NCBI RefSeq assembly: GCF_900115155.1
Contig: NZ_FOVM01000001.1
Span: forward strand, 372,001 to 436,000
Source of the DNA: Mycetocola miduiensis
GTDB taxonomy: Bacteria > Actinomycetota > Actinomycetes > Actinomycetales > Microbacteriaceae
Direction of reading: 5' to 3'
Length of the DNA: 64,000 nt
Numbering within the stretch: the first letter of the stretch is position 1; every line of letters starts with the position of its first letter. The position numbers and the translations under genes were made by a program. The notes beneath the pieces are model-generated. The model searched no databases. It saw only the letters and a program-made list of their open reading frames with translations, and was not told where the DNA came from. Positions 1-64,000 of the stretch are shown here, piece by piece.

Positions 1-213
1 CTGCACCGTTCGGACGCGAAAGGAGCCGACGGTCGCGGTGTACTCGCGGCCGACAAGAAACCACAGAAAGCTGCCGATGAAGGGCAGGAAGACGACGAGC
101 AGGACCCACACCAGTTTGGGCAGATGCTTCACCTGATCTTCGGATCGAGTGATGATGTCGACGAGCGCACCGATGACGAGCACAAGGGTCAGGGCCGATA
201 CGACGACGTACAT
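1..213 (-). CDS. Small membrane protein with PLD-nuclease N-terminal domain (partial)
   Basis: The 71 visible codons run off the left edge. The protein starts MYVVVSALTLVLVIGALVDI and has two hydrophobic segments (about residues 2-19 and 34-53) separated by a charged stretch containing DIITRSEDQVKHLPK. The second segment ends in FLWFLVGREY, which is the signature of the PLDc_N family of small actinobacterial membrane proteins. Function is not known; the name only reflects similarity to the membrane anchor of cardiolipin synthases. The C-terminus is missing, so domain fusions cannot be excluded. It is transcribed away from the ATPase gene that follows. Confidence 0.7.
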   Translation of the reverse strand, partial: MYVVVSALTLVLVIGALVDIITRSEDQVKHLPKLVWVLLVVFLPFIGSFLWFLVGREYTATVGSFRVRTVQ

Positions 214-352
214 GCGGCACAGTCTATTGACACACCATCCTCCGCGGGCAAGTAAGTTAGCAGGGACGCCGTCGAGCGCGATGCGGCCCCTCCATGCATC
301 ATTCCTCCCGCCGCTCAGCGTGCTCCCACGTTCACCTGACATCTGGATACTC

Positions 353-1303
353 ATGACTCCTGCCACCACCCGCCTCTCGATCGACGGCGGCCAGACCGGC
401 ACCCGGCTGCGACTCAGCGACAGCGGCGGCATTCTCACCGAAACCGAAGGGCCCGGCGTCCTGACCGACCGCCCGGTCGTCGACCAGCTCACCGAGCTCG
501 CCGAGCAGCTGGCGACAGCCACCGGGCACCGCATCGACGAACTCGCCGTCGGCACGTCAGGCCTCACCCCGGCCGCGGCGAACCCCAAAGCCCTGCTCGC
601 GGCGACGCGGGATCTGGGGGTCCGACGCGTGGCGCTCGCTCACGACTCGATCACCGGCTACCTTGCCGCCAACGGCACCGAACCGGGCGTCATGCTCGCG
701 GTGGGCACCGGCGTCGTGGTCCTCGCACTGTCGGAGTCGAGCGTTGCGAAGGTCGACGGGTGGGGTTCCCTGCTCGGCGACGCGGGAAGCGGGTACTGGA
801 TCGGGCGGGCTGGGCTCGATGCCGCACTGCGCGCATTCGACGGACGCGCGCCGCACACGAGCCTCGAAGCACGGGCAGTCGAACGCTTCGGCCCGCTCGA
901 CGAGGTCTACATGGTGGTGCAGGCGAGTCCGAAGCGGGTCTCGCTGATCGCCTCCTTCTGCCGGGACGTCGTGGATGCCGCTACGGCGGGCGACGAGACC
1001 GCCAACGGCATCATCACCGCGGCAGCCGGCGAGCTCGCTCACTCAGCGGCGAGCGCCCTATCGAGTGTCGGCTGGCAGGCAGGCCAGCCAGCCCGGGTCG
1101 GCGCCGTCGGTGCACTCGCGACCCGCGCAGCGCCGGTGCGGAACGCCTTGGCGGCGGCACTTGCCGCCCGTGCACCCGGGGCAACCCTGGCAGAGCCGCT
1201 CGGCCGCCCACTCGACGGCGTGCAGGCGCTCCTCGACCTCGCCGCCCTGCACCCGCTGAGCCCTTTTGTCTACCGCGCGCGGGTCGCCTCGAACAGTTAC
1301 TAA
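353..1303 (+). CDS. BadF/BadG/BcrA/BcrD-type ATPase, N-acetylglucosamine kinase-like
   Basis: A 316-residue member of the ASKHA (actin/hexokinase/Hsp70) ATPase family. The phosphate-1 loop is at the N-terminus (SIDGGQTGTRLRL, residues 8-20), the phosphate-2 region is HDSITGYLAA near residue 102, and the adenosine region includes GTGVVVLAL and GWGSLLGDAGSGYWIG. Proteins of this subfamily often phosphorylate N-acetylglucosamine or related amino sugars, but no sugar-specific residue is diagnostic here. The open frame extends upstream to about 149, but family similarity begins right after this ATG, so the internal start was chosen; no strong ribosome binding site is visible. A cation-efflux gene follows 40 bases downstream in the same direction. 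Confidence 0.75.
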   Translation: MTPATTRLSIDGGQTGTRLRLSDSGGILTETEGPGVLTDRPVVDQLTELAEQLATATGHRIDELAVGTSGLTPAAANPKALLAATRDLGVRRVALAHDSITGYLAANGTEPGVMLAVGTGVVVLALSESSVAKVDGWGSLLGDAGSGYWIGRAGLDAALRAFDGRAPHTSLEARAVERFGPLDEVYMVVQASPKRVSLIASFCRDVVDAATAGDETANGIITAAAGELAHSAASALSSVGWQAGQPARVGAVGALATRAAPVRNALAAALAARAPGATLAEPLGRPLDGVQALLDLAALHPLSPFVYRARVASNSY

Positions 1304-1343
1304 ACTTCCTCGCAAGAGTCCCCGCATCAGAAGGAGACCGACT

Positions 1344-2306
1344 GTGAGCGCATCCGGAGGAAGCAAGGCGATTCTCGCGGCGTTCCTGGCCAACGTCGGT
1401 ATCGCAGTCACCAAGTTCATCGCGTTTCTGTTCTCGGGTTCGTCGTCGATGCTTGCTGAGAGCGTGCACTCGCTCGCTGACGCCGGCAATCAGCTCCTGC
1501 TCATTTTCGGCGGGCGCCAGGCGAAGCGGGCAGCAGACAAGGAGCATCCGTTCGGTTACGGACGGGAACGCTACGTCTACGCTTTCGTGGTCGCGATCAT
1601 CCTGTTCTCGATCGGTGGTGTGTTCTCGATCTACGAGGGCATCGAGAAACTGCAGAACCCGCACCCGATCGAGGTGCCGTGGCTGCCCCTCGTCGTGCTG
1701 GCCATCGCGATGGGGCTCGAGTCCTTCTCGTTGCGCACCGCCGTCCGCGAATCCAACCTGGTTCGTGGCAAGCAGTCCTGGGTCAGCTTCATCCGCCGGG
1801 CGAAAGCTCCGGAACTGCCCGTCGTCCTGCTCGAGGATGTTGCCGCATTGCTTGGCCTGGCGTTCGCCTTCATCGGTGTCTCGGTCAGTGTGATCACCGG
1901 TGACGGAACCTGGGATGCCATCGGCACACTCTTCATCGGCACCCTCCTCATCCTCGTGGCGGTTGTGCTCGGCATTGAGACGAAGAGTCTCCTCGTCGGC
2001 GAGGGCGCAACCGACACGGACACCGCAGCGATCACCGCCGCTATCGAAGGCGGTGGTGAGATCGAGAAGCTCATCCACATGAAGACGCTTTACCTCGGCC
2101 CTGACGAACTTCTCGTCGCCGCCAAGCTCGGCTTTGCAACCGACCTGCCGCTGGGCGTCGTCTCCGGCTACATCGACGTGATCGAGCAACGCATCCGGGC
2201 CGCCGTTCCGGCAGCGCGCGTGATCTACCTCGAACCGGACGTCTACCGGCGCCCAGCCCCGGATGCCCCGGCAACGGAACAGATCGTTCTGGGGAGCGAA
2301 GACTGA
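1344..2306 (+). CDS. Cation diffusion facilitator (CDF) family metal efflux protein
   Basis: A 320-residue inner-membrane metal/proton antiporter of the CDF family. It starts with GTG, preceded by AAGGAG at 1331-1336. Visible family marks are the HSLAD motif at the end of the second helix, the cytoplasmic HPFGYGRERYVYAF loop, the membrane segment with EDVAALLGLAFAF, and a soluble C-terminal dimerisation domain from about residue 220 (MKTLYLGPDELLVAAKLGF). The usual second metal-binding histidine is replaced in this subgroup, so the metal (Zn, Fe, Mn) cannot be named. The frame is open further upstream, but that part overlaps the preceding gene and is not conserved. Confidence 0.85.
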   Translation: MSASGGSKAILAAFLANVGIAVTKFIAFLFSGSSSMLAESVHSLADAGNQLLLIFGGRQAKRAADKEHPFGYGRERYVYAFVVAIILFSIGGVFSIYEGIEKLQNPHPIEVPWLPLVVLAIAMGLESFSLRTAVRESNLVRGKQSWVSFIRRAKAPELPVVLLEDVAALLGLAFAFIGVSVSVITGDGTWDAIGTLFIGTLLILVAVVLGIETKSLLVGEGATDTDTAAITAAIEGGGEIEKLIHMKTLYLGPDELLVAAKLGFATDLPLGVVSGYIDVIEQRIRAAVPAARVIYLEPDVYRRPAPDAPATEQIVLGSED

Positions 2307-2379
2307 CCGGAACGAGCCCCGTCCCCGCCTCCCTGCAGAAAGACTCGTACTTCTCCCGGCTGCATGATAGGCATGAGAC

Positions 2380-2958
2380 ATGACGCCGCAGTTGAGTATC
2401 ACCGGGGATCCTGACGCTGACGAGCTGCTCTCAGCGGATCCGCTGGCCCTTCTGATCGGCATGCTGCTCGACCAGCAGGTTCCGATGGAGACGGCGTTCG
2501 CCGGGCCGGCGAAGATCCGCGACCGGCTGGGTTCGTTCGACGCGGCGACGATTGCGGACCAGGACCCCGAGGCGTTCGTCGAGCTGTGCCGCACCCCGCC
2601 CGCAGTCCACCGGTATCCCGGGAACATGGCCGCGCGCATCCAGGCGCTGTGCCGCAGCCTCGTCGACAACTGGGACGGCGACGCATCCGCCCTCTGGACA
2701 CGCGGCGACCCGGACGGGCACGAGGTATATCGGCGGCTCACCGCCCTCCCCGGCTTCGGCGAGCAGAAAGCGCGCATCTTCGTGGCGCTTCTGGGCAAGC
2801 AGTACGGCTTCACCGGATCCGGCTGGCAAGACGCGGCGGGATCGTACGGCGACGATGGAAGCTACCGGTCCGTCGCCGACATAGTCGACGCCGAGTCGCT
2901 CTCCCGCGTGCGGGAGACCAAACGTGCGGCTAAGGCCGCCGCGAAGAAAGCGACCTGA
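2380..2958 (+). CDS. HhH-GPD family base-excision repair protein
   Basis: A 192-residue helix-hairpin-helix DNA glycosylase-like protein typical of actinomycetes. The N-terminal part (DPLALLIGMLLDQQVPMETAF) matches the first HhH-GPD helices, and the hairpin LTALPGFGEQKARIFVALLGKQYG lies near residues 118-142. The family excises damaged bases in other bacteria, but the catalytic aspartate is not evident after the hairpin, so enzymatic activity is uncertain. The C-terminal 20 residues are rich in Lys, Arg and Ala and could bind DNA. A universal stress protein gene follows after 25 bases and is probably co-transcribed. Confidence 0.75.
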   Translation: MTPQLSITGDPDADELLSADPLALLIGMLLDQQVPMETAFAGPAKIRDRLGSFDAATIADQDPEAFVELCRTPPAVHRYPGNMAARIQALCRSLVDNWDGDASALWTRGDPDGHEVYRRLTALPGFGEQKARIFVALLGKQYGFTGSGWQDAAGSYGDDGSYRSVADIVDAESLSRVRETKRAAKAAAKKAT

Positions 2959-2983
2959 ACACCAAACAGAGAGCGGGGACGCA

Positions 2984-3829
2984 ATGGCCACACGGATGCT
3001 GGTCGGTGTCAAGAATGTCGACACCGGCAGGATGGCGGTGCGCTGGGCAGCCGAGCGAGCGAGTTCACGCGGCCTCGGGCTCCACCTGGTTCACATCGTC
3101 GACGAGGGGATGCGTCGAGCCGGCAGCACAGGGCTGCTGGATGCCGCTCGATCCGACGTGGACCAGATGCTCGCGTCGGCGGTGGAATTGGCACGGTCGG
3201 TGGCACCGGAGCTCGATGTGACAACGGAAACCCGGGTGGGGGACCCTCAGGCGGACCTCATCACTCTCTCGCAGGATGCCGACATGGTCGTCGTGGGCAG
3301 CGACTCGACCAGCAAGGACACGTCGCGCAGGCACGGCAACCGAGGCTTCCGCATCGCGGCGGCAAGCACCACGCCGGTGGCGGTCATTCCGGCCATCGAC
3401 GTCGCCGGCCGCGAAGGGGTCGTCGCCGGGGTCGACGGTTCACGGATCTCCGATCGTGCCCTCGTGTTCGCCGCGGAGGAGGCCGACCGGCTCGGCCAGC
3501 CCCTCATCGCCGTGAATGCCTGGCCGAACCCGGTCGTCTACGGCTACGACCTGGCCTTCCCCGTCGAGTACGTCGAGGATCTGACCGAGATCGGCAACCA
3601 GACTCTAGACCGTGCGCTGGACAACGTGATGGGAGCGCATCCGAACGTTCCGGTACACCGGATCGTCACCGAAGGGGACCCGATCACGGTCCTCTCCGAG
3701 GTGGCGGAGGATGCCTCGCTCATCGTGGTCGGAAGTCACGGCCGGGGCGCGGTCGCCCGCTTCCTGCTCGGTTCCGTGAGTCACGGCATCCTCGCCCGGC
3801 TCTCCGGGCCGACGGTTGTGGTCCGCTGA
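2984..3829 (+). CDS. Universal stress protein with two UspA domains
   Basis: A 281-residue cytoplasmic protein made of two tandem UspA folds (about residues 1-135 and 140-281). The second domain ends with VVGSHGRGAVARFLLGSVSHGIL, the ATP-binding GxxG-9x-G(S/T) motif; the first domain has a degenerate copy (VVGSDSTSKDTSRRHGNRGF). Two-domain Usp proteins of this type are common in actinomycetes and bind ATP during energy or oxygen limitation. The frame is open 60 bases further upstream, inside the previous gene; the ATG preceded by GAGCGGGGA was chosen because the UspA fold begins immediately after it. It ends four bases before the convergent tadA gene. Confidence 0.85.
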   Translation: MATRMLVGVKNVDTGRMAVRWAAERASSRGLGLHLVHIVDEGMRRAGSTGLLDAARSDVDQMLASAVELARSVAPELDVTTETRVGDPQADLITLSQDADMVVVGSDSTSKDTSRRHGNRGFRIAAASTTPVAVIPAIDVAGREGVVAGVDGSRISDRALVFAAEEADRLGQPLIAVNAWPNPVVYGYDLAFPVEYVEDLTEIGNQTLDRALDNVMGAHPNVPVHRIVTEGDPITVLSEVAEDASLIVVGSHGRGAVARFLLGSVSHGILARLSGPTVVVR

Positions 3830-3833
3830 TCTC

Positions 3834-4310
3834 TCAGTCCGGGCGGTCGGCGGAGCGGAAGAAGGTCGTGAGCAACGCGGCACAGGCATCCGTTTCGACA
3901 CCGGCCACGACCTCGACCCGGTGGTTGAGCCGACGATCCCGCAGAACGTCGTAGACGCTGCCCGCAGCGCCCGCCTTCTCATCCCACGCGCCGAAGACGA
4001 CCCGGGGAATCCTCGCCGAGAGGATCGCTCCCGCGCACATGACGCACGGCTCAAGGGTGACGTAGAGGGTCACATCCGTCAGGTGCCAGTTCCCGGATGC
4101 CGCCGCTGCGGCCCGGATCGCCTCCACCTCCGCGTGGGCGGTCGGGTCCTTGCGTGCCTCACGCTCGTTGCGTCCGGTCGAGAGTAGACGGCCGTCGGTG
4201 CCGACGATGACCGCACCGACCGGGACATCTGATGTCGTCAACGCTGCTCGCGCTTCATCGAGGGCGCGGAGCATCCAGGTCTGATCGCTGGAATCGACGG
4301 GCAACGGCAT
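3834..4310 (-). CDS. tadA: tRNA-specific adenosine-34 deaminase TadA
   Basis: A 158-residue zinc-dependent cytidine/deoxycytidylate deaminase-fold enzyme that makes inosine at position 34 of tRNA-Arg(ACG). The catalytic motif HAEVEAI has the zinc-ligand His59 and proton-shuttling Glu61; PCVMCAGA supplies Cys89 and Cys92. Length and motifs match TadA. The ATG at 4310 was chosen because the open frame upstream is not conserved. The same window encodes a tRNA-Arg with ACG anticodon (34657-34729), the expected substrate. It is divergent from upp, so the promoters of both lie in the 148 bases between them. Confidence 0.9.
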   Translation of the reverse strand: MPLPVDSSDQTWMLRALDEARAALTTSDVPVGAVIVGTDGRLLSTGRNEREARKDPTAHAEVEAIRAAAAASGNWHLTDVTLYVTLEPCVMCAGAILSARIPRVVFGAWDEKAGAAGSVYDVLRDRRLNHRVEVVAGVETDACAALLTTFFRSADRPD

Positions 4311-4458
4311 GATCCTCCATCTTTGCGTCTCCAGCCTAGGCGGGCCGTCCATCCAAAGATCAGCCACCGTGGCTCGTCCTGCGAACGGTTTGACACAGCG
4401 TGTGCAGTCCCTGGCTTCGTCGACAGTGGATCCGGCCCTCACGCGGTAGGTTTAGACA

Positions 4459-5091
4459 ATGCGAGTGCACGTAGCGGACCACCCACTGATCACCCACAAG
4501 CTCACCGTGTTGCGGGACCGGACGACACCCTCGCCGGTGTTCCGCGCCCTCACGGAGGAACTCGTCACGCTGCTTGCCTACGAGGCGACACGCAACGTGC
4601 GGACCGAGCCGGTCGAGATCGAGACCCCGGTCACCACAACGATGGGCCTTGCCATCAGCCAGCCGCGGCCCCTCGTCGTCCCGATTCTGCGCGCCGGGCT
4701 CGGCATGCTCGAGGGCATGGTGAAGCTTCTGCCGACCGCCGAAGTCGGCTTTCTCGGCATGGTGCGCAACGAAGAGACCCTTGAGCCGGCCACGTATGCG
4801 GAGCGCCTGCCCGACGATCTCTCCGACCGCCAGTGTTTCGTGCTCGACCCGATGCTCGCCACCGGTGGATCGCTCGGCGCGGCCATCGAGTTCCTGTTCG
4901 CGCGCGGAGCCGTCGACGTGACGGCCATCTGCCTGCTCGCTGCGCCCGAAGGGATCGCCGCCCTGGAGAAGGCCACAGAGGGACGCGACGTGACCATTGT
5001 GCTCGGCGCCATGGACGAACGCCTCAACGAGCACGGATACATCGTTCCGGGGCTCGGTGACGCGGGCGACCGCCTCTACGGTCTGGTCTAG
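4459..5091 (+). CDS. upp: Uracil phosphoribosyltransferase
   Basis: A 210-residue cytoplasmic pyrimidine-salvage enzyme converting uracil and PRPP to UMP. Landmarks are the N-terminal [13 protein letters not shown], the [14 protein letters not shown] segment, the PRPP loop [19 protein letters not shown] near residues 131-149, and the uracil-binding C-terminus [16 protein letters not shown]. Length is exactly that expected. The gene stands alone: it is divergent from tadA and followed by a 345-base intergenic region. No clear ribosome binding site precedes the ATG, so it may be translated from a very short leader. Confidence 0.95.
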
Positions 5092-5352
5092 AACGTCCTC
5101 TTCCACGCGGGCGGCATCCTGCATCGTCCGGTGCGAGGTTTTACTCGGTCGGTCATGGTCGCGTTTCGGCGACGACTCGCGCCACTGACGACCGAGCAGC
5201 GGCCCATCCAGCCATTTGAGACCGAGCCGCGACCGCTCCAGGGGGCACACGATCCCGTCGATCGCGCCCCAAAACGCCCCGCAGTTCCTTGCGCATCGGC
5301 AGATGCCGCGGCAAAGGGTCCGAAGATTCTTCTTCCCGACGGCATTTGTGAC
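5092..5352. other. Intergenic stretch with one degenerate palindromic repeat and no gene
   Basis: No convincing coding region is seen between upp and the leader ORF at 5437. Short frames here are not conserved-looking. The only structured element is a repeat copy at about 5161-5235, described separately. Confidence 0.5.
5161..5235 (-). repeat. Dispersed palindromic repeat, copy near 5.2 kb
   Basis: Read on the minus strand, this contains AAATGGCTGGA, then a variable dinucleotide, then GGCCGCTGCTCGGTCGTCAGTGGCG. The same string occurs on the plus strand at 59660-59696 with only two or three differences, and related units lie at 58404-58640. The element lies between genes. It looks like a family-specific intergenic repeat rather than coding DNA. 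Confidence 0.65.
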
Positions 5353-5364
5353 GCAAGATCTTGC
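5353..5364. promoter_or_regulatory. Perfect 12-base palindrome upstream of the leader promoter
   Basis: GCAAGATCTTGC is a perfect palindrome centred about 41 bases upstream of the -35 box at 5400, with partly symmetric flanks (TGA on the left, TCA on the right). The position suits an activator or repressor site controlling the leader ORF and the regulator gene behind it. This is inference from position and symmetry only. Confidence 0.4.
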
Positions 5365-5399
5365 ATTTCACGCGATTTATCGTCATCCGGTGCAAAGAT

Positions 5400-5429
5400 T
5401 TGACACACTTCGACGCGGTGCTGTTAACT
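5400..5429 (+). promoter_or_regulatory. Promoter giving a leaderless transcript
   Basis: A perfect -35 box TTGACA (5400-5405) is followed after 18 bases by TTAACT (5424-5429). Transcription would start about 6-8 bases later, that is at or next to the ATG at 5437, so the upstream ORF would be translated without a leader. Leaderless translation is common in actinomycetes. Confidence 0.6.
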
Positions 5430-5436
5430 TCTCGAC

Positions 5437-5538
5437 ATGACTGATAAAGCCTTCCCCTTGAGCTCCATCGAGCCTCGTGGAACTGCCGGCAAGATGATGG
5501 CCGGCAGCGCAGTCATGTGTTGTCGAATGTGTCGCTAA
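5437..5538 (+). CDS. Putative cysteine-rich leader peptide (33 residues)
   Basis: The ORF begins at an ATG directly behind a consensus promoter and ends in the residues MCCRMCR and TAA; all three cysteine codons are TGT and lie in the last six sense codons. Actinobacterial leaderless upstream ORFs with clustered C-terminal cysteine codons are known to act in cysteine-responsive attenuation, where ribosome stalling at Cys codons changes expression downstream. Here the next gene is the winged-helix regulator at 5727, 188 bases further on. The peptide has no other recognisable domain. The attenuation role is an inference from layout. Confidence 0.5.
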   Translation: MTDKAFPLSSIEPRGTAGKMMAGSAVMCCRMCR

Positions 5539-5726
5539 CCGCGTAATCCGTCGCCACGCGCCCGCCGACCGATCTCGTCGTCGCTCGCGTCCCGGATGCC
5601 ACACTCCGCATCCGTTCCGGCCACGCACAGGCCACATTCCGAACCGCCGCCACATCCGGCAAACGCCGAACCCGCACTCTGCGGGGCCGCGGTTCGACGC
5701 ACCTCATCATCCAAAGGAACATCCTG

Positions 5727-6422
5727 ATGTCACTCGCACACGCAACCTCATTTGCCCCCTCAACCACCCCATCGTCTTCGCCGTCGACCACTCCCCGGCT
5801 CCGGGCCGTTCCGGCGGGAACCGAAGCACGCGGCTTCGTTCTCTACGTCGGTATCGACGACGCCAAGGCGGCCGCCGCCGGCACGAGCCTCGGCGCGATC
5901 GTCCAGGCCCTCAAGGCACTGGCTGCGGACCTCGCACCCGAGTCCGAGACCTACGCCGCCGTCGCCCTCGCCCCTGAGGGCGCTGGGGGCCGCGATGTCG
6001 ATGTCGTCCGGCTCGCCCTGCAGGACCCATCCGCGCTCGCGAAACACCGCCAGGCCGAAGAGGAAGAGGAGCTCGACCGGGCCCACTCCGGTGTCGTCAT
6101 CGACATCTCGCGCAAGCGCCTCGTGCTGGACAACGAAGCGGTCAGCCTCACCTACAAGGAGTTCGAGCTGCTGCAGTACCTCGTGCTCCGTGAAGGCCGC
6201 ACGATCGACCGCGCCGAGCTCATCTCGTCGCTGTGGAAAGCCGGAGACGAAGACGAAGTACCCAACGAGCGGACCATCGACGTGCACGTGCGCCGCCTGC
6301 GCGCGAAGCTCGCTCGGTACGAGGACATCGTGCGCACGGTGCGCGGCGTCGGCTACCGGTTCGACCGTCACGCCGACGTCGTGATCCGCCACTCGTCGAC
6401 CCCGTCGCCCGACTTCGTTTAG
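5727..6422 (+). CDS. Orphan winged-helix transcriptional regulator (OmpR/PhoB-type DNA-binding domain)
   Basis: A 231-residue protein with a C-terminal OmpR-type winged helix (about residues 128-222): LTYKEFELLQYLVLREGRTI, then NERTIDVHVRRLRAKL as recognition helix, and VRTVRGVGYRF as the wing. The N-terminal 120 residues contain a low-complexity Ser/Thr/Pro start and a domain without the phospho-acceptor aspartate pattern of response regulators, and no histidine kinase gene is near. It is therefore unlikely to be a classical two-component regulator. Its ribosome binding site is AAAGGAA just before the ATG. A cysteine-rich leader ORF precedes it, so its level may respond to cysteine or sulfur supply; the target genes are unknown. 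Confidence 0.8.
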   Translation: MSLAHATSFAPSTTPSSSPSTTPRLRAVPAGTEARGFVLYVGIDDAKAAAAGTSLGAIVQALKALAADLAPESETYAAVALAPEGAGGRDVDVVRLALQDPSALAKHRQAEEEEELDRAHSGVVIDISRKRLVLDNEAVSLTYKEFELLQYLVLREGRTIDRAELISSLWKAGDEDEVPNERTIDVHVRRLRAKLARYEDIVRTVRGVGYRFDRHADVVIRHSSTPSPDFV

Positions 6423-6433
6423 CCCATCGCGGA

Positions 6434-6483
6434 CGCCCCACAGGAGACAAGGGCAAGAACCCGCCTGTTTCTCCTGTTGGGCG
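6434..6483 (+). terminator. Long inverted repeat after the winged-helix gene, probable terminator
   Basis: The arms 6434-6447 and 6470-6483 (CGCCCCACAGGAGA and TCTCCTGTTGGGCG) pair at 13 of 14 positions around a 22-base loop, starting 12 bases after the stop codon. No T-run follows, so termination may be Rho-assisted or bidirectional; the convergent UvrA-like gene ends at 6538. Confidence 0.5.
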
Positions 6484-6537
6484 TTGCCCGGCAGCATCAT
6501 GCCCTGTTGTGCGCGCGAACCCCGCTCGCCGCGGGCC

Positions 6538-9096
6538 TCAGGCCGCGAGTTCCGCGAGCCGGGCGGCCAGGTACGGCGCAGTTCGGCTTTCCGGATGCTC
6601 CGCCACCGTCGCGGGGACGCCGGCCGCCAGGATGCGCCCACCGGCGTCACCACCTGACGGCCCCATGTCGATGATCCAGTCCGCGGTCGCGGCAACATCC
6701 ATGTCGTGCTCCACGAGGACGACGGTATTTCCGGCGTCGACCAGCCGGTTGAGCTGCGTCATGAGAAGCCGGACGTCGGCGGGATGCAGCCCGGTGGTCG
6801 GCTCGTCAAGCAGGTAGAGCGTGTGGCCGCGCCTGGCCCGCTGCAGCTCGGTGGCGAGCTTGATCCGCTGGGCCTCCCCGCCTGAGAGCTCCGTTGCCGA
6901 CTGGCCGAGGCGCAGGTATCCGAGTCCCACGTCGCCCAATGTCGTGAGGCTGCGCGCCGCCGAGGGGACGTCGGCAAGGAACGTCGTCGCATCGTCCACC
7001 GTCATGCCGAGCACTTCGGCGATGTTCTTTCCCCGATAAAGGATCTCAAGGGTCTCGGCGTTGTACCGCGCACCGTTGCAGACGGGGCACGGCGCGTAGC
7101 TGCCGGGCAGGAACAGCAGTTCGACCGTGACGAACCCTTCCCCGAGGCAGGTGTCACAACGCCCGCCCGCGACATTGAAGGAGAACCGGCCTGCGTCGTA
7201 ACCGCGACCGGCGGCATCCGGAGTCGCCGCGAACGTCGCCCGCACCGCATCGAACAACCCGGTGTACGTGGCGAGGTTCGATCGAGGTGTGCGGCCGATC
7301 GGCTTCTGGTCGACCCGCACCAGACGGTCGATCCGATCGAGCCCGGTTACTCCGGCGACGGATGCTGCGGCGTCGACGGCATCGGTGTTGTCGATCTCGG
7401 CGTCTGCCGCATCTGACACAGGCTCTGCCGCCCCCGGACGATGCCCACCGAGGGCCGCCCGAACGGTGTCGGCAAGGACCCGGCTGACGAGCGTCGACTT
7501 GCCGGACCCGGAAACCCCGGTCACCACCGTGAGCACGCCGACGGGAACGGAGACGTCAAGGTCGCGGAGGTTGTGCCTGGTCACCCCGGAGAGCTCGAGC
7601 CAGTCCTCGATGGGGCGGGGTTCCGGTTGCACCGCCTGGATCCCCTGCTCGCGGGAGAGGAACGGTCGGGTGACGGATGCTTCGACCTCGGCGAGCCCCG
7701 AAACCGGGCCGCTGTAGAGCACCGAACCGCCACCGGAACCCGCCCGGGGGCCCACGTCAACCAGCCAGTCGGCGTGGCGGACCACATCCATATTGTGTTC
7801 AACGACGAAGACGGTGTTACCCGATGCCTTGAGCTGCTCGAGTACGACGAGCAACGGTTCAGCGTCGGCCGGGTGCAGCCCCGCCGACGGCTCATCGAGC
7901 ACGTAGACCACGCCGAACAGACCGGATCGCAGCTGGGTGGCGATGCGCAGCCGCTGCATCTCCCCCGGCGAGAGCGTCGGCGTCTTGCGCGCGAGGCTGA
8001 GGTAACCGAGGCCGAGCCCACTGAGCACCTCGATCCGGGCAAGGAGGTCCGCGGCGATCGTCACGGCGACCTCGGTTACCTCACCGGATGACGCTGACGA
8101 TACCGCCGCCGTCGCGGTACTCAGCCGCGCCGTCGGCCGGAGGACGTCGGCGAGGCCGGAGAGCGGCATCCGGTTGAGATCCGCGATCGTATGGCCGGCG
8201 AAGGTGACCGCGAGCGCCGCCGGGGTGTGGCCGCTGCCGCCGCAGAGGTCGCACGGGCCGGTGTCGACGAAGCGCAGCGCCCGTGCCCTCGCCGTTTCGC
8301 TCTTCGAATCTGCGAGGGTGTGCAGGATGTAGCTTTTCGCGCTCCAGAACCGGCCCTTGTACGGCTTCGCGACCCGGTCCCGCTGTGGTGTCACCTCGAC
8401 GACCGGCTGTTCGTCGGTGGACACGAGCCACTCACGGGTGGCGCGGGGAAGATCGCGCCACGGGATGTCGATGTCGTGGCCGAGTTCCGCGACGACGTCC
8501 CGCAGGTTCTTACCTTGCCAGGCGCCGGGCCACGCGGTGATCGCTCCGTCACGGATGCTCAGTGACGGGTCGTGCACTGCTGACGACTCCGTCACGGTGT
8601 GTGCGATGCCGAGACCGTGGCAGCGTGGGCAGGCGCCGATCGCTGTGTTGGGCGAGAAGGCATCCGAATCCAGACGCGGGGCACCGGGCGGGTACGTGCC
8701 GGCGCGGGAGAACAGCATGCGCATCGAGTTCGACAGGGTGGTGAGCGTCCCCACCGTCGAGCGGGCACTCGGTGCGCCTCGGCGTTGCTGAAGCGCGACG
8801 GCGGGAGGCAGCCCGGTGATCGAGTCGACGTGTGGCGTGTGCCCCTGGGCGATGAGCCGCCGGGCATACGGTGCGACGGATTCGAGGAACCGGCGCTGGG
8901 CTTCGGCGAAGATCGTGCCGAACGCAAGCGACGATTTGCCCGACCCTGACACCCCGGTGAAGGCGACGATGCAGCCGCGGGGCACATCGACATCGACGTT
9001 CCGGAGGTTGTTCTCGCGCGCGCCCCTCACCCGGACGAAACCGTCGTCGGGCAGATTCACGGGAACGGGGGCGGGGTCCTGCAACGAAGTCGACAC
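6538..9096 (-). CDS. UvrA-like excinuclease ATPase (UvrA paralogue)
   Basis: An 852-residue double ABC-ATPase of the UvrA family. Each half has a Walker A loop (GVSGSGKSSLAFGTIF near residue 40 and GVSGSGKSTLVSRVL in the second half), an ABC signature (LSPGEMQRLRIA and LSGGEAQRIKLA) and Walker B (YVLDEPSAGLHPAD and YLLDEPTTGLHPAD). Zinc-finger pieces CPRCHGLG, CDLCGGSG, CDTCLGEG and CPVCNGARY are present. It is about 100 residues shorter than canonical UvrA (about 950), which suggests the class of UvrA2/DrrC-like paralogues implicated in DNA-damage or drug tolerance. No uvrB or uvrC is nearby. The GTG at 9096 is preferred because similarity starts shortly after it; the frame opens 96 bases earlier. 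Confidence 0.85.
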   Translation of the reverse strand: MSTSLQDPAPVPVNLPDDGFVRVRGARENNLRNVDVDVPRGCIVAFTGVSGSGKSSLAFGTIFAEAQRRFLESVAPYARRLIAQGHTPHVDSITGLPPAVALQQRRGAPSARSTVGTLTTLSNSMRMLFSRAGTYPPGAPRLDSDAFSPNTAIGACPRCHGLGIAHTVTESSAVHDPSLSIRDGAITAWPGAWQGKNLRDVVAELGHDIDIPWRDLPRATREWLVSTDEQPVVEVTPQRDRVAKPYKGRFWSAKSYILHTLADSKSETARARALRFVDTGPCDLCGGSGHTPAALAVTFAGHTIADLNRMPLSGLADVLRPTARLSTATAAVSSASSGEVTEVAVTIAADLLARIEVLSGLGLGYLSLARKTPTLSPGEMQRLRIATQLRSGLFGVVYVLDEPSAGLHPADAEPLLVVLEQLKASGNTVFVVEHNMDVVRHADWLVDVGPRAGSGGGSVLYSGPVSGLAEVEASVTRPFLSREQGIQAVQPEPRPIEDWLELSGVTRHNLRDLDVSVPVGVLTVVTGVSGSGKSTLVSRVLADTVRAALGGHRPGAAEPVSDAADAEIDNTDAVDAAASVAGVTGLDRIDRLVRVDQKPIGRTPRSNLATYTGLFDAVRATFAATPDAAGRGYDAGRFSFNVAGGRCDTCLGEGFVTVELLFLPGSYAPCPVCNGARYNAETLEILYRGKNIAEVLGMTVDDATTFLADVPSAARSLTTLGDVGLGYLRLGQSATELSGGEAQRIKLATELQRARRGHTLYLLDEPTTGLHPADVRLLMTQLNRLVDAGNTVVLVEHDMDVAATADWIIDMGPSGGDAGGRILAAGVPATVAEHPESRTAPYLAARLAELAA

Positions 9097-9313
9097 CGTC
9101 CCGATGTTATGCCGCGAGTCTGCGTGGACGCCCGGCCTTGCGACTCGAGCGGTTCTCTGCCAGACGTCAGGCGAAGCCCCATTCCGGGTCAAGTCGGTAC
9201 CCGGCCATTGGACCTACCCCAAAGAGACGGTCCTGGCCGAGTAGTACGCCCTCAGGACGCGAACCCATTCGTGGAAGCTGATCCTCGCCAGCCGCTGGGT
9301 CGGTCGGCTCCGG

Positions 9314-12300
9314 TTAGCCGGGCTGACGCCGTCGATTGCGACCAAGGACGACGCCGAGACCGGCGAGCAGCATAGCCAGGCTCACGGTGGCTGCCTCCGC
9401 TGTCCCGCCCGAACCGGTGGAGGCGAGCGTGCCGTTTTCACGGACCGCTGGTGCGTGGGCGGCGGCAGGTGCAGTCGCCGCCGGAACCGGCGCGGAAGGT
9501 GCAATCGCCACCGGGGCGGGCGCGACCTGTACGGCAACCTCGACCGGTGCGATTGTGGTGCCCACCCCTTCGATGAGGGCGACCAGGTGGTGGGATCCGG
9601 CGGGGACGTCGTGCGGGATCCTTGCCGCGAGCCTCACTGTTCCGTTGGTCCCGACGATGCCGTTCGCGAGCACGATCACGGTCGAGTGCAGCTCGATCGA
9701 GACGAATGCACCCACCGGCAGCTGATCCGCCCAGAATATGACGTCGTCGCCGACGGTGAGCGTTCGGCCGGCGAGCGATGTGCCGGAGCCGTCGGTGAAG
9801 TGCGGCGTGAAGACGAACGGGGTCGTCGTGGCGACGTCGCTCCAGACCCCTGATCCGGCGGCGTTCACTGCCGCCACCCGGAAACGGTGCTCCCTGCCGT
9901 TCTCGAGGCCCGAAACGGTGGTCGTCGTACCGTCTACCTGTTGCGGATCCCCCCATGAGCCGTCAACGTCGGCGACCTCGATGAGGTAGCCCTCAATGGA
10001 GGCTCCACCGTCGGACGCGGGAGCAGACCAGCTCAGGAGGACCGAACCGTTTGCAGGCACAGCCGACACGGCGCGCGGCTCGCCCGGCGATCGCCGGGGT
10101 GTCACCGTAACCGGGGTCCCGGGGGCGCCGCGCCCGGCGGCGTTCACTGCGATGACCCTGAAACCGACCGCGGTCCCGTTCTCGAGGCCATCGACCCGCA
10201 ACGACACGTCGGAGGTCGATCCGACGTCGCTCCAGCTCGCACCGCGGTCCTGCGTGGCCTGCACAATATAACGGGCGACGGCTGCGCCACCGTCGGCGAC
10301 CGGTGCGACCCATGCGAGGTCTGCGTGTCCGGCGCCCGGCGTCGCGAGGAGCCCGGTAGGTGCTCCGGCGACGGTCCGCGGGGTGCTCGACACCGCACCC
10401 GAGGCGACGCTGGCCCCGGCGACGTTCTGCGCCGCGACCCGAAATTGCACCGTCAACCCGTTCGAGAGCCCGGACACCGTCGTCGTAGTGCCCGACGCCG
10501 TGCCGACCAACTGCCACGTCTCACCGTCTGCCGAGGACTCGACGCGGTAGCTACTGATCCGAGCCCCGCCGTCCCAGACCGGTGCCGTCCAGGAAAGCGT
10601 CACTGCCCCGTCTGCTGGGACGGCGACGAGCGCGGTCGGTGCGTCTGGGACCGTCCTCGGGGTAGTCGTGACGACGCGCGCGATGGTTCCGTCGCCTGCG
10701 GCGTTCGACGCTCGGACTCGGAACGTAGCGTCCTCACCGTTCGGTAGACCGGTGATCGACGTCGTCAGACCGTCTGTCGTGGCGATGACTGCCCAGGCAA
10801 CGCCGTCCTGCTGCTCGACGACATACCCGGTTACCCGGGCACCGCCGTCATCAGCAGGGGGCGACCAGGTCAGCGTGACAGAACCGACGCCCGGCTCGGC
10901 GGCCAGCGTCCCTGGTGCACCGGGAACCCCACGGGGCGTGGTCGTCGTTGTGGCGCTGGACGCCCCGGTCCCCGCGTCATTCGATGCGACGACGCGGAAC
11001 TCATACTCGGTGCCGTTCACCAGGCCGGTGACCGTGGCGGTGCTGCCCCGGAGAGTGTCGACCGTAACCCAGGTCCCGCCGTCCGTGCGCTGCTCCACGT
11101 CGTATCCGGTAATGGTGTTCCCGCCGTCCCACTGCGGCGCGGTCCAGCTCAGCTGCGCACGCCCATCGCCTGGCGTCGCGGCGAGACCGGTCGGCGCACC
11201 GGGGACGTTACGTGGGGTCGCCCACATGGGAGTGCTCGGCCCGGATCGCCCCGCGAGGTTCTGTGCCGACACCCGATAGGAGTACGCCGTGCCGTTCGCG
11301 AGACCGGTGTCCGTCGTGGTCCGGTCAGACGAGGACTGGTTGGCGATGTCCTCCCAAACGCCGTCGACCGTCCTGCGCTCAATGATGTACCCCAGGATCA
11401 CCGAGCCGCCATTGAATGACGGCGCGCCCCAACGGATCGTGATGCCCTGGTCGGTCGGCTTCGCGGCCAGAAGATCCGGGGCGTCCGGGACGGTGAAAGG
11501 AGTGGCGGTGACGACCGCGCTCGATGCGCTCTCGCCCCGGGCGTTCGCGGCACGGACCCGGAACGCGGTCGCCGTGCCGTTGGTCAATCCGTCTACCGTG
11601 GCGCTCGTGGCCGAGTCATCCGCCGTGGCGCCGATCGACCAGGTTGACGATTCCGACGGGTCACCGGTCGACACTTCCACGACGTAGCCAGTGACCGCGG
11701 CGCCGTTCGGGTCCGCAGTGGCCCAGCGGACGACCACGGCGCCGTCCTGTGCCGTCGTGGTCCCGATCGCGGGGGCTGCGGGGACGCCGAAGGTCGAAGT
11801 GGTCACGATCGCGCTCGGTGCGCCGGTACCGCGTGCGTTCGTCGCGAGCACCCGGAACGAGACCGATATGCCGTTCACGAGCCCATCGATTGTAAGCGCC
11901 GTCTTCGAGGTCGGCGCGCTGCTCGTCCACGTGGTGCCGTCCGTGCTGCTCTGCACCGTGTAGGTGGTCACCGCGCGACCGCCGTCTGAAGTCGGTGCCG
12001 CCCAAGTAACAGCCACCGCGCCGTCGCCAGGTACGGCCGCGACGTCATCGGGGGAACCGGGGACGCCGTACGGGGTTGCCGTGATGATCGCGCTTGACAT
12101 GCCCGCACCGGCGGCGTTGTGTGCCGTGACCCGAAACGAATACCGGGTCCCGTTCGTGAGCTCGTTGAGGGTCTGGGTCGTCGCAGGGGTGACCATGACC
12201 GTCGACCAGTGCGCGCCGTCGTCGCTGCGTTCGACCGTGTATGTTACGGCGTCGCCGTTGGGCTCGGCTGCTGACCAGGTCAGGATCGACGCGGTGTCGC

Positions 12301-13654
12301 CCGAGGACGCGGCAAGATCGGATACCGCACCGGGAATGCCACGCGGGGTGACCATCACGCCGGAACTCGTCGTAGCGCCGATGCCGTTGGTCGCAGCTAC
12401 GGTCACCTGGTATGCGGTGCCGTTGGTGAGACCGGTGAGAACAGTCGACGTGGGCGTCGTACTCGACGCCTCGCGGACGACCGTACCGTCAAGAGAAACC
12501 GAAACGCTGTACGACGAGACAGGTGACCCGTTCGGTTCTGCCGCCGTCCAGGACACCGACACACTTCCATCGGCCGGTGTCGCGCTGACGACAGGGGCCC
12601 CCGGCTGGGCCGCGAACCTCAGAGGCATCGACGAACTCGGGCTGCCCGCCCCAAGTCCGTTGATCGCGGTCACGCGGAACCACACGACGGTGCCGTCTGT
12701 CGGACCGGTTACGACCGCCGAGACACCACCCTGGGTGGCCGCTGCCAGGCTCCATGTCCCCGAGTCGGTGGTTGATTCAACGAGGTACTGGGTCACCGCG
12801 GATCCATTGTCGGCCGCTGGGGACCACACCAGCGTCTGCTGGCCGTTGCCAGGCGTCGCGGAGGTGATCGTTGGAGCCCCCGGGCGCCCCGCGGGGGTCA
12901 CGGTGTTCGCGACGGTGGCCGCGCCGGTGCCGGCCGCAGATACCGCTGCCACCGAGAACGAATATGCCGTGCCGGTGGTCAGTCCGGTGATGGTCGCCGA
13001 GAGACCAGTCGCGGTGCTTGAACCGCCAGCCCATGAGATCGCGTAGCTCGTGACCGGGTCGTCGCCAGAACTCGCCGGAGCTGCCCATGCCAGCGCGATG
13101 GAGGTCGTCGAGGCGATGCTCGCGCTCGCACCGGTCGGGGCGCTCGGGACCGAACGTGCGGCAATAGTGATCGAGTCGTTTGCCGAGGCTGTGTTGACCG
13201 AGGTCTGCTGCGTGACGGAGAAACCGAACGTCCCGGCAGCCGTCGGCACGCCGGAGATGAGGCCGGAATCCGAGAGTGTCAGCCCCGGTGGCAGGGCGCC
13301 CGAGGACACGGCGTACGGGCCGGTCGCGGTTCCCTGCTGCGTGTACTGGAATGAGTAGCCGACTCCGACCTTCCCCGCGGCTGAACTACTGGCGCGGTTG
13401 GTGATCTCCGCTGGGCTGGGAGGTGGCGGGTCGTACTCGCCTCCGCCTCCTCCGCCGCCGCAGGTGGGCGTCTCGGTCATGGTCGCGGCGCAGGACGGGT
13501 CGATCGCTGCGATGCTCGCCTGCGCACCGAGATTCCCGAGGAGTGTCAGCACGGCGACCATCGCGAGGGCGAGCCGTCGGCGTCGCGTGGTCCGGGTCGA
13601 AAGCTCTGCAGCCGGGGCACGACGGGGGCGGGACGGGAGCATTAGCGTTTCCAT
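9314..13654 (-). CDS. Cell-surface protein with twelve fibronectin type III domains and LASTG anchor
   Basis: About 1446 residues. A twin-arginine-like basic N-terminus and hydrophobic segment (LALAMVAVLTLLGNLGAQAS) form a signal peptide. A Gly/Pro-rich linker (seven Gly after a Cys, then PPPP) leads into a putative-Ig/cadherin-like domain (PPGLTLSDSGLISGVPTAAG) and then twelve FN3 domains of about 90 residues, each opening with a PGAP-like motif and carrying LTNGT-Y-FRV in the F strand. After a divergent Ig-like domain and a Pro/Ala-rich stalk comes LASTGSGG, a hydrophobic helix and RNRRRQPG: a sortase-E type LAxTG cell-wall sorting signal. Starts at 13663 (GTG), 13654 (ATG) or 13642 (ATG, best ribosome site GGAAA) are all possible. 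Ligand unknown; adhesion or polysaccharide binding is plausible. Confidence 0.85.
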   Translation of the reverse strand: METLMLPSRPRRAPAAELSTRTTRRRRLALAMVAVLTLLGNLGAQASIAAIDPSCAATMTETPTCGGGGGGGEYDPPPPSPAEITNRASSSAAGKVGVGYSFQYTQQGTATGPYAVSSGALPPGLTLSDSGLISGVPTAAGTFGFSVTQQTSVNTASANDSITIAARSVPSAPTGASASIASTTSIALAWAAPASSGDDPVTSYAISWAGGSSTATGLSATITGLTTGTAYSFSVAAVSAAGTGAATVANTVTPAGRPGAPTITSATPGNGQQTLVWSPAADNGSAVTQYLVESTTDSGTWSLAAATQGGVSAVVTGPTDGTVVWFRVTAINGLGAGSPSSSMPLRFAAQPGAPVVSATPADGSVSVSWTAAEPNGSPVSSYSVSVSLDGTVVREASSTTPTSTVLTGLTNGTAYQVTVAATNGIGATTSSGVMVTPRGIPGAVSDLAASSGDTASILTWSAAEPNGDAVTYTVERSDDGAHWSTVMVTPATTQTLNELTNGTRYSFRVTAHNAAGAGMSSAIITATPYGVPGSPDDVAAVPGDGAVAVTWAAPTSDGGRAVTTYTVQSSTDGTTWTSSAPTSKTALTIDGLVNGISVSFRVLATNARGTGAPSAIVTTSTFGVPAAPAIGTTTAQDGAVVVRWATADPNGAAVTGYVVEVSTGDPSESSTWSIGATADDSATSATVDGLTNGTATAFRVRAANARGESASSAVVTATPFTVPDAPDLLAAKPTDQGITIRWGAPSFNGGSVILGYIIERRTVDGVWEDIANQSSSDRTTTDTGLANGTAYSYRVSAQNLAGRSGPSTPMWATPRNVPGAPTGLAATPGDGRAQLSWTAPQWDGGNTITGYDVEQRTDGGTWVTVDTLRGSTATVTGLVNGTEYEFRVVASNDAGTGASSATTTTTPRGVPGAPGTLAAEPGVGSVTLTWSPPADDGGARVTGYVVEQQDGVAWAVIATTDGLTTSITGLPNGEDATFRVRASNAAGDGTIARVVTTTPRTVPDAPTALVAVPADGAVTLSWTAPVWDGGARISSYRVESSADGETWQLVGTASGTTTTVSGLSNGLTVQFRVAAQNVAGASVASGAVSSTPRTVAGAPTGLLATPGAGHADLAWVAPVADGGAAVARYIVQATQDRGASWSDVGSTSDVSLRVDGLENGTAVGFRVIAVNAAGRGAPGTPVTVTPRRSPGEPRAVSAVPANGSVLLSWSAPASDGGASIEGYLIEVADVDGSWGDPQQVDGTTTTVSGLENGREHRFRVAAVNAAGSGVWSDVATTTPFVFTPHFTDGSGTSLAGRTLTVGDDVIFWADQLPVGAFVSIELHSTVIVLANGIVGTNGTVRLAARIPHDVPAGSHHLVALIEGVGTTIAPVEVAVQVAPAPVAIAPSAPVPAATAPAAAHAPAVRENGTLASTGSGGTAEAATVSLAMLLAGLGVVLGRNRRRQPG

Positions 13655-13782
13655 CGGTCTCACGGCTGTGCGTGAAGTCGCGACAAGCTCGCATCATGAT
13701 ATTGCGCAACCTACCCAGCGGCCGGCTCCCCATTTCGGGGCATCGCCCAAGCGATCCCTCGACGGCACCATCGTCGCAGCTG

Positions 13783-14082
13783 CTACGACGGGATCTTGTC
13801 GGCGAGGATGTCGATCTTTTCGACCTGCGGCTCGGAGAAGAGGACGCCGGTGTTGGGCCCGAGCGCCTGACCCACACCGCCGGCGAGGTGGGCGTCTCGG
13901 GATTCGTCGTCGGGGAACACGTCGAACACGCCAAAGGCCGAGGGGCCGAACCGGATGGCGAACCACGCGATGGTGCCTGGCTCGTTCATCACGATCGACC
14001 GCGCTTCGGTGAGGAAGTTGGCGAGGTCGGTTTCCTTGCCTGGCAGTGCCTCAAGCCGTACGAGGAGAGCTTTGGTCAACAT
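13783..14082 (-). CDS. Antibiotic biosynthesis monooxygenase (ABM) domain protein
   Basis: A 99-residue single-domain ferredoxin-like protein of the ABM superfamily (MLTKALLVRLEALPGKETDL at the N-terminus; GTIAWFAIRFGPSAFGVFDVF in the middle). Such small dimers include quinol monooxygenases, heme-degrading enzymes and proteins of unknown role; the substrate cannot be read off. The start at 14082 follows AAGGAG with good spacing, whereas the longer open frame is not conserved. It stands alone, divergent from a region with a hairpin and possible small RNA. Confidence 0.75.
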   Translation of the reverse strand: MLTKALLVRLEALPGKETDLANFLTEARSIVMNEPGTIAWFAIRFGPSAFGVFDVFPDDESRDAHLAGGVGQALGPNTGVLFSEPQVEKIDILADKIPS

Positions 14083-14458
14083 TGGGTCGGACTCCTTTGT
14101 CTTGTGGGCACCGCTGCGGCCGGTTGATCGCGAGTAGACGCCACCACGAGCATTTGTCACCGCCATGCTCTCGAGAGCGCAGGTCGCCTGCATCCCGTAA
14201 ACGGGTGCACCTGGCAGGCCGACAGCAAGCGGGAATCAGCGCTGGAGAAAACTCCCAGAAAAATAACGTTTGGATAACTAGACGCTGTTACCTTTCCGTT
14301 ATATATTCGTAAGAGCGTTAGTTGTTTGCTGTGGCAGCTACCGCGGAATGTGATTGCAGGACACTCTTGGTGCAAGGGGAGGGCCGGTCGTAAGCCTCTA
14401 CGACCGGCCCTCAATCTGTTAACCGGCAGCCTTCGCTGCGGCGCGTTAGCCTGAGAAG
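14083..14458. other. 376-base divergent intergenic region with hairpin and possible small RNA
   Basis: The segment lies between the starts of two divergent genes and contains no convincing protein gene. Around 14260-14320 it is clearly AT-richer than its surroundings. On the plus strand a plausible promoter is TAGACG (14279-14284), 17 bases, TATATT (14302-14307). A perfect 12-bp hairpin follows at 14381-14410. Together these could define a transcript of roughly 100 nt starting near 14314. Confidence 0.35.
14381..14410 (+). terminator. Perfect 12-bp hairpin, terminator-like
   Basis: GGGCCGGTCGTA (14381-14392) and TACGACCGGCCC (14399-14410) form a perfect stem with a 6-base loop, followed by TCAATCTGTT. 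Because the neighbouring genes diverge from this region, the hairpin is not downstream of either; it would end a small RNA or attenuate the gene at 14459. Confidence 0.6.
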
Positions 14459-14779
14459 ATGAGCCCCGACAACCCGGATGCCGCGCCGCCTCCGCCCCGG
14501 CTGTTCTCGCGGGGCACCCTGATCGGTGTCGCGTGCTTTGGAGCTGGACTCCTGATTGTCGCCGGCGGTATCCTTCTGGCCGCTCAATGGTTCTTCGCCG
14601 GCGATGTCGTGGCCTTATTCGTGGGTCTGCTCCTCGTTTTCGTCGGGATCGCGACGAATATCACCGGCCTCGTCCTGCTCTACCGCGGCGCGACCCGGCC
14701 CACCCCTGGCACGGAACCGGCAACCGGAACGGAACCCCCTAGGCTAGATCGTCAGGGAGGCCCCAATGACGGATCGTGA
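14459..14779 (+). CDS. Small two-helix membrane protein of unknown function
   Basis: A 106-residue protein with a short Pro-rich cytoplasmic start, two adjoining membrane helices (about residues 20-41 and 48-73) and a hydrophilic Thr/Pro-rich tail. No family is recognised. Its last 14 bases overlap the start of the MarR gene at 14766, which suggests translational coupling and a shared transcript. Confidence 0.65.
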   Translation: MSPDNPDAAPPPPRLFSRGTLIGVACFGAGLLIVAGGILLAAQWFFAGDVVALFVGLLLVFVGIATNITGLVLLYRGATRPTPGTEPATGTEPPRLDRQGGPNDGS

Positions 14780-15251
14780 ACTGGCGGTAACTGCGTGGGA
14801 GTCGCTGTTTCGCGCGCAGGTCGGGGTCATCCGCGTGCTCGCCTCCGAGTTCCCGACGCGCACGATGTCGCTCAATGAGTACGACGTGCTCTTCAACCTC
14901 TCACTGCAGCCGGAACACCGCGCCCGGCTTCGCGACATCAACCAGCTCGTGTTGCTGAGCCAGCCCAGCGTCAGCCGTCTCATCGACCGGCTGGTCGCTC
15001 GCGGATTCGTGTCGAAGCATCCTGACCCCACCGACAAACGCGGGACGATCGTCGCGATAACGGATGCCGGCTTCGCCCAGTACCGCGACGTCGCGCGCCT
15101 GCACATGGGCACCATCACCGACCTCATGGGTTCTGCGCTCAGCGACGCCGAACTGCGCCAGCTCGCAACCCTGACGGCGAAGCTGAGGGGCTCGAACCCC
15201 GATTCGCAGCCGGATCCACCAGACGATTGGCTCCGCGACAACCCGGAATAA
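14766..15251 (+). CDS. MarR family transcriptional regulator
   Basis: A 161-residue winged-helix repressor. The DNA-binding core is LRDINQLVLLSQPSVSRLIDRLVARGFV (residues 55-85), followed by the wing DPTDKRGTIVAITDAG. Flanking helices form the dimer interface. No Cys sensor is visible, so a small-molecule ligand is likely. The AGGGAGG ribosome site lies inside the overlapping upstream gene for a small membrane protein. Its target may be that gene pair itself or an unlinked operon. Confidence 0.85.
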   Translation: MTDRELAVTAWESLFRAQVGVIRVLASEFPTRTMSLNEYDVLFNLSLQPEHRARLRDINQLVLLSQPSVSRLIDRLVARGFVSKHPDPTDKRGTIVAITDAGFAQYRDVARLHMGTITDLMGSALSDAELRQLATLTAKLRGSNPDSQPDPPDDWLRDNPE

Positions 15252-15401
15252 CGAAATAGACGCCAGATAAGGACGAGTCCCAGTCTCCATCCTTACCTCG
15301 CGGTTATCTCCTTACCTCGTGCTCTCGCGCCGCCCCGGCAGCCGCACGGCGATGTCCGATTTCCGCTAGCTCGACGGCATCCGCTGTGTCAGGCTGAACG
15401 C

Positions 15402-16910
15402 ATGGACTTCACCGAGCGTTACCGCGTCATCCAGGCGAAGGATTCCCGCTTCGACGGGCAATTCATCACCGCGGTGCGCTCGACCGGAATCTACTGCCGC
15501 CCCTCCTGCCCGGCGCGGACGCCGAAACCGGAGAACGTCACCTTCTACGCGACGAGCGCCGCCGCGCACGAGGCCGGATACCGGGCATGCAAACGGTGTC
15601 TGCCCGAAGCCGTGCCCGGCACGCCCGCGTGGAACCTGCGCAACGACCTCGCCTCCCGCGCGATGCGGCTGATCGGCGACGGCGTCGTCGAACGCGAGGG
15701 CGTCCCGGGGCTCGCCGGACGGCTGGGCTACTCGTCCCGCCACCTGACCCGGGTTCTCCACGAGGAACTCGGCGCGGGCCCGCTCGCCCTCTCCCGGGCG
15801 CATCGGGCGCAGACCGCGAGGACCCTGCTCACGTCGACCGACCTGCCCGTCGCCGACATCGCTTTCGCGGCCGGGTTCGCAAGCATCCGCCAGTTCAACG
15901 ACACCATCTCCGACGTGTTCGAACTCACACCCGTTCAGATCCGCGCGCGAGGCTCGCGACGTTTGTCGGCCCCCGGTGCGCTGTCGCTCTCGCTGCCGTT
16001 CCGGGCGCCATTCGATGCGGCCGGGGTGTTCGGCTGGCTGGGCCCGCGCGCGGTGGCCGGCGTGGAGGTCGCCACGACTGACTCGTACTCCCGCACCCTC
16101 CAATTGCCGGGCGGCCCCGTCCGCTTCACCGTGCGCTTCGACGGGCGGGTGCTGCGGCTCGATGCCCAGCTCACCCACCTCGGCGACCTTCCCGTGCTGA
16201 CCTCCCGGGTGCGACGCTTGTTCGACCTTGACGCGGATCCCGTCGCCGTCGACTCGGCCCTCAGCTCCGACCCAGCGCTGGCGCCGCGTGTGGCCGCCAT
16301 CCCCGGCATCCGTCTGCCCGGTGCCATCGATGCGGAAGAGATGCTGTTTCGCGCGATCATCGGGCAGCAGATCACGGTCGCTGCCGCCCGCACCCAGCTG
16401 AACCGGCTTGCCGCCGCGTGCAGCACCAAGTTGGAACCGGCCGGTGACAGTCCGGAACTCGCCCGCCTGTTCCCCACCGCCGCACAGATCGCCGCGACCG
16501 GGCGCGATGTGCTCGTCGGTCCCCGGGCGAAGATCGACACGGTGATGCGGGTCGCGAACGCCCTCGCCTCGGGCGAACTCAGCCTGAGCCTCGGAGACGA
16601 CCCGGCCGACCAGCACGCCAGGCTTACGGCGATCGCCGGCATCGGCGACTGGACCGCCGGCTACGTGGGGATGCGTGTGCTCGGCAACCCGGACGTCTTC
16701 CTGTCCGGTGATGTCGCCGTCCGCACCGGCGCGCGTAGGCTCGGCCTTCCGGGTGAGCCCCGACCTCTGACCGCCTACGCCGCGGGCCTCGCACCTTGGC
16801 GGTCCTACCTGTGCCTGCACCTCTGGCGCGCGGCCGGCCTCCCGGCAGCGCCCGCTCTTCCCGCTTCGCCAGCTGAACTGCAGGCATCGATCCCCCAGGA
16901 GATCCCATGA
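15402..16910 (+). CDS. Ada-type sensor fused to AlkA-like DNA-3-methyladenine glycosylase
   Basis: A 502-residue three-part protein. Residues 1-75 are the Ada zinc domain with Cys32, Cys36, Cys63 and Cys66; its Cys (Cys32 by analogy) accepts methyl groups from phosphotriesters. Residues 85-185 are an AraC-type helix-turn-helix ([40 protein letters not shown]). Residues 200-480 are AlkA-like, with the N-terminal fold and the HhH-GPD motif [20 protein letters not shown] followed by the catalytic aspartate region [11 protein letters not shown]. It thus senses methylation damage, activates transcription and excises 3-alkyladenine. This fusion is typical of actinomycetes. It overlaps ogt by four bases (ATGA). 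Confidence 0.9.
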
Positions 16911-17431
16911 CCAATCCCATGACCAGCATCACGCGCGCCATCCACGAGACGGTCGACACGCCAGACGGCCCGTTCGGCATCCTGGCGCGACCGGACGGCA
17001 CCGTCATCGCATCCGGCTGGACGGCATCCGTCGACACGCTCCTCGCCCGCCTCGCCCCCGGCCTTCGCCCGGACGCGATCGAGCCTGGTCACGTTACTGC
17101 GACAAACGCGGTCACTGCCTACTACGAGGGCGACGTCGCGGCGATCGACTCGGTTCCGGTCGCCCAGCACGGCGGGGACTTCCGGATGCGCGGGTGGGCG
17201 GAGTTGCGTCGCATCCGTCCCGGGCACCCCCAGAGTTACACCGAGTTCGCGGCAGCGATCGGCAACCCCCGGGCGGTGCGGGCAGCTGCGAGTGTGTGCG
17301 CCTCGAACGCTCCTGCCCTGTTCGTTCCCTGCCACCGCGTTCTCCGCAACGACGGCACTCTCGGCGGCTTCGCCTGGGGCGTCGAGGTCAAGCGATCGCT
17401 CCTCGCCCGCGAGGCCGCTGCCGCAAACTGA
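16907..17431 (+). CDS. ogt: Methylated-DNA-protein-cysteine methyltransferase (Ogt-type)
   Basis: A 174-residue suicide enzyme that transfers O6-alkyl groups from guanine to its own cysteine. The active site is PCHRV with Cys142; [15 protein letters not shown] precedes it and [18 protein letters not shown] follows. The DNA-binding winged helix is in the second half ([19 protein letters not shown]). Its ATG overlaps the stop of the Ada/AlkA gene, so both proteins are made from one adaptive-response transcript. In Escherichia coli the methyltransferase part is fused to Ada; here it is a separate partner. Confidence 0.92.
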
Positions 17432-17562
17432 CGGATGCCTCGCGCACAGCCACACGAGCGTGCGAGCGGCGCGGGGGAAGGAAAAGAGCACGACGAAGGA
17501 CGCGAGTGGCGAAGCATCCTTATCTCGGCGCTATCTCCTTGTGCCGCGCCGATTCAACCGGG

Positions 17563-18663
17563 TCAGCCCTCCTGGCGCGTCTTCTTCGCCTCGAGCACGG
17601 ACTTGGCCTCGGCCTCGATCGCCGCTTCGATCCTGGCGGTCCCCCGCAGCGGCAGCTGCACGGCGTACTCCGCTTTGATCCCTGCCCGCAGTTCGCGCAT
17701 CCGCTCGATCTCCGAGTCGACCTCGGCACCGTACAGTATCGCCATGTTGCTGAGATAGAGCCAGAGCAGGAAGACGATGATGCCACCGAGGGTTCCGTAG
17801 ACCCTGTCGTAATTGCCGAAGTTGGAGACGTAGAAGAAGAAGCCCAACGTCGTCGCTGCCCAAACGACCAGGGCCGTCAGCGACCCGATGGTAAGCCAGC
17901 GGAATTTGTGCTGCTTCACATTGGGCGTCGCGTAGTAGAGCATGGCGAGGATCAGCATGGCCAGGACTGCAAGCAAAGGCCACTTGACGATGTTCCACAC
18001 GAGAAGCGTCGTCTCGCCGATTCCGATGTAGTTCCCGATCGCCTCGGCGATGTCGCCGCTCAGTGCAAGGATCAACGCCATCGCGGTCAGCATGACGAGC
18101 GAGATGATCGTGACAAGCAGGATCACCGGCTGGAACTTCAGGTAGGGCCGGCCTTCCCTCACGCCGTAGATCCGGTTCATGCCACGCGAGAACGCTCCGA
18201 CGAATCCGGATGCCGACCAGATCGCACCGACAAGGCCGACGACGAACCCGAGACCGGCAGCCGGCGTCGCCGTGAGATCCTCGATCGGGCCTCTGATCGC
18301 TTTCACGGTGTCCTCAGGGGCGATCGAGGAGAAAACGGCGAGCAACTGATCGGTCACGTTGGATGCCTGGTTGATGAGCGAGAGCAAGGAGACGATGGCG
18401 AGGAGGGCGGGGAACAGCGCGAGGACCGCAAAATAGGTGAGGCCGGCAGCGACGTCGGTGACCTGATCCTTGCCGAACTCCCGGAATGCCCGGCGATACA
18501 CGGGCAGAAGGTCCTTGAATTTCACCTTCGGGGGCGTGCGCACTTCGGCATCCGATGGCGCCTGCACAGCGAGTTCGATGTCAGATGGAGCCCCCGCCAG
18601 CGCAGTCTCCTTCTCCTCCTTCGCCTCTTCGTCGCTCTCGTTGTCTGTTCTATCGCGGGTCAT
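17563..18663 (-). CDS. YihY/BrkB family inner-membrane protein
   Basis: A 366-residue polytopic protein with an acidic N-terminal extension (residues 1-60), then the family segment VYRRAFREFGKDQVTDVAAGLTYFAVLALFPALLAIVSLL and about six membrane helices ending near residue 320 (GGIIVFLLWLYLSNMAILYGAEVDSEIERMRELRAG), followed by a charged tail. The family was once called ribonuclease BN by mistake; its real role is unknown, possibly in envelope biogenesis or transport. The ATG at 18663 was preferred to one 45 bases upstream that would overlap more deeply with the preceding small gene. It is second in a two-gene operon. Confidence 0.85.
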   Translation of the reverse strand: MTRDRTDNESDEEAKEEKETALAGAPSDIELAVQAPSDAEVRTPPKVKFKDLLPVYRRAFREFGKDQVTDVAAGLTYFAVLALFPALLAIVSLLSLINQASNVTDQLLAVFSSIAPEDTVKAIRGPIEDLTATPAAGLGFVVGLVGAIWSASGFVGAFSRGMNRIYGVREGRPYLKFQPVILLVTIISLVMLTAMALILALSGDIAEAIGNYIGIGETTLLVWNIVKWPLLAVLAMLILAMLYYATPNVKQHKFRWLTIGSLTALVVWAATTLGFFFYVSNFGNYDRVYGTLGGIIVFLLWLYLSNMAILYGAEVDSEIERMRELRAGIKAEYAVQLPLRGTARIEAAIEAEAKSVLEAKKTRQEG

Positions 18664-18913
18664 AGCCGCCGCGGTCCTGCCCGTGGTCACCCGTCGCGAT
18701 GGCGACAATCGAGGCGACGATGATGGCGACGAAGCCGGCGGCCACTCCGAGGAACATCCCCAGCGACACGCGACGACGAATCTCCGCCATTGTCGACGCC
18801 AGATCTTCCCGGATCTCCTCGAGGTTGAGGATCCGAACCTGCTCGCCCATACTGCTGTCGCGTTCGCGGCGGTCAGTGGGCAGCGTCATCACGACGCCAT
18901 TCTCATCAGCCAT
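18650..18913 (-). CDS. Small DUF3618-like single-pass membrane protein
   Basis: An 87-residue protein: a hydrophilic N-terminus, a helix LEEIREDLASTMAEIRRRVS resembling DUF3618, one membrane segment (GMFLGVAAGFVAIIVASIVAIATG) and a short Gly/Asp-rich tail. Proteins of this type are often found beside YihY- and phage-holin-like membrane proteins in actinomycetes. Its stop overlaps the YihY gene start by 14 bases, so the two are likely translated together. Function unknown. Confidence 0.7.
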   Translation of the reverse strand: MADENGVVMTLPTDRRERDSSMGEQVRILNLEEIREDLASTMAEIRRRVSLGMFLGVAAGFVAIIVASIVAIATGDHGQDRGGYDPR

Positions 18914-19030
18914 GTCCTTCACCTTAATCCTCAGCCGTGGAATGAGGGGAGGGCTTGCCCCCGCCAGATCGAGCTGCCATGCCCACGCAACCCCTGCGCC
19001 GGCCGGTAAACCGCCTTCTATCCTGAGATC

Positions 19031-19756
19031 GTGAGCAGAATCTCCGTCGTGATCCCCGTCTACAACGACGCAGGGATGCTGCAGACGTGCCTGACCGCAC
19101 TGGCTCGGCAGACCCGCCCGGCCGACGAAATCATCGTCGTCGACAACGCCAGCACGGATGACTCGGCGCAGGTCGCGCACGCGGCCGGCGCTCGCGTGGT
19201 GTTCCAGCCGAAGCGCGGCATCCCCTCGGCCACGAGCGCGGGATTCGACGCCGCACGAGGCGAGATCCTCGCGCGGCTGGACGCCGACTCCATCCCACCG
19301 ACGGACTGGCTGGCGCGGGCGGTGGCCGCACTCGATGCGCACCCGGAAGCATCCGCCATCACCGGGACCGCCGATTTCTACGGCGGGAACGCCTTCCAGC
19401 GCTGGTTCGGCCGATCCTGCTACCTTCCCGCCTACTTCCGGGCGATGGGGATGCTGCTCGGCCACCCGCCGCTGTTCGGCTCGAACTACGCCCTCCGCGC
19501 CGATGCATGGCTTGAGTTGCGGGAGTCGGCCCACCTCGACCGGGACGATGTGCACGACGACCTCGATCTGAGCTTCCAGTTCCGTCCGGGCATGACTGTG
19601 CATTTCGACCGCGGCCTCCTGGTCCGGGTGTCCGCCCGCCCGTTCGGAGTCGGCGGGTTCGTGCACCGGGTGCGCCTCGGCGTCATCACGGTCGCCGTGA
19701 ATGTTCTCCGGGAGTCACCGGCCACCCGGAGGCGGCGCCGCGCGCTCTGGACCTGA
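19031..19756 (+). CDS. Family 2 glycosyltransferase
   Basis: A 241-residue GT-A fold enzyme starting with GTG. SVVIPVYNDAGMLQTCLTAL and IIVVDNASTDDSA form the nucleotide-sugar fold, ILARLDADSIPPTDWLARAV carries the DxD-like metal site, and the HDDLDLSFQFR segment is the catalytic-base region. No membrane helix is evident apart from a weakly hydrophobic C-terminus, so it is probably cytoplasmic or membrane-associated. Sugar and acceptor cannot be told. It is divergent from the DUF3618-like/YihY operon. Confidence 0.85.
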   Translation: MSRISVVIPVYNDAGMLQTCLTALARQTRPADEIIVVDNASTDDSAQVAHAAGARVVFQPKRGIPSATSAGFDAARGEILARLDADSIPPTDWLARAVAALDAHPEASAITGTADFYGGNAFQRWFGRSCYLPAYFRAMGMLLGHPPLFGSNYALRADAWLELRESAHLDRDDVHDDLDLSFQFRPGMTVHFDRGLLVRVSARPFGVGGFVHRVRLGVITVAVNVLRESPATRRRRRALWT

Positions 19757-19805
19757 CCTTCGCCCTGTCCCTCTCGCCCTGACACGGAGCCAAGCGGACC
19801 GGCGA

Positions 19806-20423
19806 TCAATCCGTCTTGGGGTAGTGACCCGTCTTCAGCAGCCCCGCAAGATGGACGGCATTCGACACCGCAGCTGACAGAGCGGATGCCGTGACCTCCG
19901 GTGTGCTGTCGAGGTCCTTGTAATCGGTGGTGTGCATGGCCTCGCCATTCCAGTACGAGACGCCCTGGGCGGGGATGGTGTACCCGTAGTCGTTGAGCGC
20001 CTGGAACAGGTCCGCGCTGATCTTGTGAGCACCGTCCTCGTTGCCGACCACGGCGACGAGGGCGACTTTGTCGTACAGGACCGGCCGACCGTCGGCATCC
20101 GTCTCCGAGAGCTCCGCGTCGAGACGCTCCACGACCCGCGACGCAACGCTGGACATGTGTCCCGCCCAGGTCGGCGTGCTCACCAGGAGAATGTCCGCAG
20201 CGAGAACCTGCTCGCGGATCGACGGCCAGGCGTCCCCCTCGCCCATGTCGGTTTGAACCCCGGGCTTGACGTCGTGGTCGACAACGCGCACTTTGCTCCC
20301 GTCGACCCCATGGCTCTTGAGCGCTTCGAGGAACTGGTCGGCCAGCAGGTCGCTGCTGGAGGGGTCCGGCGAGGGGGTCAGGGTGCAGACGAGGGCGATC
20401 GCGGTCAGTGCTGAAGATTCCAT
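19806..20423 (-). CDS. NADPH-dependent FMN reductase / flavodoxin-fold protein
   Basis: A 205-residue flavodoxin-like protein. Residues 1-30 hold the phosphate-binding loop region (CTLTPSPDPSSSDLLADQF), and LVSTPTWAGHMSSVASRVVERLD and KVALVAVVGNEDGAHK form the flavin-binding loops. Such proteins reduce FMN or quinones with NAD(P)H. The chosen ATG lies at the start of similarity; the frame opens much further upstream without conserved sequence. It is convergent with the glycosyltransferase and divergent from a small stress-type gene. Confidence 0.75.
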   Translation of the reverse strand: MESSALTAIALVCTLTPSPDPSSSDLLADQFLEALKSHGVDGSKVRVVDHDVKPGVQTDMGEGDAWPSIREQVLAADILLVSTPTWAGHMSSVASRVVERLDAELSETDADGRPVLYDKVALVAVVGNEDGAHKISADLFQALNDYGYTIPAQGVSYWNGEAMHTTDYKDLDSTPEVTASALSAAVSNAVHLAGLLKTGHYPKTD

Positions 20424-20571
20424 CCGGCCAGTGAAGCCGGGTTGCGATGACCGGGTCAAGGCCTTGCGGTTGGGGCGCTGCGGCGGCGCTTGACCCGCTC
20501 GGCCCACACCGGCAGACTGGCCCCCGACGAACCGGCCCCTGAAAGACTGGCCACCGAGAGAAGGAGATGCG

Positions 20572-20763
20572 ATGAGCGACCCACGTGAAGAGAATGCCCC
20601 GGACGAAGCACTCATCGGCCCGGGCAGCACCGCGACCGGCGGCGGTACGTCACAGGACGCACAGGAGAATATCGGCGAGGAAAGCACGGTACCACCGCTA
20701 GATCCGGACGGCACAGGCTCGACCCAACTGGCAGACGAACGATCCACGCAGGATGATCTGTGA
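20572..20763 (+). CDS. Small acidic hydrophilic protein of unknown function
   Basis: A 63-residue, Asp/Glu/Gly/Ser/Thr-rich protein lacking hydrophobic segments, probably disordered. A strong ribosome site (AGAAGGAGATG) supports it being real. It precedes the csbD-like gene by 125 bases in the same direction; both resemble small general-stress proteins. No family is recognised. Confidence 0.55.
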   Translation: MSDPREENAPDEALIGPGSTATGGGTSQDAQENIGEESTVPPLDPDGTGSTQLADERSTQDDL

Positions 20764-20888
20764 CCAGCTGGCTTCTCAGATCGGCACCGGATGTCAAGGC
20801 CCTTGAGCGCCATATTCGCCCCGCCTACCCTTGAAGAGTTCGGCCGCGGATTGTCGCGGATCGCCTCCAACAGAAAGCGAGGGACCAT

Positions 20889-21059
20889 ATGGGACTCGGA
20901 GACAAGATTGGCAACGCCGCTGAAGAAGCTGCTGGGAAAGCCAAAGAAGGTATCGGCGACGCAACCGACAACGATCGACTTCGCGCCGAGGGCCAGGGAG
21001 ACCAGGCCAAGGCAAACCTCAAGCAGGCCGGCGAGAACGTGAAGGACGCGTTCAAGTAA
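20889..21059 (+). CDS. CsbD family stress protein
   Basis: A 56-residue protein beginning MGLGDKIGNAAEEAAGKAKE and continuing with the family pattern (GD-TDNDRLRAEGQGDQAKANLKQAGENVKDAFK). CsbD-like proteins are small, hydrophilic and induced by general stress in many bacteria; their molecular role is unknown. An AGCGAGGGA ribosome site precedes the ATG. A strong terminator follows 18 bases after the stop. Confidence 0.85.
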   Translation: MGLGDKIGNAAEEAAGKAKEGIGDATDNDRLRAEGQGDQAKANLKQAGENVKDAFK

Positions 21060-21076
21060 CGCGGGTCCTCACCCCC

Positions 21077-21114
21077 GTGGCCCGGCTCCGCTGCCTTTGC
21101 GGAGACCGGGCCAC
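21077..21114 (+). terminator. Rho-independent-type terminator after csbD-like gene
   Basis: GTGGCCCGG (21077-21085) plus CTCCGC pairs with GCGGAG plus CCGGGCCAC (21106-21114), giving a 15-bp stem with one bulged A and a 7-base loop, followed by TTTCCGTT. It separates the csbD-like gene from the convergent DUF1206 gene and may serve both. Confidence 0.75.
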
Positions 21115-21145
21115 TTTCCGTTAACGATCCCGCAGCCGAAGCTAA

Positions 21146-22021
21146 TCAGCGCTCGTTGATCGAGGTCACGACCATGGGTCCTTTGCGCAGGAACCGGGCG
21201 CGAGCGAACAGGTAGGCGCCATACGCGATGAACCCGCTAGCCATCGGCACGAGCAGCGCATCGCCGAATGGCAAGGTCCCCACCCATTTGAGAGCCCCGT
21301 CGAGACCACGCGCCGGGCCGGGATCCGTGAACGCGGCCGCGGCCAGGAACAGGGCACCGGTGATGACGAGTGCCAGCCCCTTGGCGACGTGGCCCACGAC
21401 ACCGAGCGCATCGACGAACCACGACACGCCACCATCGACCGGCTTCAGCTCTTCGCGGAAGTTCCGGGTCACACCCCGGAAGACGAGGGTTCCGCCCACG
21501 GTCCCGACGAGCACACCGACCGCAACAAGCCCGACCACGCCACCCGGGGTGCCGAGCAGGGTTCTGCTGAGGTCCTGCCAGGTCTCTGAGGCATCCGACC
21601 GACCGCCGAACGCATAAAAGCCGACGACGACGCCGATCGCCGCGTAGCCGAGCGCCTTCGCGATGTTCGTCATCCGGCGCATGAGGACCAGACGGCGTTT
21701 GTCCGACTCGACCTGGGCCGCTTCGGTCCACTGCAGAACGGCGAGGCCGAACAAGGCAAGCGTCGCGGCCCAGAGCAGGATGCCGCCTCCCGGGGTGGCT
21801 GCGACGGCCCGAAGCGCCCCGGACTGGTCCGCCTGGCCCTTGCTCCCCCAGGCCACACCGATCGCGATGGCGCCGATGAGAACATGGATGGAGCCGTTCG
21901 CGATCAGGCCGGCGCGGCCGAAGCCTCGCACCTTGGGGTCCCGGTTGGCGCGCCGGGTCGCGGCTTTCACCTCGTCGCGTCGGCGGCCCGATTCCTGTGG
22001 CACCGCCTGCGCCCCGGCCAT
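21146..22021 (-). CDS. DUF1206 family membrane protein
   Basis: A 291-residue protein with six predicted membrane helices arranged as three repeats, each with the pattern GRAGLIANGSIHVLIGAIAI, KALGYAAIGVVVGFYAF or HVAKGLALVITGALFLAAAAF, separated by loops with paired positive charges. This triplicated two-helix unit defines DUF1206, common in actinomycetes and cyanobacteria, without a known function. The ATG at 22021 (or an adjacent GTG) begins a basic cytoplasmic extension. It appears to be monocistronic and ends near the shared terminator. Confidence 0.85.
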   Translation of the reverse strand: MAGAQAVPQESGRRRDEVKAATRRANRDPKVRGFGRAGLIANGSIHVLIGAIAIGVAWGSKGQADQSGALRAVAATPGGGILLWAATLALFGLAVLQWTEAAQVESDKRRLVLMRRMTNIAKALGYAAIGVVVGFYAFGGRSDASETWQDLSRTLLGTPGGVVGLVAVGVLVGTVGGTLVFRGVTRNFREELKPVDGGVSWFVDALGVVGHVAKGLALVITGALFLAAAAFTDPGPARGLDGALKWVGTLPFGDALLVPMASGFIAYGAYLFARARFLRKGPMVVTSINER

Positions 22022-22145
22022 CACCGACCATCCCGGGCTGTATGCGGGAACGGATCGGGTGCGGCAGTCACGCCTTCATCCTAGGAACGATCCGAGGCAG
22101 CCCGCGCCACCGCGAGGCATCCGGCTCGAGAAATCCGAGCCGTTC

Positions 22146-22412
22146 TCACTGGTAGGTGCGAACGATGACCCATTCCGATTCGATGTTCACCGCGTCGACC
22201 ACCACCGATTCCCCGTTGTCGTCGGTCGCCTGGAACCTCCAGCCGATTCGAACCGACGGTGAATGCGTCAGAAGCGGGTGCGCGTATTCCGGTTCTCCGA
22301 ATAGTGCCGTCGGTGTGTCAGACACCCGCCAGCGACGGTCACGCCAGTACATCCGCAACGGCAGGATGCCGTCGGTCCAGATCGTTGCAGTTCGATCCGT
22401 CAGAGTGTTCAT
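22146..22412 (-). CDS. DUF6504-like small protein
   Basis: An 88-residue soluble protein. It has the pattern PLRMYWRDRRWRVSDTPT near residues 18-35, and ends in ESEWVIVRTYQ. Similar small beta-rich proteins accompany DNA polymerase IV-like or repair genes in other actinomycetes, but no such partner lies here. Function unknown. Its ATG is the best start in a much longer open frame. Confidence 0.6.
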   Translation of the reverse strand: MNTLTDRTATIWTDGILPLRMYWRDRRWRVSDTPTALFGEPEYAHPLLTHSPSVRIGWRFQATDDNGESVVVDAVNIESEWVIVRTYQ

Positions 22413-22556
22413 GATGCCTTCTTCGTAGATATGTTCGAATGTTAACGAAGCATAGACCGATTCACGGGACACGCCAAGCGGCAGTTTGGACCGCTCAGCG
22501 GTCCTGCGGGAACCACCCCGACCCCGGCGGGCGTATCTTGCGTATGGTGGAGGTCT

Positions 22557-23216
22557 ATGCGACTTCTTCTCATCCGCCACGGTCAGACTCCCGCGAACGT
22601 TCTCGGCCTGCTCGATACCGCGCACCCCGGTCCAGGGCTGACCGAACTCGGTCGACGTCAGGCTGAAGCGGTTCCCGGCGCCCTCCGGAACGAGGCGATC
22701 GAGGGCATCTTCGTCTCCACGCTGTTGCGCACCCAGCTCACCGCAGAGCCACTGGCCGAGGAGCGCGGCCTGGCGCGGCGGATCACCGAGGGCCTGCACG
22801 AGATCGAGGCGGGCGAGCTGGAGGGGCTCAGCAGCTACGCCGACCAGATCCGTTACATGGAGGTCGCGTTCTCGTGGGCAGCGGGCGAACTGGATGTGAC
22901 GATGCCAGGCGGGCCGGACGGTCACGAGTTCTTCGGCCGCTTCGACAACGCGATCGAGGCGATCGAGCGCGAACACGACGGCACCGTTGCCGTCGTCAGC
23001 CACGGCGCTGCCATCCGGACCTGGACGGCGGGGCGGACGGGCAACGTCGACGTTCAGCACGCGGCGGCGAACGCCCTGGCGAACACCGGAATCGTCATCG
23101 CGAACGGAAGCATGGCCGACGGGTGGGTCGTTGAGGAATGGGACGGTACGCCGATCGGCGGCCCGCAGCTGCTGGATGTCTCGGCCGACGACCCGACGGG
23201 TGAGTCGCTGGCCTGA
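22557..23216 (+). CDS. Histidine phosphatase family protein (phosphoglycerate mutase-like)
   Basis: A 219-residue enzyme with the catalytic RHG motif at the N-terminus (LLIRHGQTPANVLG, His at residue 7), the second arginine in VSTLLRTQLTAEPLAE, and the conserved VSHGAAIRTW near residue 145 carrying the second catalytic histidine. It hydrolyses phosphate esters through a phospho-histidine; the substrate is not evident. A GGTGGAGG ribosome site is adjacent to the start. Confidence 0.88.
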   Translation: MRLLLIRHGQTPANVLGLLDTAHPGPGLTELGRRQAEAVPGALRNEAIEGIFVSTLLRTQLTAEPLAEERGLARRITEGLHEIEAGELEGLSSYADQIRYMEVAFSWAAGELDVTMPGGPDGHEFFGRFDNAIEAIEREHDGTVAVVSHGAAIRTWTAGRTGNVDVQHAAANALANTGIVIANGSMADGWVVEEWDGTPIGGPQLLDVSADDPTGESLA

Positions 23217-23370
23217 ACGGTCGACGGCGGTCGACGTGACGTCGACGCTTGCTGCGCACGATTCAGCCTCACTCTCGACGTGCGACCGGGTCGCCGCAGA
23301 CATCCGCGACCGTGGCGCCGACGCGCCGCCGATTGGCGGAGTTATGCACACTCGCCGACCCAGGCCCCGG

Positions 23371-24351
23371 TCAGGCCCGGAGCGGCCGCCCTCCGGTGTC
23401 GATCCTGCCCTCGGCGAGAAGCCACCGGAGCCCGTCGGCGATCGCCTCGGCTGACGTGTACCGCGGCGCATACCCGAGGTCTGACTGCGCGGCCGCAATG
23501 CTCATCGACGGGCTGCGGGTGATGTGGTCGCGGGATGCCGCCGCGTGCTCCGGTTCGAGCAGCGTCAAAAACTCCTCCAACGGACCATAGGAGAGCCGGG
23601 CATCCTGGCCGAACCATCCCGCGGCCGTTTCGGCAATCCCGCGAAGCGTCATCGCCCGCTCCGAAACGACGTGGTAACTCTTACCGGCCGCCATCGCCGG
23701 CCGCCCGATTGCCCGCTGGAAGCACTGCGCGACATCGTCGGCGTGAACGTGATGCACCGTCTCGAGTCCGAGGTTCGGGAGCACGAGCTCCGACCCCGCG
23801 GCGAGCGCCTCCCACACGCGGAGGTCGAAATTTCCCTCCGCGTTCACCATCGGCCAGCCCTGGCCGGTGATGTGCCCCGGGTGCAGGACGGTGCACGGAA
23901 GTCCACCCTCCCGGCTCGACTCGGCGAGAAGCAGCTTTTCGATCGCCGCCTTACCGATTCCGTACTCGCCGAACGGCTCGCGCTCATCGGACTCCCGCGT
24001 GGGGACAGCGACGGCCGGACCGTGAACCCAGATCGTCCCGCAACTGGCCAGCAACTGCACCCGGCCACGAAGCGCCTCCACCAGCTGGGCGGCTGACTCC
24101 GGAGTGAAGCACATCATGTCGATGACGAGGTCGGGGTTCAGGTCGGCGATCGCGCCAGGGAACGTGCCGTCGGCGTCACCCGACTCCCTGTCGAGGTCCA
24201 CCCGCTCCACCTGCTGCCACGCCGGATCGTCCCGATATGGCGGCCGGATGCCTCGACTTACGGCGACGACGTCGTGCCCGGCGCTGACCAGCCGGGGTAC
24301 GAGGTAACTCCCGACGTGGCCGGTTGCTCCGATGATGACGGTCCGTGGCAT
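23371..24351 (-). CDS. NAD-dependent epimerase/dehydratase family protein
   Basis: A 326-residue short-chain dehydrogenase of the extended type. The nucleotide-binding loop GATGHVGSYL is at residues 8-17, and the active-site region EYGIGKAAIEKLLL resembles the YxxxK motif with Tyr conserved and Lys four residues later. HVHADDVAQCFQRAIG is typical of the substrate domain of nucleotide-sugar epimerases and related isoflavone-reductase-like enzymes. Substrate unknown. The start was placed at the ATG directly before the Rossmann fold. It is divergent from the MBL-fold hydrolase. Confidence 0.8.
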   Translation of the reverse strand: MPRTVIIGATGHVGSYLVPRLVSAGHDVVAVSRGIRPPYRDDPAWQQVERVDLDRESGDADGTFPGAIADLNPDLVIDMMCFTPESAAQLVEALRGRVQLLASCGTIWVHGPAVAVPTRESDEREPFGEYGIGKAAIEKLLLAESSREGGLPCTVLHPGHITGQGWPMVNAEGNFDLRVWEALAAGSELVLPNLGLETVHHVHADDVAQCFQRAIGRPAMAAGKSYHVVSERAMTLRGIAETAAGWFGQDARLSYGPLEEFLTLLEPEHAAASRDHITRSPSMSIAAAQSDLGYAPRYTSAEAIADGLRWLLAEGRIDTGGRPLRA

Positions 24352-24547
24352 CCGGCACCTTCTTCCCTGACGTGGTGTGTGCTGCGAGTTTACGTCAGGC
24401 GAGGGACGGAAATTCCGGTTGGAGGGAGCAGCGCGCCATTGACGCGAAACCCGCACGCGCTCGCTGCTCGCCGCTGCTGGCAAGCCCCTTGTCACCGGAT
24501 TCGGCCGTGCGTACTGTGAACGCTCGACGAGAAGGGAAGGCGCGACA

Positions 24548-25354
24548 ATGACCACATCGACCCGCAAGAAGTCCGGCGGCCGAGCGACGCGGAAGTCCGG
24601 CAGTGGGGCGACCCTCACCCGCGACGTTGCCCCCGGCATCCACCGTCTTGAACACGCCTATACGAATTGTTACCTTGTGGAGCACGAAGGAGCGGTGACT
24701 CTCGTCGACGCGGCGTTCCCGTCGACCTGGCCACACCTGTTGTCGGCGCTGTCCGAAATCGGCCGGTCGCCGTCGGATGTTTCTGCGCTGGTTCTCACGC
24801 ACGCACACTTCGACCACGTGGGATTCGCGGCCCGTGCGGTGCGTGAGCTGCAGGTGCCGGTCTGGGTTCACGCGGCCGACCGCGAGCTCGCCGCGCATCC
24901 GTACCGCTACCAGCGCGAACGCACGCCGTTCCTCTACCCGCTCAAGTACCCGCGGTCCACCCGGGTGCTCGCCGCCATGACTGCCGCTGGCGCATTGACG
25001 GTGAAGGGGGTGAGTGACGTCAGGATGTTGCCCTCATCGGGTGTCATCGACGTCCCCGGCCACCCGACCGTCGTCTTCACGCCCGGCCACACCCGTGGGC
25101 ACTGTGCCCTGCATCTCCCCGACCGGGATGCACTCCTGACCGGCGATGCCCTGGTGACGCTCGACCCGTACAAGGGAGCGAGGGGTGCGCAGATCATTGC
25201 CGGTGCTGCGACGGCGAACTCCGAGCAGGCGATGGAGTCGCTCGTTCCGCTCGCTGAGACCGGCGCGATGATCGTGTTGCCCGGGCACGGCGAGCCCTGG
25301 CTGGCCGGCATTCGCGCGGCGGTGCAGTCTGCAAAGGCGACCGGGGCGACCTGA
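24548..25354 (+). CDS. MBL-fold metallo-hydrolase
   Basis: A 268-residue metallo-beta-lactamase fold protein. The zinc-binding motif HAHFDH is in LVLTHAHFDHVGFAARAV, a further ligand His in FTPGHTRGHCALHL, the bridging Asp in LLTGDALVTLD, and the last His in VLPGHGEPW. The N-terminal 25 residues are Lys/Arg/Ser-rich and possibly disordered. Candidate activities include glyoxalase-like or lactonase-like hydrolysis; the sequence does not decide. It converges on the membrane protein gene at 25362. Confidence 0.85.
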   Translation: MTTSTRKKSGGRATRKSGSGATLTRDVAPGIHRLEHAYTNCYLVEHEGAVTLVDAAFPSTWPHLLSALSEIGRSPSDVSALVLTHAHFDHVGFAARAVRELQVPVWVHAADRELAAHPYRYQRERTPFLYPLKYPRSTRVLAAMTAAGALTVKGVSDVRMLPSSGVIDVPGHPTVVFTPGHTRGHCALHLPDRDALLTGDALVTLDPYKGARGAQIIAGAATANSEQAMESLVPLAETGAMIVLPGHGEPWLAGIRAAVQSAKATGAT

Positions 25355-25361
25355 CCCGCGG

Positions 25362-26006
25362 TCAGATGTGCTTGCGCACCTCCGCGAGGAAGTCCTTCGG
25401 CTCGTCAACCCAGAAGCGCACAACGTCGACGGTCTCGGTGCCGGACGGCAGCCGGATCTGCCTCGTGCGTTCAAGGGCGACCTCAATGTTGGTTTCGTTC
25501 TGCATGCGCATCCACAGGGTGCGCCTGCCCTCGTCGTCGACGGTGACGCGCGGCGCCTTCGCTTCGTCCGATTGTTTGGCGAGGCTCACGGACTCGACAT
25601 CATCCCACGGGAGCGGAACATCCGTCTCAGCACCGTTGCGGACGCGGATGCCCTCGGGCCCGACCGCGTGCGGCCTCGTTATGAAGCCCAGCGCGAGCCC
25701 GATCATCCAGGTGAGCCCCCAAATGCCGAGGGCGAGGAACGCGATGCGGACGACCGGCCAGCGATGGACGATGAGGTCGATAATCGGGATCTCGAAGGCG
25801 GAGAGCCCGATGAAGATCATCAGGATCGTCCAGACCTGCCGGTGATACGTGAACCCGACAGCGCCTGCCGGCACCCGCGGCCGCCGGAAGACGAACCGGT
25901 AGAGGCTTTGCCAGATCCCGATCTCCATCGTGATCGCACGCCGGGCGACGTATTTCGTGCTCTCCCACAGCGACCGGCGGTGGGATGCAACGGTGCCAGT
26001 ACTCAC
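25362..26006 (-). CDS. Two-helix membrane protein with PH-like cytoplasmic domain
   Basis: A 214-residue protein starting with GTG that overlaps the upstream MarR stop (GTGA), so it is translationally coupled. Residues 65-125 form two membrane helices (QVWTILMIFIGLSAFEIPIIDLIV and VVRIAFLALGIWGLTWMIGLALGF), and residues 130-214 look like a bacterial PH-type beta domain (AVGPEGIRVRNGAETDVPLPWDDVESV). No known function. The coupling implies that the MarR protein controls its own operon together with this membrane protein. Confidence 0.7.
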   Translation of the reverse strand: MSTGTVASHRRSLWESTKYVARRAITMEIGIWQSLYRFVFRRPRVPAGAVGFTYHRQVWTILMIFIGLSAFEIPIIDLIVHRWPVVRIAFLALGIWGLTWMIGLALGFITRPHAVGPEGIRVRNGAETDVPLPWDDVESVSLAKQSDEAKAPRVTVDDEGRRTLWMRMQNETNIEVALERTRQIRLPSGTETVDVVRFWVDEPKDFLAEVRKHI

Positions 26007-26536
26007 GACGCGTCCTCTTCTGTTACGGTGTCGGACCCTGTTACGGTGTCGGGCCCCGCAGCGGCGGCGGGCCCCGCAGCGGCGGCGGGCCCCGCAGCGG
26101 CATCGGCGGCAATCAGGGCGCGCAGGCGGGTTGCTATGGCATCGAGTCCACGGGTGAGGCCGGCGCGATCGGCCGGGTCGACGGCATCCATCAGGTCCTG
26201 CGACAACTGCGCGTGGTCGCGTGCCATGGTCTTCATCGTCTTTTCGCCGACGTCGGTGAGTGAGACGATCGTCGCCCTTCGGTCGGACGGATGCGGCGAG
26301 CGCTTCACGTAACCGGAGGCCTCGAGAGCGTCGACGAGGCCGGTGATATTGCGGGCGCTCACCTCCATCGCGCTGGCGAGGGCCTGTTGGGTGGACGGGC
26401 CGGTGCCGGCCAGCACCCACAGCAGGTGCGTGCGTGACACGGTGAGGCCGGTGCCGTCGAACGCCCGGGCCATGTCGTCTCGGAACAGTTCGCCGATTTC
26501 GAGCAGCAGGTCGAGGGGGTTGGGCGCGGGAGACAT
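26003..26536 (-). CDS. MarR family regulator with repetitive C-terminal tail
   Basis: A 177-residue winged-helix regulator: STQQALASAMEVSARNITGLVDALEASGYV is the DNA-binding helix pair and HPSDRRATIVSLTDVG the wing. After residue 145 the normal end of the fold, a low-complexity tail of Ala/Gly/Pro followed by DTVTG units is encoded by five 18-base tandem units. The tail is not part of the MarR fold and probably varies in length between strains. The gene is first in an operon with the membrane protein at 25362. Confidence 0.85.
   Translation of the reverse strand: MSPAPNPLDLLLEIGELFRDDMARAFDGTGLTVSRTHLLWVLAGTGPSTQQALASAMEVSARNITGLVDALEASGYVKRSPHPSDRRATIVSLTDVGEKTMKTMARDHAQLSQDLMDAVDPADRAGLTRGLDAIATRLRALIAADAAAGPAAAAGPAAAAGPDTVTGSDTVTEEDAS
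26021..26110. repeat. Five 18-base tandem repeat units inside the MarR gene
   Basis: Two units of TGTTACGGTGTCGG-CCC (26021-26038 and 26039-26056) are followed by two identical units CGCAGCGGCGGCGGGCCC (26057-26074 and 26075-26092) and one diverged unit (26093-26110). As 18 is a multiple of three, copy-number change would lengthen or shorten the protein tail by six residues without a frameshift. Confidence 0.8.
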
Positions 26537-26612
26537 ATTCGTACCCTACTACATTGTTACCGTACTTCACGGTTTCGCGCGGCCCTCCACGCGCGGTACA
26601 CCTGCGGCCCGC

Positions 26613-27107
26613 CTACCCTCCCGACGAGCCGCCAAGAAGCCGCAACAGGCTGGCAAGCTGAGCCCGTTGCTGGCTGGTCAGGACCTCGAGTTCCTCGGCC
26701 TCTGACCGAACCAGTGCGATCATGGCTGCGTCGACCCGGGATGCCCCCTCATGCGTCAGGCGGGCGAGGTTGCTCCGGCCGTCTCGCGGGTTGGCTTTCC
26801 GCTCGATCAGGCCGCGCGCAGCGAGGTTCTCGAGCCGATTCGACATCGCGGCGGTACCGATCATCGTCGCCCGCGACAGCTCCATCGGGCTCATCTCATG
26901 AGGAGGCTCTGCGCGTCGCAGGGCAGCGAGGACATCGAACTCCCAGCTGCTGAGGTCCGCGCTGCGGAATGCAGCGGCACGGAGCGTGTTGAGTCGGAGC
27001 GCAACACGCCGAAGGCGGGACATGACATCCAGCGGGGTGAAGTCCACATCGGGCAGCCGGTCTGCCCAAGCATCCACCAGAAGGTCTACTTCGTCGTCGT
27101 CACTCAT
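26613..27107 (-). CDS. MarR family transcriptional regulator
   Basis: A 164-residue repressor. MSPMELSRATMIGTAAMSNRLENLAARGLIERKANPRDGRSNLARLTHEG covers the recognition helix and wing. The N-terminal helix includes an aromatic-rich SSWEFDVLAALRRAEPPHEM segment. No redox cysteine is seen. It stands between two unrelated genes on the same strand and could regulate the neighbouring flavodoxin gene upstream, whose start lies about 620 bases away, but nothing in the sequence proves it. Confidence 0.85.
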   Translation of the reverse strand: MSDDDEVDLLVDAWADRLPDVDFTPLDVMSRLRRVALRLNTLRAAAFRSADLSSWEFDVLAALRRAEPPHEMSPMELSRATMIGTAAMSNRLENLAARGLIERKANPRDGRSNLARLTHEGASRVDAAMIALVRSEAEELEVLTSQQRAQLASLLRLLGGSSGG

Positions 27108-27225
27108 GATGATCTCAGGGTACCGGCGCGGCGCGGCCGGGTCATGCCCACGACATCGTGGCTACACGCTCCCCTGAATCCTCGAGCAGGAACCGACCAT
27201 GAGCCGCGTTCAGCGACCGGGTCGG

Positions 27226-27729
27226 TCACTGGACCGGCAGAAGCCGGGCGAGCTCCTCACCCCATTGTCTCGCACGTTCAGCTTCGCCGTCAGCCAACGG
27301 GCCGGAGTACCCGTGAACGCCGAACGTCTCGGGATGAGCGACGGGTCGGAACCCCAGCGCAACGAGGCGCTTCATCGCCTTCCTCGCCGCAGACCCGGGC
27401 AGCCGTGGGCTGACGACCCGTGTGTCGAAGGTCGCCACGGGTATCGCGCGGCCCGGCGATGGCTGCGCCTCGATCCATTCCCTGATGCCCCGATCCGGGA
27501 TGCGCTCAGCGCCCTGTTTTCGCGCCGCCTCCCGAGTCGCGGCTGTCGACATGGAGAACGCGTGTGTCGGGCCGGCAACGACGACAAGGTCGACATCCGC
27601 CTCGATTCCCGCAGGCGCCGACGCCGCGTCCACCACTTCGGTGTGTCCACCGCCGAGCCCAACCGCGACCTCACGGGCAAGCTGCTCGGTGTTTCCCCAG
27701 ATCGACTCGACGATCACCAGTGCTTTCAT
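27226..27729 (-). CDS. Flavodoxin-family protein
   Basis: A 167-residue FMN-binding fold. The N-terminal KALVIVESIWGNTEQLAREVAVGL contains the phosphate loop, followed by VDLVVVAGPTHAFSMS and VATFDTRVVSP flavin loops. This short flavodoxin type is common in actinomycetes as an electron carrier or menaquinone-related reductase of unknown partner. The ATG at 27729 is preceded by AAGGAGG. The open frame extends upstream but is not conserved. Confidence 0.8.
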   Translation of the reverse strand: MKALVIVESIWGNTEQLAREVAVGLGGGHTEVVDAASAPAGIEADVDLVVVAGPTHAFSMSTAATREAARKQGAERIPDRGIREWIEAQPSPGRAIPVATFDTRVVSPRLPGSAARKAMKRLVALGFRPVAHPETFGVHGYSGPLADGEAERARQWGEELARLLPVQ

Positions 27730-28035
27730 GTCGCCTCCTTGGGCGACGAGCCTACGCGCGGGACTGCACGGTGACATCCCCCTGTGCTCACTCCGGTGAA
27801 CCCATGACGGCGTCCCCCGAGTTCTCAACAGGCGACGGCACCGAACCAGGTTAACCGAAAAGGCGCGCAACTCGCTCCGATGACCGGCGAGCGATTCCAT
27901 GCCCGGAGGCGGCGCCGAGCGCAACTACGGAGCCCGGGCAGGCGTGAAGAATCGTGTGGACTTTTCACCACCGGAAGTGCTTAAGTGGGCATGCATCGCA
28001 TCCAACGGAAAGCCCGCCATCCCGAAAGGAACTCC
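27730..28035. other. 306-base intergenic region, no gene seen
   Basis: The segment separates the divergent flavodoxin and aldo/keto reductase genes and should hold both promoters. No convincing -35/-10 pair, hairpin or small ORF stands out; a weak -10 candidate TTAAGT lies near 27981. Confidence 0.4.
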
Positions 28036-28971
28036 GTGAAGAGATTCACCCTGCCGAACACCGACATCGAGGCCCCGAACGTCATCCTCGGCTTGATGCG
28101 CATCCAAGACAAGACGGATGACGAGGTGCGCGAACTGGTGCGCACCGCCCGTGACGCCGGCATCGACTTCGTTGACCACGCGGACGTGTACGGGAACGAT
28201 CTGCATGGCTGTGAGCGCCGTTTTGCGGAGGCGATGCAGCTCACCGCCTCCGACCGCGATGCGATCACCATCCAGACGAAGGCCGGGATCGTCGGGGATG
28301 GCCCCTACTTCGATTTCTCTTATGAGCACCTCATCGAATCGGTGAACGGATCGCTCGACGCCCTTCAGACCGACCGCATCGACATCCTGTTGCTGCACCG
28401 GCCCGACGCGCTCGTCGAGCCGGAAGAGGTTGCTCGGGCCTTCGATGAGCTCGAGACCGCCGGGAAGGTGCGCGCCTTCGGCGTCTCCAACCACACGCCA
28501 CGGCAGATCGATCTGCTGAAGCGTTTTGTGCGGCAGCCGATCGTCGCGAACCAGGTGCAACTCTCGATCACCCACTCACCGGTCGTCTCGCAGGGCGTCG
28601 CGGCGAACATGCTCGGCGAGCAGCAGTCGGTGACGCTCGACGGAGGCGGCATCGTTGACTATTGCCGCCTTCACGACATCACACTGCAGGCATGGTCACC
28701 GTTCCAGGCGGGATTCTTCACCGGGGTGTTCCTCGGGTCTCCGGAATATCCCGAGCTCAATGCCGTGATCGACCGGCTTGCCGCTCAGTACGACGTGCCG
28801 CCAATCGCCATCGCGACGGCATGGATCACCCGCCACCCGGCACAGATGCAGGTTGTGCTGGGCACGACGAGCCCTGAGCGGGTCGCGGGAGCGGCCCTCG
28901 GCTCCGACCTCCCGCTCACTCGGGCCGAATGGTACGAGTTGTTCAGGGCAGCTGGACACCTCGTTCCCTGA
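28036..28971 (+). CDS. Aldo/keto reductase
   Basis: A 311-residue NADPH-dependent TIM-barrel oxidoreductase. Active-site residues lie in DAGIDFVDHADVYGND (Asp, Tyr), the Lys in IQTKAGIV, and the His in ILLLHRPDALVEPEEV; the coenzyme loop is near GVSNHTPRQIDLL and ATAWITRHPAQMQVVLGTTSPERV. It resembles the YdhF-type subgroup. The GTG at 28036, eight bases after AAAGGAA, is preferred over an upstream ATG at 27985 because the family begins KRFTLPNTDIEAPNVILGLMR. Substrate unknown. Confidence 0.88.
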   Translation: MKRFTLPNTDIEAPNVILGLMRIQDKTDDEVRELVRTARDAGIDFVDHADVYGNDLHGCERRFAEAMQLTASDRDAITIQTKAGIVGDGPYFDFSYEHLIESVNGSLDALQTDRIDILLLHRPDALVEPEEVARAFDELETAGKVRAFGVSNHTPRQIDLLKRFVRQPIVANQVQLSITHSPVVSQGVAANMLGEQQSVTLDGGGIVDYCRLHDITLQAWSPFQAGFFTGVFLGSPEYPELNAVIDRLAAQYDVPPIAIATAWITRHPAQMQVVLGTTSPERVAGAALGSDLPLTRAEWYELFRAAGHLVP

Positions 28972-29086
28972 GACGCGCGTCATTCGGGGGCTGGCACCAA
29001 CCACGCAACTGGACGATCATGGTCCCGACGGGGCCGTCCGGAGCAAACCCCCTGAGAAGACACCCGCCAGTCGAACAGGAGGCATC

Positions 29087-29665
29087 ATGTCATTCTCATT
29101 CACCGTCGAGCCGGCTCAGTTCAGCAAGTCGCAACTGAACGGCATCCGCCTGGCCCTGGGAATCGCCGGGCTGGCCGCTGTCGCGATCGGCATCGCCATC
29201 TTCGTCTGGGCGAATGCGACGCTCCTCGTCGTCGCCTGGCTGTTCGGCCTGTACTTTGTCATCGCCGGACTCGCGAGGGTCGCCCGGAGCTTCACCGTTC
29301 CCGCGGAGAGCGTTGGCTGGCGCGTTCTCAGCATCATTCTCGGCCTGCTCGTGCTCGCCGCCGGGGTTTATCTCATGATCAATCCCAGCTTCGGGGTCGA
29401 AATACTCGCCTACGTTATCGGTATCGCCTGGATTGTGGAAGGAGTAGCAACCCTCGCGGACTCGTCGAGCAGAGCGTCGAGAGGTGCCGCCATCTTCTAC
29501 GCCATCATCAGCATTCTCGGTGGTGTGCTGATCTTCTTCGTTCCCACGGCAGCGATCGTGATCCTGCTCAAGATCGCGGCGATCGTGCTCATCATCGCCG
29601 GGCTCGTCCAGATCTTCCAGGCGTTGACTCTGGGACGGAGGGCACGAGCCGCGCAGACCGCCTGA
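29087..29665 (+). CDS. HdeD-like (DUF308) membrane protein
   Basis: A 192-residue protein with six closely packed membrane helices and very short loops (for example LALGIAGLAAVAIGIAIFVW, TLLVVAWLFGLYFVIAGLARV, IAAIVLIIAGLVQIFQALTLG). This is the HdeD/DUF308 architecture; HdeD contributes to acid resistance in Escherichia coli, but the actinobacterial proteins are uncharacterised. AGGAGG precedes the ATG with ideal spacing. A hairpin begins directly after the stop codon. Confidence 0.85.
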   Translation: MSFSFTVEPAQFSKSQLNGIRLALGIAGLAAVAIGIAIFVWANATLLVVAWLFGLYFVIAGLARVARSFTVPAESVGWRVLSIILGLLVLAAGVYLMINPSFGVEILAYVIGIAWIVEGVATLADSSSRASRGAAIFYAIISILGGVLIFFVPTAAIVILLKIAAIVLIIAGLVQIFQALTLGRRARAAQTA

Positions 29666-29687
29666 GGTGGGCAGTCGCCTGCCCACC
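29666..29687 (+). terminator. Hairpin directly after the HdeD-like gene
   Basis: GGTGGGCA (29666-29673) and TGCCCACC (29680-29687) form a perfect 8-bp stem with a 6-base loop, beginning at the base after the stop codon. No T-run follows. The next 270 bases up to the CsoR-like gene show no recognisable gene. Confidence 0.5.
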
Positions 29688-29961
29688 AGTGTGGGCCACT
29701 CTCATCGTCCGACCCGCGTCACCTGGTGGTGCCACGTTCAGACACACCCTGCGGGCGGATCGGTTACGACCCTCTGCGGGCGATCGCGGCGGCTCGGACC
29801 GTATTGCGCACCACAGTGCTGGAATCCGTCCACGGAGCAGGCACACGACCGCGCGCCACATCCGCATCGAGGCGCCGGATAAGCCCTTCGAACCCGAGCG
29901 CCACGTTGGCGGCAGCGACGCTGGGGTGGGGCCAATGCCCCCGGCCGGGAGAGTGCCGCGC

Positions 29962-31930
<1,969 letters not shown>

Positions 31931-31956
31931 GCAGTTCCTATCCGATTTCGACGTGG

Positions 31957-32121
31957 TCAGCGTGAGAAGAGACGAGAGAAGAAACCGCCCGTGCTCGGCT
32001 CGCGGTCGTGACCCTGACAGCGGTCGGTCCGCGAGACCCCGCGCATCACATCGTCAACATGCTGGCCGCAGCCTGCCCACGTCGTCTTTCCACAGGTCTT
32101 GCAGGTCACAGCTCGGCACAT
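31957..32121 (-). CDS. 54-residue cysteine-rich protein of the persulfide operon
   Basis: Starts MCRAVTCKTCGKTTWAGCG and has Cys at positions 2, 7, 10, 18 and 35, with a CxxC pair and a GQHVDDVMRGV helix; the last 14 residues are basic and aromatic. AGGAGAAACGAACC precedes the ATG. Homologous-looking small proteins with the CxxCGKTTWxGCG core are known as hypothetical proteins in many actinomycetes, often beside CoA-disulfide reductases or sulfurtransferases. It could bind zinc or carry persulfide sulfur. It is the first gene of the operon, directly behind the two palindromic operators. Confidence 0.75.
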   Translation of the reverse strand: MCRAVTCKTCGKTTWAGCGQHVDDVMRGVSRTDRCQGHDREPSTGGFFSRLFSR

Positions 32122-32148
32122 AAGGTTCGTTTCTCCTATCGGTAGGGC

Positions 32149-32164
32149 ATACCCCGGGGGGTAT
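32149..32164. promoter_or_regulatory. CsoR/CstR-type operator 1
   Basis: ATACCCCGGGGGGTAT is a near-palindrome with the ATACCC...GGGTAT arms typical of CsoR-family operators. It lies 28-43 bases upstream of the first gene of the operon, just downstream of the putative -10 box. Confidence 0.7.
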
Positions 32165-32174
32165 CTGATACCTC

Positions 32175-32204
32175 ATCGTAACGATACCCCCGGGGGTATA
32201 TCAA
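32175..32204 (-). promoter_or_regulatory. Promoter of the persulfide operon
   Basis: On the minus strand TTGATA (32204-32199) is followed after 18 bases by TACGAT (32180-32175), a good -35/-10 pair. The operator at 32184-32199 fills the spacer, so bound repressor would block RNA polymerase. Confidence 0.6.
32184..32199. promoter_or_regulatory. CsoR/CstR-type operator 2 (perfect palindrome)
   Basis: ATACCCCCGGGGGTAT is a perfect 16-base palindrome between the -35 and -10 boxes. Its centre is 35 bases from that of operator 1, roughly three and a third helical turns. It is almost certainly bound by the CstR-like product of 29962-30252. Confidence 0.75.
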
Positions 32205-32206
32205 AT

Positions 32207-32883
32207 TGCTCAAGTTTTCCAACGCTCATCGGATAATTTCGCTGCGACGATTTTCGAGTGAGAGCGAAGAGTGGCGACTCCTTTTCGGGACCTGCGTGCT
32301 TCGTCCTCGCATGCCCCTCGCCCGCGACAAACGTCCAGAGCCCCGGTGGCGCTCGTGGTCCGGAGAATGCCTTTGTTCGAGCAAAGCGGCCAAAGCCGCC
32401 GGGGAAAACGATCTGACTGCGTCTACGAGGCTCCGAGCCGTGGGCGCACTAGGAATCGTGTGCCCGCGCAGCATCGGCGATTACTGCGCCCCGGAAGCGG
32501 AGCCCGTCCCGCCGGGGTTCCCTCGCGAGACGGCGATCACCGTAGCGGCCCCACCGTCTCGCAACCTAAGTGCTTCCAAACTCATCGGTTTCGACCACTC
32601 GAGTTTCGAGACAGTTGGTGCTGCGATGGTTGCCGTCCCGTATGGGGAACGGCTACCGGACAACCTGGATACCCGGTCAAATACTAGGGATCAGTCACGG
32701 TTCTGAGGCAGTCATATGCTTTCAGTGAGCTGGCGGATCAGGGAGGCATGGTCGCGAACCGCTCAATGCGAAGCGGACGTCCAGTACCGGTATCTTCGGG
32801 TCGTGAGTCAGCCCCTTACCCCGCGGTGACCAACGCGTGGGCACCCGTGGACTTGCCCGGGCAGGCGGGTGTACTTTGCAGCT
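32207..32883. other. 677-base region without a convincing gene
   Basis: Open frames exist on both strands (for example 32206-32706 plus), but their translations show no hydrophobic pattern, domain or ribosome site, and codon choice is unlike that of the neighbouring genes. The region may hold decayed coding sequence and the promoter of the tandem genes that follow. It is somewhat lower in GC than its surroundings. Confidence 0.4.
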
Positions 32884-33689
32884 ATGGAAGGCTTCACGCG
32901 CCCTTCCGAAGACGACCGCGAGCTCGATCAATTGCGTCGGAGGGCGTACGGTCGCAATCCGGACATCGGTGTCGATCCTCTGGCTCTCGCGAGGTTACGC
33001 GAACTCGAGGCGGCCCATCGCGGTGACGTCTCGCGTCGGGTGAATGTTTCCACGGCCTTAGATGCAGCCTGTGCGAATGTCGCGCCGACGCCGGCTCCCG
33101 CCACCACAGCCTCGGCAGAAGATCAGGTAGCGGCGGAGCCGTCCGGATCGGCGACTTTCGAGCCGCCGCCGGTGGAGGAAGCGTCGTCGTGGTCGTCGTC
33201 GTGGTCGCGGCTGTTCTGGCGACGCGCGACAGCAACGCGGAGGAGTCGCATCGCGTGGTCGTCGGCGGCCTGGTCATGGCGGTCGGGATCGCCTCGACGG
33301 TCCTCTTCGTGTCCACACGTCCGGACGCTACCCTGCACCTGACCGCGGCCGACGCCGACCGCCAGGTTCGCCGACTGGTAATCGCGGAAGTGCCCGGGTT
33401 CGGAATTGACGCCTCAACCCTCCGCGCCTACGGGTCATACCTCGGCCTCGAGATCTGGTCCGCGGTCAACGCGTTCGACTCGCCGTGTCTCGTGGCGGTG
33501 CTCCGGGAAAGCAACAACGTCTCAGAATGGCGCTGCGCGCCGCCTGCGGCAGACCTCATCATGGACGTCTCGTCGTCCGGCGACGGGTTCGAAGGTTTCG
33601 AGGGACGGCCCGGCGAGGGCCTTGTCCGGTTCATGTTTCGTGGCGACAGGGTGGATGCCTACGTTCACATCACGCCGGAGGCCGGCTGA
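32884..33689 (+). pseudogene. Frameshifted membrane-anchored protein, paralogue of the next gene
   Basis: The first frame starts MEGFTRPSEDDRELDQLRRRAYGRNPDIGVDPL and runs through an Ala/Pro-rich linker to ATATRRSR; the remainder (one membrane segment VVVGGLVMAVGIASTVLFVS, then RPDATLHLTAADADRQVRRLV to the end at 33689) is in a different frame. Alignment by eye with the intact gene at 33689 shows the same order: charged N-terminus with RRRA-RxPD-DP, linker, basic TATRRR, membrane helix, RPD-TL, and an extracellular domain with a Cys pair. The switch lies near 33245-33260 and needs a one-base change (or -1 reading). It may be a true mutation, sequencing error or unlikely recoding. Confidence 0.65.
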
Positions 33690-34483
33690 TGAACGCCTCC
33701 CCGCCTCCGTCAGACGCTGAACGCGAACGGGAGGCTCTCCGCAGGAGGGCACACTCGCGGCATCCCGATGTACCGGACGACCCCGCAGAGCAGGCACGGC
33801 TGACGGAGCCTGAGGGGGCACGTACCGCCGACTCGCCCGCCGGCGCCGACGCCGGGACCCGCGACGCTCCTGCTGCGGCGGGCGGTGCGTCGATCGCTGA
33901 CTCCACCAGGACCGAATCCGGAGCTGGTCGGCCGGACACTGCAGGCGACATCGCGACTCCGGAGGGGTCCGGTGAGGACGCGCCGCGGTCGCTGTGGCAT
34001 CGTCTCACTGCTACACGCCGCCGTAGCGCGCTTGTGGCCGGCGCGCTCGTGGCCGGCGCCCTCGTGGCCATTCCTGCCATCGCGAACACTGTGGCGTCGC
34101 TCGTCGGACCGCGTCCCGATGTCACCTTGAGTCCAGTCGCGGACGAGGCAGACGCTCTCGTGCGCTCGTTGCTGGCTTATCGTTTCGGATCGAGATTCGA
34201 GAGTTCCAGCATCCGCGGCTACGAGCCCTACCGGGGATTCGAGCCGTGGTACTTCGAGGAGAAGCAGGGCTTCCAGTGCTTCGCGATCGTCGATCGTTCG
34301 ATTCAATCGGTCGACGGCGCCAATTGTGTCCCGCCTGGTGTCGATCTCTTTGCAGACATCGACGCGTGGTCCGATCTGGGAAGCGACTACCTGGAAGGTT
34401 TCCCGGACGGGAGCATCATCCGGTTCCGTTACCGAGGAAACTCTGTGGACGTCTTCGTCTATCCGGCGTCAGGAGCCGACTAA
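33689..34483 (+). CDS. Membrane-anchored protein of unknown function (intact copy)
   Basis: 264 residues: charged N-terminus (EREREALRRRAHSRHPDVPDDP), a long disordered Ala/Gly/Asp-rich linker to about residue 100, a basic stretch (LTATRRRSA), one membrane helix containing ALVAG repeats, and an extracellular domain of about 130 residues with two Cys (GFQCFAI and GANCVPPGVDL) likely forming a disulfide. No known family is recognised. Its ATG overlaps the stop of the frameshifted paralogue (TGATG), so the pair arose by tandem duplication and was co-translated. The ALVAG segment is encoded by 15-base near-repeats at 34026-34070. Confidence 0.7.
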   Translation: MNASPPPSDAEREREALRRRAHSRHPDVPDDPAEQARLTEPEGARTADSPAGADAGTRDAPAAAGGASIADSTRTESGAGRPDTAGDIATPEGSGEDAPRSLWHRLTATRRRSALVAGALVAGALVAIPAIANTVASLVGPRPDVTLSPVADEADALVRSLLAYRFGSRFESSSIRGYEPYRGFEPWYFEEKQGFQCFAIVDRSIQSVDGANCVPPGVDLFADIDAWSDLGSDYLEGFPDGSIIRFRYRGNSVDVFVYPASGAD

Positions 34484-34604
34484 GGCAAGGACCCCGGACG
34501 TTCTATAGAAGGTCTCGAGCTCTCGCCGGCCAGCCGCCGCTCCGTCGAGTCGACCAGAGCGGCCGCTTGGCTCGAAAAGCGCCGCACACGTAAATTTCAC
34601 GAAC

Positions 34605-34650
34605 AAAAAAAGCCCCGGAGAGACGACCGAAATCGGCGTCTTTCCGGGGC
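34605..34650 (-). terminator. Rho-independent terminator of tRNA-Arg
   Basis: Read on the minus strand, GCCCCGGA and TCCGGGGC close an extended stem whose inner part includes GACG/CGTC, followed by TTTTTTTG. It lies a few bases after the 3' end of the tRNA, as expected for a monocistronic tRNA gene. Confidence 0.85.
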
Positions 34651-34656
34651 ATACCG

Positions 34657-34729
34657 TGCGCCCGAAGGGATTCGAACCCCCAACCTTCTGATCCGTAGTC
34701 AGATGCTCTATCCGTTGAGCTACGGGCGC
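34657..34729 (-). tRNA. tRNA-Arg (anticodon ACG)
   Basis: A 73-base cloverleaf: acceptor stem GCGCCCG/CGGGCGC, D-arm TAGCTCAACGGATAGAGCA, anticodon stem-loop CTGACTACGGATCAG with ACG, T-loop GGTTCGAATCC. CCA is not encoded. A34 of this tRNA is the substrate for the TadA enzyme encoded at 3834-4310. Confidence 0.93.
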
Positions 34730-34848
34730 ATGGGCTTGGCCCGACAAAACGTAGTCGCTCGCAGGCCGTATTAGAGACTACATGACCGCGCCGCCAGGCG
34801 CCAATCGAGCCATCAGCCGGGGCCCGATGCGCGGGCCAGGGGGTATAG

Positions 34849-34862
34849 TTGATATTTGTCAA
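34849..34862. promoter_or_regulatory. Putative MarR operator before the MFS gene
   Basis: TTGA-TATTTG-TCAA is an inverted repeat 20 bases upstream of the exporter ATG, in an AT-rich patch preceded by GGTATAGTT, which may be the -10 region. Its position and size suit the MarR repressor encoded at the end of the operon. Confidence 0.5.
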
Positions 34863-34881
34863 CGATCTATCCCGGAGTCCA

Positions 34882-36651
34882 ATGCCACGAACCGCAAGCC
34901 CCACCACGGCGAAAAACACCAAGCGCCCCAAGCGCCCCGCCTCCGCCGACGGCACCATGTCTCAGCGGCAGGTACTCGAGGCACTATCCGGGCTTCTCCT
35001 GGGCATGTTCGTGTCGATCCTTGCCGGAACGGTGGTCGCGACATCCCTGCCCGTCATCATCTCTGACCTTGGCGGCGACCAGTCGGCATACACCTGGGTC
35101 GTGACCTCGACCCTCCTGGCGACGACCGTGTCGACCCCGCTCTGGGGCAAGTTCGCTGACCTCTTCGATCGCAAGCTGTTGATCCAGCTGGCTCTCGGCC
35201 TCTTCGTCGTCGGGTCTGCCGCTGCCGGCTTCTCGCAGGACACCAACACACTTATCTTCTTCCGCGTGCTCCAGGGTCTCGGCGGCGGCGGCCTCGCCGC
35301 ACTCAGCCAGATCATCATGGCCGACATCATCAGCCCACGCGACCGCGGCAAGTACGCCGGCCTCTTCGGCGCCGTCATGGCGGTCGGCACGGTCGGCGGG
35401 CCGCTCCTCGGCGGACTGGTGACGGATGCCTTCGGCTGGCGCTGGAACTTCTTCATCGCGTTGCCGATCGCGATCGTCGCGATTTTCCTGCTCCAGTCCA
35501 CCCTGCACCTGCCCAAGCACCCGAAGCGTGTCGTGCGCATCGACTATCTCGGTGCGATCCTTATCGCGGGCGGCGTTTCGCTGCTGCTCATCTGGGTGTC
35601 GCTTGCCGGCAAGCAGTTCGAGTGGCTCTCGGTGCCGAGCGTCGTGATGGTCGTCGCATCGGTCCTGCTCCTCGTAGCTGCCGTTTTCGTTGAACTCAAA
35701 TCGCCTGAACCGATCATCCCCCTCGGGATGTTCCGCAACCGCACGTTCACGCTCTCGGTCATCGCGAGCATCTCGGTCGGTGTGTCTATGTTCGGAACAT
35801 CCGTCTTCCTCGCCCAGTACATGCAGCTCGCTCGCGGAGCCACTCCGACAGAGTCCGGTCTGCTCACCATCCCGATGATGGCCGGCCTGCTGATCTCCTC
35901 GACGGTGTTCGGTGGCCTGATCAGTCGACGGGGCAAGTGGAAGGCGATCATGGTGTCCGGCGCGATCCTCACCGTGGCTGGGTCCCTGCTGCTCGGCACT
36001 CTGCACTACGACACCAACCTGATCCTCGTCGGCATCTATATGGCGCTGCTCGGCGCCGGGCTCGGCATGCTCATGCAGAACCTCGTCCTCGTCGTGCAGA
36101 ACGCCATCGAGGTGAAAAACCTGGGAGTGGCAACGAGCGCGATCACGTTCTTCCGCAGCCTCGGCGGCACGATCGGCGTCTCGGTCCTCGGCTCCATCCT
36201 CGGAACGGTCGTCGCCCAGAGCATCAAGGATGGCATCGCCGGCCTTCAGCCGAAAGACCAGCTTCTGGCCGGCACTTACCTGGGCAGCGGCACGATTCCC
36301 CAGATCTCCCAGCTGCCCGACGTACTGAAAACCGTCGTCGAAAGCGCTTACGGATCCGGTGTCGGCTTCGTCTTCCTCTGCGCGGTGCCCCTGACGATCG
36401 TGACACTTGTGGCTGTCATCTTCCTTCCCAACGTTCCGCTTGGCACCCTCAATGCCGTCCAGCTCAAAACCCAGAACGGCCGCCCGGGCGCCGATAAGGC
36501 CCGGGAGCGCCACGACGCCAACGACATGCTCATTGACGTCTCCACCGCCAGCGTCGCCCTGCCCGCGGTGGGGCTGGCCAATCCGACAGAGGCGCCCCCT
36601 GCCGTGGGCGCGAACTCCGCCGAGTCCGCACAACGGAGAAGCAGCGAATGA
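34882..36651 (+). CDS. DHA2-type major facilitator (multidrug) exporter
   Basis: A 589-residue, 14-helix drug/proton antiporter. Helix 1 is EALSGLLLGMFVSILAGTVVATSLPVII, motif A is WGKFADLFDRKLL, motif B lies in FFRVLQGLGGGGLAALSQIIMADI, and motif C in FGAVMAVGTVGGPLLGG. The soluble N-terminal 30 residues are basic and the C-terminal 60 hydrophilic. It is related to EmrB/LfrA-type exporters; substrates are unknown. The ATG at 34882 is preceded by CCCGGAG. Its stop overlaps the MarR gene start (ATGA), a typical exporter-repressor operon. Confidence 0.9.
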   Translation: MPRTASPTTAKNTKRPKRPASADGTMSQRQVLEALSGLLLGMFVSILAGTVVATSLPVIISDLGGDQSAYTWVVTSTLLATTVSTPLWGKFADLFDRKLLIQLALGLFVVGSAAAGFSQDTNTLIFFRVLQGLGGGGLAALSQIIMADIISPRDRGKYAGLFGAVMAVGTVGGPLLGGLVTDAFGWRWNFFIALPIAIVAIFLLQSTLHLPKHPKRVVRIDYLGAILIAGGVSLLLIWVSLAGKQFEWLSVPSVVMVVASVLLLVAAVFVELKSPEPIIPLGMFRNRTFTLSVIASISVGVSMFGTSVFLAQYMQLARGATPTESGLLTIPMMAGLLISSTVFGGLISRRGKWKAIMVSGAILTVAGSLLLGTLHYDTNLILVGIYMALLGAGLGMLMQNLVLVVQNAIEVKNLGVATSAITFFRSLGGTIGVSVLGSILGTVVAQSIKDGIAGLQPKDQLLAGTYLGSGTIPQISQLPDVLKTVVESAYGSGVGFVFLCAVPLTIVTLVAVIFLPNVPLGTLNAVQLKTQNGRPGADKARERHDANDMLIDVSTASVALPAVGLANPTEAPPAVGANSAESAQRRSSE

Positions 36652-37148
36652 CCTCCCAACCGACAGGCAGCAGCCCAGCATCCGACGACCGGCACGCATC
36701 CGCAATCCTCGCCGTCGAAGATTCGATCAGCACCCTGTCACGCAAGCTGCATCTCATCGTGCGGAACGCGGCGACAGCGGTCGACCCCTCACTCCAGCCC
36801 GTGAGTTACCGGCTGCTGCGGACGATCCAGCGCTGCGGATCCGTTCAGGCAAGCGTGGCGGCTGACATGCTCGCCATCGACAGAAGCGTCGTCAGCCGTC
36901 AGGTCCGGCAGCTGGAAGAGCTCGGCCTGGTCGAGACACGCACCGACCCCGACGACGGGCGAGCAAGGATCCTCGTTCTCACCGAAGAAGGGGCCAGCCG
37001 GATGCGGTCGGTCAACCCGACGAACCGCACGATCATGCATGGGCTGCTCTCGTCCTGGCCGGCGGAGGAGCTCGAAAGCTTCGCAGCCCAGGTGGAGCGC
37101 CTCAACGACGCCGCAGAGATCGCGACCGGTCCCGTTCCCCAGCCCTGA
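36648..37148 (+). CDS. MarR family repressor of the MFS exporter operon
   Basis: A 166-residue regulator. QASVAADMLAIDRSVVSRQVRQLEELGLVETRTDPDDGRARILVLTEEG covers the winged helix. The gene overlaps the MFS exporter gene by four bases, so it is co-expressed and probably represses the operon through the inverted repeat at 34849-34862, being released by an exported compound. The N-terminal 20 residues are Ser/Pro-rich and likely disordered. Confidence 0.88.
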   Translation: MTSQPTGSSPASDDRHASAILAVEDSISTLSRKLHLIVRNAATAVDPSLQPVSYRLLRTIQRCGSVQASVAADMLAIDRSVVSRQVRQLEELGLVETRTDPDDGRARILVLTEEGASRMRSVNPTNRTIMHGLLSSWPAEELESFAAQVERLNDAAEIATGPVPQP

Positions 37149-37333
37149 GTCGGCTCCCGCCACGCGGGTCTTTGTGCGCGGCGCTGGTGTTTTTTCACCC
37201 GCGCCTGTCAATAACACCCGCACGAACCGCCGGCACGGGACGCACGGTTACCGCAGATGTCGCTCGTCAAGTGCTGTTCGGATGCTTCATGGCGGCGATC
37301 ATACGCCCGCGAGCAACGGGCGGGCAGCCCGCG

Positions 37334-37570
37334 TCAGGCGGCAGGCGTTGGGCAGTGAACCTGCGTCTTCACTCCGGTGCGGTCGACTTCGTGTAACGAC
37401 ATGGCCTGGCCGCAGAGCGGACAGGCGGACTCGGACGCCGGGGGCAGCGGCTCCTCGTCGTACGGCCCAAGCGGCGGCGGCCCGATGTACGGACGCAGCC
37501 GATTGTTCAGCCAGTTGGTGAAGCCACCGGCATCCGCGATGCTCTGCCGCGTCTTTTTAGTTCGTGCCAT
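37334..37570 (-). CDS. Small zinc-ribbon-like protein, divergent from ohrR
   Basis: A 78-residue protein. Residues 1-30 are basic with QSIADAGGFTNWLNNRLRPYIGPPPLGPY; a C-terminal CPLCG (Cys50, Cys53) with His72-Cys73 could form a zinc ribbon. No known family name. It starts 40 bases from the ohrR start on the opposite strand, so both share one regulatory region and this gene is probably an OhrR target. Confidence 0.65.
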   Translation of the reverse strand: MARTKKTRQSIADAGGFTNWLNNRLRPYIGPPPLGPYDEEPLPPASESACPLCGQAMSLHEVDRTGVKTQVHCPTPAA

Positions 37571-37572
37571 AA

Positions 37573-37586
37573 CTATTAGTGTATAG
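37573..37586. promoter_or_regulatory. Candidate OhrR operator between ohrR and the zinc-ribbon gene
   Basis: CTAT-TAGTGT-ATAG is a short inverted repeat in the AT-rich centre of the 40-base divergent spacer. OhrR sites in other bacteria are AT-rich palindromes overlapping the promoter, which fits; the match is only moderate. Confidence 0.35.
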
Positions 37587-37610
37587 GATGAATGGGAGAG
37601 GAGGCTGGCA

Positions 37611-38072
37611 ATGACCCAACCCGCAGCGATCGACACGGAAACCGAAAACCTGCTCGCCCTGGAGAATCAGGTCTGCTTTGCACTCGCCGTCGCGAGCCGC
37701 AGCGTCCTTGCCTTGTACCGCCCGATCCTCGAGCCCCTCGGCCTCACCCACCCGCAGTACCTCGTGATGCTCGCCCTCTGGGAGCACAGCCCACGCTCGG
37801 TGAAGGAGATCGGCGCGGCACTGCAGCTCGAACCCGCCACGCTCTCCCCGCTCCTCAAACGCCTTGAAGCAACGGGCTACATCCGGCGCGAGCGCAGCAC
37901 GGTCGACGAGCGCGTTCTCGACATCACCCTCACGGATGCCGGCCACCGCCTCCGCGACCGGGCTGAAAGCATCCCGACGAAGATCGTCTCGGAGCTCGGC
38001 ATGTCTGTCGACGAGCTGACGAGAATGCGCGAGACGCTTCACGCGGTGATCGCGGCTGCGTCACCGGCCTGA
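37611..38072 (+). CDS. ohrR: OhrR-type peroxide-sensing MarR regulator
   Basis: A 153-residue protein of the OhrR subgroup: LENQVCFALAVASRSVLALYRPIL carries the redox-sensing Cys22 in the conserved position, and the winged helix is SVKEIGAALQLEPATLSPLLKRLEATGYIRRERSTVDER. Tyr residues that normally bond to the sensing sulfenate are partly replaced (Phe-Ala after the Cys). Organic hydroperoxides oxidise the Cys and release DNA. An ohr peroxidase gene is expected next to it but is not in this neighbourhood; instead a zinc-ribbon protein is divergent. AGGAGG precedes the ATG. Confidence 0.85.
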   Translation: MTQPAAIDTETENLLALENQVCFALAVASRSVLALYRPILEPLGLTHPQYLVMLALWEHSPRSVKEIGAALQLEPATLSPLLKRLEATGYIRRERSTVDERVLDITLTDAGHRLRDRAESIPTKIVSELGMSVDELTRMRETLHAVIAAASPA

Positions 38073-38117
38073 GCACTCCCCCTCAGCTCGCACCTCGCGT
38101 GCGATAGAATGGATCCC

Positions 38118-38264
38118 AGCGAAGGGGAGTAGTTCCCACCGCCGCTTTCAATCCAGAAACGGCGACGCGGTCTGTCGACACACTGGTCTCACGACCCGGC
38201 AGCCCACCCGCACAGGCGGGCGAGCGAGACCTTCGGCCACATATTCACGATGGCCGAAGTCTCG
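38118..38264 (+). ncRNA. Manganese riboswitch (yybP-ykoY family) with overlapping terminator
   Basis: The conserved 5' element GAAGGGGAGTAG (38121-38132) pairs through GAAGG with CCTTC of the 3' element GCGAGACCTTC (38224-38234), making stem P1; between them are a GTCGACACAC segment near 38174 and a CCCGC-ACAG-GCGGG hairpin near 38207-38221. These are the hallmark pieces of the yybP-ykoY Mn2+ aptamer. The 3' strand can alternatively form a 14-bp hairpin with one bulge (CGAGA-C-CTTCGGCCA with TGGCCGAAGTCTCG, about 38225-38264). This competes with P1, consistent with Mn2+ promoting read-through. A -10 box TAGAAT lies at 38105-38110. Confidence 0.8.
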
Positions 38265-38307
38265 AAAAGTTTCCCGGGATCTTCGGCCCACGCAGCAGGA
38301 GAATCCC

Positions 38308-39405
38308 GTGACCGAATCCCCCACCATTCGCACGCCCAGCGCCGCTGAGATCAAACGCTGGCGCCGATACCTCGCCGACGAACGCGCGGAGGCATCCGTT
38401 TACGGTGAACTCGCGAGCCGCCGGACCGGTGAGGAACGCGTCATCCTTCTCGGTCTCGTCGACGCCGAGCGCCGGCACGAAGCCCACTGGATCCAGTTGC
38501 TCGGCGACCACGCGAACGACCCCACCCGCACCGCCCTGCGCACCCGGCTGCTCGCGTTTCTCGCGCGGCGTTTCGGATCGGTCTTCGTGCTCGCCCTCAT
38601 GCAGCGCACCGAATCCCGTTCGCCATATGAAGCGGATGCCGACGCCACCGACGCGATGGCGGCCGACGAGCGCCTGCATGAGGAGATCGTGCGGGGCCTC
38701 GCCGCCAGGGGACGCAACAGTATGTCCGGCATGTTCCGGGCCGCCGTGTTCGGGGCGAACGACGGGCTGGTGTCGAACCTGGCACTGGTGCTCGGCATGG
38801 CCGCCACCGGCGTCGGCACCGGAGTCGTGCTCGCCGCCGGCGTCGCCGGGCTTCTCGCCGGAGCGCTGTCGATGGCCGCAGGCGAGTTCGTCTCGGTGCG
38901 ATCCCAGCGAGAACTGCTCGAGTCGACCACGCCCGACCCATCGGCCCGCAGCGTCCTCCCCCAGCTGGACGTGGACGCCAACGAACTCCAGCTCGTCTAC
39001 CGCGTTCGTGGGATGGCGCCGCAACAGGCCGCCGAGCACGCGCACGAGGTACTCAACGGACTGGACTGTGCGCACGTTGGCATCGACACCGGAAGCGTTT
39101 CGGTACAGAAGGACCAACACGAAGAGATCGGCTCAGCGCGCGGCGCCGCGATCTCGAGCTTCTTCTTCTTCGCGTCCGGCGCGATCGTGCCCGTGCTCCC
39201 CTACCTATTTGGCCTGAGCGGTCTCGTTGCGGTGGCCGTGGCATCCGTTCTCGTCGGGGTCGCACTGCTCATGACCGGCGCCGTCGTCGGGGTCCTCTCC
39301 GGGGCGTCACCGCTCAAGCGGGCCCTGCGCCAGCTGGCTATCGGGTACGGTGCCGCTGCCATCACTTACCTGCTCGGTCTGATGTTCGGCACGACGGTCG
39401 CCTAA
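38308..39405 (+). CDS. Ferritin-like/VIT1-CCC1 family iron-manganese transporter
   Basis: A 365-residue fusion. Residues 10-110 are a rubrerythrin/ferritin-like helical domain (RRYLADERAEASVYGELA, EERVILLGLVDAERRHEAHW with Glu and His metal ligands). Residues 145-365 are the VIT1/CCC1 domain: RAAVFGANDGLVSNLALVLGMA, GALSMAAGEFVSVRSQRELLE and three further helices. Proteins of this build (MbfA-like) export Fe or Mn. It starts with GTG after AGGAG, 43 bases behind the Mn2+ riboswitch hairpin, so it is probably a Mn2+-induced manganese exporter. Confidence 0.88.
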   Translation: MTESPTIRTPSAAEIKRWRRYLADERAEASVYGELASRRTGEERVILLGLVDAERRHEAHWIQLLGDHANDPTRTALRTRLLAFLARRFGSVFVLALMQRTESRSPYEADADATDAMAADERLHEEIVRGLAARGRNSMSGMFRAAVFGANDGLVSNLALVLGMAATGVGTGVVLAAGVAGLLAGALSMAAGEFVSVRSQRELLESTTPDPSARSVLPQLDVDANELQLVYRVRGMAPQQAAEHAHEVLNGLDCAHVGIDTGSVSVQKDQHEEIGSARGAAISSFFFFASGAIVPVLPYLFGLSGLVAVAVASVLVGVALLMTGAVVGVLSGASPLKRALRQLAIGYGAAAITYLLGLMFGTTVA

Positions 39406-39411
39406 CGCGAC

Positions 39412-40179
39412 TCAGGAACGCCCGCGACCGCGGTTACGACCCTTGCCGAGCTTCTTCGGCGCGCGGTGCGGCCTGGGGGTGAACGGCTTCGCCTTTTCTT
39501 TGGGCTTCGGTTTGCGTTCCTTCGGCGGCGCTTTTTCCGGCTCTTCCTGGGGGGAGCGTGAACTGCGGGCGGTCCTGCCTCGAACGACGCCGATGAACTC
39601 CTCGACGTCGGGGGTGGTGTGCTCCTCGAGCCAGGCGAGGCCGATCTGTGACTCGGCGACATCCGTCACCGGGCGGGCGATCACATCCTTGCGCCCATAC
39701 AGCCTGGCCACCGATTGCGGCACGATCAGGATGCCCACTCCCGCGGCGACGAGTTCGGCGGCGTCATCACCGGTGCGGATGCTCGGAAGCGGCCGGCGCG
39801 TCCCCTCACGGATCTCGTCGGCTACGTCGCGCCACTCCGGCACCGAGTCCGGGTCCTGCAGCAGGTGCTCAGCGGCGAGCTCGGCGACGGTCACCGATTC
39901 GACGAGCGACAGTTCGTGTTCCTTCGGCAGCATCACGACCGGGGTCTCCCGGTAGAGCGGGATCACGTTCAGCCCGGCGTCGTCGACCGGCAGCCGGACG
40001 AAACTGACGTCGGCCTCGCCATCATGCAGGACACGAACCTGCTCGGCTTCCGGGGTGGGCGCGAAACCCAGCGGCAGGTCGGGGCGCCGTTCGGCCCACA
40101 CCTTCGACCATTTGGCGAGGGTCACCCCGGGCACGAACGCAATCGTGAAGAGGCGGTCAGGCGTCGATTCGGCGTCCAT
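39412..40179 (-). CDS. LysR-type substrate-binding domain protein lacking a DNA-binding domain
   Basis: A 255-residue protein. Residues 10-200 match the periplasmic-binding-like effector domain of LysR regulators (LFTIAFVPGVTLAKWSKVWAERRPDLPLGF; GLNVIPLYRETPVVMLPKEHELS; GDDAAELVAAGVGILIVPQSVARL), but there is no N-terminal helix-turn-helix: the ORF begins only ten residues before this domain. The C-terminal 55 residues are extremely basic (Lys/Arg/Pro-rich, ending GKGRNRGRGRS) and could bind nucleic acid. The ATG is preceded by AGGAGG, so it is a genuine start and not a truncation. Role unknown; it might sense a metabolite and bind DNA or RNA through the tail. Confidence 0.8.
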   Translation of the reverse strand: MDAESTPDRLFTIAFVPGVTLAKWSKVWAERRPDLPLGFAPTPEAEQVRVLHDGEADVSFVRLPVDDAGLNVIPLYRETPVVMLPKEHELSLVESVTVAELAAEHLLQDPDSVPEWRDVADEIREGTRRPLPSIRTGDDAAELVAAGVGILIVPQSVARLYGRKDVIARPVTDVAESQIGLAWLEEHTTPDVEEFIGVVRGRTARSSRSPQEEPEKAPPKERKPKPKEKAKPFTPRPHRAPKKLGKGRNRGRGRS

Positions 40180-40283
40180 GATGCCTCCTTCATGCCGCTC
40201 GAGGAAAGAACGGTCGATTCACAGGGTATTACGGATGCCACCGCTCGCGTGTGGCCAGGCGTTCCCCCGGCTACGCTTGCGTT

Positions 40284-40727
40284 ATGGCTTCCAACAAGAC
40301 ACCCCAGACGATGAAGCCGGAGACGGCAGCGAAAAAGCTCAACGTCTACCTGCCGGCAACGCCCGATGAATTCCAGAACCAGCCCGTGACCCGCGAACAA
40401 CTGAACGAGCTTCTCGCGTCGCCGCCTGAGTGGCTCGTCGAACTACGCAAGAACGGTCCGCACCCGCGCCAGGAAGTCGCTCGCAAGCTCGGTATCTCCG
40501 TGTCAGGCCTCGCTCGCGCCGAGATGACGGATGCCGCCCTCACCACTGCAGAGATCACCGCACTTCTCGAGGCCCCGCCGGCCTGGCTCGTCACCGAGCG
40601 CGCCACCCACGCCGAAGTGATGGCCGAGAACTCACGCATCAACGAGCGAAATGCCGGGCTGCGCGTGCTCGCGGAGGAAAAGGCCCGCAAGGAGCAGAAG
40701 CAGCGCGAGCGGGAACAGCAGGAGTAG
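40284..40727 (+). CDS. DUF5997-like protein
   Basis: A 147-residue soluble protein starting MASNKTPQTMKPETAAKKLNVYLPATPDEFQ, with two related segments (NELLASPPEWLVELRKNGPHPRQEV and TALLEAPPAWLVTERATHAEVM) that suggest an internal duplication, and a charged coiled-coil-like C-terminus rich in Glu, Lys and Arg. This architecture is common next to LysR-effector-only proteins in Micrococcales, and here the two are divergent, 104 bases apart, implying a functional link. Function unknown. Confidence 0.7.
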   Translation: MASNKTPQTMKPETAAKKLNVYLPATPDEFQNQPVTREQLNELLASPPEWLVELRKNGPHPRQEVARKLGISVSGLARAEMTDAALTTAEITALLEAPPAWLVTERATHAEVMAENSRINERNAGLRVLAEEKARKEQKQREREQQE

Positions 40728-40742
40728 CAGCGACGCAGGACG

Positions 40743-40768
40743 GCCCGCGGCGTTTTCGCGTCGCGGGC
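40743..40768 (+). terminator. Terminator hairpin after the DUF5997-like gene
   Basis: GCCCGCG (40743-40749) pairs with CGCGGGC (40762-40768), extended inside by G-C rich bases, and is followed by TTCTGTTCTTC. It lies 16 bases after the stop codon. Confidence 0.65.
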
Positions 40769-40884
40769 TTCTGTTCTTCGCGTCTCTTCATGCGTTCCGG
40801 CCGGAAGCATCCGGCGTGCCGCGTGATCCCGTCCGGAGTGAATGAACCCGCGACGGGTGAATCCGCGGGTGGCGCTGGCGAACG

Positions 40885-41589
40885 TCAGCGCGTGAGGTCG
40901 AGCTCGCGCTCTCGCTTGCGGGCGCGGTTCCGCTGAACGGTGCGCACGACCCACCAGGTGACGAGCACCGCGACGCCCGCGATCACCACGTACTTGAGCA
41001 CGTCGGCGTACTGGAGCACGACGCCCCAGTTCTCGCCGAGGAGGAAGCCAGCGACCACGAAGATGCTGTTCCAGATGAGGGAACCGGCGGCGGTGAGCAG
41101 CCCGAATACCAGCATGTTCATCTTCTCGATGCCCGCCGGGATCGAAATGAGGCTGCGGAAGATGGGCAGCATCCGCCCGAAGAAGACGGCTTTCTTACCG
41201 TGGCGGCCGAACCACGCGACGGTTCTGACGATGTCGTCAGGGTCGACGAAGGGGATGCGGGCGGCGAGCCAGACGGTGCGGTCGTGACCGAGCCAGCGAC
41301 CAAGACCGTAGAGGACGAAAGCGCCGACGATCGAACCGAGCGTCGTCCAGAGGATCGCCTCGGCAATCGTGAACGAACCCTGGCTGGCGGTGAACCCGGC
41401 CAGCGGCAGGATGACCTCGCTCGGGATGGGCGGGAACACATTCTCGAGGAAGACGATGAGGCCGGCCCCGATCGGGCCGAGCGCTTCCATGACTTGAATC
41501 GCCCACTGAGCGATCCCGTCGGCGACACCCGCCGATGTCGAGTCCGCTGAGGCGGCGACGAGGGCGGCGGTTTGGGGCAGTGGGATCAT
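40885..41589 (-). CDS. DedA family membrane protein
   Basis: A 234-residue protein of the DedA/VTT family, some members of which flip undecaprenyl phosphate or phospholipids. The conserved part includes FLENVFPPIPSEVILPLAGFTASQG, GSIVGAFVLYGLGRWLG and FFGRMLPIFRSLISIPAGIEKMNMLVFGLLTAAGSLIWNSIFV, with the re-entrant Glu and Arg residues typical of the family. The C-terminal tail is basic. The ATG at 41589 was chosen over an upstream one because similarity starts there. Confidence 0.88.
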   Translation of the reverse strand: MIPLPQTAALVAASADSTSAGVADGIAQWAIQVMEALGPIGAGLIVFLENVFPPIPSEVILPLAGFTASQGSFTIAEAILWTTLGSIVGAFVLYGLGRWLGHDRTVWLAARIPFVDPDDIVRTVAWFGRHGKKAVFFGRMLPIFRSLISIPAGIEKMNMLVFGLLTAAGSLIWNSIFVVAGFLLGENWGVVLQYADVLKYVVIAGVAVLVTWWVVRTVQRNRARKRERELDLTR

Positions 41590-41724
41590 GGGTTGTCTCC
41601 ACAGTGGTTGGGACTGCGGCAACGACAACTCCGACGATGCCAGGGCGGACCCGGTCAGTCTGCCATACCGACTCGGGGGTTTCCCTGAGAAACGTGTGAT
41701 CCAGCTGGCGACACTCGAGGGGAG

Positions 41725-41991
41725 TCACTCCCGGCGGCGGCTCGCCTCACGAATCTGCCAGGTGATCGCCCCGGTGATCAGCACCGCGACGAGCGCAGAG
41801 AAACCGACGCCGAACAGGATGCCTGCTGTGGCCATTTCGCCGCTCAACAGAAGTATCAGTCCAAGCGCGAAGAGGAAAACGGCGAGGAGGGTGAGAGCCC
41901 GAAAATAGGGATTGCTCGCGGCTTTCGGTGCCGCGGCGCCGAACGTGGCCTGAATTTCGTCGCGTGGGAGACGCGGGATCTCCTCAGTCAT
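41725..41991 (-). CDS. Small two-helix membrane protein of unknown function
   Basis: An 88-residue protein: hydrophilic N-terminus (EEIPRLPRDEIQATFGAAAP), two membrane helices (about residues 30-48 and 55-77) and a basic tail QIREASRRRE. No family is recognised. It lies alone between the DedA gene and the Gfo/Idh locus and may mark the left edge of the ordinary chromosomal background. Confidence 0.6.
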   Translation of the reverse strand: MTEEIPRLPRDEIQATFGAAAPKAASNPYFRALTLLAVFLFALGLILLLSGEMATAGILFGVGFSALVAVLITGAITWQIREASRRRE

Positions 41992-42089
41992 GGCTCACAC
42001 TCCCGTAGTGTCTGGCAGACCCTCAACCTAGTCGCCAACGAGCCTCGCGGGTGAGCCCCCGATCGGGCTCGCAACGGAGCGATTTCTCG

Positions 42090-43148
42090 TCACACGGTGG
42101 CGGGTTCGCCGTGCTGCGCCGATACCCGCGCAGCATCCATGATTTTCAATGTCCGGAGTCCAGAGAGCCCATCGGGTTGCGGGATCATGGAAGGGCGAAT
42201 GCCCGGCGTCGGTTTACCTGAGTGCCGAACCGCATCGAGGAACGTCCTCAGTAGTAGCTCATCGAGGTCAGCGCCAATGCCCAAATAGATCTGGCCGTCT
42301 GGTCCGGATCCTCCTACGTGGCTGGCGAACGGCGCTATCTCTGCGGATCCATGCGATCCGGTCACTTGAAAAGTGAGGCCGCCCCATGTGGGTGCTGTGT
42401 CAGGCTCGCTCCAGGAGCAGTCGATGCTGGCAACGAGTCCACTTCCGTACTCAATGCTCACCAGGCCGCCGGTTTCGACAGCAACCCTCTTGTCGGCGTG
42501 GAGCACCTGGTTTGCGACTGCGTAGACCTTCACGGCTGGCTCGCCTTCAGTGAGCACGTCGATTAGGTCTGCGCAATGAACGACGTGGTCGACCAGCGCT
42601 CCTCCTCCTGCCGCTACCGGATCGACGAACCATTCGCGGGAATCCAACGGGACCTTTCCATTGTTGGTTCCGCTGACCGAAAGCGGGATGCCCAGACTCC
42701 CGGAATCTACCAACTGCTTCAGCTCACGGAACGCGGGAGAGAACCGCACGGGGTAGGCAAGCATGAGAATAGAACCGGCCCTTTCACATGCCGCGATCAT
42801 CGCTTCACCGTCTGCGACTTCTGTCGCGAGCGGCTTTTCGCACAGAATGTGAACGCCAGCGTGCGCCGCCCGCTCCACGAGCTCTCGATGGCGCGAGTTT
42901 TCGCTCGTGATTATTACTGCGTCTGGCTCCCAAGCAAACAGGTCCTCGTAAGTCTCCGCGTACTCGACGCCGTTTCTTCGTGCGAACGCGCGACCTCGGA
43001 GTTCCCGGGTGGGGGCGGACTTGTGGTCGGGATCGGACGCTAACAGTTCCACGCCGTTCATCTTTTGCAGGGCGCGGATGTAAGCGGATGCGTGGACGTG
43101 GGCGAAGGAGGCGATCGCGACTTTGAGGGGGCGCCCTGATGGAGTCAT
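42090..43148 (-). CDS. Gfo/Idh/MocA oxidoreductase, type A copy 1
   Basis: A 352-residue NAD(P)-dependent sugar dehydrogenase-fold protein. The catalytic-lysine motif CEKPLATEVADGEAMIAA is near residue 98, and the C-terminal domain has GTNNGKVPLDSREWFVDPVAAGGGALVDHVVHCADLI. The nucleotide loop is unusual: instead of GxGxxG it reads VAIASFAHVHASAY. It is the paralogue of the protein at 50792 (shared SFAH-HA, ASDP, CEKPLAT, TNNGK, WFVD, CSWS-PD). It overlaps the type B gene by four bases and is last in the divergent left arm. Substrate unknown. Confidence 0.85.
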   Translation of the reverse strand: MTPSGRPLKVAIASFAHVHASAYIRALQKMNGVELLASDPDHKSAPTRELRGRAFARRNGVEYAETYEDLFAWEPDAVIITSENSRHRELVERAAHAGVHILCEKPLATEVADGEAMIAACERAGSILMLAYPVRFSPAFRELKQLVDSGSLGIPLSVSGTNNGKVPLDSREWFVDPVAAGGGALVDHVVHCADLIDVLTEGEPAVKVYAVANQVLHADKRVAVETGGLVSIEYGSGLVASIDCSWSEPDTAPTWGGLTFQVTGSHGSAEIAPFASHVGGSGPDGQIYLGIGADLDELLLRTFLDAVRHSGKPTPGIRPSMIPQPDGLSGLRTLKIMDAARVSAQHGEPATV

Positions 43149-44191
43149 CGCACTGCCATTTCTGCTTGAGACGCGTCGTGGAGTTGCGTGACCACGCCAC
43201 TTGAGATGGCCCGCGAGACTGCCTCAGCGAGCCGCACCGCTTCCACCCCGTCTTCACACGTCACCCGCGGGTCGAGGGTCGGCCGAAGCTGAAGAAAAGC
43301 TTCGAGCTCGGAAAGGTATGGATTGTGTTGAGCTGCTGCCAACGCGCGGCGGACGAGCCGTGGGCTTCCACCGGCATCGGGAATGTCAATCGATAGCTCA
43401 GAGATCTGGCGGGAGTCGTGGCGGATCACTCCAAGGTCTCCGGCGATGGAGAACGAGCTGAAGAATTGGGTTCCGATCGGTCCCCACGTCGCTGTTACTT
43501 GCGAGATCGCTCCGCTGGCGTGGGTCAAGGTGGCGTGGACGGTGCAGATGCCGGATGCGTCGCCGGGAACGGGCCTGCTCCGGACCGCGTAGACACTATC
43601 GACGGCACCGCACATCCACCGGGCTTGATCGAGATCGTGAATCATCAGGTCGAAGACGATTCCGCCAGAGCGCGCATCATCTGAGAGCCAGCTGCCAGGG
43701 AATGGCGCAGCGGTGCTGCGGTGAAATCGAGCTACCGCCACCTGCCCGATCCGGCCTTTTTGGATGGCTCGGTGAGCGGCAATGTTTGGTTTGGTGAACC
43801 GTACGACGTGGGCGGGGAACACAGTTCTGCCATATAGTTCCGCGGCTGTTTGCACGGCGAGGGCAGAACTGGTCGACAGAGCCAAAGGTTTTTCGCAAAC
43901 CACATCGTGCCCTGCCTCGATCGCAGTGACAGCGAATTCGGCGTGCGTGTCGCTGGGGGTAACGATGTCTACGAAGTCAACGCGTGAAAGGAGTTGCTCC
44001 ATGGAACTGGCAGTCCTGACACCGTGACGTCCCGCCAACTCTGCGGCTCCCTCGTGGGCGAAGACAATCACCGACGCGCCGAGCTGGCCCCATGCGGCCA
44101 TGTGCGCGCGCCCCATTCTGCCGGCGCCGATCAATCCAACGAGGCGAGGCTTCGCCCCGGCGTCCGCCAGCGGGCCGTTCGTTCTACTCAT
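43145..44191 (-). CDS. Gfo/Idh/MocA oxidoreductase, type B copy 1
   Basis: A 348-residue oxidoreductase with a classical Rossmann loop GLIGAGRMGRAHMAAW and the lysine motif VCEKPLALSTSSALA. The C-terminal domain contains PAHVVRFTKPNIAAHRAI, VARFHRSTAAPFPGSWL and DLMIHDLDQARWM, all shared with the type B protein at 49794. Enzymes of this fold oxidise sugar or polyol hydroxyls, often at C3. The gene lies between the ROK regulator (8-base overlap) and the type A gene (ATGA overlap), so the three are one transcript. The ATG at 44191 starts at the family boundary. Confidence 0.85.
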   Translation of the reverse strand: MSRTNGPLADAGAKPRLVGLIGAGRMGRAHMAAWGQLGASVIVFAHEGAAELAGRHGVRTASSMEQLLSRVDFVDIVTPSDTHAEFAVTAIEAGHDVVCEKPLALSTSSALAVQTAAELYGRTVFPAHVVRFTKPNIAAHRAIQKGRIGQVAVARFHRSTAAPFPGSWLSDDARSGGIVFDLMIHDLDQARWMCGAVDSVYAVRSRPVPGDASGICTVHATLTHASGAISQVTATWGPIGTQFFSSFSIAGDLGVIRHDSRQISELSIDIPDAGGSPRLVRRALAAAQHNPYLSELEAFLQLRPTLDPRVTCEDGVEAVRLAEAVSRAISSGVVTQLHDASQAEMAVR

Positions 44192-45431
44192 GACTAGGCA
44201 CTTTCTGCGTTCTCCCCGTGAGAGGCGTCGTTTGGGCGGCTGGTGTTTGGCGAATCGTTGGAGAGTTATCAGCCCGAACTTCTGAAATGTCTGGCACCGG
44301 TACCCCTTCGATGCCGAACAACTGGCGCGAGCTTTCATGGAAGCCGAGGGCCAATGCCCCACGCAGAATGCTCTCCGCGCCCACGGTCGAGGCGAGCACG
44401 TCCGGCTTGAGGTCGAGAAGAATGAGTCGGCGGACTTCCGTTCGTACCGCTGTTATGAATTCCCCGGATAGGTCGGAAGCGGGCAACTCTCCACCGATAA
44501 CGATCACATCCGGGTCGAAGACGAGTGAGACTGTCGCGATCCGCGTGGCTATCTCGGTGACGAACCTGGCCCACTCGGCGTGCGCGTCTGAATCTCCGCG
44601 TTTGACCATTGAAAGGATGGCGGCGGTTGATTCAGCGCCGGTCCACGTCAGGTTGCCCTTGACAGAATTGGTGGTCCACCGGAACCCCCGAAGGCTGGCA
44701 AGTTCACCGGCGCTACGGTGTGCTCCCTGATGGATCTTTCCGTCGATTGTCAACGCGAACGCTATTCGCGTGCCGATGTGGAAGTAAAGGATGTTTCCAG
44801 CAAGCTGAGCGCTTCCGAAATGGTGTTCGGCGTAGGCGGCAAGTTTGGTGTCGTTTTCCAGGAAGACGTGGCACCCGAGCTCATTTCCCAGATGTCGGGC
44901 CAGATCCGTGTTGTTCCACTCGGGCACGAAATAGCTCTGTGCCACCTTCCCGTCGAGCCCGATGGTGCCCGACACGGCAACGCATGCTGCTCGAAGCTTC
45001 GACGCCGGGGTCCCTGCGTCGGCTAACGCGTCTCGGACAGTGCTGACCACGGTGTCGACTCGCTGTGATGCCGTCGGCGATCCGGAGATTTCGCGACTTG
45101 CGCGACCCACCACCCTTCCGCGCAGGTCCGCTAACATCACCGTCACGTTGGACGGGCCTGAGTCGATTCCCGCGACCAATGCGTTCAGCGACTGGAACTG
45201 GAATCGCCGAGCTGGTCGGCCTCCGTTGGCTCGGCTTGAGCCAGCCGGAACTTCGGTGAGCGTTCCGCCTTCTTCCAGTTCGTTGATCACCGCGTCAATG
45301 GTTGGGCGAGATAGCCCGGTCCGCTGGACGAGGTCACTGATCGTCAGCGGCTCCTCGGAAGCACGGAAAACATGGATGCATGTCAGTGCATTCGCATGCC
45401 GGATGTCCGCGGAACTTGGTGGAGCGTCCAT
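44184..45431 (-). CDS. ROK family transcriptional regulator
   Basis: A 415-residue repressor. Residues 10-75 are a winged helix (TISDLVQRTGLSRPTIDAVINELEEGG), then the sugar-kinase-like ROK fold with VAGIDSGPSNVTVMLADLRGRVVG, VAVSGTIGLDGKVAQ, FLENDTKLAAYAEHHFG and IVIGGELPASDLS. The zinc motif CxCGxxGC of many ROK proteins is absent, which fits a pure regulator that binds a sugar or sugar phosphate rather than a kinase. It is divergent from the ABC importer genes and heads the left arm containing two oxidoreductase genes, so it very probably controls both arms from the 221-base spacer. Confidence 0.88.
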   Translation of the reverse strand: MDAPPSSADIRHANALTCIHVFRASEEPLTISDLVQRTGLSRPTIDAVINELEEGGTLTEVPAGSSRANGGRPARRFQFQSLNALVAGIDSGPSNVTVMLADLRGRVVGRASREISGSPTASQRVDTVVSTVRDALADAGTPASKLRAACVAVSGTIGLDGKVAQSYFVPEWNNTDLARHLGNELGCHVFLENDTKLAAYAEHHFGSAQLAGNILYFHIGTRIAFALTIDGKIHQGAHRSAGELASLRGFRWTTNSVKGNLTWTGAESTAAILSMVKRGDSDAHAEWARFVTEIATRIATVSLVFDPDVIVIGGELPASDLSGEFITAVRTEVRRLILLDLKPDVLASTVGAESILRGALALGFHESSRQLFGIEGVPVPDISEVRADNSPTIRQTPAAQTTPLTGRTQKVPSHE

Positions 45432-45652
45432 ATCACCGCCTCAATTTCTCGCCCTACGGCGGCCTCGTGTAGGACACAACGTAGCATTCACAGGGAGGTT
45501 TCGTAACCCCGTCTTCGCTAACCCTCCTGCTTGTACGTTTGGCGACGAAAAAGCAGGATCGTACGTCGAAACAGAATTTTCTCGATTAGGTATAGACGTT
45601 TCATAACCACCCTGCAATACTCTGAGGAAATGATCTGTCCAAAGGAGGACCA
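45432..45652. promoter_or_regulatory. Divergent control region of the oxidoreductase/ABC locus
   Basis: This AT-richer spacer lies between the ROK gene and the binding-protein gene. An imperfect inverted repeat CAGGGAGGTT (45491-45500) and AACCCTCCTG (45520-45529), with TTCGTAAC/TTCGCTAAC direct repeats inside, is a candidate ROK operator. A possible promoter for the importer is TCGAAA (45566-45571) and TATAGA (45591-45596). AAAGGAGG precedes the GTG start at 45653. Confidence 0.45.
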
Positions 45653-46951
45653 GTGAGCACCACACCAAAGAAACTGAGATACGCCGGCGTCGCGGCCACA
45701 GCGGGGCTCGCTGTCCTGCTGTCCGGTTGCGCTAGTGGCAACCCCGCGGCCGGAGGGAAGACGGAGATCGTCTTTTCCTATCTGTGGGGAGGCGCCGAAG
45801 GCGATGCGCTCGCTGAGCTCGTCGACGATTTCAACGAGTCCCAGGACGACATCGTTGTCAAGGGCGTCTCATCGCCGGACGTGCAGAAGCAGCTCACGCA
45901 GATGAGCAGCAGCAAGGGAGCGTTCGACATCTCCGATAATTTCGGATACGCGACAGCCTCTCTTGCGTCCAAGGGCGTCCTCGAACCGCTCGACGAATAC
46001 ATCGAGCGTGACGACTATGACCTCTCCGACTTCATCAAGCCTGCGATGGATCAAGCCGTCTATGACGGTAAGACCTATGCCATTCCTCTGGGCGTGCACA
46101 CTCACCAGTTGATGTACAACAAGACTTTGCTCGCGGAGGCCGGCATCACTGAACCTCCAACCACAATCGAAGAGTGGGCGGAGATGATCCCGAAGCTCAC
46201 AAAGAAGGATGAGGCGGGGAACATCACCCAGCTCGGCTACGGGCAGGTCGACGCACCGCGATCATTCGTCTCGCTTGCCTTCATGATGGGCGGAAGTTTC
46301 TGGGGCGAAGGCGACGAGGCCCCCGCACCGAACAACGATGGAACTCAGGCTGCACTCGACTTCTACTATGACACCGTCATCGAGCCCAACGGTGCGGACC
46401 GGGTGCAAACTTTCATGTCCGGTTTCGGAGAGTTGTACTCTCCCGAGCACCCGTTCTATAAGGGCCAGATTGCGACGCACATCGACGGCGCGAACCAGGT
46501 GACGATGATCGAGCAGCTCGCGCCGGATCTCGACTACGGAGTCGTACCCATCCCTCACCCGGAGGCTCACCCCGAGCGGGCTGGTACGTCGGAGATTACG
46601 AACTCCACCTACTTCATCCCTTCCAACTCGAAGCACAAAGATGAGGCTTGGGAGTTCATGAAATATCTACTCGACAATGAGCCACTGGGAAACTTCACGA
46701 AGGCGATCTCCAACCTGCCAGCCCGACAGTCGCTGGCCAGCGACCCGATCTACTCGGAGCTCCCTGAGCAATACCAGGTGTTCGCGGACTCCCTTTCGAG
46801 CGAAAATCTGGCCTCTATCCCGGCCGTTCCATGGGCGGCCGAATACCGCGCCGATCTCAAGCTCGAGCTCGATAAGGTCAACACCGGGCAGAGCACCCCT
46901 GAAGAAGTACTCAAGGCGCTCGAAGAACGAGCAGGAAACTACGGCAAGTGA
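45653..46951 (+). CDS. ABC sugar importer substrate-binding lipoprotein
   Basis: A 432-residue family 1 extracellular binding protein. The signal sequence ends in the lipobox LLSGC with lipidated Cys26, so it is anchored to the outer face of the membrane. The mature part has the usual fold (IVFSYLWGGAEGDALAELVDDFNESQDDI; PLGVHTHQLMYNKTLLAEAGI; GQIATHIDGANQVTMI; FIPSNSKHKDEAWEFMKYLLDNEP). The ligand is probably a mono- or oligosaccharide or polyol. It starts with GTG behind AAAGGAGG and overlaps the first permease gene by four bases. Confidence 0.92.
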   Translation: MSTTPKKLRYAGVAATAGLAVLLSGCASGNPAAGGKTEIVFSYLWGGAEGDALAELVDDFNESQDDIVVKGVSSPDVQKQLTQMSSSKGAFDISDNFGYATASLASKGVLEPLDEYIERDDYDLSDFIKPAMDQAVYDGKTYAIPLGVHTHQLMYNKTLLAEAGITEPPTTIEEWAEMIPKLTKKDEAGNITQLGYGQVDAPRSFVSLAFMMGGSFWGEGDEAPAPNNDGTQAALDFYYDTVIEPNGADRVQTFMSGFGELYSPEHPFYKGQIATHIDGANQVTMIEQLAPDLDYGVVPIPHPEAHPERAGTSEITNSTYFIPSNSKHKDEAWEFMKYLLDNEPLGNFTKAISNLPARQSLASDPIYSELPEQYQVFADSLSSENLASIPAVPWAAEYRADLKLELDKVNTGQSTPEEVLKALEERAGNYGK

Positions 46952-47928
46952 GTATCCAAGCCCGCCTGCCCCTTCGGCCTTCGTCATCGACGAAGGCCGA
47001 AGGGGCCGCGCCTCAGCAGGGGTCCGGTCGTCGGCGCACCGCACGACGTGACCAGAAATACGGGCTTCTTTTCGCCTCCCCGTGGCTGATCGGATTCGTC
47101 GCATTCATCGGCCTACCGATCATCGCGTCGGCCTTCTACAGCTTCACGAGCTTCAATCTCTTCCAGTCACCAGAGTTCGTCGGATTCGCGAATTACTCCC
47201 AGCTACTAGCGGACGACCGCTTCTATAAAGCTGTCTTCAATACGTTCTTCCTTGCTTTGTTCGGAGTGCCTCTCGGACTCGCCCTCGCTTTGGCCCTCGC
47301 ACTCCTACTCAATGTGAACGTGAAGGGCCAGCCTCTCTACCGGGCGGTCATCTACTTGCCCACCATTATTCCGACGATCGTCGTCGTCTACGTCTGGCGG
47401 TGGCTCCTGAACGCCCAGTACGGGTTTATCAATGAAGCCATCTCGACGATCGGATTGCACCGACCACTGTGGTTGGACGATCCGATGTGGACGAAGCCCG
47501 CGATTTTGATCATCGGCTTCTGGACTATTGGCGGGACCGCGGTCATCTATCTGGCAGCCCTCAAAGAAGTTCCAGCCGAGCTGCACGAAGCAGCGAAAGT
47601 TGACGGGGCTGGCCCCTTCCTTCGCTTCAGACACATCGTCTGGCCAGCCATCACCCCGGTGACCCTTTTCCAGGTGGTCGTTTCGCTCATCGCTTATCTG
47701 CAGATGTTCACCCAGCCGTACCTCTTGGCCCAGGAAGGACGCAACGATGTTGGCGCCGGACCGAACGATTCGATGCTGACCTACGCGATGTATGTCTATC
47801 AGAATGCGTTCGTCTATTTGAAAATGGGCTACGCCTCCGCGCTGGCTTGGGTGCTCTTCATCCTCATCCTCGTCCTCACCTTCATCATCCTCAAGTCGTC
47901 GAAGCGGTGGGTCCACTATGGCAATTGA
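46948..47928 (+). CDS. ABC sugar importer permease, MalF/UgpA type
   Basis: A 326-residue CUT1 permease with six membrane helices. The first is FASPWLIGFVAFIGLPIIASAFYSF and the ATPase-docking EAA loop is EVPAELHEAAKVDGAGPFLRFRHIVWPAI. The N-terminal 38 residues are non-conserved and basic and are encoded in part by a perfect 18-bp inverted repeat. The GTG start overlaps the binding-protein stop; no other in-frame start precedes the first helix. It pairs with the permease at 47918. Confidence 0.9.
   Translation: MSIQARLPLRPSSSTKAEGAAPQQGSGRRRTARRDQKYGLLFASPWLIGFVAFIGLPIIASAFYSFTSFNLFQSPEFVGFANYSQLLADDRFYKAVFNTFFLALFGVPLGLALALALALLLNVNVKGQPLYRAVIYLPTIIPTIVVVYVWRWLLNAQYGFINEAISTIGLHRPLWLDDPMWTKPAILIIGFWTIGGTAVIYLAALKEVPAELHEAAKVDGAGPFLRFRHIVWPAITPVTLFQVVVSLIAYLQMFTQPYLLAQEGRNDVGAGPNDSMLTYAMYVYQNAFVYLKMGYASALAWVLFILILVLTFIILKSSKRWVHYGN
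46968..47006 (+). promoter_or_regulatory. Perfect 18-bp hairpin at the binding-protein/permease junction
   Basis: Arms 46968-46985 and 46989-47006 are perfectly complementary around the 3-base loop ATC (GCCCCTTCGGCCTTCGTC and its complement). It begins 17 bases after the binding-protein stop codon but inside the overlapping permease reading frame. It could terminate part of the transcripts or protect the binding-protein mRNA, giving more binding protein than permease. Confidence 0.75.
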
Positions 47929-48772
47929 CACTGTGCGCCGGGGGCCAAGCGCCCGCAAGGCCAGCCGCAGCCTGCTCGCTTACGCAGGCATTCTGGCGGT
48001 CGTCGGAATCTTCATATTCCCCTTCCTCACCATGATTACGACCTCGTTCAAATTACCGACGGACGTCTTCACATTGCCGCCGGCTCTGCTCCCCGAGACG
48101 TGGACGTTTGAGAACTTCGGTTTGGCCCTGGAGGCGATGCCCATCGATCGGTACCTGTGGAACACAATCGTGGTGGCAAGCCTGAGCGTGATCGGGACTT
48201 TGGTTTCCTGCCCGTTGGTCGCCTATGCGCTCGCCAAATTCGAATGGCGGGGCCGCGGGGTCGTGTTCTTCATCGTGCTCGCAACGATGATGCTCCCCCC
48301 ACAGGTGACGATGATCCCGCTGTACTTGGTGTTCGACACTGTTGGGCTCACGGGTACGATTTGGCCGTTGGTTCTCCCCACGTTCTTCGGGACACCCTTC
48401 TTCATTTTCTTGATGCGCCAATTCATGATGAACGTCCCCGACGATCTGATCGCAGCCGCCCGGCTCGATGGAGCATCTGAGTTCCGCATCTACTGGAGCA
48501 TCGTCCTACCGCTCGCGAAACCCGCTCTCGCGACGATCGGCATCTTTCAGTTCATGTGGGCCTGGACAGACTTCCTAAACCCGTTGATTTATCTGAACGA
48601 TGAGGCCAACTACACGCTGTCGCTTGGCCTCTACAACTTCTTCTCGGAGAACGGAATCGCCTGGGGCCCGCTAATGGCGGCCAGCGTTGTGTTCACGGTT
48701 CCTGCACTGATTGTGTTCCTGATCGGCCAGCGCTTTTTCCTCAGCGGTCTCGCGACCAGCGGGCTCAAGTAG
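47918..48772 (+). CDS. ABC sugar importer permease, MalG/UgpE type
   Basis: A 284-residue CUT1 permease with six membrane helices. KASRSLLAYAGILAVVGIFIFPFLTMITTSFK is the first, and the EAA loop is NVPDDLIAAARLDGASEFRIYWSIVLPLAKPA. It overlaps the first permease gene by 11 bases. No ATPase gene occurs in the locus; as is usual in actinomycetes, an unlinked MsiK/UgpC-type ATPase would energise this importer. The oxidoreductase genes follow after 32 bases on the same strand. Confidence 0.9.
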   Translation: MAIDTVRRGPSARKASRSLLAYAGILAVVGIFIFPFLTMITTSFKLPTDVFTLPPALLPETWTFENFGLALEAMPIDRYLWNTIVVASLSVIGTLVSCPLVAYALAKFEWRGRGVVFFIVLATMMLPPQVTMIPLYLVFDTVGLTGTIWPLVLPTFFGTPFFIFLMRQFMMNVPDDLIAAARLDGASEFRIYWSIVLPLAKPALATIGIFQFMWAWTDFLNPLIYLNDEANYTLSLGLYNFFSENGIAWGPLMAASVVFTVPALIVFLIGQRFFLSGLATSGLK

Positions 48773-48804
48773 TCGCGCGTCAAAAACGGAAGGCAGTAAA
48801 ACTC

Positions 48805-49797
48805 ATGAAAGTTGCGGTCATCGGAGGCGGCGCGATTGGCACCGTCCATGCGAAAGCGTATGTCGCGGCAGGCGCCCAACTGGTGGGGGTCGTCGAGCCC
48901 GTAACCGCGGTGGGAGAACGTTTCTCCACCGCATTCGGAGTACCCGTTTTCGACACCCTGGATTCCCTGCTTGCGGGTGATAATCCGCCTGAGGCAATCA
49001 GTATTTGCACCCCGCCGTTCACCCACCGCCAGCTCGCGGAAGTCGCAATGAAAGCTGGCGTTCACGTGCTCTGCGAAAAGCCAATGGCGCACACAATCGA
49101 AGATGCTCGAGCCCTCCACCGTTCCGCCGAAGCATCGAACGTGACATTCGCGACGGCGTATTGTCACCGATTCCAGCCGGAACTCGAACTTATTCACTCT
49201 CATATCGAAACCGGTGAAATCGGAACAGTCCGGACATTCTTCAACGCCTTTTCCGGGCATCAGGACGACATCGAAACACGATGGTTCGGTCGGAAAGAGC
49301 TCGCCGGAGGAGGGGCACTGATCGATGCCGGAATTCATTCAATCGACATCTTTCGTTACCTGTGTGGCGAAGTCGATTCTGCGACGGGCACGCTTGCCAC
49401 AGTGCTCGACGGAACAGGACTCGAAGTCGAGCACACAGCCGCCATGACTTTGCGCTCGGTCACCCATGTCATTGGAACCATCGAGTGCTCCTGGAAGTCA
49501 CCGACCGGGCAATCGATTGTTCGAGTTGAAGGTTCCGAAGGCTCACTGACCTTCGACTATGCCCGCCAGGGGCAGGTCGCAAAGCAATCCCGAAGCGGTG
49601 AGGTGGAAATCCTCCAGGTGAGCCCAGGAAACCGGTTCGAGCGCGAAATCGCGGATTTCATCCGCTCGGTCACAGTCGGAATGCGCCCAAGAACGGGCTC
49701 TCTCGACGGGCTCGTGGGCGTTGCGGTCCTCGACGAGGTCTACAGCCAGAGTGACAACCGTTCTCTGGGCAGCTCGATCCTCAATGAGGTAGCGTGA
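48805..49797 (+). CDS. Gfo/Idh/MocA oxidoreductase, type C (single copy)
   Basis: A 330-residue NAD(P)-dependent dehydrogenase with the Rossmann loop VAVIGGGAIGTVHAKAYVAAG, the lysine motif VLCEKPMAHTIEDARAL, and the C-terminal domain with GGGALIDAGIHSIDIFRYLCGEVD carrying the catalytic Asp/His pattern of the family. It is related to, but clearly distinct from, the four type A and B proteins, being closer to mainstream inositol- or glucose-fructose-type enzymes. The ribosome site is GGAAGG. Its stop overlaps the type B gene by four bases, so three oxidoreductases follow the importer in one transcript. Confidence 0.88.
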   Translation: MKVAVIGGGAIGTVHAKAYVAAGAQLVGVVEPVTAVGERFSTAFGVPVFDTLDSLLAGDNPPEAISICTPPFTHRQLAEVAMKAGVHVLCEKPMAHTIEDARALHRSAEASNVTFATAYCHRFQPELELIHSHIETGEIGTVRTFFNAFSGHQDDIETRWFGRKELAGGGALIDAGIHSIDIFRYLCGEVDSATGTLATVLDGTGLEVEHTAAMTLRSVTHVIGTIECSWKSPTGQSIVRVEGSEGSLTFDYARQGQVAKQSRSGEVEILQVSPGNRFEREIADFIRSVTVGMRPRTGSLDGLVGVAVLDEVYSQSDNRSLGSSILNEVA

Positions 49798-50795
49798 CCG
49801 CCCCTGGCCCCAGCGTCGGAATAGTCGGAGCGGGGAACATGGCGCGCGCGCATGCCGCGGCCTGGGAGGCAATCGGGGCAGAACTCTATTTCTATGCCCC
49901 GTCGGGCAGCGCAGCAGTCGCGGATGATTTCGGTGGCACGGAATGCTCCTCTTTGGCGGCGCTTTACGCGGCCGCAGAACTTGTGGACATCTGCGCTCCG
50001 ACGCCACACCACCTGAACCTTGCCCGATCGGCCGTCGAAGCCCATCGCCACGTTCTCTGTGAGAAGCCGCTCTCCCGAAGCGCTACCGAGGGCCGACAGA
50101 TGCTCGCCCTCGCTGCCGCCCACCGACGACTGCTGATGCCCGCTCACGTTGTGCGCTATTTCCCCCAGTATGCGGCCGCGCACCAGGCAGTTGAAGACGG
50201 ACGCCTCGGTGCGATGGCTGTGCTTCGCTTCCACCGAAGTGGAGCGACCCCGCAACGGCCCTGGTTCACCGACGACAACGCCTCCGGCGGGCTCATCCTC
50301 GATCAGTTGGTCCACGACATAGACCAGGCCGTGTGGATGGCCGGACCGGTGGCGACCGTCTACGCCTCGGAAAACCGGAGCGAGAGGAGTGGTGCACAGG
50401 CGCAGACTGCCCATGTCATCCTCACCCACCGCTCCGGGGCGGTTTCCCATTGCCGCGGCCACTGGGGTGCCGAGGGAACGGCGTTCTCATTCGGCTTCGA
50501 TATCGCCGGCACGCTGGGAACGCTGACGTACGATTCCCGCAAGAACACCGGCTTCGAAATGAGCACGACGCGTGGGGCCTCGCCTACGGAGGATGGTTTC
50601 ATGCCCGATCTCGGCTACTTCACCAATCCATACGAAGTGCAGGCACGGGATTTCCTGCAAGCGGCACAGACGGGTTCATCCCCGAGAACCAGTGCGGAGG
50701 AGGGCCTGTACGCCGTTCAACTCGCCCTCGCGGCTATCCGCTCGGTCGCAGAGCACCGGGCCATCGACGTCGACGACGAAGGAGACCACTCATGA
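49794..50795 (+). CDS. Gfo/Idh/MocA oxidoreductase, type B copy 2
   Basis: A 333-residue oxidoreductase with loop VGIVGAGNMARAHAAAW, lysine motif VLCEKPLSRSATEGRQ, and C-terminal landmarks PAHVVRYFPQYAAAHQAV, LRFHRSGATPQRPWFTDD and DQLVHDIDQAVWM. These are shared with the type B protein at 43145-44191. It starts with GTG overlapping the type C stop and ends overlapping the type A gene by four bases, exactly as in the left arm. The substrate is unknown; overlap with type A implies that the two act together. Confidence 0.87.
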   Translation: MTAPGPSVGIVGAGNMARAHAAAWEAIGAELYFYAPSGSAAVADDFGGTECSSLAALYAAAELVDICAPTPHHLNLARSAVEAHRHVLCEKPLSRSATEGRQMLALAAAHRRLLMPAHVVRYFPQYAAAHQAVEDGRLGAMAVLRFHRSGATPQRPWFTDDNASGGLILDQLVHDIDQAVWMAGPVATVYASENRSERSGAQAQTAHVILTHRSGAVSHCRGHWGAEGTAFSFGFDIAGTLGTLTYDSRKNTGFEMSTTRGASPTEDGFMPDLGYFTNPYEVQARDFLQAAQTGSSPRTSAEEGLYAVQLALAAIRSVAEHRAIDVDDEGDHS

Positions 50796-51841
50796 CCACC
50801 GGACGCCTCAAGGTCGGAATCATGTCATTCGCGCACCCGCATGCCGGGAACTACATCAGTGCTCTCCTTTCTCGTGGCGATGTCGACATCCTCGCATCAG
50901 ATCCCGGGGCAGCCACCGCACCGTCGGGCGAGATACGAGGCGCCGAATACGCCGCTCAGCACGGAGCACCATACGTCGACTCGTACGAAGAACTTTTTCG
51001 TTGGCAACCTGACGCGGTCATCGTGTGTAGCGAGAATGCGCACCACCGTGTCGACGCAGAAGCCGGGGCGAGGGCTGGCGCTCACGTGCTGTGCGAGAAG
51101 CCCCTCGCGACCACGGTGGCAGACGCACGTGCCATCGTTGACGCATGTGAGGAGGCTGGTGTTCTCCTCATGACCGCGTTTCCGATGCGCTTCACTCCGA
51201 TGTTCGAAGCCGCCCGCGCTGCGATCCGGGACGGCCGGATCGGTGAGATCGTCGGGGCTACCGGAACGAACAACGGAAAGCTCCCGGTCGGAGGGCGCTC
51301 CTGGTTCGTCGACAGTGAACTCGCCGGCGGCGGAGCTCTCGTCGATCTCACGGTTCACATCGCGGATCTCCTCGATGCTGTCCTCGCCCCTGAGGTTCCC
51401 GAGCTTGTGTACGCGGCAACGAACCGGATCCTGCATTCAGAGAACAGCGCAGTCACGAACGAGACGGGAGGCTTGGTCAACGTCACGTATTCGGACGGCA
51501 CCATCGCAACGATCGATTGCTCGTGGAGCCAGCCAGATTCTGCGGCCAGTTGGGGCGGCCTGACCCTGCAACTGATCGGGACGGAAGGTTCGATAGACAT
51601 CGACCCCTTCGCCCTCCGTGTCGAAGGGGTCGACGAAGCGAACGCCAACGGATTCTGGCTGGGGTACGGTGCCAACAACAGTGTGCCGCTAATCAACGAA
51701 TTCATCACTGCTATTCGCGACGGACGACAGCCCGAGCCCAGCGGCCAAGCAGGACTCCGCGCGGTAGAGATTGTCGCTGCAGCACAAGAGTCGGCGGCGA
51801 CAAGGAGCGCAGTCAGCTTCGGCGAAGCACCATCCGACTAG
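50792..51841 (+). CDS. Gfo/Idh/MocA oxidoreductase, type A copy 2
   Basis: A 349-residue protein paralogous to the one at 42090-43148. It has the same atypical nucleotide loop (VGIMSFAHPHAGNY), VLCEKPLATTVADARAI as lysine motif, TGTNNGKLPVGGRSWFVD and AGGGALVDLTVHIADLLD. The ATG lies behind AAGGAG and overlaps the type B gene. The in-frame sequence after its TAG stop continues open as the remnant of a metalloprotease gene, showing that this is the right edge of the locus. Confidence 0.87.
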   Translation: MTTGRLKVGIMSFAHPHAGNYISALLSRGDVDILASDPGAATAPSGEIRGAEYAAQHGAPYVDSYEELFRWQPDAVIVCSENAHHRVDAEAGARAGAHVLCEKPLATTVADARAIVDACEEAGVLLMTAFPMRFTPMFEAARAAIRDGRIGEIVGATGTNNGKLPVGGRSWFVDSELAGGGALVDLTVHIADLLDAVLAPEVPELVYAATNRILHSENSAVTNETGGLVNVTYSDGTIATIDCSWSQPDSAASWGGLTLQLIGTEGSIDIDPFALRVEGVDEANANGFWLGYGANNSVPLINEFITAIRDGRQPEPSGQAGLRAVEIVAAAQESAATRSAVSFGEAPSD

Positions 51842-52174
51842 GAACAAGGAAGAGAAGCAAGCCGGCGACACCGGGCTGGATCGTGGCGTTCACCTATCTG
51901 CGGGACCAAAGGGTGCCCGAACATCATCGTCCGTTCAGATCTCGCGCCGAGTGCGGGCGTTGACCCGTACAGCCCCGAGTACCTCTACTTTGTCACGCTC
52001 CATGAACTGGGTCATGCGCTTGGGCTCGCGCATCCCACGAACCTTCTCCAGAGCACGGACCTGATGCGTTACGGCTGGAATCGAGCCAACGGAATAACCC
52101 CAGTGTTGTCGCACTACGACGTCGATCCCTCGCCTATCTCTTCTCCTGGGCTCTCAACGGGATGCCGCCGTTAG
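51842..52174 (+). pseudogene. 3' remnant of a metzincin (matrixin-like) metalloprotease gene
   Basis: The open frame after the type A stop encodes, from about 51890, ICGTKGCPNIIVRSDL, then VTLHELGHALGLAHP at 51994-52038, a complete HExxHxxGxxH zinc motif of metzincins, and DLMRYGW resembling the Met-turn region further on. It ends at TAG 52172-52174. There is no start codon, ribosome site, signal peptide or propeptide, so it is a 5'-truncated fragment. The breakpoint lies at or just after 51842 and probably marks where the oxidoreductase locus was joined. Confidence 0.7.
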
Positions 52175-52263
52175 CGCCGGGACGCAGCACCCTTGATAGC
52201 ACTTTCGACTGCTCGGCAGCTTGACACGGTGAGCGACTGACCACGTTCGCCGTGTGACGAAAG

Positions 52264-52296
52264 CGAAAAACCCCCGCTTGTCAGCGAGGGTTTCGG
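52264..52296 (-). terminator. Rho-independent terminator of tRNA-Ser(GCU)
   Basis: On the minus strand AACCCTCGCT, loop GACA and AGCGGGGGTT pair fully in RNA (one U-G wobble), followed by a T-run TTTTTCG. It lies directly downstream of the tRNA gene. Confidence 0.8.
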
Positions 52297-52299
52297 TGG

Positions 52300-52388
52300 C
52301 GGAGACGGCGGGATTTGAACCCGCGGTCCCCTTACGAGGACTCCACCTTAGCAGGGTGGTGCACTAGGCCGAACTATGCGACGTCTCC
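52300..52388 (-). tRNA. tRNA-Ser (anticodon GCU)
   Basis: An 89-base type II tRNA: acceptor GGAGACG/CGTCTCC with discriminator G, anticodon loop CTGCTAA containing GCT, long variable arm GAGTCCTCGTAAGGGGAC, and T-loop GGTTCAAATCC. No CCA is encoded. The metalloprotease remnant and the carbohydrate locus end close to its 3' side. Confidence 0.93.
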
Positions 52389-52458
52389 ATGCGCGACCGA
52401 CTGGCGGATGCACGGGCTTAATCATAACCGGCAAATCGCCAGCGACCGAATTGAGCGT

Positions 52459-53754
52459 TCAGTTGGCGACGGAACAGGTCTCGTCGAGGGCGGTCTGCCC
52501 CTGCAACCCCTCGATCACATCCGTTGTCGGAGTTGGAGCCGGCGTCGCACCCGGGGTCGTGCCCGGCGTGGAGCCTGGCGTCGTACCCGGTGCCGTAGAG
52601 GGCGTTGAAGGCGGGGTTGAAGGCGGGGTTGTCGGCGCGGTTGTCGGCGCCGGCGCGTCGGGGTTCTGCTCGACGCCCTCGCGCTCCGCAGTGGGATCGG
52701 GTAGGAACGGCTGGTCTGCGGCGATCCGTTCGAACAGTTCATCCGCGAGGTCCTGTAGCGGGATGACCCGGTTCGGGTTGTCGGGATCGTACATAACCGG
52801 GTACTGGATGAGATTCAGCTTGTCGAGGTCGATCGTCTGGAACGTGCGCGCCATGGCGACCATCTGGGTGGGGTTGGTCAGCGACGTGGACAGGTATACG
52901 TGCTCCGACGCCACCCGGGCAAGCGAGTAGAGCTTGGTCACATCCGTCAACGTGTCATCACTCTTGATCTTGCGGATCAGTGAGGAGATGTACTGCTGCT
53001 GGTTCGCGATCCGGGCGAGGTCGCTGCCGTCGCCGACGCCGTGACGGTTCCGGAGAAAGGCGAGCGCGGTCGCACCGGAGATGACACTGGTTCCCGCGGG
53101 CAGGTCGAGGCCGGAGAGGGGGTCCTTGATCGGGCCGGAGAGGCAGACCGGGACGCCGCCGACGGCATCCGTCATCTGGACGACGGAACCGAACGACATT
53201 TGCGCCGCATATTCGATGTCGAGTCCGGTCAAGTCCGAGACGGTCGCGACGACGCAGGCGAGACCGCCGCGTTCGAAGGCCGCGTTGAGCTGCAGCAGGC
53301 GCCGGGCTTCGTGGGTCTCTCCCGTTTCCGGGTCCGTGCAAGTCGGATGCGGGATGAGAAGGTCGCGCGGGAAGCTGACGACGACCGCCGTCGAGTGGTC
53401 TTCGGAAACATGCAGGAGCATGTTGACGTCGTTGAGCGTGACTTCCCGTTCCCCGAACGCGTTTCCCTGGGCCGGGTCGTTGTCTGCACCGACGACGAGG
53501 AGGTTGAACCCGCCTTCGAACGCGTCGATGTTCGGCACCGGTGGAAGCTCGGTGCTGTCCGGCCGGCTGATGTCGATGGCGTTGGAGTTCACGTTCGACG
53601 TGATGTCCCAGACCGCCCAGACGGCGACGGATGCTCCGCTCGCGAGAACGACGGCGAGGACGACCGCGACGCCGCGGAGCAGCGTCGACCAGGCGCTGTG
53701 GCGCGGCTGGCGCCCATGCTTGATCACCGTCCCAGCCGGTCTCGACCCGCTCAC
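52459..53754 (-). CDS. LytR-CpsA-Psr (LCP) family cell-wall ligase
   Basis: A 431-residue membrane-anchored enzyme: one N-terminal helix (GVAVVLAVVLASGASVAVWAVW), an extracellular LCP domain with conserved arginines in VVSFPRDLLIP and FLRNRHGVGDGSDLARIANQQQYI, and a Pro/Thr-rich low-complexity stretch (about residues 365-410) before a final Cys-containing end ETCSVAN. LCP proteins attach secondary polymers to peptidoglycan. A GTG start is used. It follows the paralogue at 53802 by 47 bases in the same direction. Confidence 0.9.
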   Translation of the reverse strand: MSGSRPAGTVIKHGRQPRHSAWSTLLRGVAVVLAVVLASGASVAVWAVWDITSNVNSNAIDISRPDSTELPPVPNIDAFEGGFNLLVVGADNDPAQGNAFGEREVTLNDVNMLLHVSEDHSTAVVVSFPRDLLIPHPTCTDPETGETHEARRLLQLNAAFERGGLACVVATVSDLTGLDIEYAAQMSFGSVVQMTDAVGGVPVCLSGPIKDPLSGLDLPAGTSVISGATALAFLRNRHGVGDGSDLARIANQQQYISSLIRKIKSDDTLTDVTKLYSLARVASEHVYLSTSLTNPTQMVAMARTFQTIDLDKLNLIQYPVMYDPDNPNRVIPLQDLADELFERIAADQPFLPDPTAEREGVEQNPDAPAPTTAPTTPPSTPPSTPSTAPGTTPGSTPGTTPGATPAPTPTTDVIEGLQGQTALDETCSVAN

Positions 53755-53801
53755 ACAGCCACTCTAGAGCGATCAGCCCGCAGTGGAATCCCCCGAAAGG
53801 A

Positions 53802-55103
53802 TTACTCGTTGCCCTTCGAGCAGGTGTAGTCGCCGGCCGTCTGGCCCTGCACCGACTTGTCGAGGACAACACCCGGTGCGCTTGCTTCGGTGGTCGGTGC
53901 CGTGGTGGGCGCTGTCGTGTCCTCTGGCGCAGGGGTCGTTCCCTCTGGCGTGGGGCTCGGCTGTGCCGGCTCCTGCGTTTCGTTCTCGGGCGCGTTGGGG
54001 TCGAGAACCGATCCTGGACCGGTCTCACCGCTGAGCGAGAGGGGCTCGTCGGTGGAGAGGGCGTCGAACAGTTCCTCAGCCGGCCCCTTGAGCGGGAGCA
54101 CACCTTCGTAGCCGTTGATGTCGCCGTACTCGGTCGGGTACTGCGCGAAGACCACCTGGTCGAGCGGGATGTCCTTCATCGCCATGGCAATGGAAACCAT
54201 CGTGTTGATGTTGGACAGGCTCGTCGATAGCGTCATGTTGCTCGCGGCCGCCTTGGCGATGCCGAAGAGCTTCGACGGGTTCGTCAGCGTCTCGCTGCTC
54301 TTCAGCGTGCGGACGAGTGAGGAGAGGAACACCTGCTGGTTGCTGATGCGGCCGAGGTCCGAACCGTCACCGACACCGTGACGGGTGCGCAGAAACTGGA
54401 GAGCCGACATGCCTTCGAGGGTGTGTGTTCCAGCGTCGAGGTAGGTCTGGGTGTAGTCATCCGCGATCGGTTCTGCGACACAGACATCCACGCCACCGAC
54501 AGCGGTGGACAGTTCGATGACTCCGTTGAACTGTACTTCTGCGGCGAACGGGATGCTCAGGCCGGTCAGTTTTTCGACGGTGAGGACGGTGCAGGCGAGG
54601 CCACCGTATGAGAGCGTCGTGTTGATCTTCTGCGCCGACATGGCGTTGTACGTTCCGCCGTCCTCCTTCGGGCAGGCGGGAATCGGAACGAACATGTCGC
54701 GGGGAAAACTGACAACGGTCGCAGACGAATGGTCCTCGGAGATGTGCAGGAGCATGGTTACGTCGTTGAGGACGGCGGTTTCTTTTTTAGGATCACCGAA
54801 GAGGTTGGCATCCTGACCCTGCCGGCTGTCGCTGCCGACCAGGAGGAGGTTTACCCCACCTTCGATGGCGTCGATGTCTGGGGCGGATACTCCGGGGGTC
54901 TCATTCGCGAGGGTGACCGGCGGAGCGACGCTCGACGCGATGTCCCACACGGCGTACGCAGCGATGGCGGATCCGCTGACCAGGACCACAGCGAGCACCG
55001 CAGCGACGAACCTGGCGATCACTCCCGCTGTGCTCGAGCGACGGAGCTGACCGTGCCGCACGGTCGACGAGGAACGCCGGTGGCGGCGGACAGGTTCGCT
55101 CAT
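53802..55103 (-). CDS. LytR-CpsA-Psr (LCP) family cell-wall ligase
   Basis: A 433-residue paralogue of the preceding protein with the same build: N-terminal helix (FVAAVLAVVLVSGSAIAAYAVWDIAS), LCP core with VVSFPRDMFVP and FLRTRHGVGDGSDLGRISNQQVFL, a Pro/Thr/Glu-rich region from about residue 370, and a C-terminal Cys in DYTCSKGNE. Both copies share the unusual tail, with a QGQTA motif before the final Cys, so they arose by tandem duplication. It lies 40 bases after tRNA-Ser(UGA) on the same strand. Confidence 0.9.
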   Translation of the reverse strand: MSEPVRRHRRSSSTVRHGQLRRSSTAGVIARFVAAVLAVVLVSGSAIAAYAVWDIASSVAPPVTLANETPGVSAPDIDAIEGGVNLLLVGSDSRQGQDANLFGDPKKETAVLNDVTMLLHISEDHSSATVVSFPRDMFVPIPACPKEDGGTYNAMSAQKINTTLSYGGLACTVLTVEKLTGLSIPFAAEVQFNGVIELSTAVGGVDVCVAEPIADDYTQTYLDAGTHTLEGMSALQFLRTRHGVGDGSDLGRISNQQVFLSSLVRTLKSSETLTNPSKLFGIAKAAASNMTLSTSLSNINTMVSIAMAMKDIPLDQVVFAQYPTEYGDINGYEGVLPLKGPAEELFDALSTDEPLSLSGETGPGSVLDPNAPENETQEPAQPSPTPEGTTPAPEDTTAPTTAPTTEASAPGVVLDKSVQGQTAGDYTCSKGNE

Positions 55104-55142
55104 GCAACGTTCCTTTCGGGGCGGGCAGGAGTGGGGTTACGG

Positions 55143-55227
55143 CGGAGGGCGTGGGATTCGAACCCACGAGACATTTCTGCCCACCAGTTTTCAAGACTGG
55201 CTCCATCGGCCGCTCGGACAGCCCTCC
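55143..55227 (-). tRNA. tRNA-Ser (anticodon UGA)
   Basis: An 85-base type II tRNA: acceptor GGAGGGC/GCCCTCC with discriminator G, anticodon loop TTGAAAA containing TGA, a long variable arm and T-loop GGTTCGAATCC. It lies between the HAD phosphatase gene and the LCP genes, all on the same strand as serS. Confidence 0.93.
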
Positions 55228-55323
55228 ATGCATACTGTCCAGAACAGCAGGCAACGCTCGATTGTAGCCGATGGGGACCCATCAAGACTGACAGGAAGGC
55301 CTGACAGGACACTGAACGCCGGG

Positions 55324-56124
55324 TCAGAGCGAGCGAAGAACCGGGACGAGCCCGTCCTCGTCAACGCTGCCGGTGACTTCGGTCGCCACGGCCTTCACTT
55401 CGTCAGGGGCTTGCCCCATCGCCACGGCGCGGCCCGCCCGTCCGGCCCACTCGAACATCTCGATGTCGTTGCGCCCATCCCCGACGGCGACGAGTCGCTC
55501 CTCCGGGATGTCGAGCCATTCGCGCACCCGCTCCAGCGCCGTCGACTTGTTCACACCGAGCGGCGCGATGTCGAGCCACGCTGTCCAGCCGATGGCGTAG
55601 GTGACCGAGTGCAGCCCCATCTTCTCGACGACCTCGAGGAAGTCGACTTCGTCGTGTTCGGGAGAGACGACGACCACGCGGGTGACGGGTTCGGAGAGCA
55701 GGTGCTCGAACTCGACCTCCTCGGCGTTCTCGAGGTTCCAGTCGGTCATTCCCTGGGTGTACCGACGGTATCCGCTCGGGTACTCGACCATGTACCGGCC
55801 GTCGGCGAGGTGCGACCGGATTCGGGTCAGCACCTCTCGAGGGTTGAAGGTCTCGATCAGGTGCCGGCGGTACCCGGTGGGTTCCGCATCGTCACGGCGC
55901 ATCACGAGGGCGCCGTTGGCGCAGACAACGTACTCCGGGCTGATGTCCAGCTGCTGCAGGACGTGATGCGTGGTCTCCCAGCTTCGCCCGGTCGCGAGCA
56001 TGAGGTGATGACCGCGAACGGATGCCGCTTGTGCGGCCTCGACGACGGCATCCGACATCGTGCCGTCTTCGTGCAGCAGCGTGCCGTCGATATCGAGGGC
56101 GACGAGCAGCCCGGTGCCGGTCAC
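55324..56124 (-). CDS. Cof-type HAD-superfamily hydrolase
   Basis: A 266-residue phosphatase. Motif I is [12 protein letters not shown] (nucleophile Asp), motif [12 protein letters not shown], motif III Lys in [15 protein letters not shown], and motif [19 protein letters not shown]. The cap domain lies between residues 85 and 185 (type IIB). Members act on sugar phosphates or nucleotides. Its start overlaps the serS stop by four bases, so it is co-expressed with seryl-tRNA synthetase. Confidence 0.9.
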
Positions 56125-57386
56125 AGCGGGGTAATGACGTCGAGCCCGCCGAGGTAGGGGCGCAACGCCTCGGGGACAAGAACGGAGCCGTCGGCCTGCT
56201 GGTGGGTTTCGAGCAGGGCGACCAGCCAGCGCGTGGTCGCGAGGGTGCCGTTGAGGGTGGCGACAGGCGTTGTTTTGCCGTCCTCCCCCGCCCGGTAGCG
56301 AGTGTTCAGCCGCCTGGCCTGGTACGTGGTGCAGTTCGAGGTGGAGGTGAGCTCGCGGTACGCATCCTGCGTCGGAACCCAGGCTTCGACGTCGTACTTG
56401 CGGGCAGCGCTCGAGCCGAGATCGCCTGCGGCGGTGTCGATCACGCGGTAACTGAGGCCGAGGGCCTGCAGCATGCTCTCCTGCCAGCCGAGCAGACGGA
56501 GGTGTTCCGCCTCAGCATCCTCCGGTGTCGTGTAGACGAACATCTCGAGTTTGTTGAACTGGTGCACACGGATGATGCCGCGGGTGTCCCGGCCGTATGA
56601 GCCGGCCTCCCTGCGGTAACAGGTGGACCATCCCGCGTACCGGATCGGGGCATCCGCGACGTCGATGATCTCGTCGGCGTGGTAGCCGGCGAGCGCCACC
56701 TCGCTCGTACCGGTGAGGTAGAGGTCGTCCGCCGGGAGGTAGTAGACCTCGTCGGCGTGTGCCCCGAGGAACCCGGTGCCTGCCATGATCTCCGGCTTCA
56801 CGAGCGTCGGGGTGATCAGCGGGATGAAACCCTCGGCGAGTGCGCGGTCGAGCGCCATGTTCATGACCGCGAGTTCGAGCCGCGCACCGATGCCGCGCAG
56901 GTAGTAGAAACGCGAACCGGAGACCTTGGTTCCGCGCTGCATGTCGATCGCACCGAGGAGTTCGCCGAGTTCGAGGTGGTCCTTGGGTTCGAAGTCGAAA
57001 GAGGGCTTCTCGCCCACCTCGCGCAGGATGATGAAGTCGTCTTCGCCGCCGGCCGGGACCCCGTCGAGGATAGGGTTCTGGATGGCGCCGACGATCTCGG
57101 TGAAGCGCGTTTCGGCATCCGTCACCTGCTGCTGGGCCTGTTTGACGCGGTCGGAGAGTCCCTTGGCCTCGGCGACGAGGGCGGCTTTCTCGTCTTTTGC
57201 GGCCTTCGCCACCCGCTTGCCGAACGCATTCTGCTCGGCGCGGAGCTCCTCAAACGACGTGATCGCGGCACGGCGGTCACGGTCTGCGTCGAGGGCCTGG
57301 TCGACGAGGTCGACCGGCGATCGCCTCGCCTCCTGCGAACGCCTGATGAGGTCTGGATTTTCGCGGAGGAGCACTGGATCAATCAC
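56121..57386 (-). CDS. serS: Seryl-tRNA synthetase
   Basis: A 421-residue class II synthetase. Residues 1-105 are the coiled-coil arm that grips the long variable arm of tRNA-Ser ([22 protein letters not shown] to [11 protein letters not shown]). Motif 2 is [33 protein letters not shown] and motif 3 is [20 protein letters not shown]. Length and motifs are canonical. A GTG start at 57386 gives the standard N-terminus. Two tRNA-Ser genes follow downstream on the same strand. Confidence 0.96.
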
Positions 57387-57423
57387 GCGAGCAAGTCTAA
57401 CCGCGCACGGTACGGTTGCAGGT

Positions 57424-58395
57424 ATGAGCGAGTCCGGCCTCAAGCGGGCAGCGGTTGTGTACAACCCCATTCGGGTCGCCGGGGCAACGCTGCGGACGCT
57501 CATCGAGCCTGCAGCGGCCGAGGCCGGCTGGGGTGAAACGCTCTGGTTCGAGACGACAATCGACGACCCGGGCAAGGACGTGACCCGCGAGGCGGTACGT
57601 GCCGGTGCGGACATGGTCTTCGCCGCCGGCGGTGACGGCACCGTTCGTTCCGTCGCCGAGGGCCTTCGCGATTCCACGGCGGCTCTCGCCCTGCTCCCGT
57701 CCGGGACCGCCAACCTGCTCGCACGAAACCTCAACCTCCCCGTCGGCAACGTGCCCGACGCCATTGCGATCGCGTTCTCCGGTCGCACCCGCCACATCGA
57801 CCTCGGCATCGCCACGCTCAGCCGGGTCGACGGCACCATCGAAGAGCACGGATTCCTCGTCATGGCCGGCATGGGCATCGATGCCGACATCATGGCGAAC
57901 ACCAGCGAGACCCTCAAGCGAACCGTCGGATGGCTCGCTTACGTGGATGCCGGCATCCGCGTGATCCCGAGTGCCGGGCCGTTCCGCATCCGTTACCAGC
58001 TCGATGACAAGCCGAGCCACAGCGTCCACGTCTCCACGATCCTCTTCGGCAATTGCGGGACGCTCACGGGCGGGCTGGAGATGATGCCGGATGCCGTCGT
58101 CGACGACGGACTGCTCGACGTTGCGGTGCTGCAGTCGAAAGGCACGCTGGGGTGGATCGATATTTGGCGCAAACTGCGCTGGGAGAACGGGTTCCTGCGC
58201 CGGTCGAGCATCGGGCGGCGCATCATCCGGGCGACCTCGGGCAACGCATCCACGATCACCTACCTGCGCTCGAGCGGCATCACCGTGTCGCTCGACAAAC
58301 CCCGCGATGTGGAACTCGACGGCGATGGCTTCGGCGTGATCGCGGGTGTGCGGTTCACCGCGGATGCCGGGGCGCTCGCCGTGCGCGTGAGGTAG
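57424..58395 (+). CDS. Diacylglycerol/lipid kinase family protein
   Basis: A 323-residue DAGK/sphingosine-kinase-like enzyme. The N-terminal [10 protein letters not shown] and the glycine-rich ATP loop [16 protein letters not shown] (near residue 70) with [17 protein letters not shown] are diagnostic; DVELDGD near the C-terminus supports the fold. The substrate is probably a lipid such as diacylglycerol. It is divergent from serS with only 37 bases between the start codons, so the promoters must overlap. Confidence 0.88.
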
Positions 58396-58403
58396 CGCCG
58401 TTC

Positions 58404-58640
58404 GTTGCTCGGTCGGTAATGGCCGCACAGCTCGCTGCTTGGTCGGCAATGGCTGGGTTTCGGCCGAAACTTCAGCCACTAACGACCGAGGTCCGCCGGT
58501 GGCGGCTCGGGGCATCCCTCCACAGGCCGGGAGCTCACAGCGACCGAAAGGTTTCGTTGCTTGGTCAGGAATGGCTGAACCGTACGCTGCTCGGTCGGCA
58601 ATGGCTGGATTTCGACTGAGACTTCAGCCACAAGCGACCG
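58404..58640. repeat. Cluster of palindromic repeat units upstream of the nuclease-like gene
   Basis: Two full units (58434-58490 and 58586-58640) and two half units (58404-58426 and 58555-58580) of the same element are present. A full unit runs GCTGCTYGGTCGGCAATGGC, TGG-TTTCG, a short centre, ACTTCAGCCAC and CGACCG. The outer ends (CTCGGTCG and CGACCGAG) and inner arms (TGGCTG and CAGCCA) are complementary, giving an imperfect hairpin of about 57 bases. Relatives occur at 59645-59738 and 5161-5235. Confidence 0.8.
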
Positions 58641-58726
58641 CACGGCGCGAAAAGTGAGCGCGCGGCGCCGCTTCGGTCCTGTGGACAGGGTGCGCAGCAT
58701 CCGTGCCGTTGCGGCATTCTCGAGCG

Positions 58727-59632
58727 GTGACTTTCCGTAAACCGTTGCCTCGGCCCCTACCGCGGGCGTTCGCCGTGGCTGATGCGTACGCTCACGGCTT
58801 TACTCGGGCTCAAATGCGGAATCGCTCGCTGGTTGCACCGTTCACCGGAACGCGGGTCGGTGCAGCAGAAGCGATACCGATCGAGCTGAGTTGCCGTGCG
58901 CTGGCCACGCGGATGCCGCCCGGTGCCGCATTCAGTCACTTCACCGCTGCGATCCTCCATGGGATGCCGCTCCCGCTGTCCGCGCTTGCCACGGTGGTCG
59001 ACGTGACAGTTCCCCGTCCGGCCCGGGCGACTCGTCGCCGTGGGACACGCGGGCACTCTGCCGTGCTCCCGGCATCCGACGTGGAGGTGGTCGCCGGCGT
59101 TCCCGTCACCACCGCCGAGCGCACGTGGTGCGACCTCGCGGCGTTGCTCGAGGTACCGGACCTGGTCGCTATCGCAGATTTTCTGCTCTGGCACGAGGCG
59201 CCGTTGTCGACACCGGAACGGCTGGCGGCCGCGGTTGAGGCGTATCCGTCGCGAATCGGGCGTCCCGCACTGCGGCGAGCGCTCTCGCTGGCGAGCGACC
59301 ATTCCCGTTCCCGTCCCGAATCGCTCGTGCGGGTCGACCTGGCACTCAGTCACCTGCCGACCCCTGAAGCCAACTATGAGGTGTACCTTCCGATCGCCCA
59401 CCGCACGGTGTATTTCGACCTCGCGTACCCGGAGTACAAGCTCGAGCTCGAGTACCACGGAGACCAGCACCGCACCGACGTCCGGCAGTGGCGGAGTGAC
59501 GTCCGTCGCGCGAACGACATCGGCGACGAGGGATGGCAGACGCTGCAGTTCACCGGCGACGATCTCACCGACCTGCCTGCGCTGCGGCGTCGGGTCGAGC
59601 GACGCCTCCGTTCGCTCGGTTGGAGCGGCTAA
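58727..59632 (+). CDS. DUF559/Vsr-fold nuclease-like protein with AbiEi-like N-terminus
   Basis: About 301 residues. The N-terminal part has a helical DNA-binding-like segment (VADAYAHGFTRAQMRNRSLVAPFTGTRVG), a central domain with VPVTTAERTWCDLAALLEVPDLVAIADFLL, and a C-terminal region YFDLAYPEYKLELEYHGDQHRTDVRQWRSDVRRANDIGDEGWQTLQFT, which is the DUF559/very-short-patch-repair nuclease-like fold (D, E-Y-DG-Q, R-D-R-N). Such proteins are frequent orphan genes in actinomycetes; biological role unknown. GTG starts at 58727 or 58703 are both possible. The gene is bracketed by palindromic-repeat clusters on both sides. Confidence 0.75.
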   Translation: MTFRKPLPRPLPRAFAVADAYAHGFTRAQMRNRSLVAPFTGTRVGAAEAIPIELSCRALATRMPPGAAFSHFTAAILHGMPLPLSALATVVDVTVPRPARATRRRGTRGHSAVLPASDVEVVAGVPVTTAERTWCDLAALLEVPDLVAIADFLLWHEAPLSTPERLAAAVEAYPSRIGRPALRRALSLASDHSRSRPESLVRVDLALSHLPTPEANYEVYLPIAHRTVYFDLAYPEYKLELEYHGDQHRTDVRQWRSDVRRANDIGDEGWQTLQFTGDDLTDLPALRRRVERRLRSLGWSG

Positions 59633-59644
59633 GCGCCGCGGCGC

Positions 59645-59738
59645 TCGCTTCTCGGCCACAAATGGCTGGAGCGGCCGCTGCTCGGTCGTCAGTGGCGACA
59701 CTTCGGCCAGAAGTCCAGCCATTTTCGACGAAGCAACG
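59645..59738. repeat. Palindromic repeat downstream of the nuclease-like gene
   Basis: AAATGGCTGGA (59660-59670) is mirrored by TCCAGCCATTTT (59714-59725), with GGCCGCTGCTCGGTCGTCAGTGGCG between; the latter is nearly identical to the copy read on the minus strand at 5.2 kb. It begins 13 bases after the stop codon of the nuclease-like gene. Confidence 0.75.
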
Positions 59739-59776
59739 AGCGGATGCTGCGCCCGGGCCGCCGTAAGCAGGACGCG

Positions 59777-61207
<1,431 letters not shown>

Positions 61208-61284
61208 TCATCGTGGCACGACGCGCAGAAAGGCCGTTGTGGGGCCGCAGACAGTCTGACTTGCGAGGAAGGCATCCGTCAATT

Positions 61285-61746
61285 TCAGGACAGCGGATGC
61301 CGCGACTCCCAGCGCGCCGCGGCAACGAAGACCGAGGCGAGAATCAAAGCCAGTCCGGCGAAGCTGAGGATGCCCACCGGCTTCAGCTGCCAACCGCCCC
61401 ACGACCCCGGACTGATCCCCTCCTGGAACCAGCCCCACGACATGGATACGACGCCGTCCTCATCCTCGTAGATCTCGTAGGCACTCTCCGGCATCGGCCC
61501 ACCCGATGAAAGATTTTGGACGATCATCATCCTGCGGAAGAAGCCGGCGTCCACCTCGATCGAGTCGGACATGCCGGCCTCGTCGAGTTGCCGACGCTCC
61601 TCGGCGGAGAGGGTCACTGCCGCCGTCGCCGCGTCGCTGCGGAGCAGAGCGTCCCCGACGGCAACAGCCAACCCACCGACGAGGAGGAGCGCGCCGAGCG
61701 CCGCGGTCAGCCCTGCGAGCCCCCACCGCCGGAGAGGCACCACCAT
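61285..61746 (-). CDS. Membrane protein of unknown function
   Basis: A 153-residue protein: helix 1 near the N-terminus (GLAGLTAALGALLLVGGLAVAVGDALL), an extracellular segment of about 75 residues rich in acidic and aromatic residues (EIYEDEDGVVSMSWGWF), and helix 2 (PVGILSFAGLALILASVFVAAA). No family is recognised. Its ATG overlaps the stop of the upstream gene (TGATG), indicating a two-gene operon of membrane proteins with the same helix-loop-helix layout. Confidence 0.6.
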   Translation of the reverse strand: MVVPLRRWGLAGLTAALGALLLVGGLAVAVGDALLRSDAATAAVTLSAEERRQLDEAGMSDSIEVDAGFFRRMMIVQNLSSGGPMPESAYEIYEDEDGVVSMSWGWFQEGISPGSWGGWQLKPVGILSFAGLALILASVFVAAARWESRHPLS

Positions 61747-62345
61747 CAGTCCGCCTGGTTCACGCTCGGGGCGAGGTCTGCCCCGTCGCCGAGAGGCCGG
61801 CGCTGCGGCCGCCACCGCCAGGCAGCGAAAAAGAACACGCCGAGAAGCGTCAGCAGTCCGGCCATCGCAAGGAGCGGGGAGAGCCCCCACGCGAGCTGGG
61901 CGGCCAGGATGTTCTCTTCCATCTCCGCCTGCGTGGCTCCGGACCCGTATGCCGCCCCGCCGAAGACCTGCCTGACCGACCAGCGAAACGCTCCGATTCC
62001 GCCGGCGACGAGCGCAACGCCGACAATCGTGAGTGCGATCAGGTAGGGGTTTCGCCAGGGCGACGCAGGGGCAGCCGGATGCTCGGATTCCTCGGAGGGA
62101 TGCTCGCCAGCGGTTGCGTCGACCGGCCCGAACATGTCGTCCGCCCAGGCAGTTGGCGACGGCTCAGCGGCGGCTCGCCCCTCGACCGGCGGGACGCGTC
62201 GCACGATCGGTTGAGGCACGGGGGTGATCGGTTCGGGGACGGGACGGACGCGCGAATCAGCGTCGGCAGCAGGGTCCTGCGAGGCCGGGTCGAAGCCGCG
62301 CTGAAATTCCGGGCTGTAGCGGGGATCGAAACCTGCGCGGTCCAT
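61746..62345 (-). CDS. Membrane protein with long cytoplasmic proline-rich N-terminus
   Basis: A 199-residue protein: residues 1-95 are hydrophilic, Pro/Asp-rich and probably disordered; then helix 1 (YLIALTIVGVALVAGGIGAFRW), an extracellular loop, and helix 2 (SPLLAMAGLLTLLGVFFFAAWRW) with a basic tail. The loop and second helix resemble those of the next protein, so the pair may be distant duplicates. Function unknown. Confidence 0.6.
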   Translation of the reverse strand: MDRAGFDPRYSPEFQRGFDPASQDPAADADSRVRPVPEPITPVPQPIVRRVPPVEGRAAAEPSPTAWADDMFGPVDATAGEHPSEESEHPAAPASPWRNPYLIALTIVGVALVAGGIGAFRWSVRQVFGGAAYGSGATQAEMEENILAAQLAWGLSPLLAMAGLLTLLGVFFFAAWRWRPQRRPLGDGADLAPSVNQAD

Positions 62346-62409
62346 CCGATGCTCCTTCGACGATACGGATGTCTGGAGCCTAGCGAACCGCGGCAGTCGC
62401 GGCGAGTGG

Positions 62410-63360
62410 TCAGGCCTCGGGTTCGCCGGTGATCAGCCCACGCAGCCAGTCGCGCGCTTCGACGAACACGTCGTCGGAGTACTTCGGGTCGAAGGTGATC
62501 GACGCCTTGTCCGCCCGGGGGTAGGACCCGAGGAACATCACTCCTGGACTGAACCGGCGCACACCGAGCAGCGCATCGGCGACCCGTTCGTCGCGGATGT
62601 GGCCGTCAGCGTCGATGATGAAGCGATACCGGCCGAGCTCGTCACCGATCGGACGCGACTCGATGAGGCTCATGTTCACGCCGCGGGTCGAGAACTGTTC
62701 GAGCAACTCGAGCAGGGCGCCGGCACGGTCGACCGGGAGTTCGGCGATCAGGCTGGTCTTGTCCGCACCCGTCGGCTCCGGCAGAGCCGTCGTCTTGCTG
62801 ACCAGGAGGAACCGCGTGACGGCATTGGGATTGTCACCGATGTTTTCCGCTAGGACGTCGACGTCGTAGTGGGCGACGATCCCGGGCGGTGCGATCGCGG
62901 CATCCGCGAGGTTATTCTCGAAAAGAGCGGATGCTGCGGCCACGTTGCTCGTCGCTGGGATGTGCCCGTGCTCCGGCAGTGTGGCGTCCATCCAGTTGTG
63001 GCACTGCGCATACGCGACCGGGTGTGCGTTGACGACCTTGACATCGGCGAGGGTGGTCCCGCGGCGCGCGACGAGGACGAAGTTCACCGGCACGAGGTAT
63101 TCGCCGACGATCCGGAGGCCCGGCATGGTGGCGAGGGCGTCCTGGGCGACTGAGACTCCGCCCTCGATCGAGTTCTCAATTGCGATAACCGCGGCGTCGC
63201 TGCGACCCTCGATCACATCGTCGAGGGCTTCACCCACGTTGTTCACCGACCGCCAGTTCTGACCGACCGCCTCAGGAACCTGGGCGAGTGCCGCCTCGGT
63301 GAAGGTGCCGCGAGGCCCCAGGTAACTGTAGGTACGGAGCGAGGGGCGGGAGTCGGCCAT
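62410..63360 (-). CDS. pheA: Prephenate dehydratase
   Basis: A 316-residue enzyme of phenylalanine synthesis, converting prephenate to phenylpyruvate. The catalytic domain has YSYLGPRGTFTEAAL, AVIAIENSIEGGVSVAQDAL and TRFLLVSK with the catalytic Thr of the T-R-F motif; an ACT domain near residues 205-285 (LIAELPVDRAGALLELLEQF; RGVNMSLIESRPIG) is for feedback by phenylalanine. No chorismate mutase domain is present. The ATG at 63360 is the better start; an upstream GTG/ATG would add seven residues. Confidence 0.95.
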   Translation of the reverse strand: MADSRPSLRTYSYLGPRGTFTEAALAQVPEAVGQNWRSVNNVGEALDDVIEGRSDAAVIAIENSIEGGVSVAQDALATMPGLRIVGEYLVPVNFVLVARRGTTLADVKVVNAHPVAYAQCHNWMDATLPEHGHIPATSNVAAASALFENNLADAAIAPPGIVAHYDVDVLAENIGDNPNAVTRFLLVSKTTALPEPTGADKTSLIAELPVDRAGALLELLEQFSTRGVNMSLIESRPIGDELGRYRFIIDADGHIRDERVADALLGVRRFSPGVMFLGSYPRADKASITFDPKYSDDVFVEARDWLRGLITGEPEA

Positions 63361-63499
63361 GGGATTGAGCCTAGTCGTCACGCCCGAAAGGGGAGTGTAG
63401 TCGCGGCCTCGCTGCCGATAGAGTTAGCGGAGTGTACCCGCCAAAAGGCTTAATGGTGGGAGCGACATTCGGGCGTCGTTGGACTGAGGGTGGAACTCG

Positions 63500-64000
63500 G
63501 TGGGTTTGTGGGGGCTAACGAGGGGAACGGTTTCGCACCGTATCGCCCCGGTTCTGCATGCCTTCGGGGGCGCGGCCACTGTGCTCGCTGTCGGGGTTGC
63601 CCTCCTCGGGGCGCTGCCTGAACTTCAGATTTCCGACGACACGCCGTCGCTCATTGTCGCCACAGAAGACGTGCCGTCGACCGGCACGGAGTTCGCTGTG
63701 CAATTCGCCGGTCGCGTGTCTGCCGCTGCAGAGACCCTTGCCACCCTCCCGGCAGCCCAGGTTGCCGCACTATGGAGGGAGCTTCCCCTGAGTTTCGTGA
63801 GCGATCTGATCAAGCAACGACCGGATGTCGTCGGCAACCTCGAAGGGGCACGGTACGCCGACCGCGACCGCGCCAACATCAGCCAGCTGGCCACGGCGCG
63901 GCAGAACGCTCTCTCCGCCGAGCAACTGGCACTCTCCCAGCTTCGCTCAGCAGCCTCGCCGGAGTCGTCCGCGCTGACAGTGGCCGAGGCATCCGCTCGG
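63500..64000 (+). CDS. Alpha/beta-hydrolase-like (DUF1023-type) protein, N-terminal part
   Basis: The frame runs from GTG 63500 to the end of the window (167 codons, no stop). A membrane segment lies at residues 15-40 (APVLHAFGGAATVLAVGVALLGAL). The later stretch ALWRELPLSFVSDLIKQRPDVVGNLEGARYADRDRANI is the conserved entry of DUF1023 alpha/beta hydrolases, which carry GNLDG and DRDxAN. The catalytic serine part would lie beyond 64000. It is divergent from pheA. Confidence 0.6.
   Translation, partial: MGLWGLTRGTVSHRIAPVLHAFGGAATVLAVGVALLGALPELQISDDTPSLIVATEDVPSTGTEFAVQFAGRVSAAAETLATLPAAQVAALWRELPLSFVSDLIKQRPDVVGNLEGARYADRDRANISQLATARQNALSAEQLALSQLRSAASPESSALTVAEASAR

Follow-up and report, generated by a model that had tools for sequence, protein, structure and literature searches.

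We analysed a window of 64,000 nucleotides from Mycetocola miduiensis (contig NZ_FOVM01000001.1, positions 372,001 to 436,000), in which a sugar-type locus holds five Gfo/Idh/MocA oxidoreductase genes, one ROK regulator and one importer, all where the original prediction had placed them. The genes are arranged on two divergent arms (positions are those of the window):

42090..43148, minus strand: A1, type A Gfo/Idh/MocA subunit; SFAHVHA where GxGxxG is expected; catalytic K, D and H kept
43145..44191, minus strand: B1, type B (RifS-like) Gfo/Idh/MocA subunit; GxG and catalytic K, D and H present; 4-base overlap with A1
44184..45431, minus strand: ROK-family protein with a helix-turn-helix domain (Pfam), a transcriptional regulator; 8-base overlap with B1
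45525..45558, no strand: inverted repeat in the divergent intergenic region, candidate operator; arms of 14 nt, 86% complementary, spacer of 6 nt
45653..46951, plus strand: SBP, sugar-type (CUT1-like) solute-binding protein (Pfam/NCBIfam)
46948..47928, plus strand: ABC permease 1 (Pfam)
47918..48772, plus strand: ABC permease 2 (Pfam)
48805..49797, plus strand: C, third Gfo/Idh/MocA oxidoreductase; long branch, in neither the A nor the B clade; nearest solved sequence 6nor (GenD2)
49794..50795, plus strand: B2, type B (RifS-like) subunit; 4-base overlaps with C and with A2
50792..51841, plus strand: A2, type A subunit; SFAHPHA where GxGxxG is expected
52297..52388, minus strand: tRNA-Ser(GCT), right edge of the inserted segment

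In both arms B precedes A with an overlap of exactly 4 bases, as predicted, and the motifs attributed to B (RFHRS, HVVR) and to A (SFAH-HA, TNNGK, WFVD) are present. The claimed paralogy also holds, with identities of 47.5% for A1/A2 and 39.4% for B1/B2, as compared with at most 32% in BLAST alignments of A with B, A with C or B with C. All five oxidoreductases pass the Pfam cut-offs for PF01408 and PF22725; the whole genome has 15 PF01408 matches. Among the nine locus proteins, Pfam identified no hydrolase, kinase, isomerase or aldolase, again as predicted.

The locus is an insertion of about 10.6 kb adjoining the tRNA-Ser gene, and the corresponding site is empty in four of five genomes of the same genus. 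When the left and right edges of the insertion were compared by BLAST, the best match spanned 11 nt (E 0.17), and no att-site repeat stood out from the noise.

Sequence and predicted fold of A, B and C

The Lys of the EKP motif and the D-x3-H pair are catalytic in the Gfo/Idh/MocA superfamily, and among aligned catabolic pairs these residues are invariant in 28/28 A rows and 24/24 B rows. The two types differ in the nucleotide-binding fingerprint: B1, B2 and C carry the glycine-rich dinucleotide fingerprint, and SxAHxHA stands in its place in A1 and A2. A single-chain model of A2 nonetheless predicts a full Rossmann-like domain despite this shortened loop. Sequence and fold comparisons both gave 8w9s_A as the solved protein nearest to B. 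For A, the nearest solved proteins by either measure are other members of the family, not RifT; the folds closest to the A2 model are 6nor (GenD2, Z 38.0) and 6jw6 (KanD2, Z 37.0), at roughly 27% and 23% identity. Relatives of the C-glycoside enzyme DgpA, of NanOx and of NAD-dependent sulfoquinovosidase also appear in the structure lists, though not as the nearest entries.

B-A, an old pairing shared by bacteria and archaea

In all 28 loci from other genomes of the family, the gene immediately upstream of A, on its strand, is B, an arrangement that is far from chance. The overlap is exactly 4 bases in 18 of the 28, and in one of the 28 loci, L038, B was called as only 106 aa. A wider set came from a profile search of contigs (the best 80 of 581 confirmed stretches); a single-sequence query with A2 gave 45 pattern matches, 0 of them confirmed. 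In plasmid and named-genome loci, B directly precedes A at 34 of 39 A places, a sampled count, since 6 plasmid records were opened out of the 23 that had matches, and in a phylum sample of 396 the same is true of all eight foreign genomes that have A; some species may occur in more than one of the family, wide and phylum sets. The tree of A agrees with that of B (Mantel r 0.93, 0/999 permutations). B-A is an ancient gene pair that occurs in both bacteria and archaea. The original prediction of a duplicated cassette was right in that B and A, paralogous units of a sugar locus with an importer, travel as a pair, but the pair is cross-domain rather than local.

Exceptions to the pairing occur. 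Three A genes have no upstream partner (L080, L084, L090), and two B-like genes scoring above 290 bits (L167/L188; L168) are found in genomes without A at E <= 1e-70. At L063 and L094, A is preceded by short proteins with no significant Pfam or PDB match; in hhalign, their two-row alignment matched the C-terminal half of B (E 5.9e-5, probability 65%), which we treat as a lead, and matched A at E 0.0034 across 25 columns. Our literature search found no report of a B-A pair family, under a name, ‘Gfo/Idh/MocA’, that is poorly searchable.

A RifS-RifT homologue pair belongs to the B-A family

The rifS-rifT operon functions in rifamycin biosynthesis (PMC7062684), where deletion of rifT yields 8-deoxy-rifamycins (PMC7563148); a cxmS/cxmT pair has also been described (PMC4551226). 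One locus in our set (L169/L187) encodes RifS-RifT homologues, with a P450 and a polyketide synthase downstream, and displays the S-then-T order and the 4-base overlap of B-A. The T protein of this locus matches 8w9s_B (8.4e-68), and its bit score is 231 with the profile of A versus 84 with that of B. In a quick tree, S falls in the B clade and T in the A clade (SH-aLRT 100 and 99), each sister to its counterpart in the L069 pair, the sole Streptomyces pair in that tree. It seems that an enzyme for the making of rifamycin arose from a gene pair of the B-A kind.

In L169, the catalytic K, D and H are all missing from the RifT homologue, yet it is still paired. A protein without catalytic residues that remains paired is easier to understand as a subunit than as an enzyme, and because the RifS-RifT homologue pair is a member of the family, B and A are best read as two subunits rather than as two steps. 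Alternatively, B and A could be separate homo-oligomeric enzymes for consecutive steps, with their co-inheritance reflecting pathway linkage; for example, B could oxidize and A reduce the same carbon, in a redox-neutral epimerization. The conserved K, D and H on both sides, the complete Rossmann-like domain predicted for A2, and the loci with A but no B or a B-like gene but no A would all fit such an arrangement. Against it stand the stripped yet still paired RifT homologue and the solved entry 8w9s, which holds a RifS-like chain alongside RifT (according to the PDB chain list), and we regard separate enzymes as unlikely. The two-subunit reading also revises the original prediction of several sequential redox steps, which for B and A lacks support in its original form.

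Origin of the two pairs in the window

The original prediction envisaged that the B-A unit was duplicated in this lineage, A and B together, to serve two stereochemical variants of one substrate, and proposed sister placement as the test. Sisterhood was not rejected: the AU p-value for A1 and A2 as sisters was 0.665, with the tree that holds them together being even likelier, and 0.31 for A and B joined, and B1 and B2 came out as sisters with a support of 25. Haladaptatus halobius likewise carries two divergent B-A pairs, in keeping with a duplication. However, divergence within the paralogue pairs is deep (1.6 and 3.1 changes per site), and A1 is closer to the A protein of L046 (59% identity among the matches listed, 61% over kept columns) than to A2 (47.5%). 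The other components also resemble different operon types: among the matches listed, the window ROK has its closest relatives in ROK>SBP>P1>P2>B>A operons (213 bits, L033), whereas the best SBP matches come from loci of the ROK-kinase type (at most 126 bits, L047). We give a low probability to the full proposal of a joint duplication in this lineage for two stereochemical variants; the two pairs may have arisen by duplication or through two acquisitions, and judging from these sequence affinities, it is possible that the locus is a mosaic of operon types.

Neighbouring genes and the probable substrate

Kinase, NagA, NagB and NanE genes neighbour B-A, which suggests a role in amino-sugar catabolism. 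Amino-sugar markers were present at 12 of 66 A loci versus 0 of 48 control Gfo loci (the remaining loci of the same profile scan), counts that are biased in that the markers were chosen from A loci after viewing, three of the 12 are the marker sources, related loci were each counted separately, and ROK regulators can also give a match to the ROK kinase marker. Among the eight phylum-sample loci, three were opened at length, and two of these have NagA within the B-A operon. In one of them, L189, the order is GntR regulator, BadF-type putative kinase, NagA, SBP, two permeases, B, A and a SIS protein, the last falling under every NCBIfam cut-off (best GlmS at 178 bits, then NagB-II at 169.8); L190 is similar. 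PIG-L deacetylases beside haloarchaeal pairs were not enriched (3/38 wide loci, 0/28 family loci, 2/48 controls). Within the window locus itself, Pfam found no kinase, NagA or NagB among the nine proteins, NanE is likewise absent, and the single nagA match of the M. miduiensis genome sits on another contig.

Judged from its neighbours in related loci, the substrate of B-A would be an unusual sugar, probably an amino sugar. The deoxy-, anhydro- or C-glycosidic sugar or cyclitol originally proposed had no supporting genes that we noticed in a general look at the neighbourhoods; amino-sugar genes were seen there. Other specific assignments were rejected on NCBIfam cut-offs: the best score for levoglucosan dehydrogenase (NF052479, cut-off 650 bits) was 104.9 (C), that for the inositol 2-dehydrogenase IolG (TIGR04380, cut-off 355 bits) was 131.2 (B1), and no locus protein reached the cut-off for disaccharide 3-dehydrogenase.

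A further alternative is oxidative elimination of the levoglucosan or 3-keto-glycoside type, in which C3 oxidation is followed by beta-elimination, hydration and re-reduction. Levoglucosan loci combine an importer, in some cases a ROK regulator, and several Gfo/Idh/MocA genes (PMC10066097), and the levoglucosan dehydrogenase 6a3f is the second-best solved match of C. Yet PF01261 was found in 0 of the 9 locus proteins, the levoglucosan dehydrogenase score is far below its cut-off, and TIM-barrel markers occur in at most 4 of 66 A loci, making this route very unlikely.

Proposed mechanism

We lean, by a modest degree, towards a reading in which each B-A unit encodes a single NAD(P)-linked oxidoreductase made of two subunits in the manner of RifS-RifT, predicted to act on an amino-sugar derivative. 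B would be the classical Gfo/Idh/MocA subunit, with its nucleotide-binding fingerprint intact, and A its paralogous partner, with a Rossmann-like domain, the shortened SxAHxHA loop and, in aligned catabolic pairs, K, D and H kept. A sugar derivative would enter via the locus importer; the B2-A2 and B1-A1 enzymes, together with C, would oxidize and/or reduce its ring hydroxyls; and the modified sugar would then join the ordinary kinase, NagA and NagB route. Control of both arms may fall to the ROK protein, whose gene heads the left arm.

More tentatively, and with doubts that it holds as a whole, B-A could be a widespread, unnamed two-subunit amino-sugar oxidoreductase of bacteria and archaea with two complete, different active sites, one of them lacking the NAD fingerprint. 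Such an enzyme might pass a keto intermediate between subunits to bring about a net redox-neutral change, for example epimerizing or oxidatively unlocking an N-acetylhexosamine derivative; rifamycin biosynthesis would have taken over an actinobacterial copy as RifS-RifT, its T site decaying, and the B side would have decayed in Bacillaceae. If so, many genes annotated merely as ‘Gfo/Idh/MocA family oxidoreductase’ would need to be studied as pairs, as single-protein screens would miss the activity, and 8w9s would be a solved structural template for them. A step of rifamycin biosynthesis would have a catabolic origin, and the family would offer a natural case of a duplicated enzyme pair in which the active site may have been lost from one half or the other, depending on lineage.

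Comparison with known systems

Levoglucosan degradation (LgdA-LgdB1-LgdB2-LgdC) resembles the window locus in its importer, Gfo/Idh/MocA oxidoreductases and, in some loci, ROK regulator (PMC10066097), but the window locus lacks PF01261 among its nine proteins, does not reach the LgdA cut-off and has paired B-A subunits.

The aminoglycoside oxidoreductases GenD2 and KanD2 provide the nearest folds to the A2 model, and GenD2 the nearest solved sequence to C; each is a biosynthetic enzyme encoded by one gene and has the usual glycine-rich loop. GlcNAc catabolism is similar in that kinase, NagA and NagB genes lie beside B-A at a minority of loci and such genes are part of its operon in L189 and L190, but B-A would be an extra step: to our knowledge, the canonical route (kinase, NagA, NagB) requires no oxidoreductase.

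With RifS-RifT, both window arms share adjacent S-type then T-type genes, and both subunits are of common descent. RifS-RifT differs in its polyketide substrate and biosynthetic cluster, and the RifT chain in the PDB has just 256 residues, whereas the window pairs are intact and importer-linked; a polyketide gene, as an ansamycin-precursor role would imply, is found among none of the nine locus proteins. Although not a rifamycin enzyme, the B-A pair of the window may work like RifS-RifT at the level of its subunits.

Gene content and genomic setting of the locus

A gene-by-gene check confirmed all nine predicted genes at their positions, and Pfam assigned all five of the expected Gfo/Idh/MocA oxidoreductases. 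In both the left arm (minus strand; ROK regulator, B1, A1) and the right arm (plus strand; binding protein, two permeases, C, B2, A2), the end of B runs four bases into A, as originally predicted, and the proposed paralogy is evident in identities of 47.5% for A1/A2 and 39.4% for B1/B2. C is a third kind of oxidoreductase at the locus: in a tree with 22 control oxidoreductases it lies outside the A and B clades, albeit on a long branch. None of the nine locus proteins is an ATPase. The whole genome holds 101 ABC ATPase-domain matches, and we assume that the importer shares an ATPase encoded elsewhere in it. One further feature separates the arms:

45525-45558, between the arms, inverted repeat, candidate site of the ROK protein

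All five same-genus genomes sampled have the flanking genes, which we take from their sequences to be DedA-like and LytR-CpsA-Psr-like. The best reading is that the locus was inserted next to a tRNA gene, because the flank matches lie only ~340-440 bases apart in four of these genomes, with tRNA-Ser(GCT) between them (~10.9 kb in the window), because the window alignment to those four ends near 41,640-41,690 and restarts near 52,260-52,300, because G+C is 0.575-0.65 in the island genes vs 0.66 in the flanks, and because A (E <= 1e-40) is absent from all five. The fifth genome, G086, has ~2.3 kb at the insertion site. Between A2 and the tRNA gene, window 51900-52180 holds zinc metalloprotease-like reading-frame remains with a HELGHALGLAHP-like stretch (by eye), apparently a gene fragment. 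Window 52459-53727 and 53802-55022 are adjoining paralogous genes, ~47% identical and paired in all five same-genus genomes.

Pairing of B and A across genomes

The original prediction treated B-A as a local cassette. This was not borne out, since the pair also occurs in other genomes of the window's family, on plasmids, in named genomes and in a phylum sample. Within the family, A was found in 29 of 299 genomes, the window's own included, and each of the 28 foreign loci has B immediately before A on the same strand, with the exact four-base overlap in 18; one B frame, that of L038, is only 106 aa long as called. Named Curtobacterium loci nest among rows of the window's family, which is therefore probably Microbacteriaceae. 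Four family loci (L037-L040) have B-A beside an oligopeptide-type importer cluster rather than a CUT1-type importer, together with a GNAT-like N-acyltransferase, which in L039 is assigned to PF18164/PF18082; the genes of L038 are apparently broken.

Plasmid loci (six opened of 23 matching records) were pooled with named-genome loci, the latter being the best 80 of 581 confirmed stretches of a profile scan. Here A proteins are set apart from other family members by A-profile scores of at least 286 vs below 200, with one exception, a sequence ended by the contig end. B is upstream in 33 of 39 A places (22 of the 33 with a possible exact four-base overlap), and L100 has an additional B-A pair interrupted by a contig end. 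B is lacking in five of the 39. Three of these, L080, L084 and L090 (one unclassified and two Chthonomonadaceae assemblies), have nothing related to B upstream of A, and the other two, both from Bacillaceae, encode a short protein of 233-244 aa directly before A:

L063, 6764-7498, short protein
L094, 7306-8007, short protein

The phylum sample yielded A (E <= 1e-70) in 9 of 396 genomes, the window's own included, and B adjoins A in all eight foreign ones, one of them split over contig ends (B, then partial A). G482 likewise has B then partial A, with A weaker than that threshold. Hosts of A include Actinomycetota, Deinococcota, Chloroflexota, Bacillota, Armatimonadota, haloarchaea and a bathyarchaeal assembly. 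Speaking against strict pairing, B-like genes scoring >290 bits occur at L167/L188 and L168 in phylum-sample genomes where no A was detected at E <= 1e-70, and in the window's own genome the B profile finds a third gene on another contig (G000:C6:161268-162248, 250 bits), vs only two A matches. The L188 gene (9105-10079; window's family) is followed by a short-chain dehydrogenase gene. On a Haladaptatus halobius plasmid (L064), two divergent B-A pairs, 1011-3019 (minus strand) and 6994-8999 (plus strand), echo the window's arrangement; a PIG-L deacetylase gene and a PF01261 TIM-barrel gene separate the two pairs.

Evidence for a proposed two-subunit enzyme

Both A (28 rows) and B (24 rows) have an invariant EKP lysine and an invariant D and H at the catalytic pair. 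GxG glycines are kept in at least 90% of B rows; in A, a loop with invariant A14, H15 and H17 stands in place of GxGxxG. The called B of L031 begins late, without the GxG glycines. In the RifT homologue of L169 all three catalytic residues are replaced (K to Q, D to A, H to Y). The short proteins of L063 and L094, which gave no significant match in Pfam or PDB and show homology to B by hhalign only, may be decayed B subunits without the Rossmann half and catalytic residues. Residue loss on either side with the pair retained is what would be expected of a two-subunit enzyme. There are no grounds for saying that A has lost NAD binding, because the A2 model (pLDDT 91.5) keeps a Rossmann-like fold and aligns with NAD-bound GenD2 along nearly its full length (Z 38.0, 316 residues, 2.5 A).

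The main clades, judged by eye, are common to the A tree (63 rows) and the B tree (62 rows). Path distances correlate with r = 0.93 over 61 rows, omitting L095 (long branch) and L038 (fragment), vs a maximum of 0.24 in 999 permutations. These trees neither establish nor reject the predicted sisterhood of A1/A2 and of B1/B2.

Amino-sugar neighbourhood and proposed route

NagA, NagB, NanE or NagB-II-like genes occur at 12 of 66 A loci vs none of 48 control loci scored for the same markers (Fisher p 0.0012), a comparison biased by choosing the markers from A loci after viewing (L049, L058 and L063 are among the 12), and in which six positives are NagB from related members of the window's family. 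Kinase markers were found at 28 of 66 vs 1 of 48, the ROK kinase marker also matching ROK regulators; judged by length, 16 of the 28 family loci encode a kinase-sized ROK protein, one of them Pfam-checked.

More telling than these counts are single operons with NagA in phylum-sample loci, which were chosen without knowing their neighbours. Three were opened at length: NagA is above cut-off in two (L189 and L190), and none of the markers was found in L191. L189 reads GntR regulator, BadF-type ATPase family protein, NagA, binding protein, two permeases, B, A, SIS protein; L190 reads BadF-type, SIS, NagA, binding protein, two permeases, B, A, SIS. The BadF-type ATPase family includes sugar kinases, and the L189 member is a putative kinase. 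In L189 the SIS protein encoded after A is similar to GlmS and NagB-II but scores under their cut-offs, and in L063 A is followed by NanE and a ROK protein. If these putative assignments hold, such operons would supply nearly all the steps that take an imported N-acetylhexosamine into central metabolism, B-A being an extra one.

Amino-sugar genes are absent from the window locus itself, so an amino-sugar substrate is suggested there by analogy. Most likely, the binding protein and permeases would import the substrate, B-A enzymes would oxidise and/or reduce a ring hydroxyl, with C as a further dehydrogenase, and phosphorylation and Nag-type steps encoded elsewhere would follow; the inverted repeat may be where the ROK protein acts. 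Complex formation by B and A, the substrate and the reaction direction are all inferred.

Relationship to RifS-RifT

The superfamily and RifS-RifT are already known. PMC7062684 places rifS and rifT in one operon, PMC4551226 names cxmS/cxmT (327 and 323 aa) as their homologues, and PMC7563148 attributes 8-deoxy-rifamycins to rifT deletion. In a limited literature search, no paper turned up that describes B-A as a general two-subunit oxidoreductase or that traces RifS-RifT to a catabolic source.

Among solved proteins, 8w9s chain A is closest in sequence to both B1 (4.8e-47; next best 8.8e-24) and B2 (5.1e-40; next best 1.4e-27), and closest in fold to the B2 model (1.4e-31). The entry labels this chain NADH-dependent dehydrogenase and also contains RifT; we infer that chain A is RifS and that the entry represents a RifS-RifT complex. 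Among the phylum-scan loci is one for RifS-RifT, L169 (enlarged as L187), where a P450 and polyketide synthase lie downstream and T starts four bases before S ends. The T protein there matches the RifT chain in the PDB at 8.4e-68, has SLAHERA as its A-type loop and reaches 231 bits with the A profile vs 84 with the B profile. In a 74-row tree, S falls within the B clade (SH-aLRT 100) and T within the A clade (99), each sister, with support 99, to the pair of Streptomyces himastatinicus (L069), the sole entry of three Streptomyces pairs. Most simply read, these results suggest that an importer-linked B-A pair was recruited to serve as the rifamycin enzyme.
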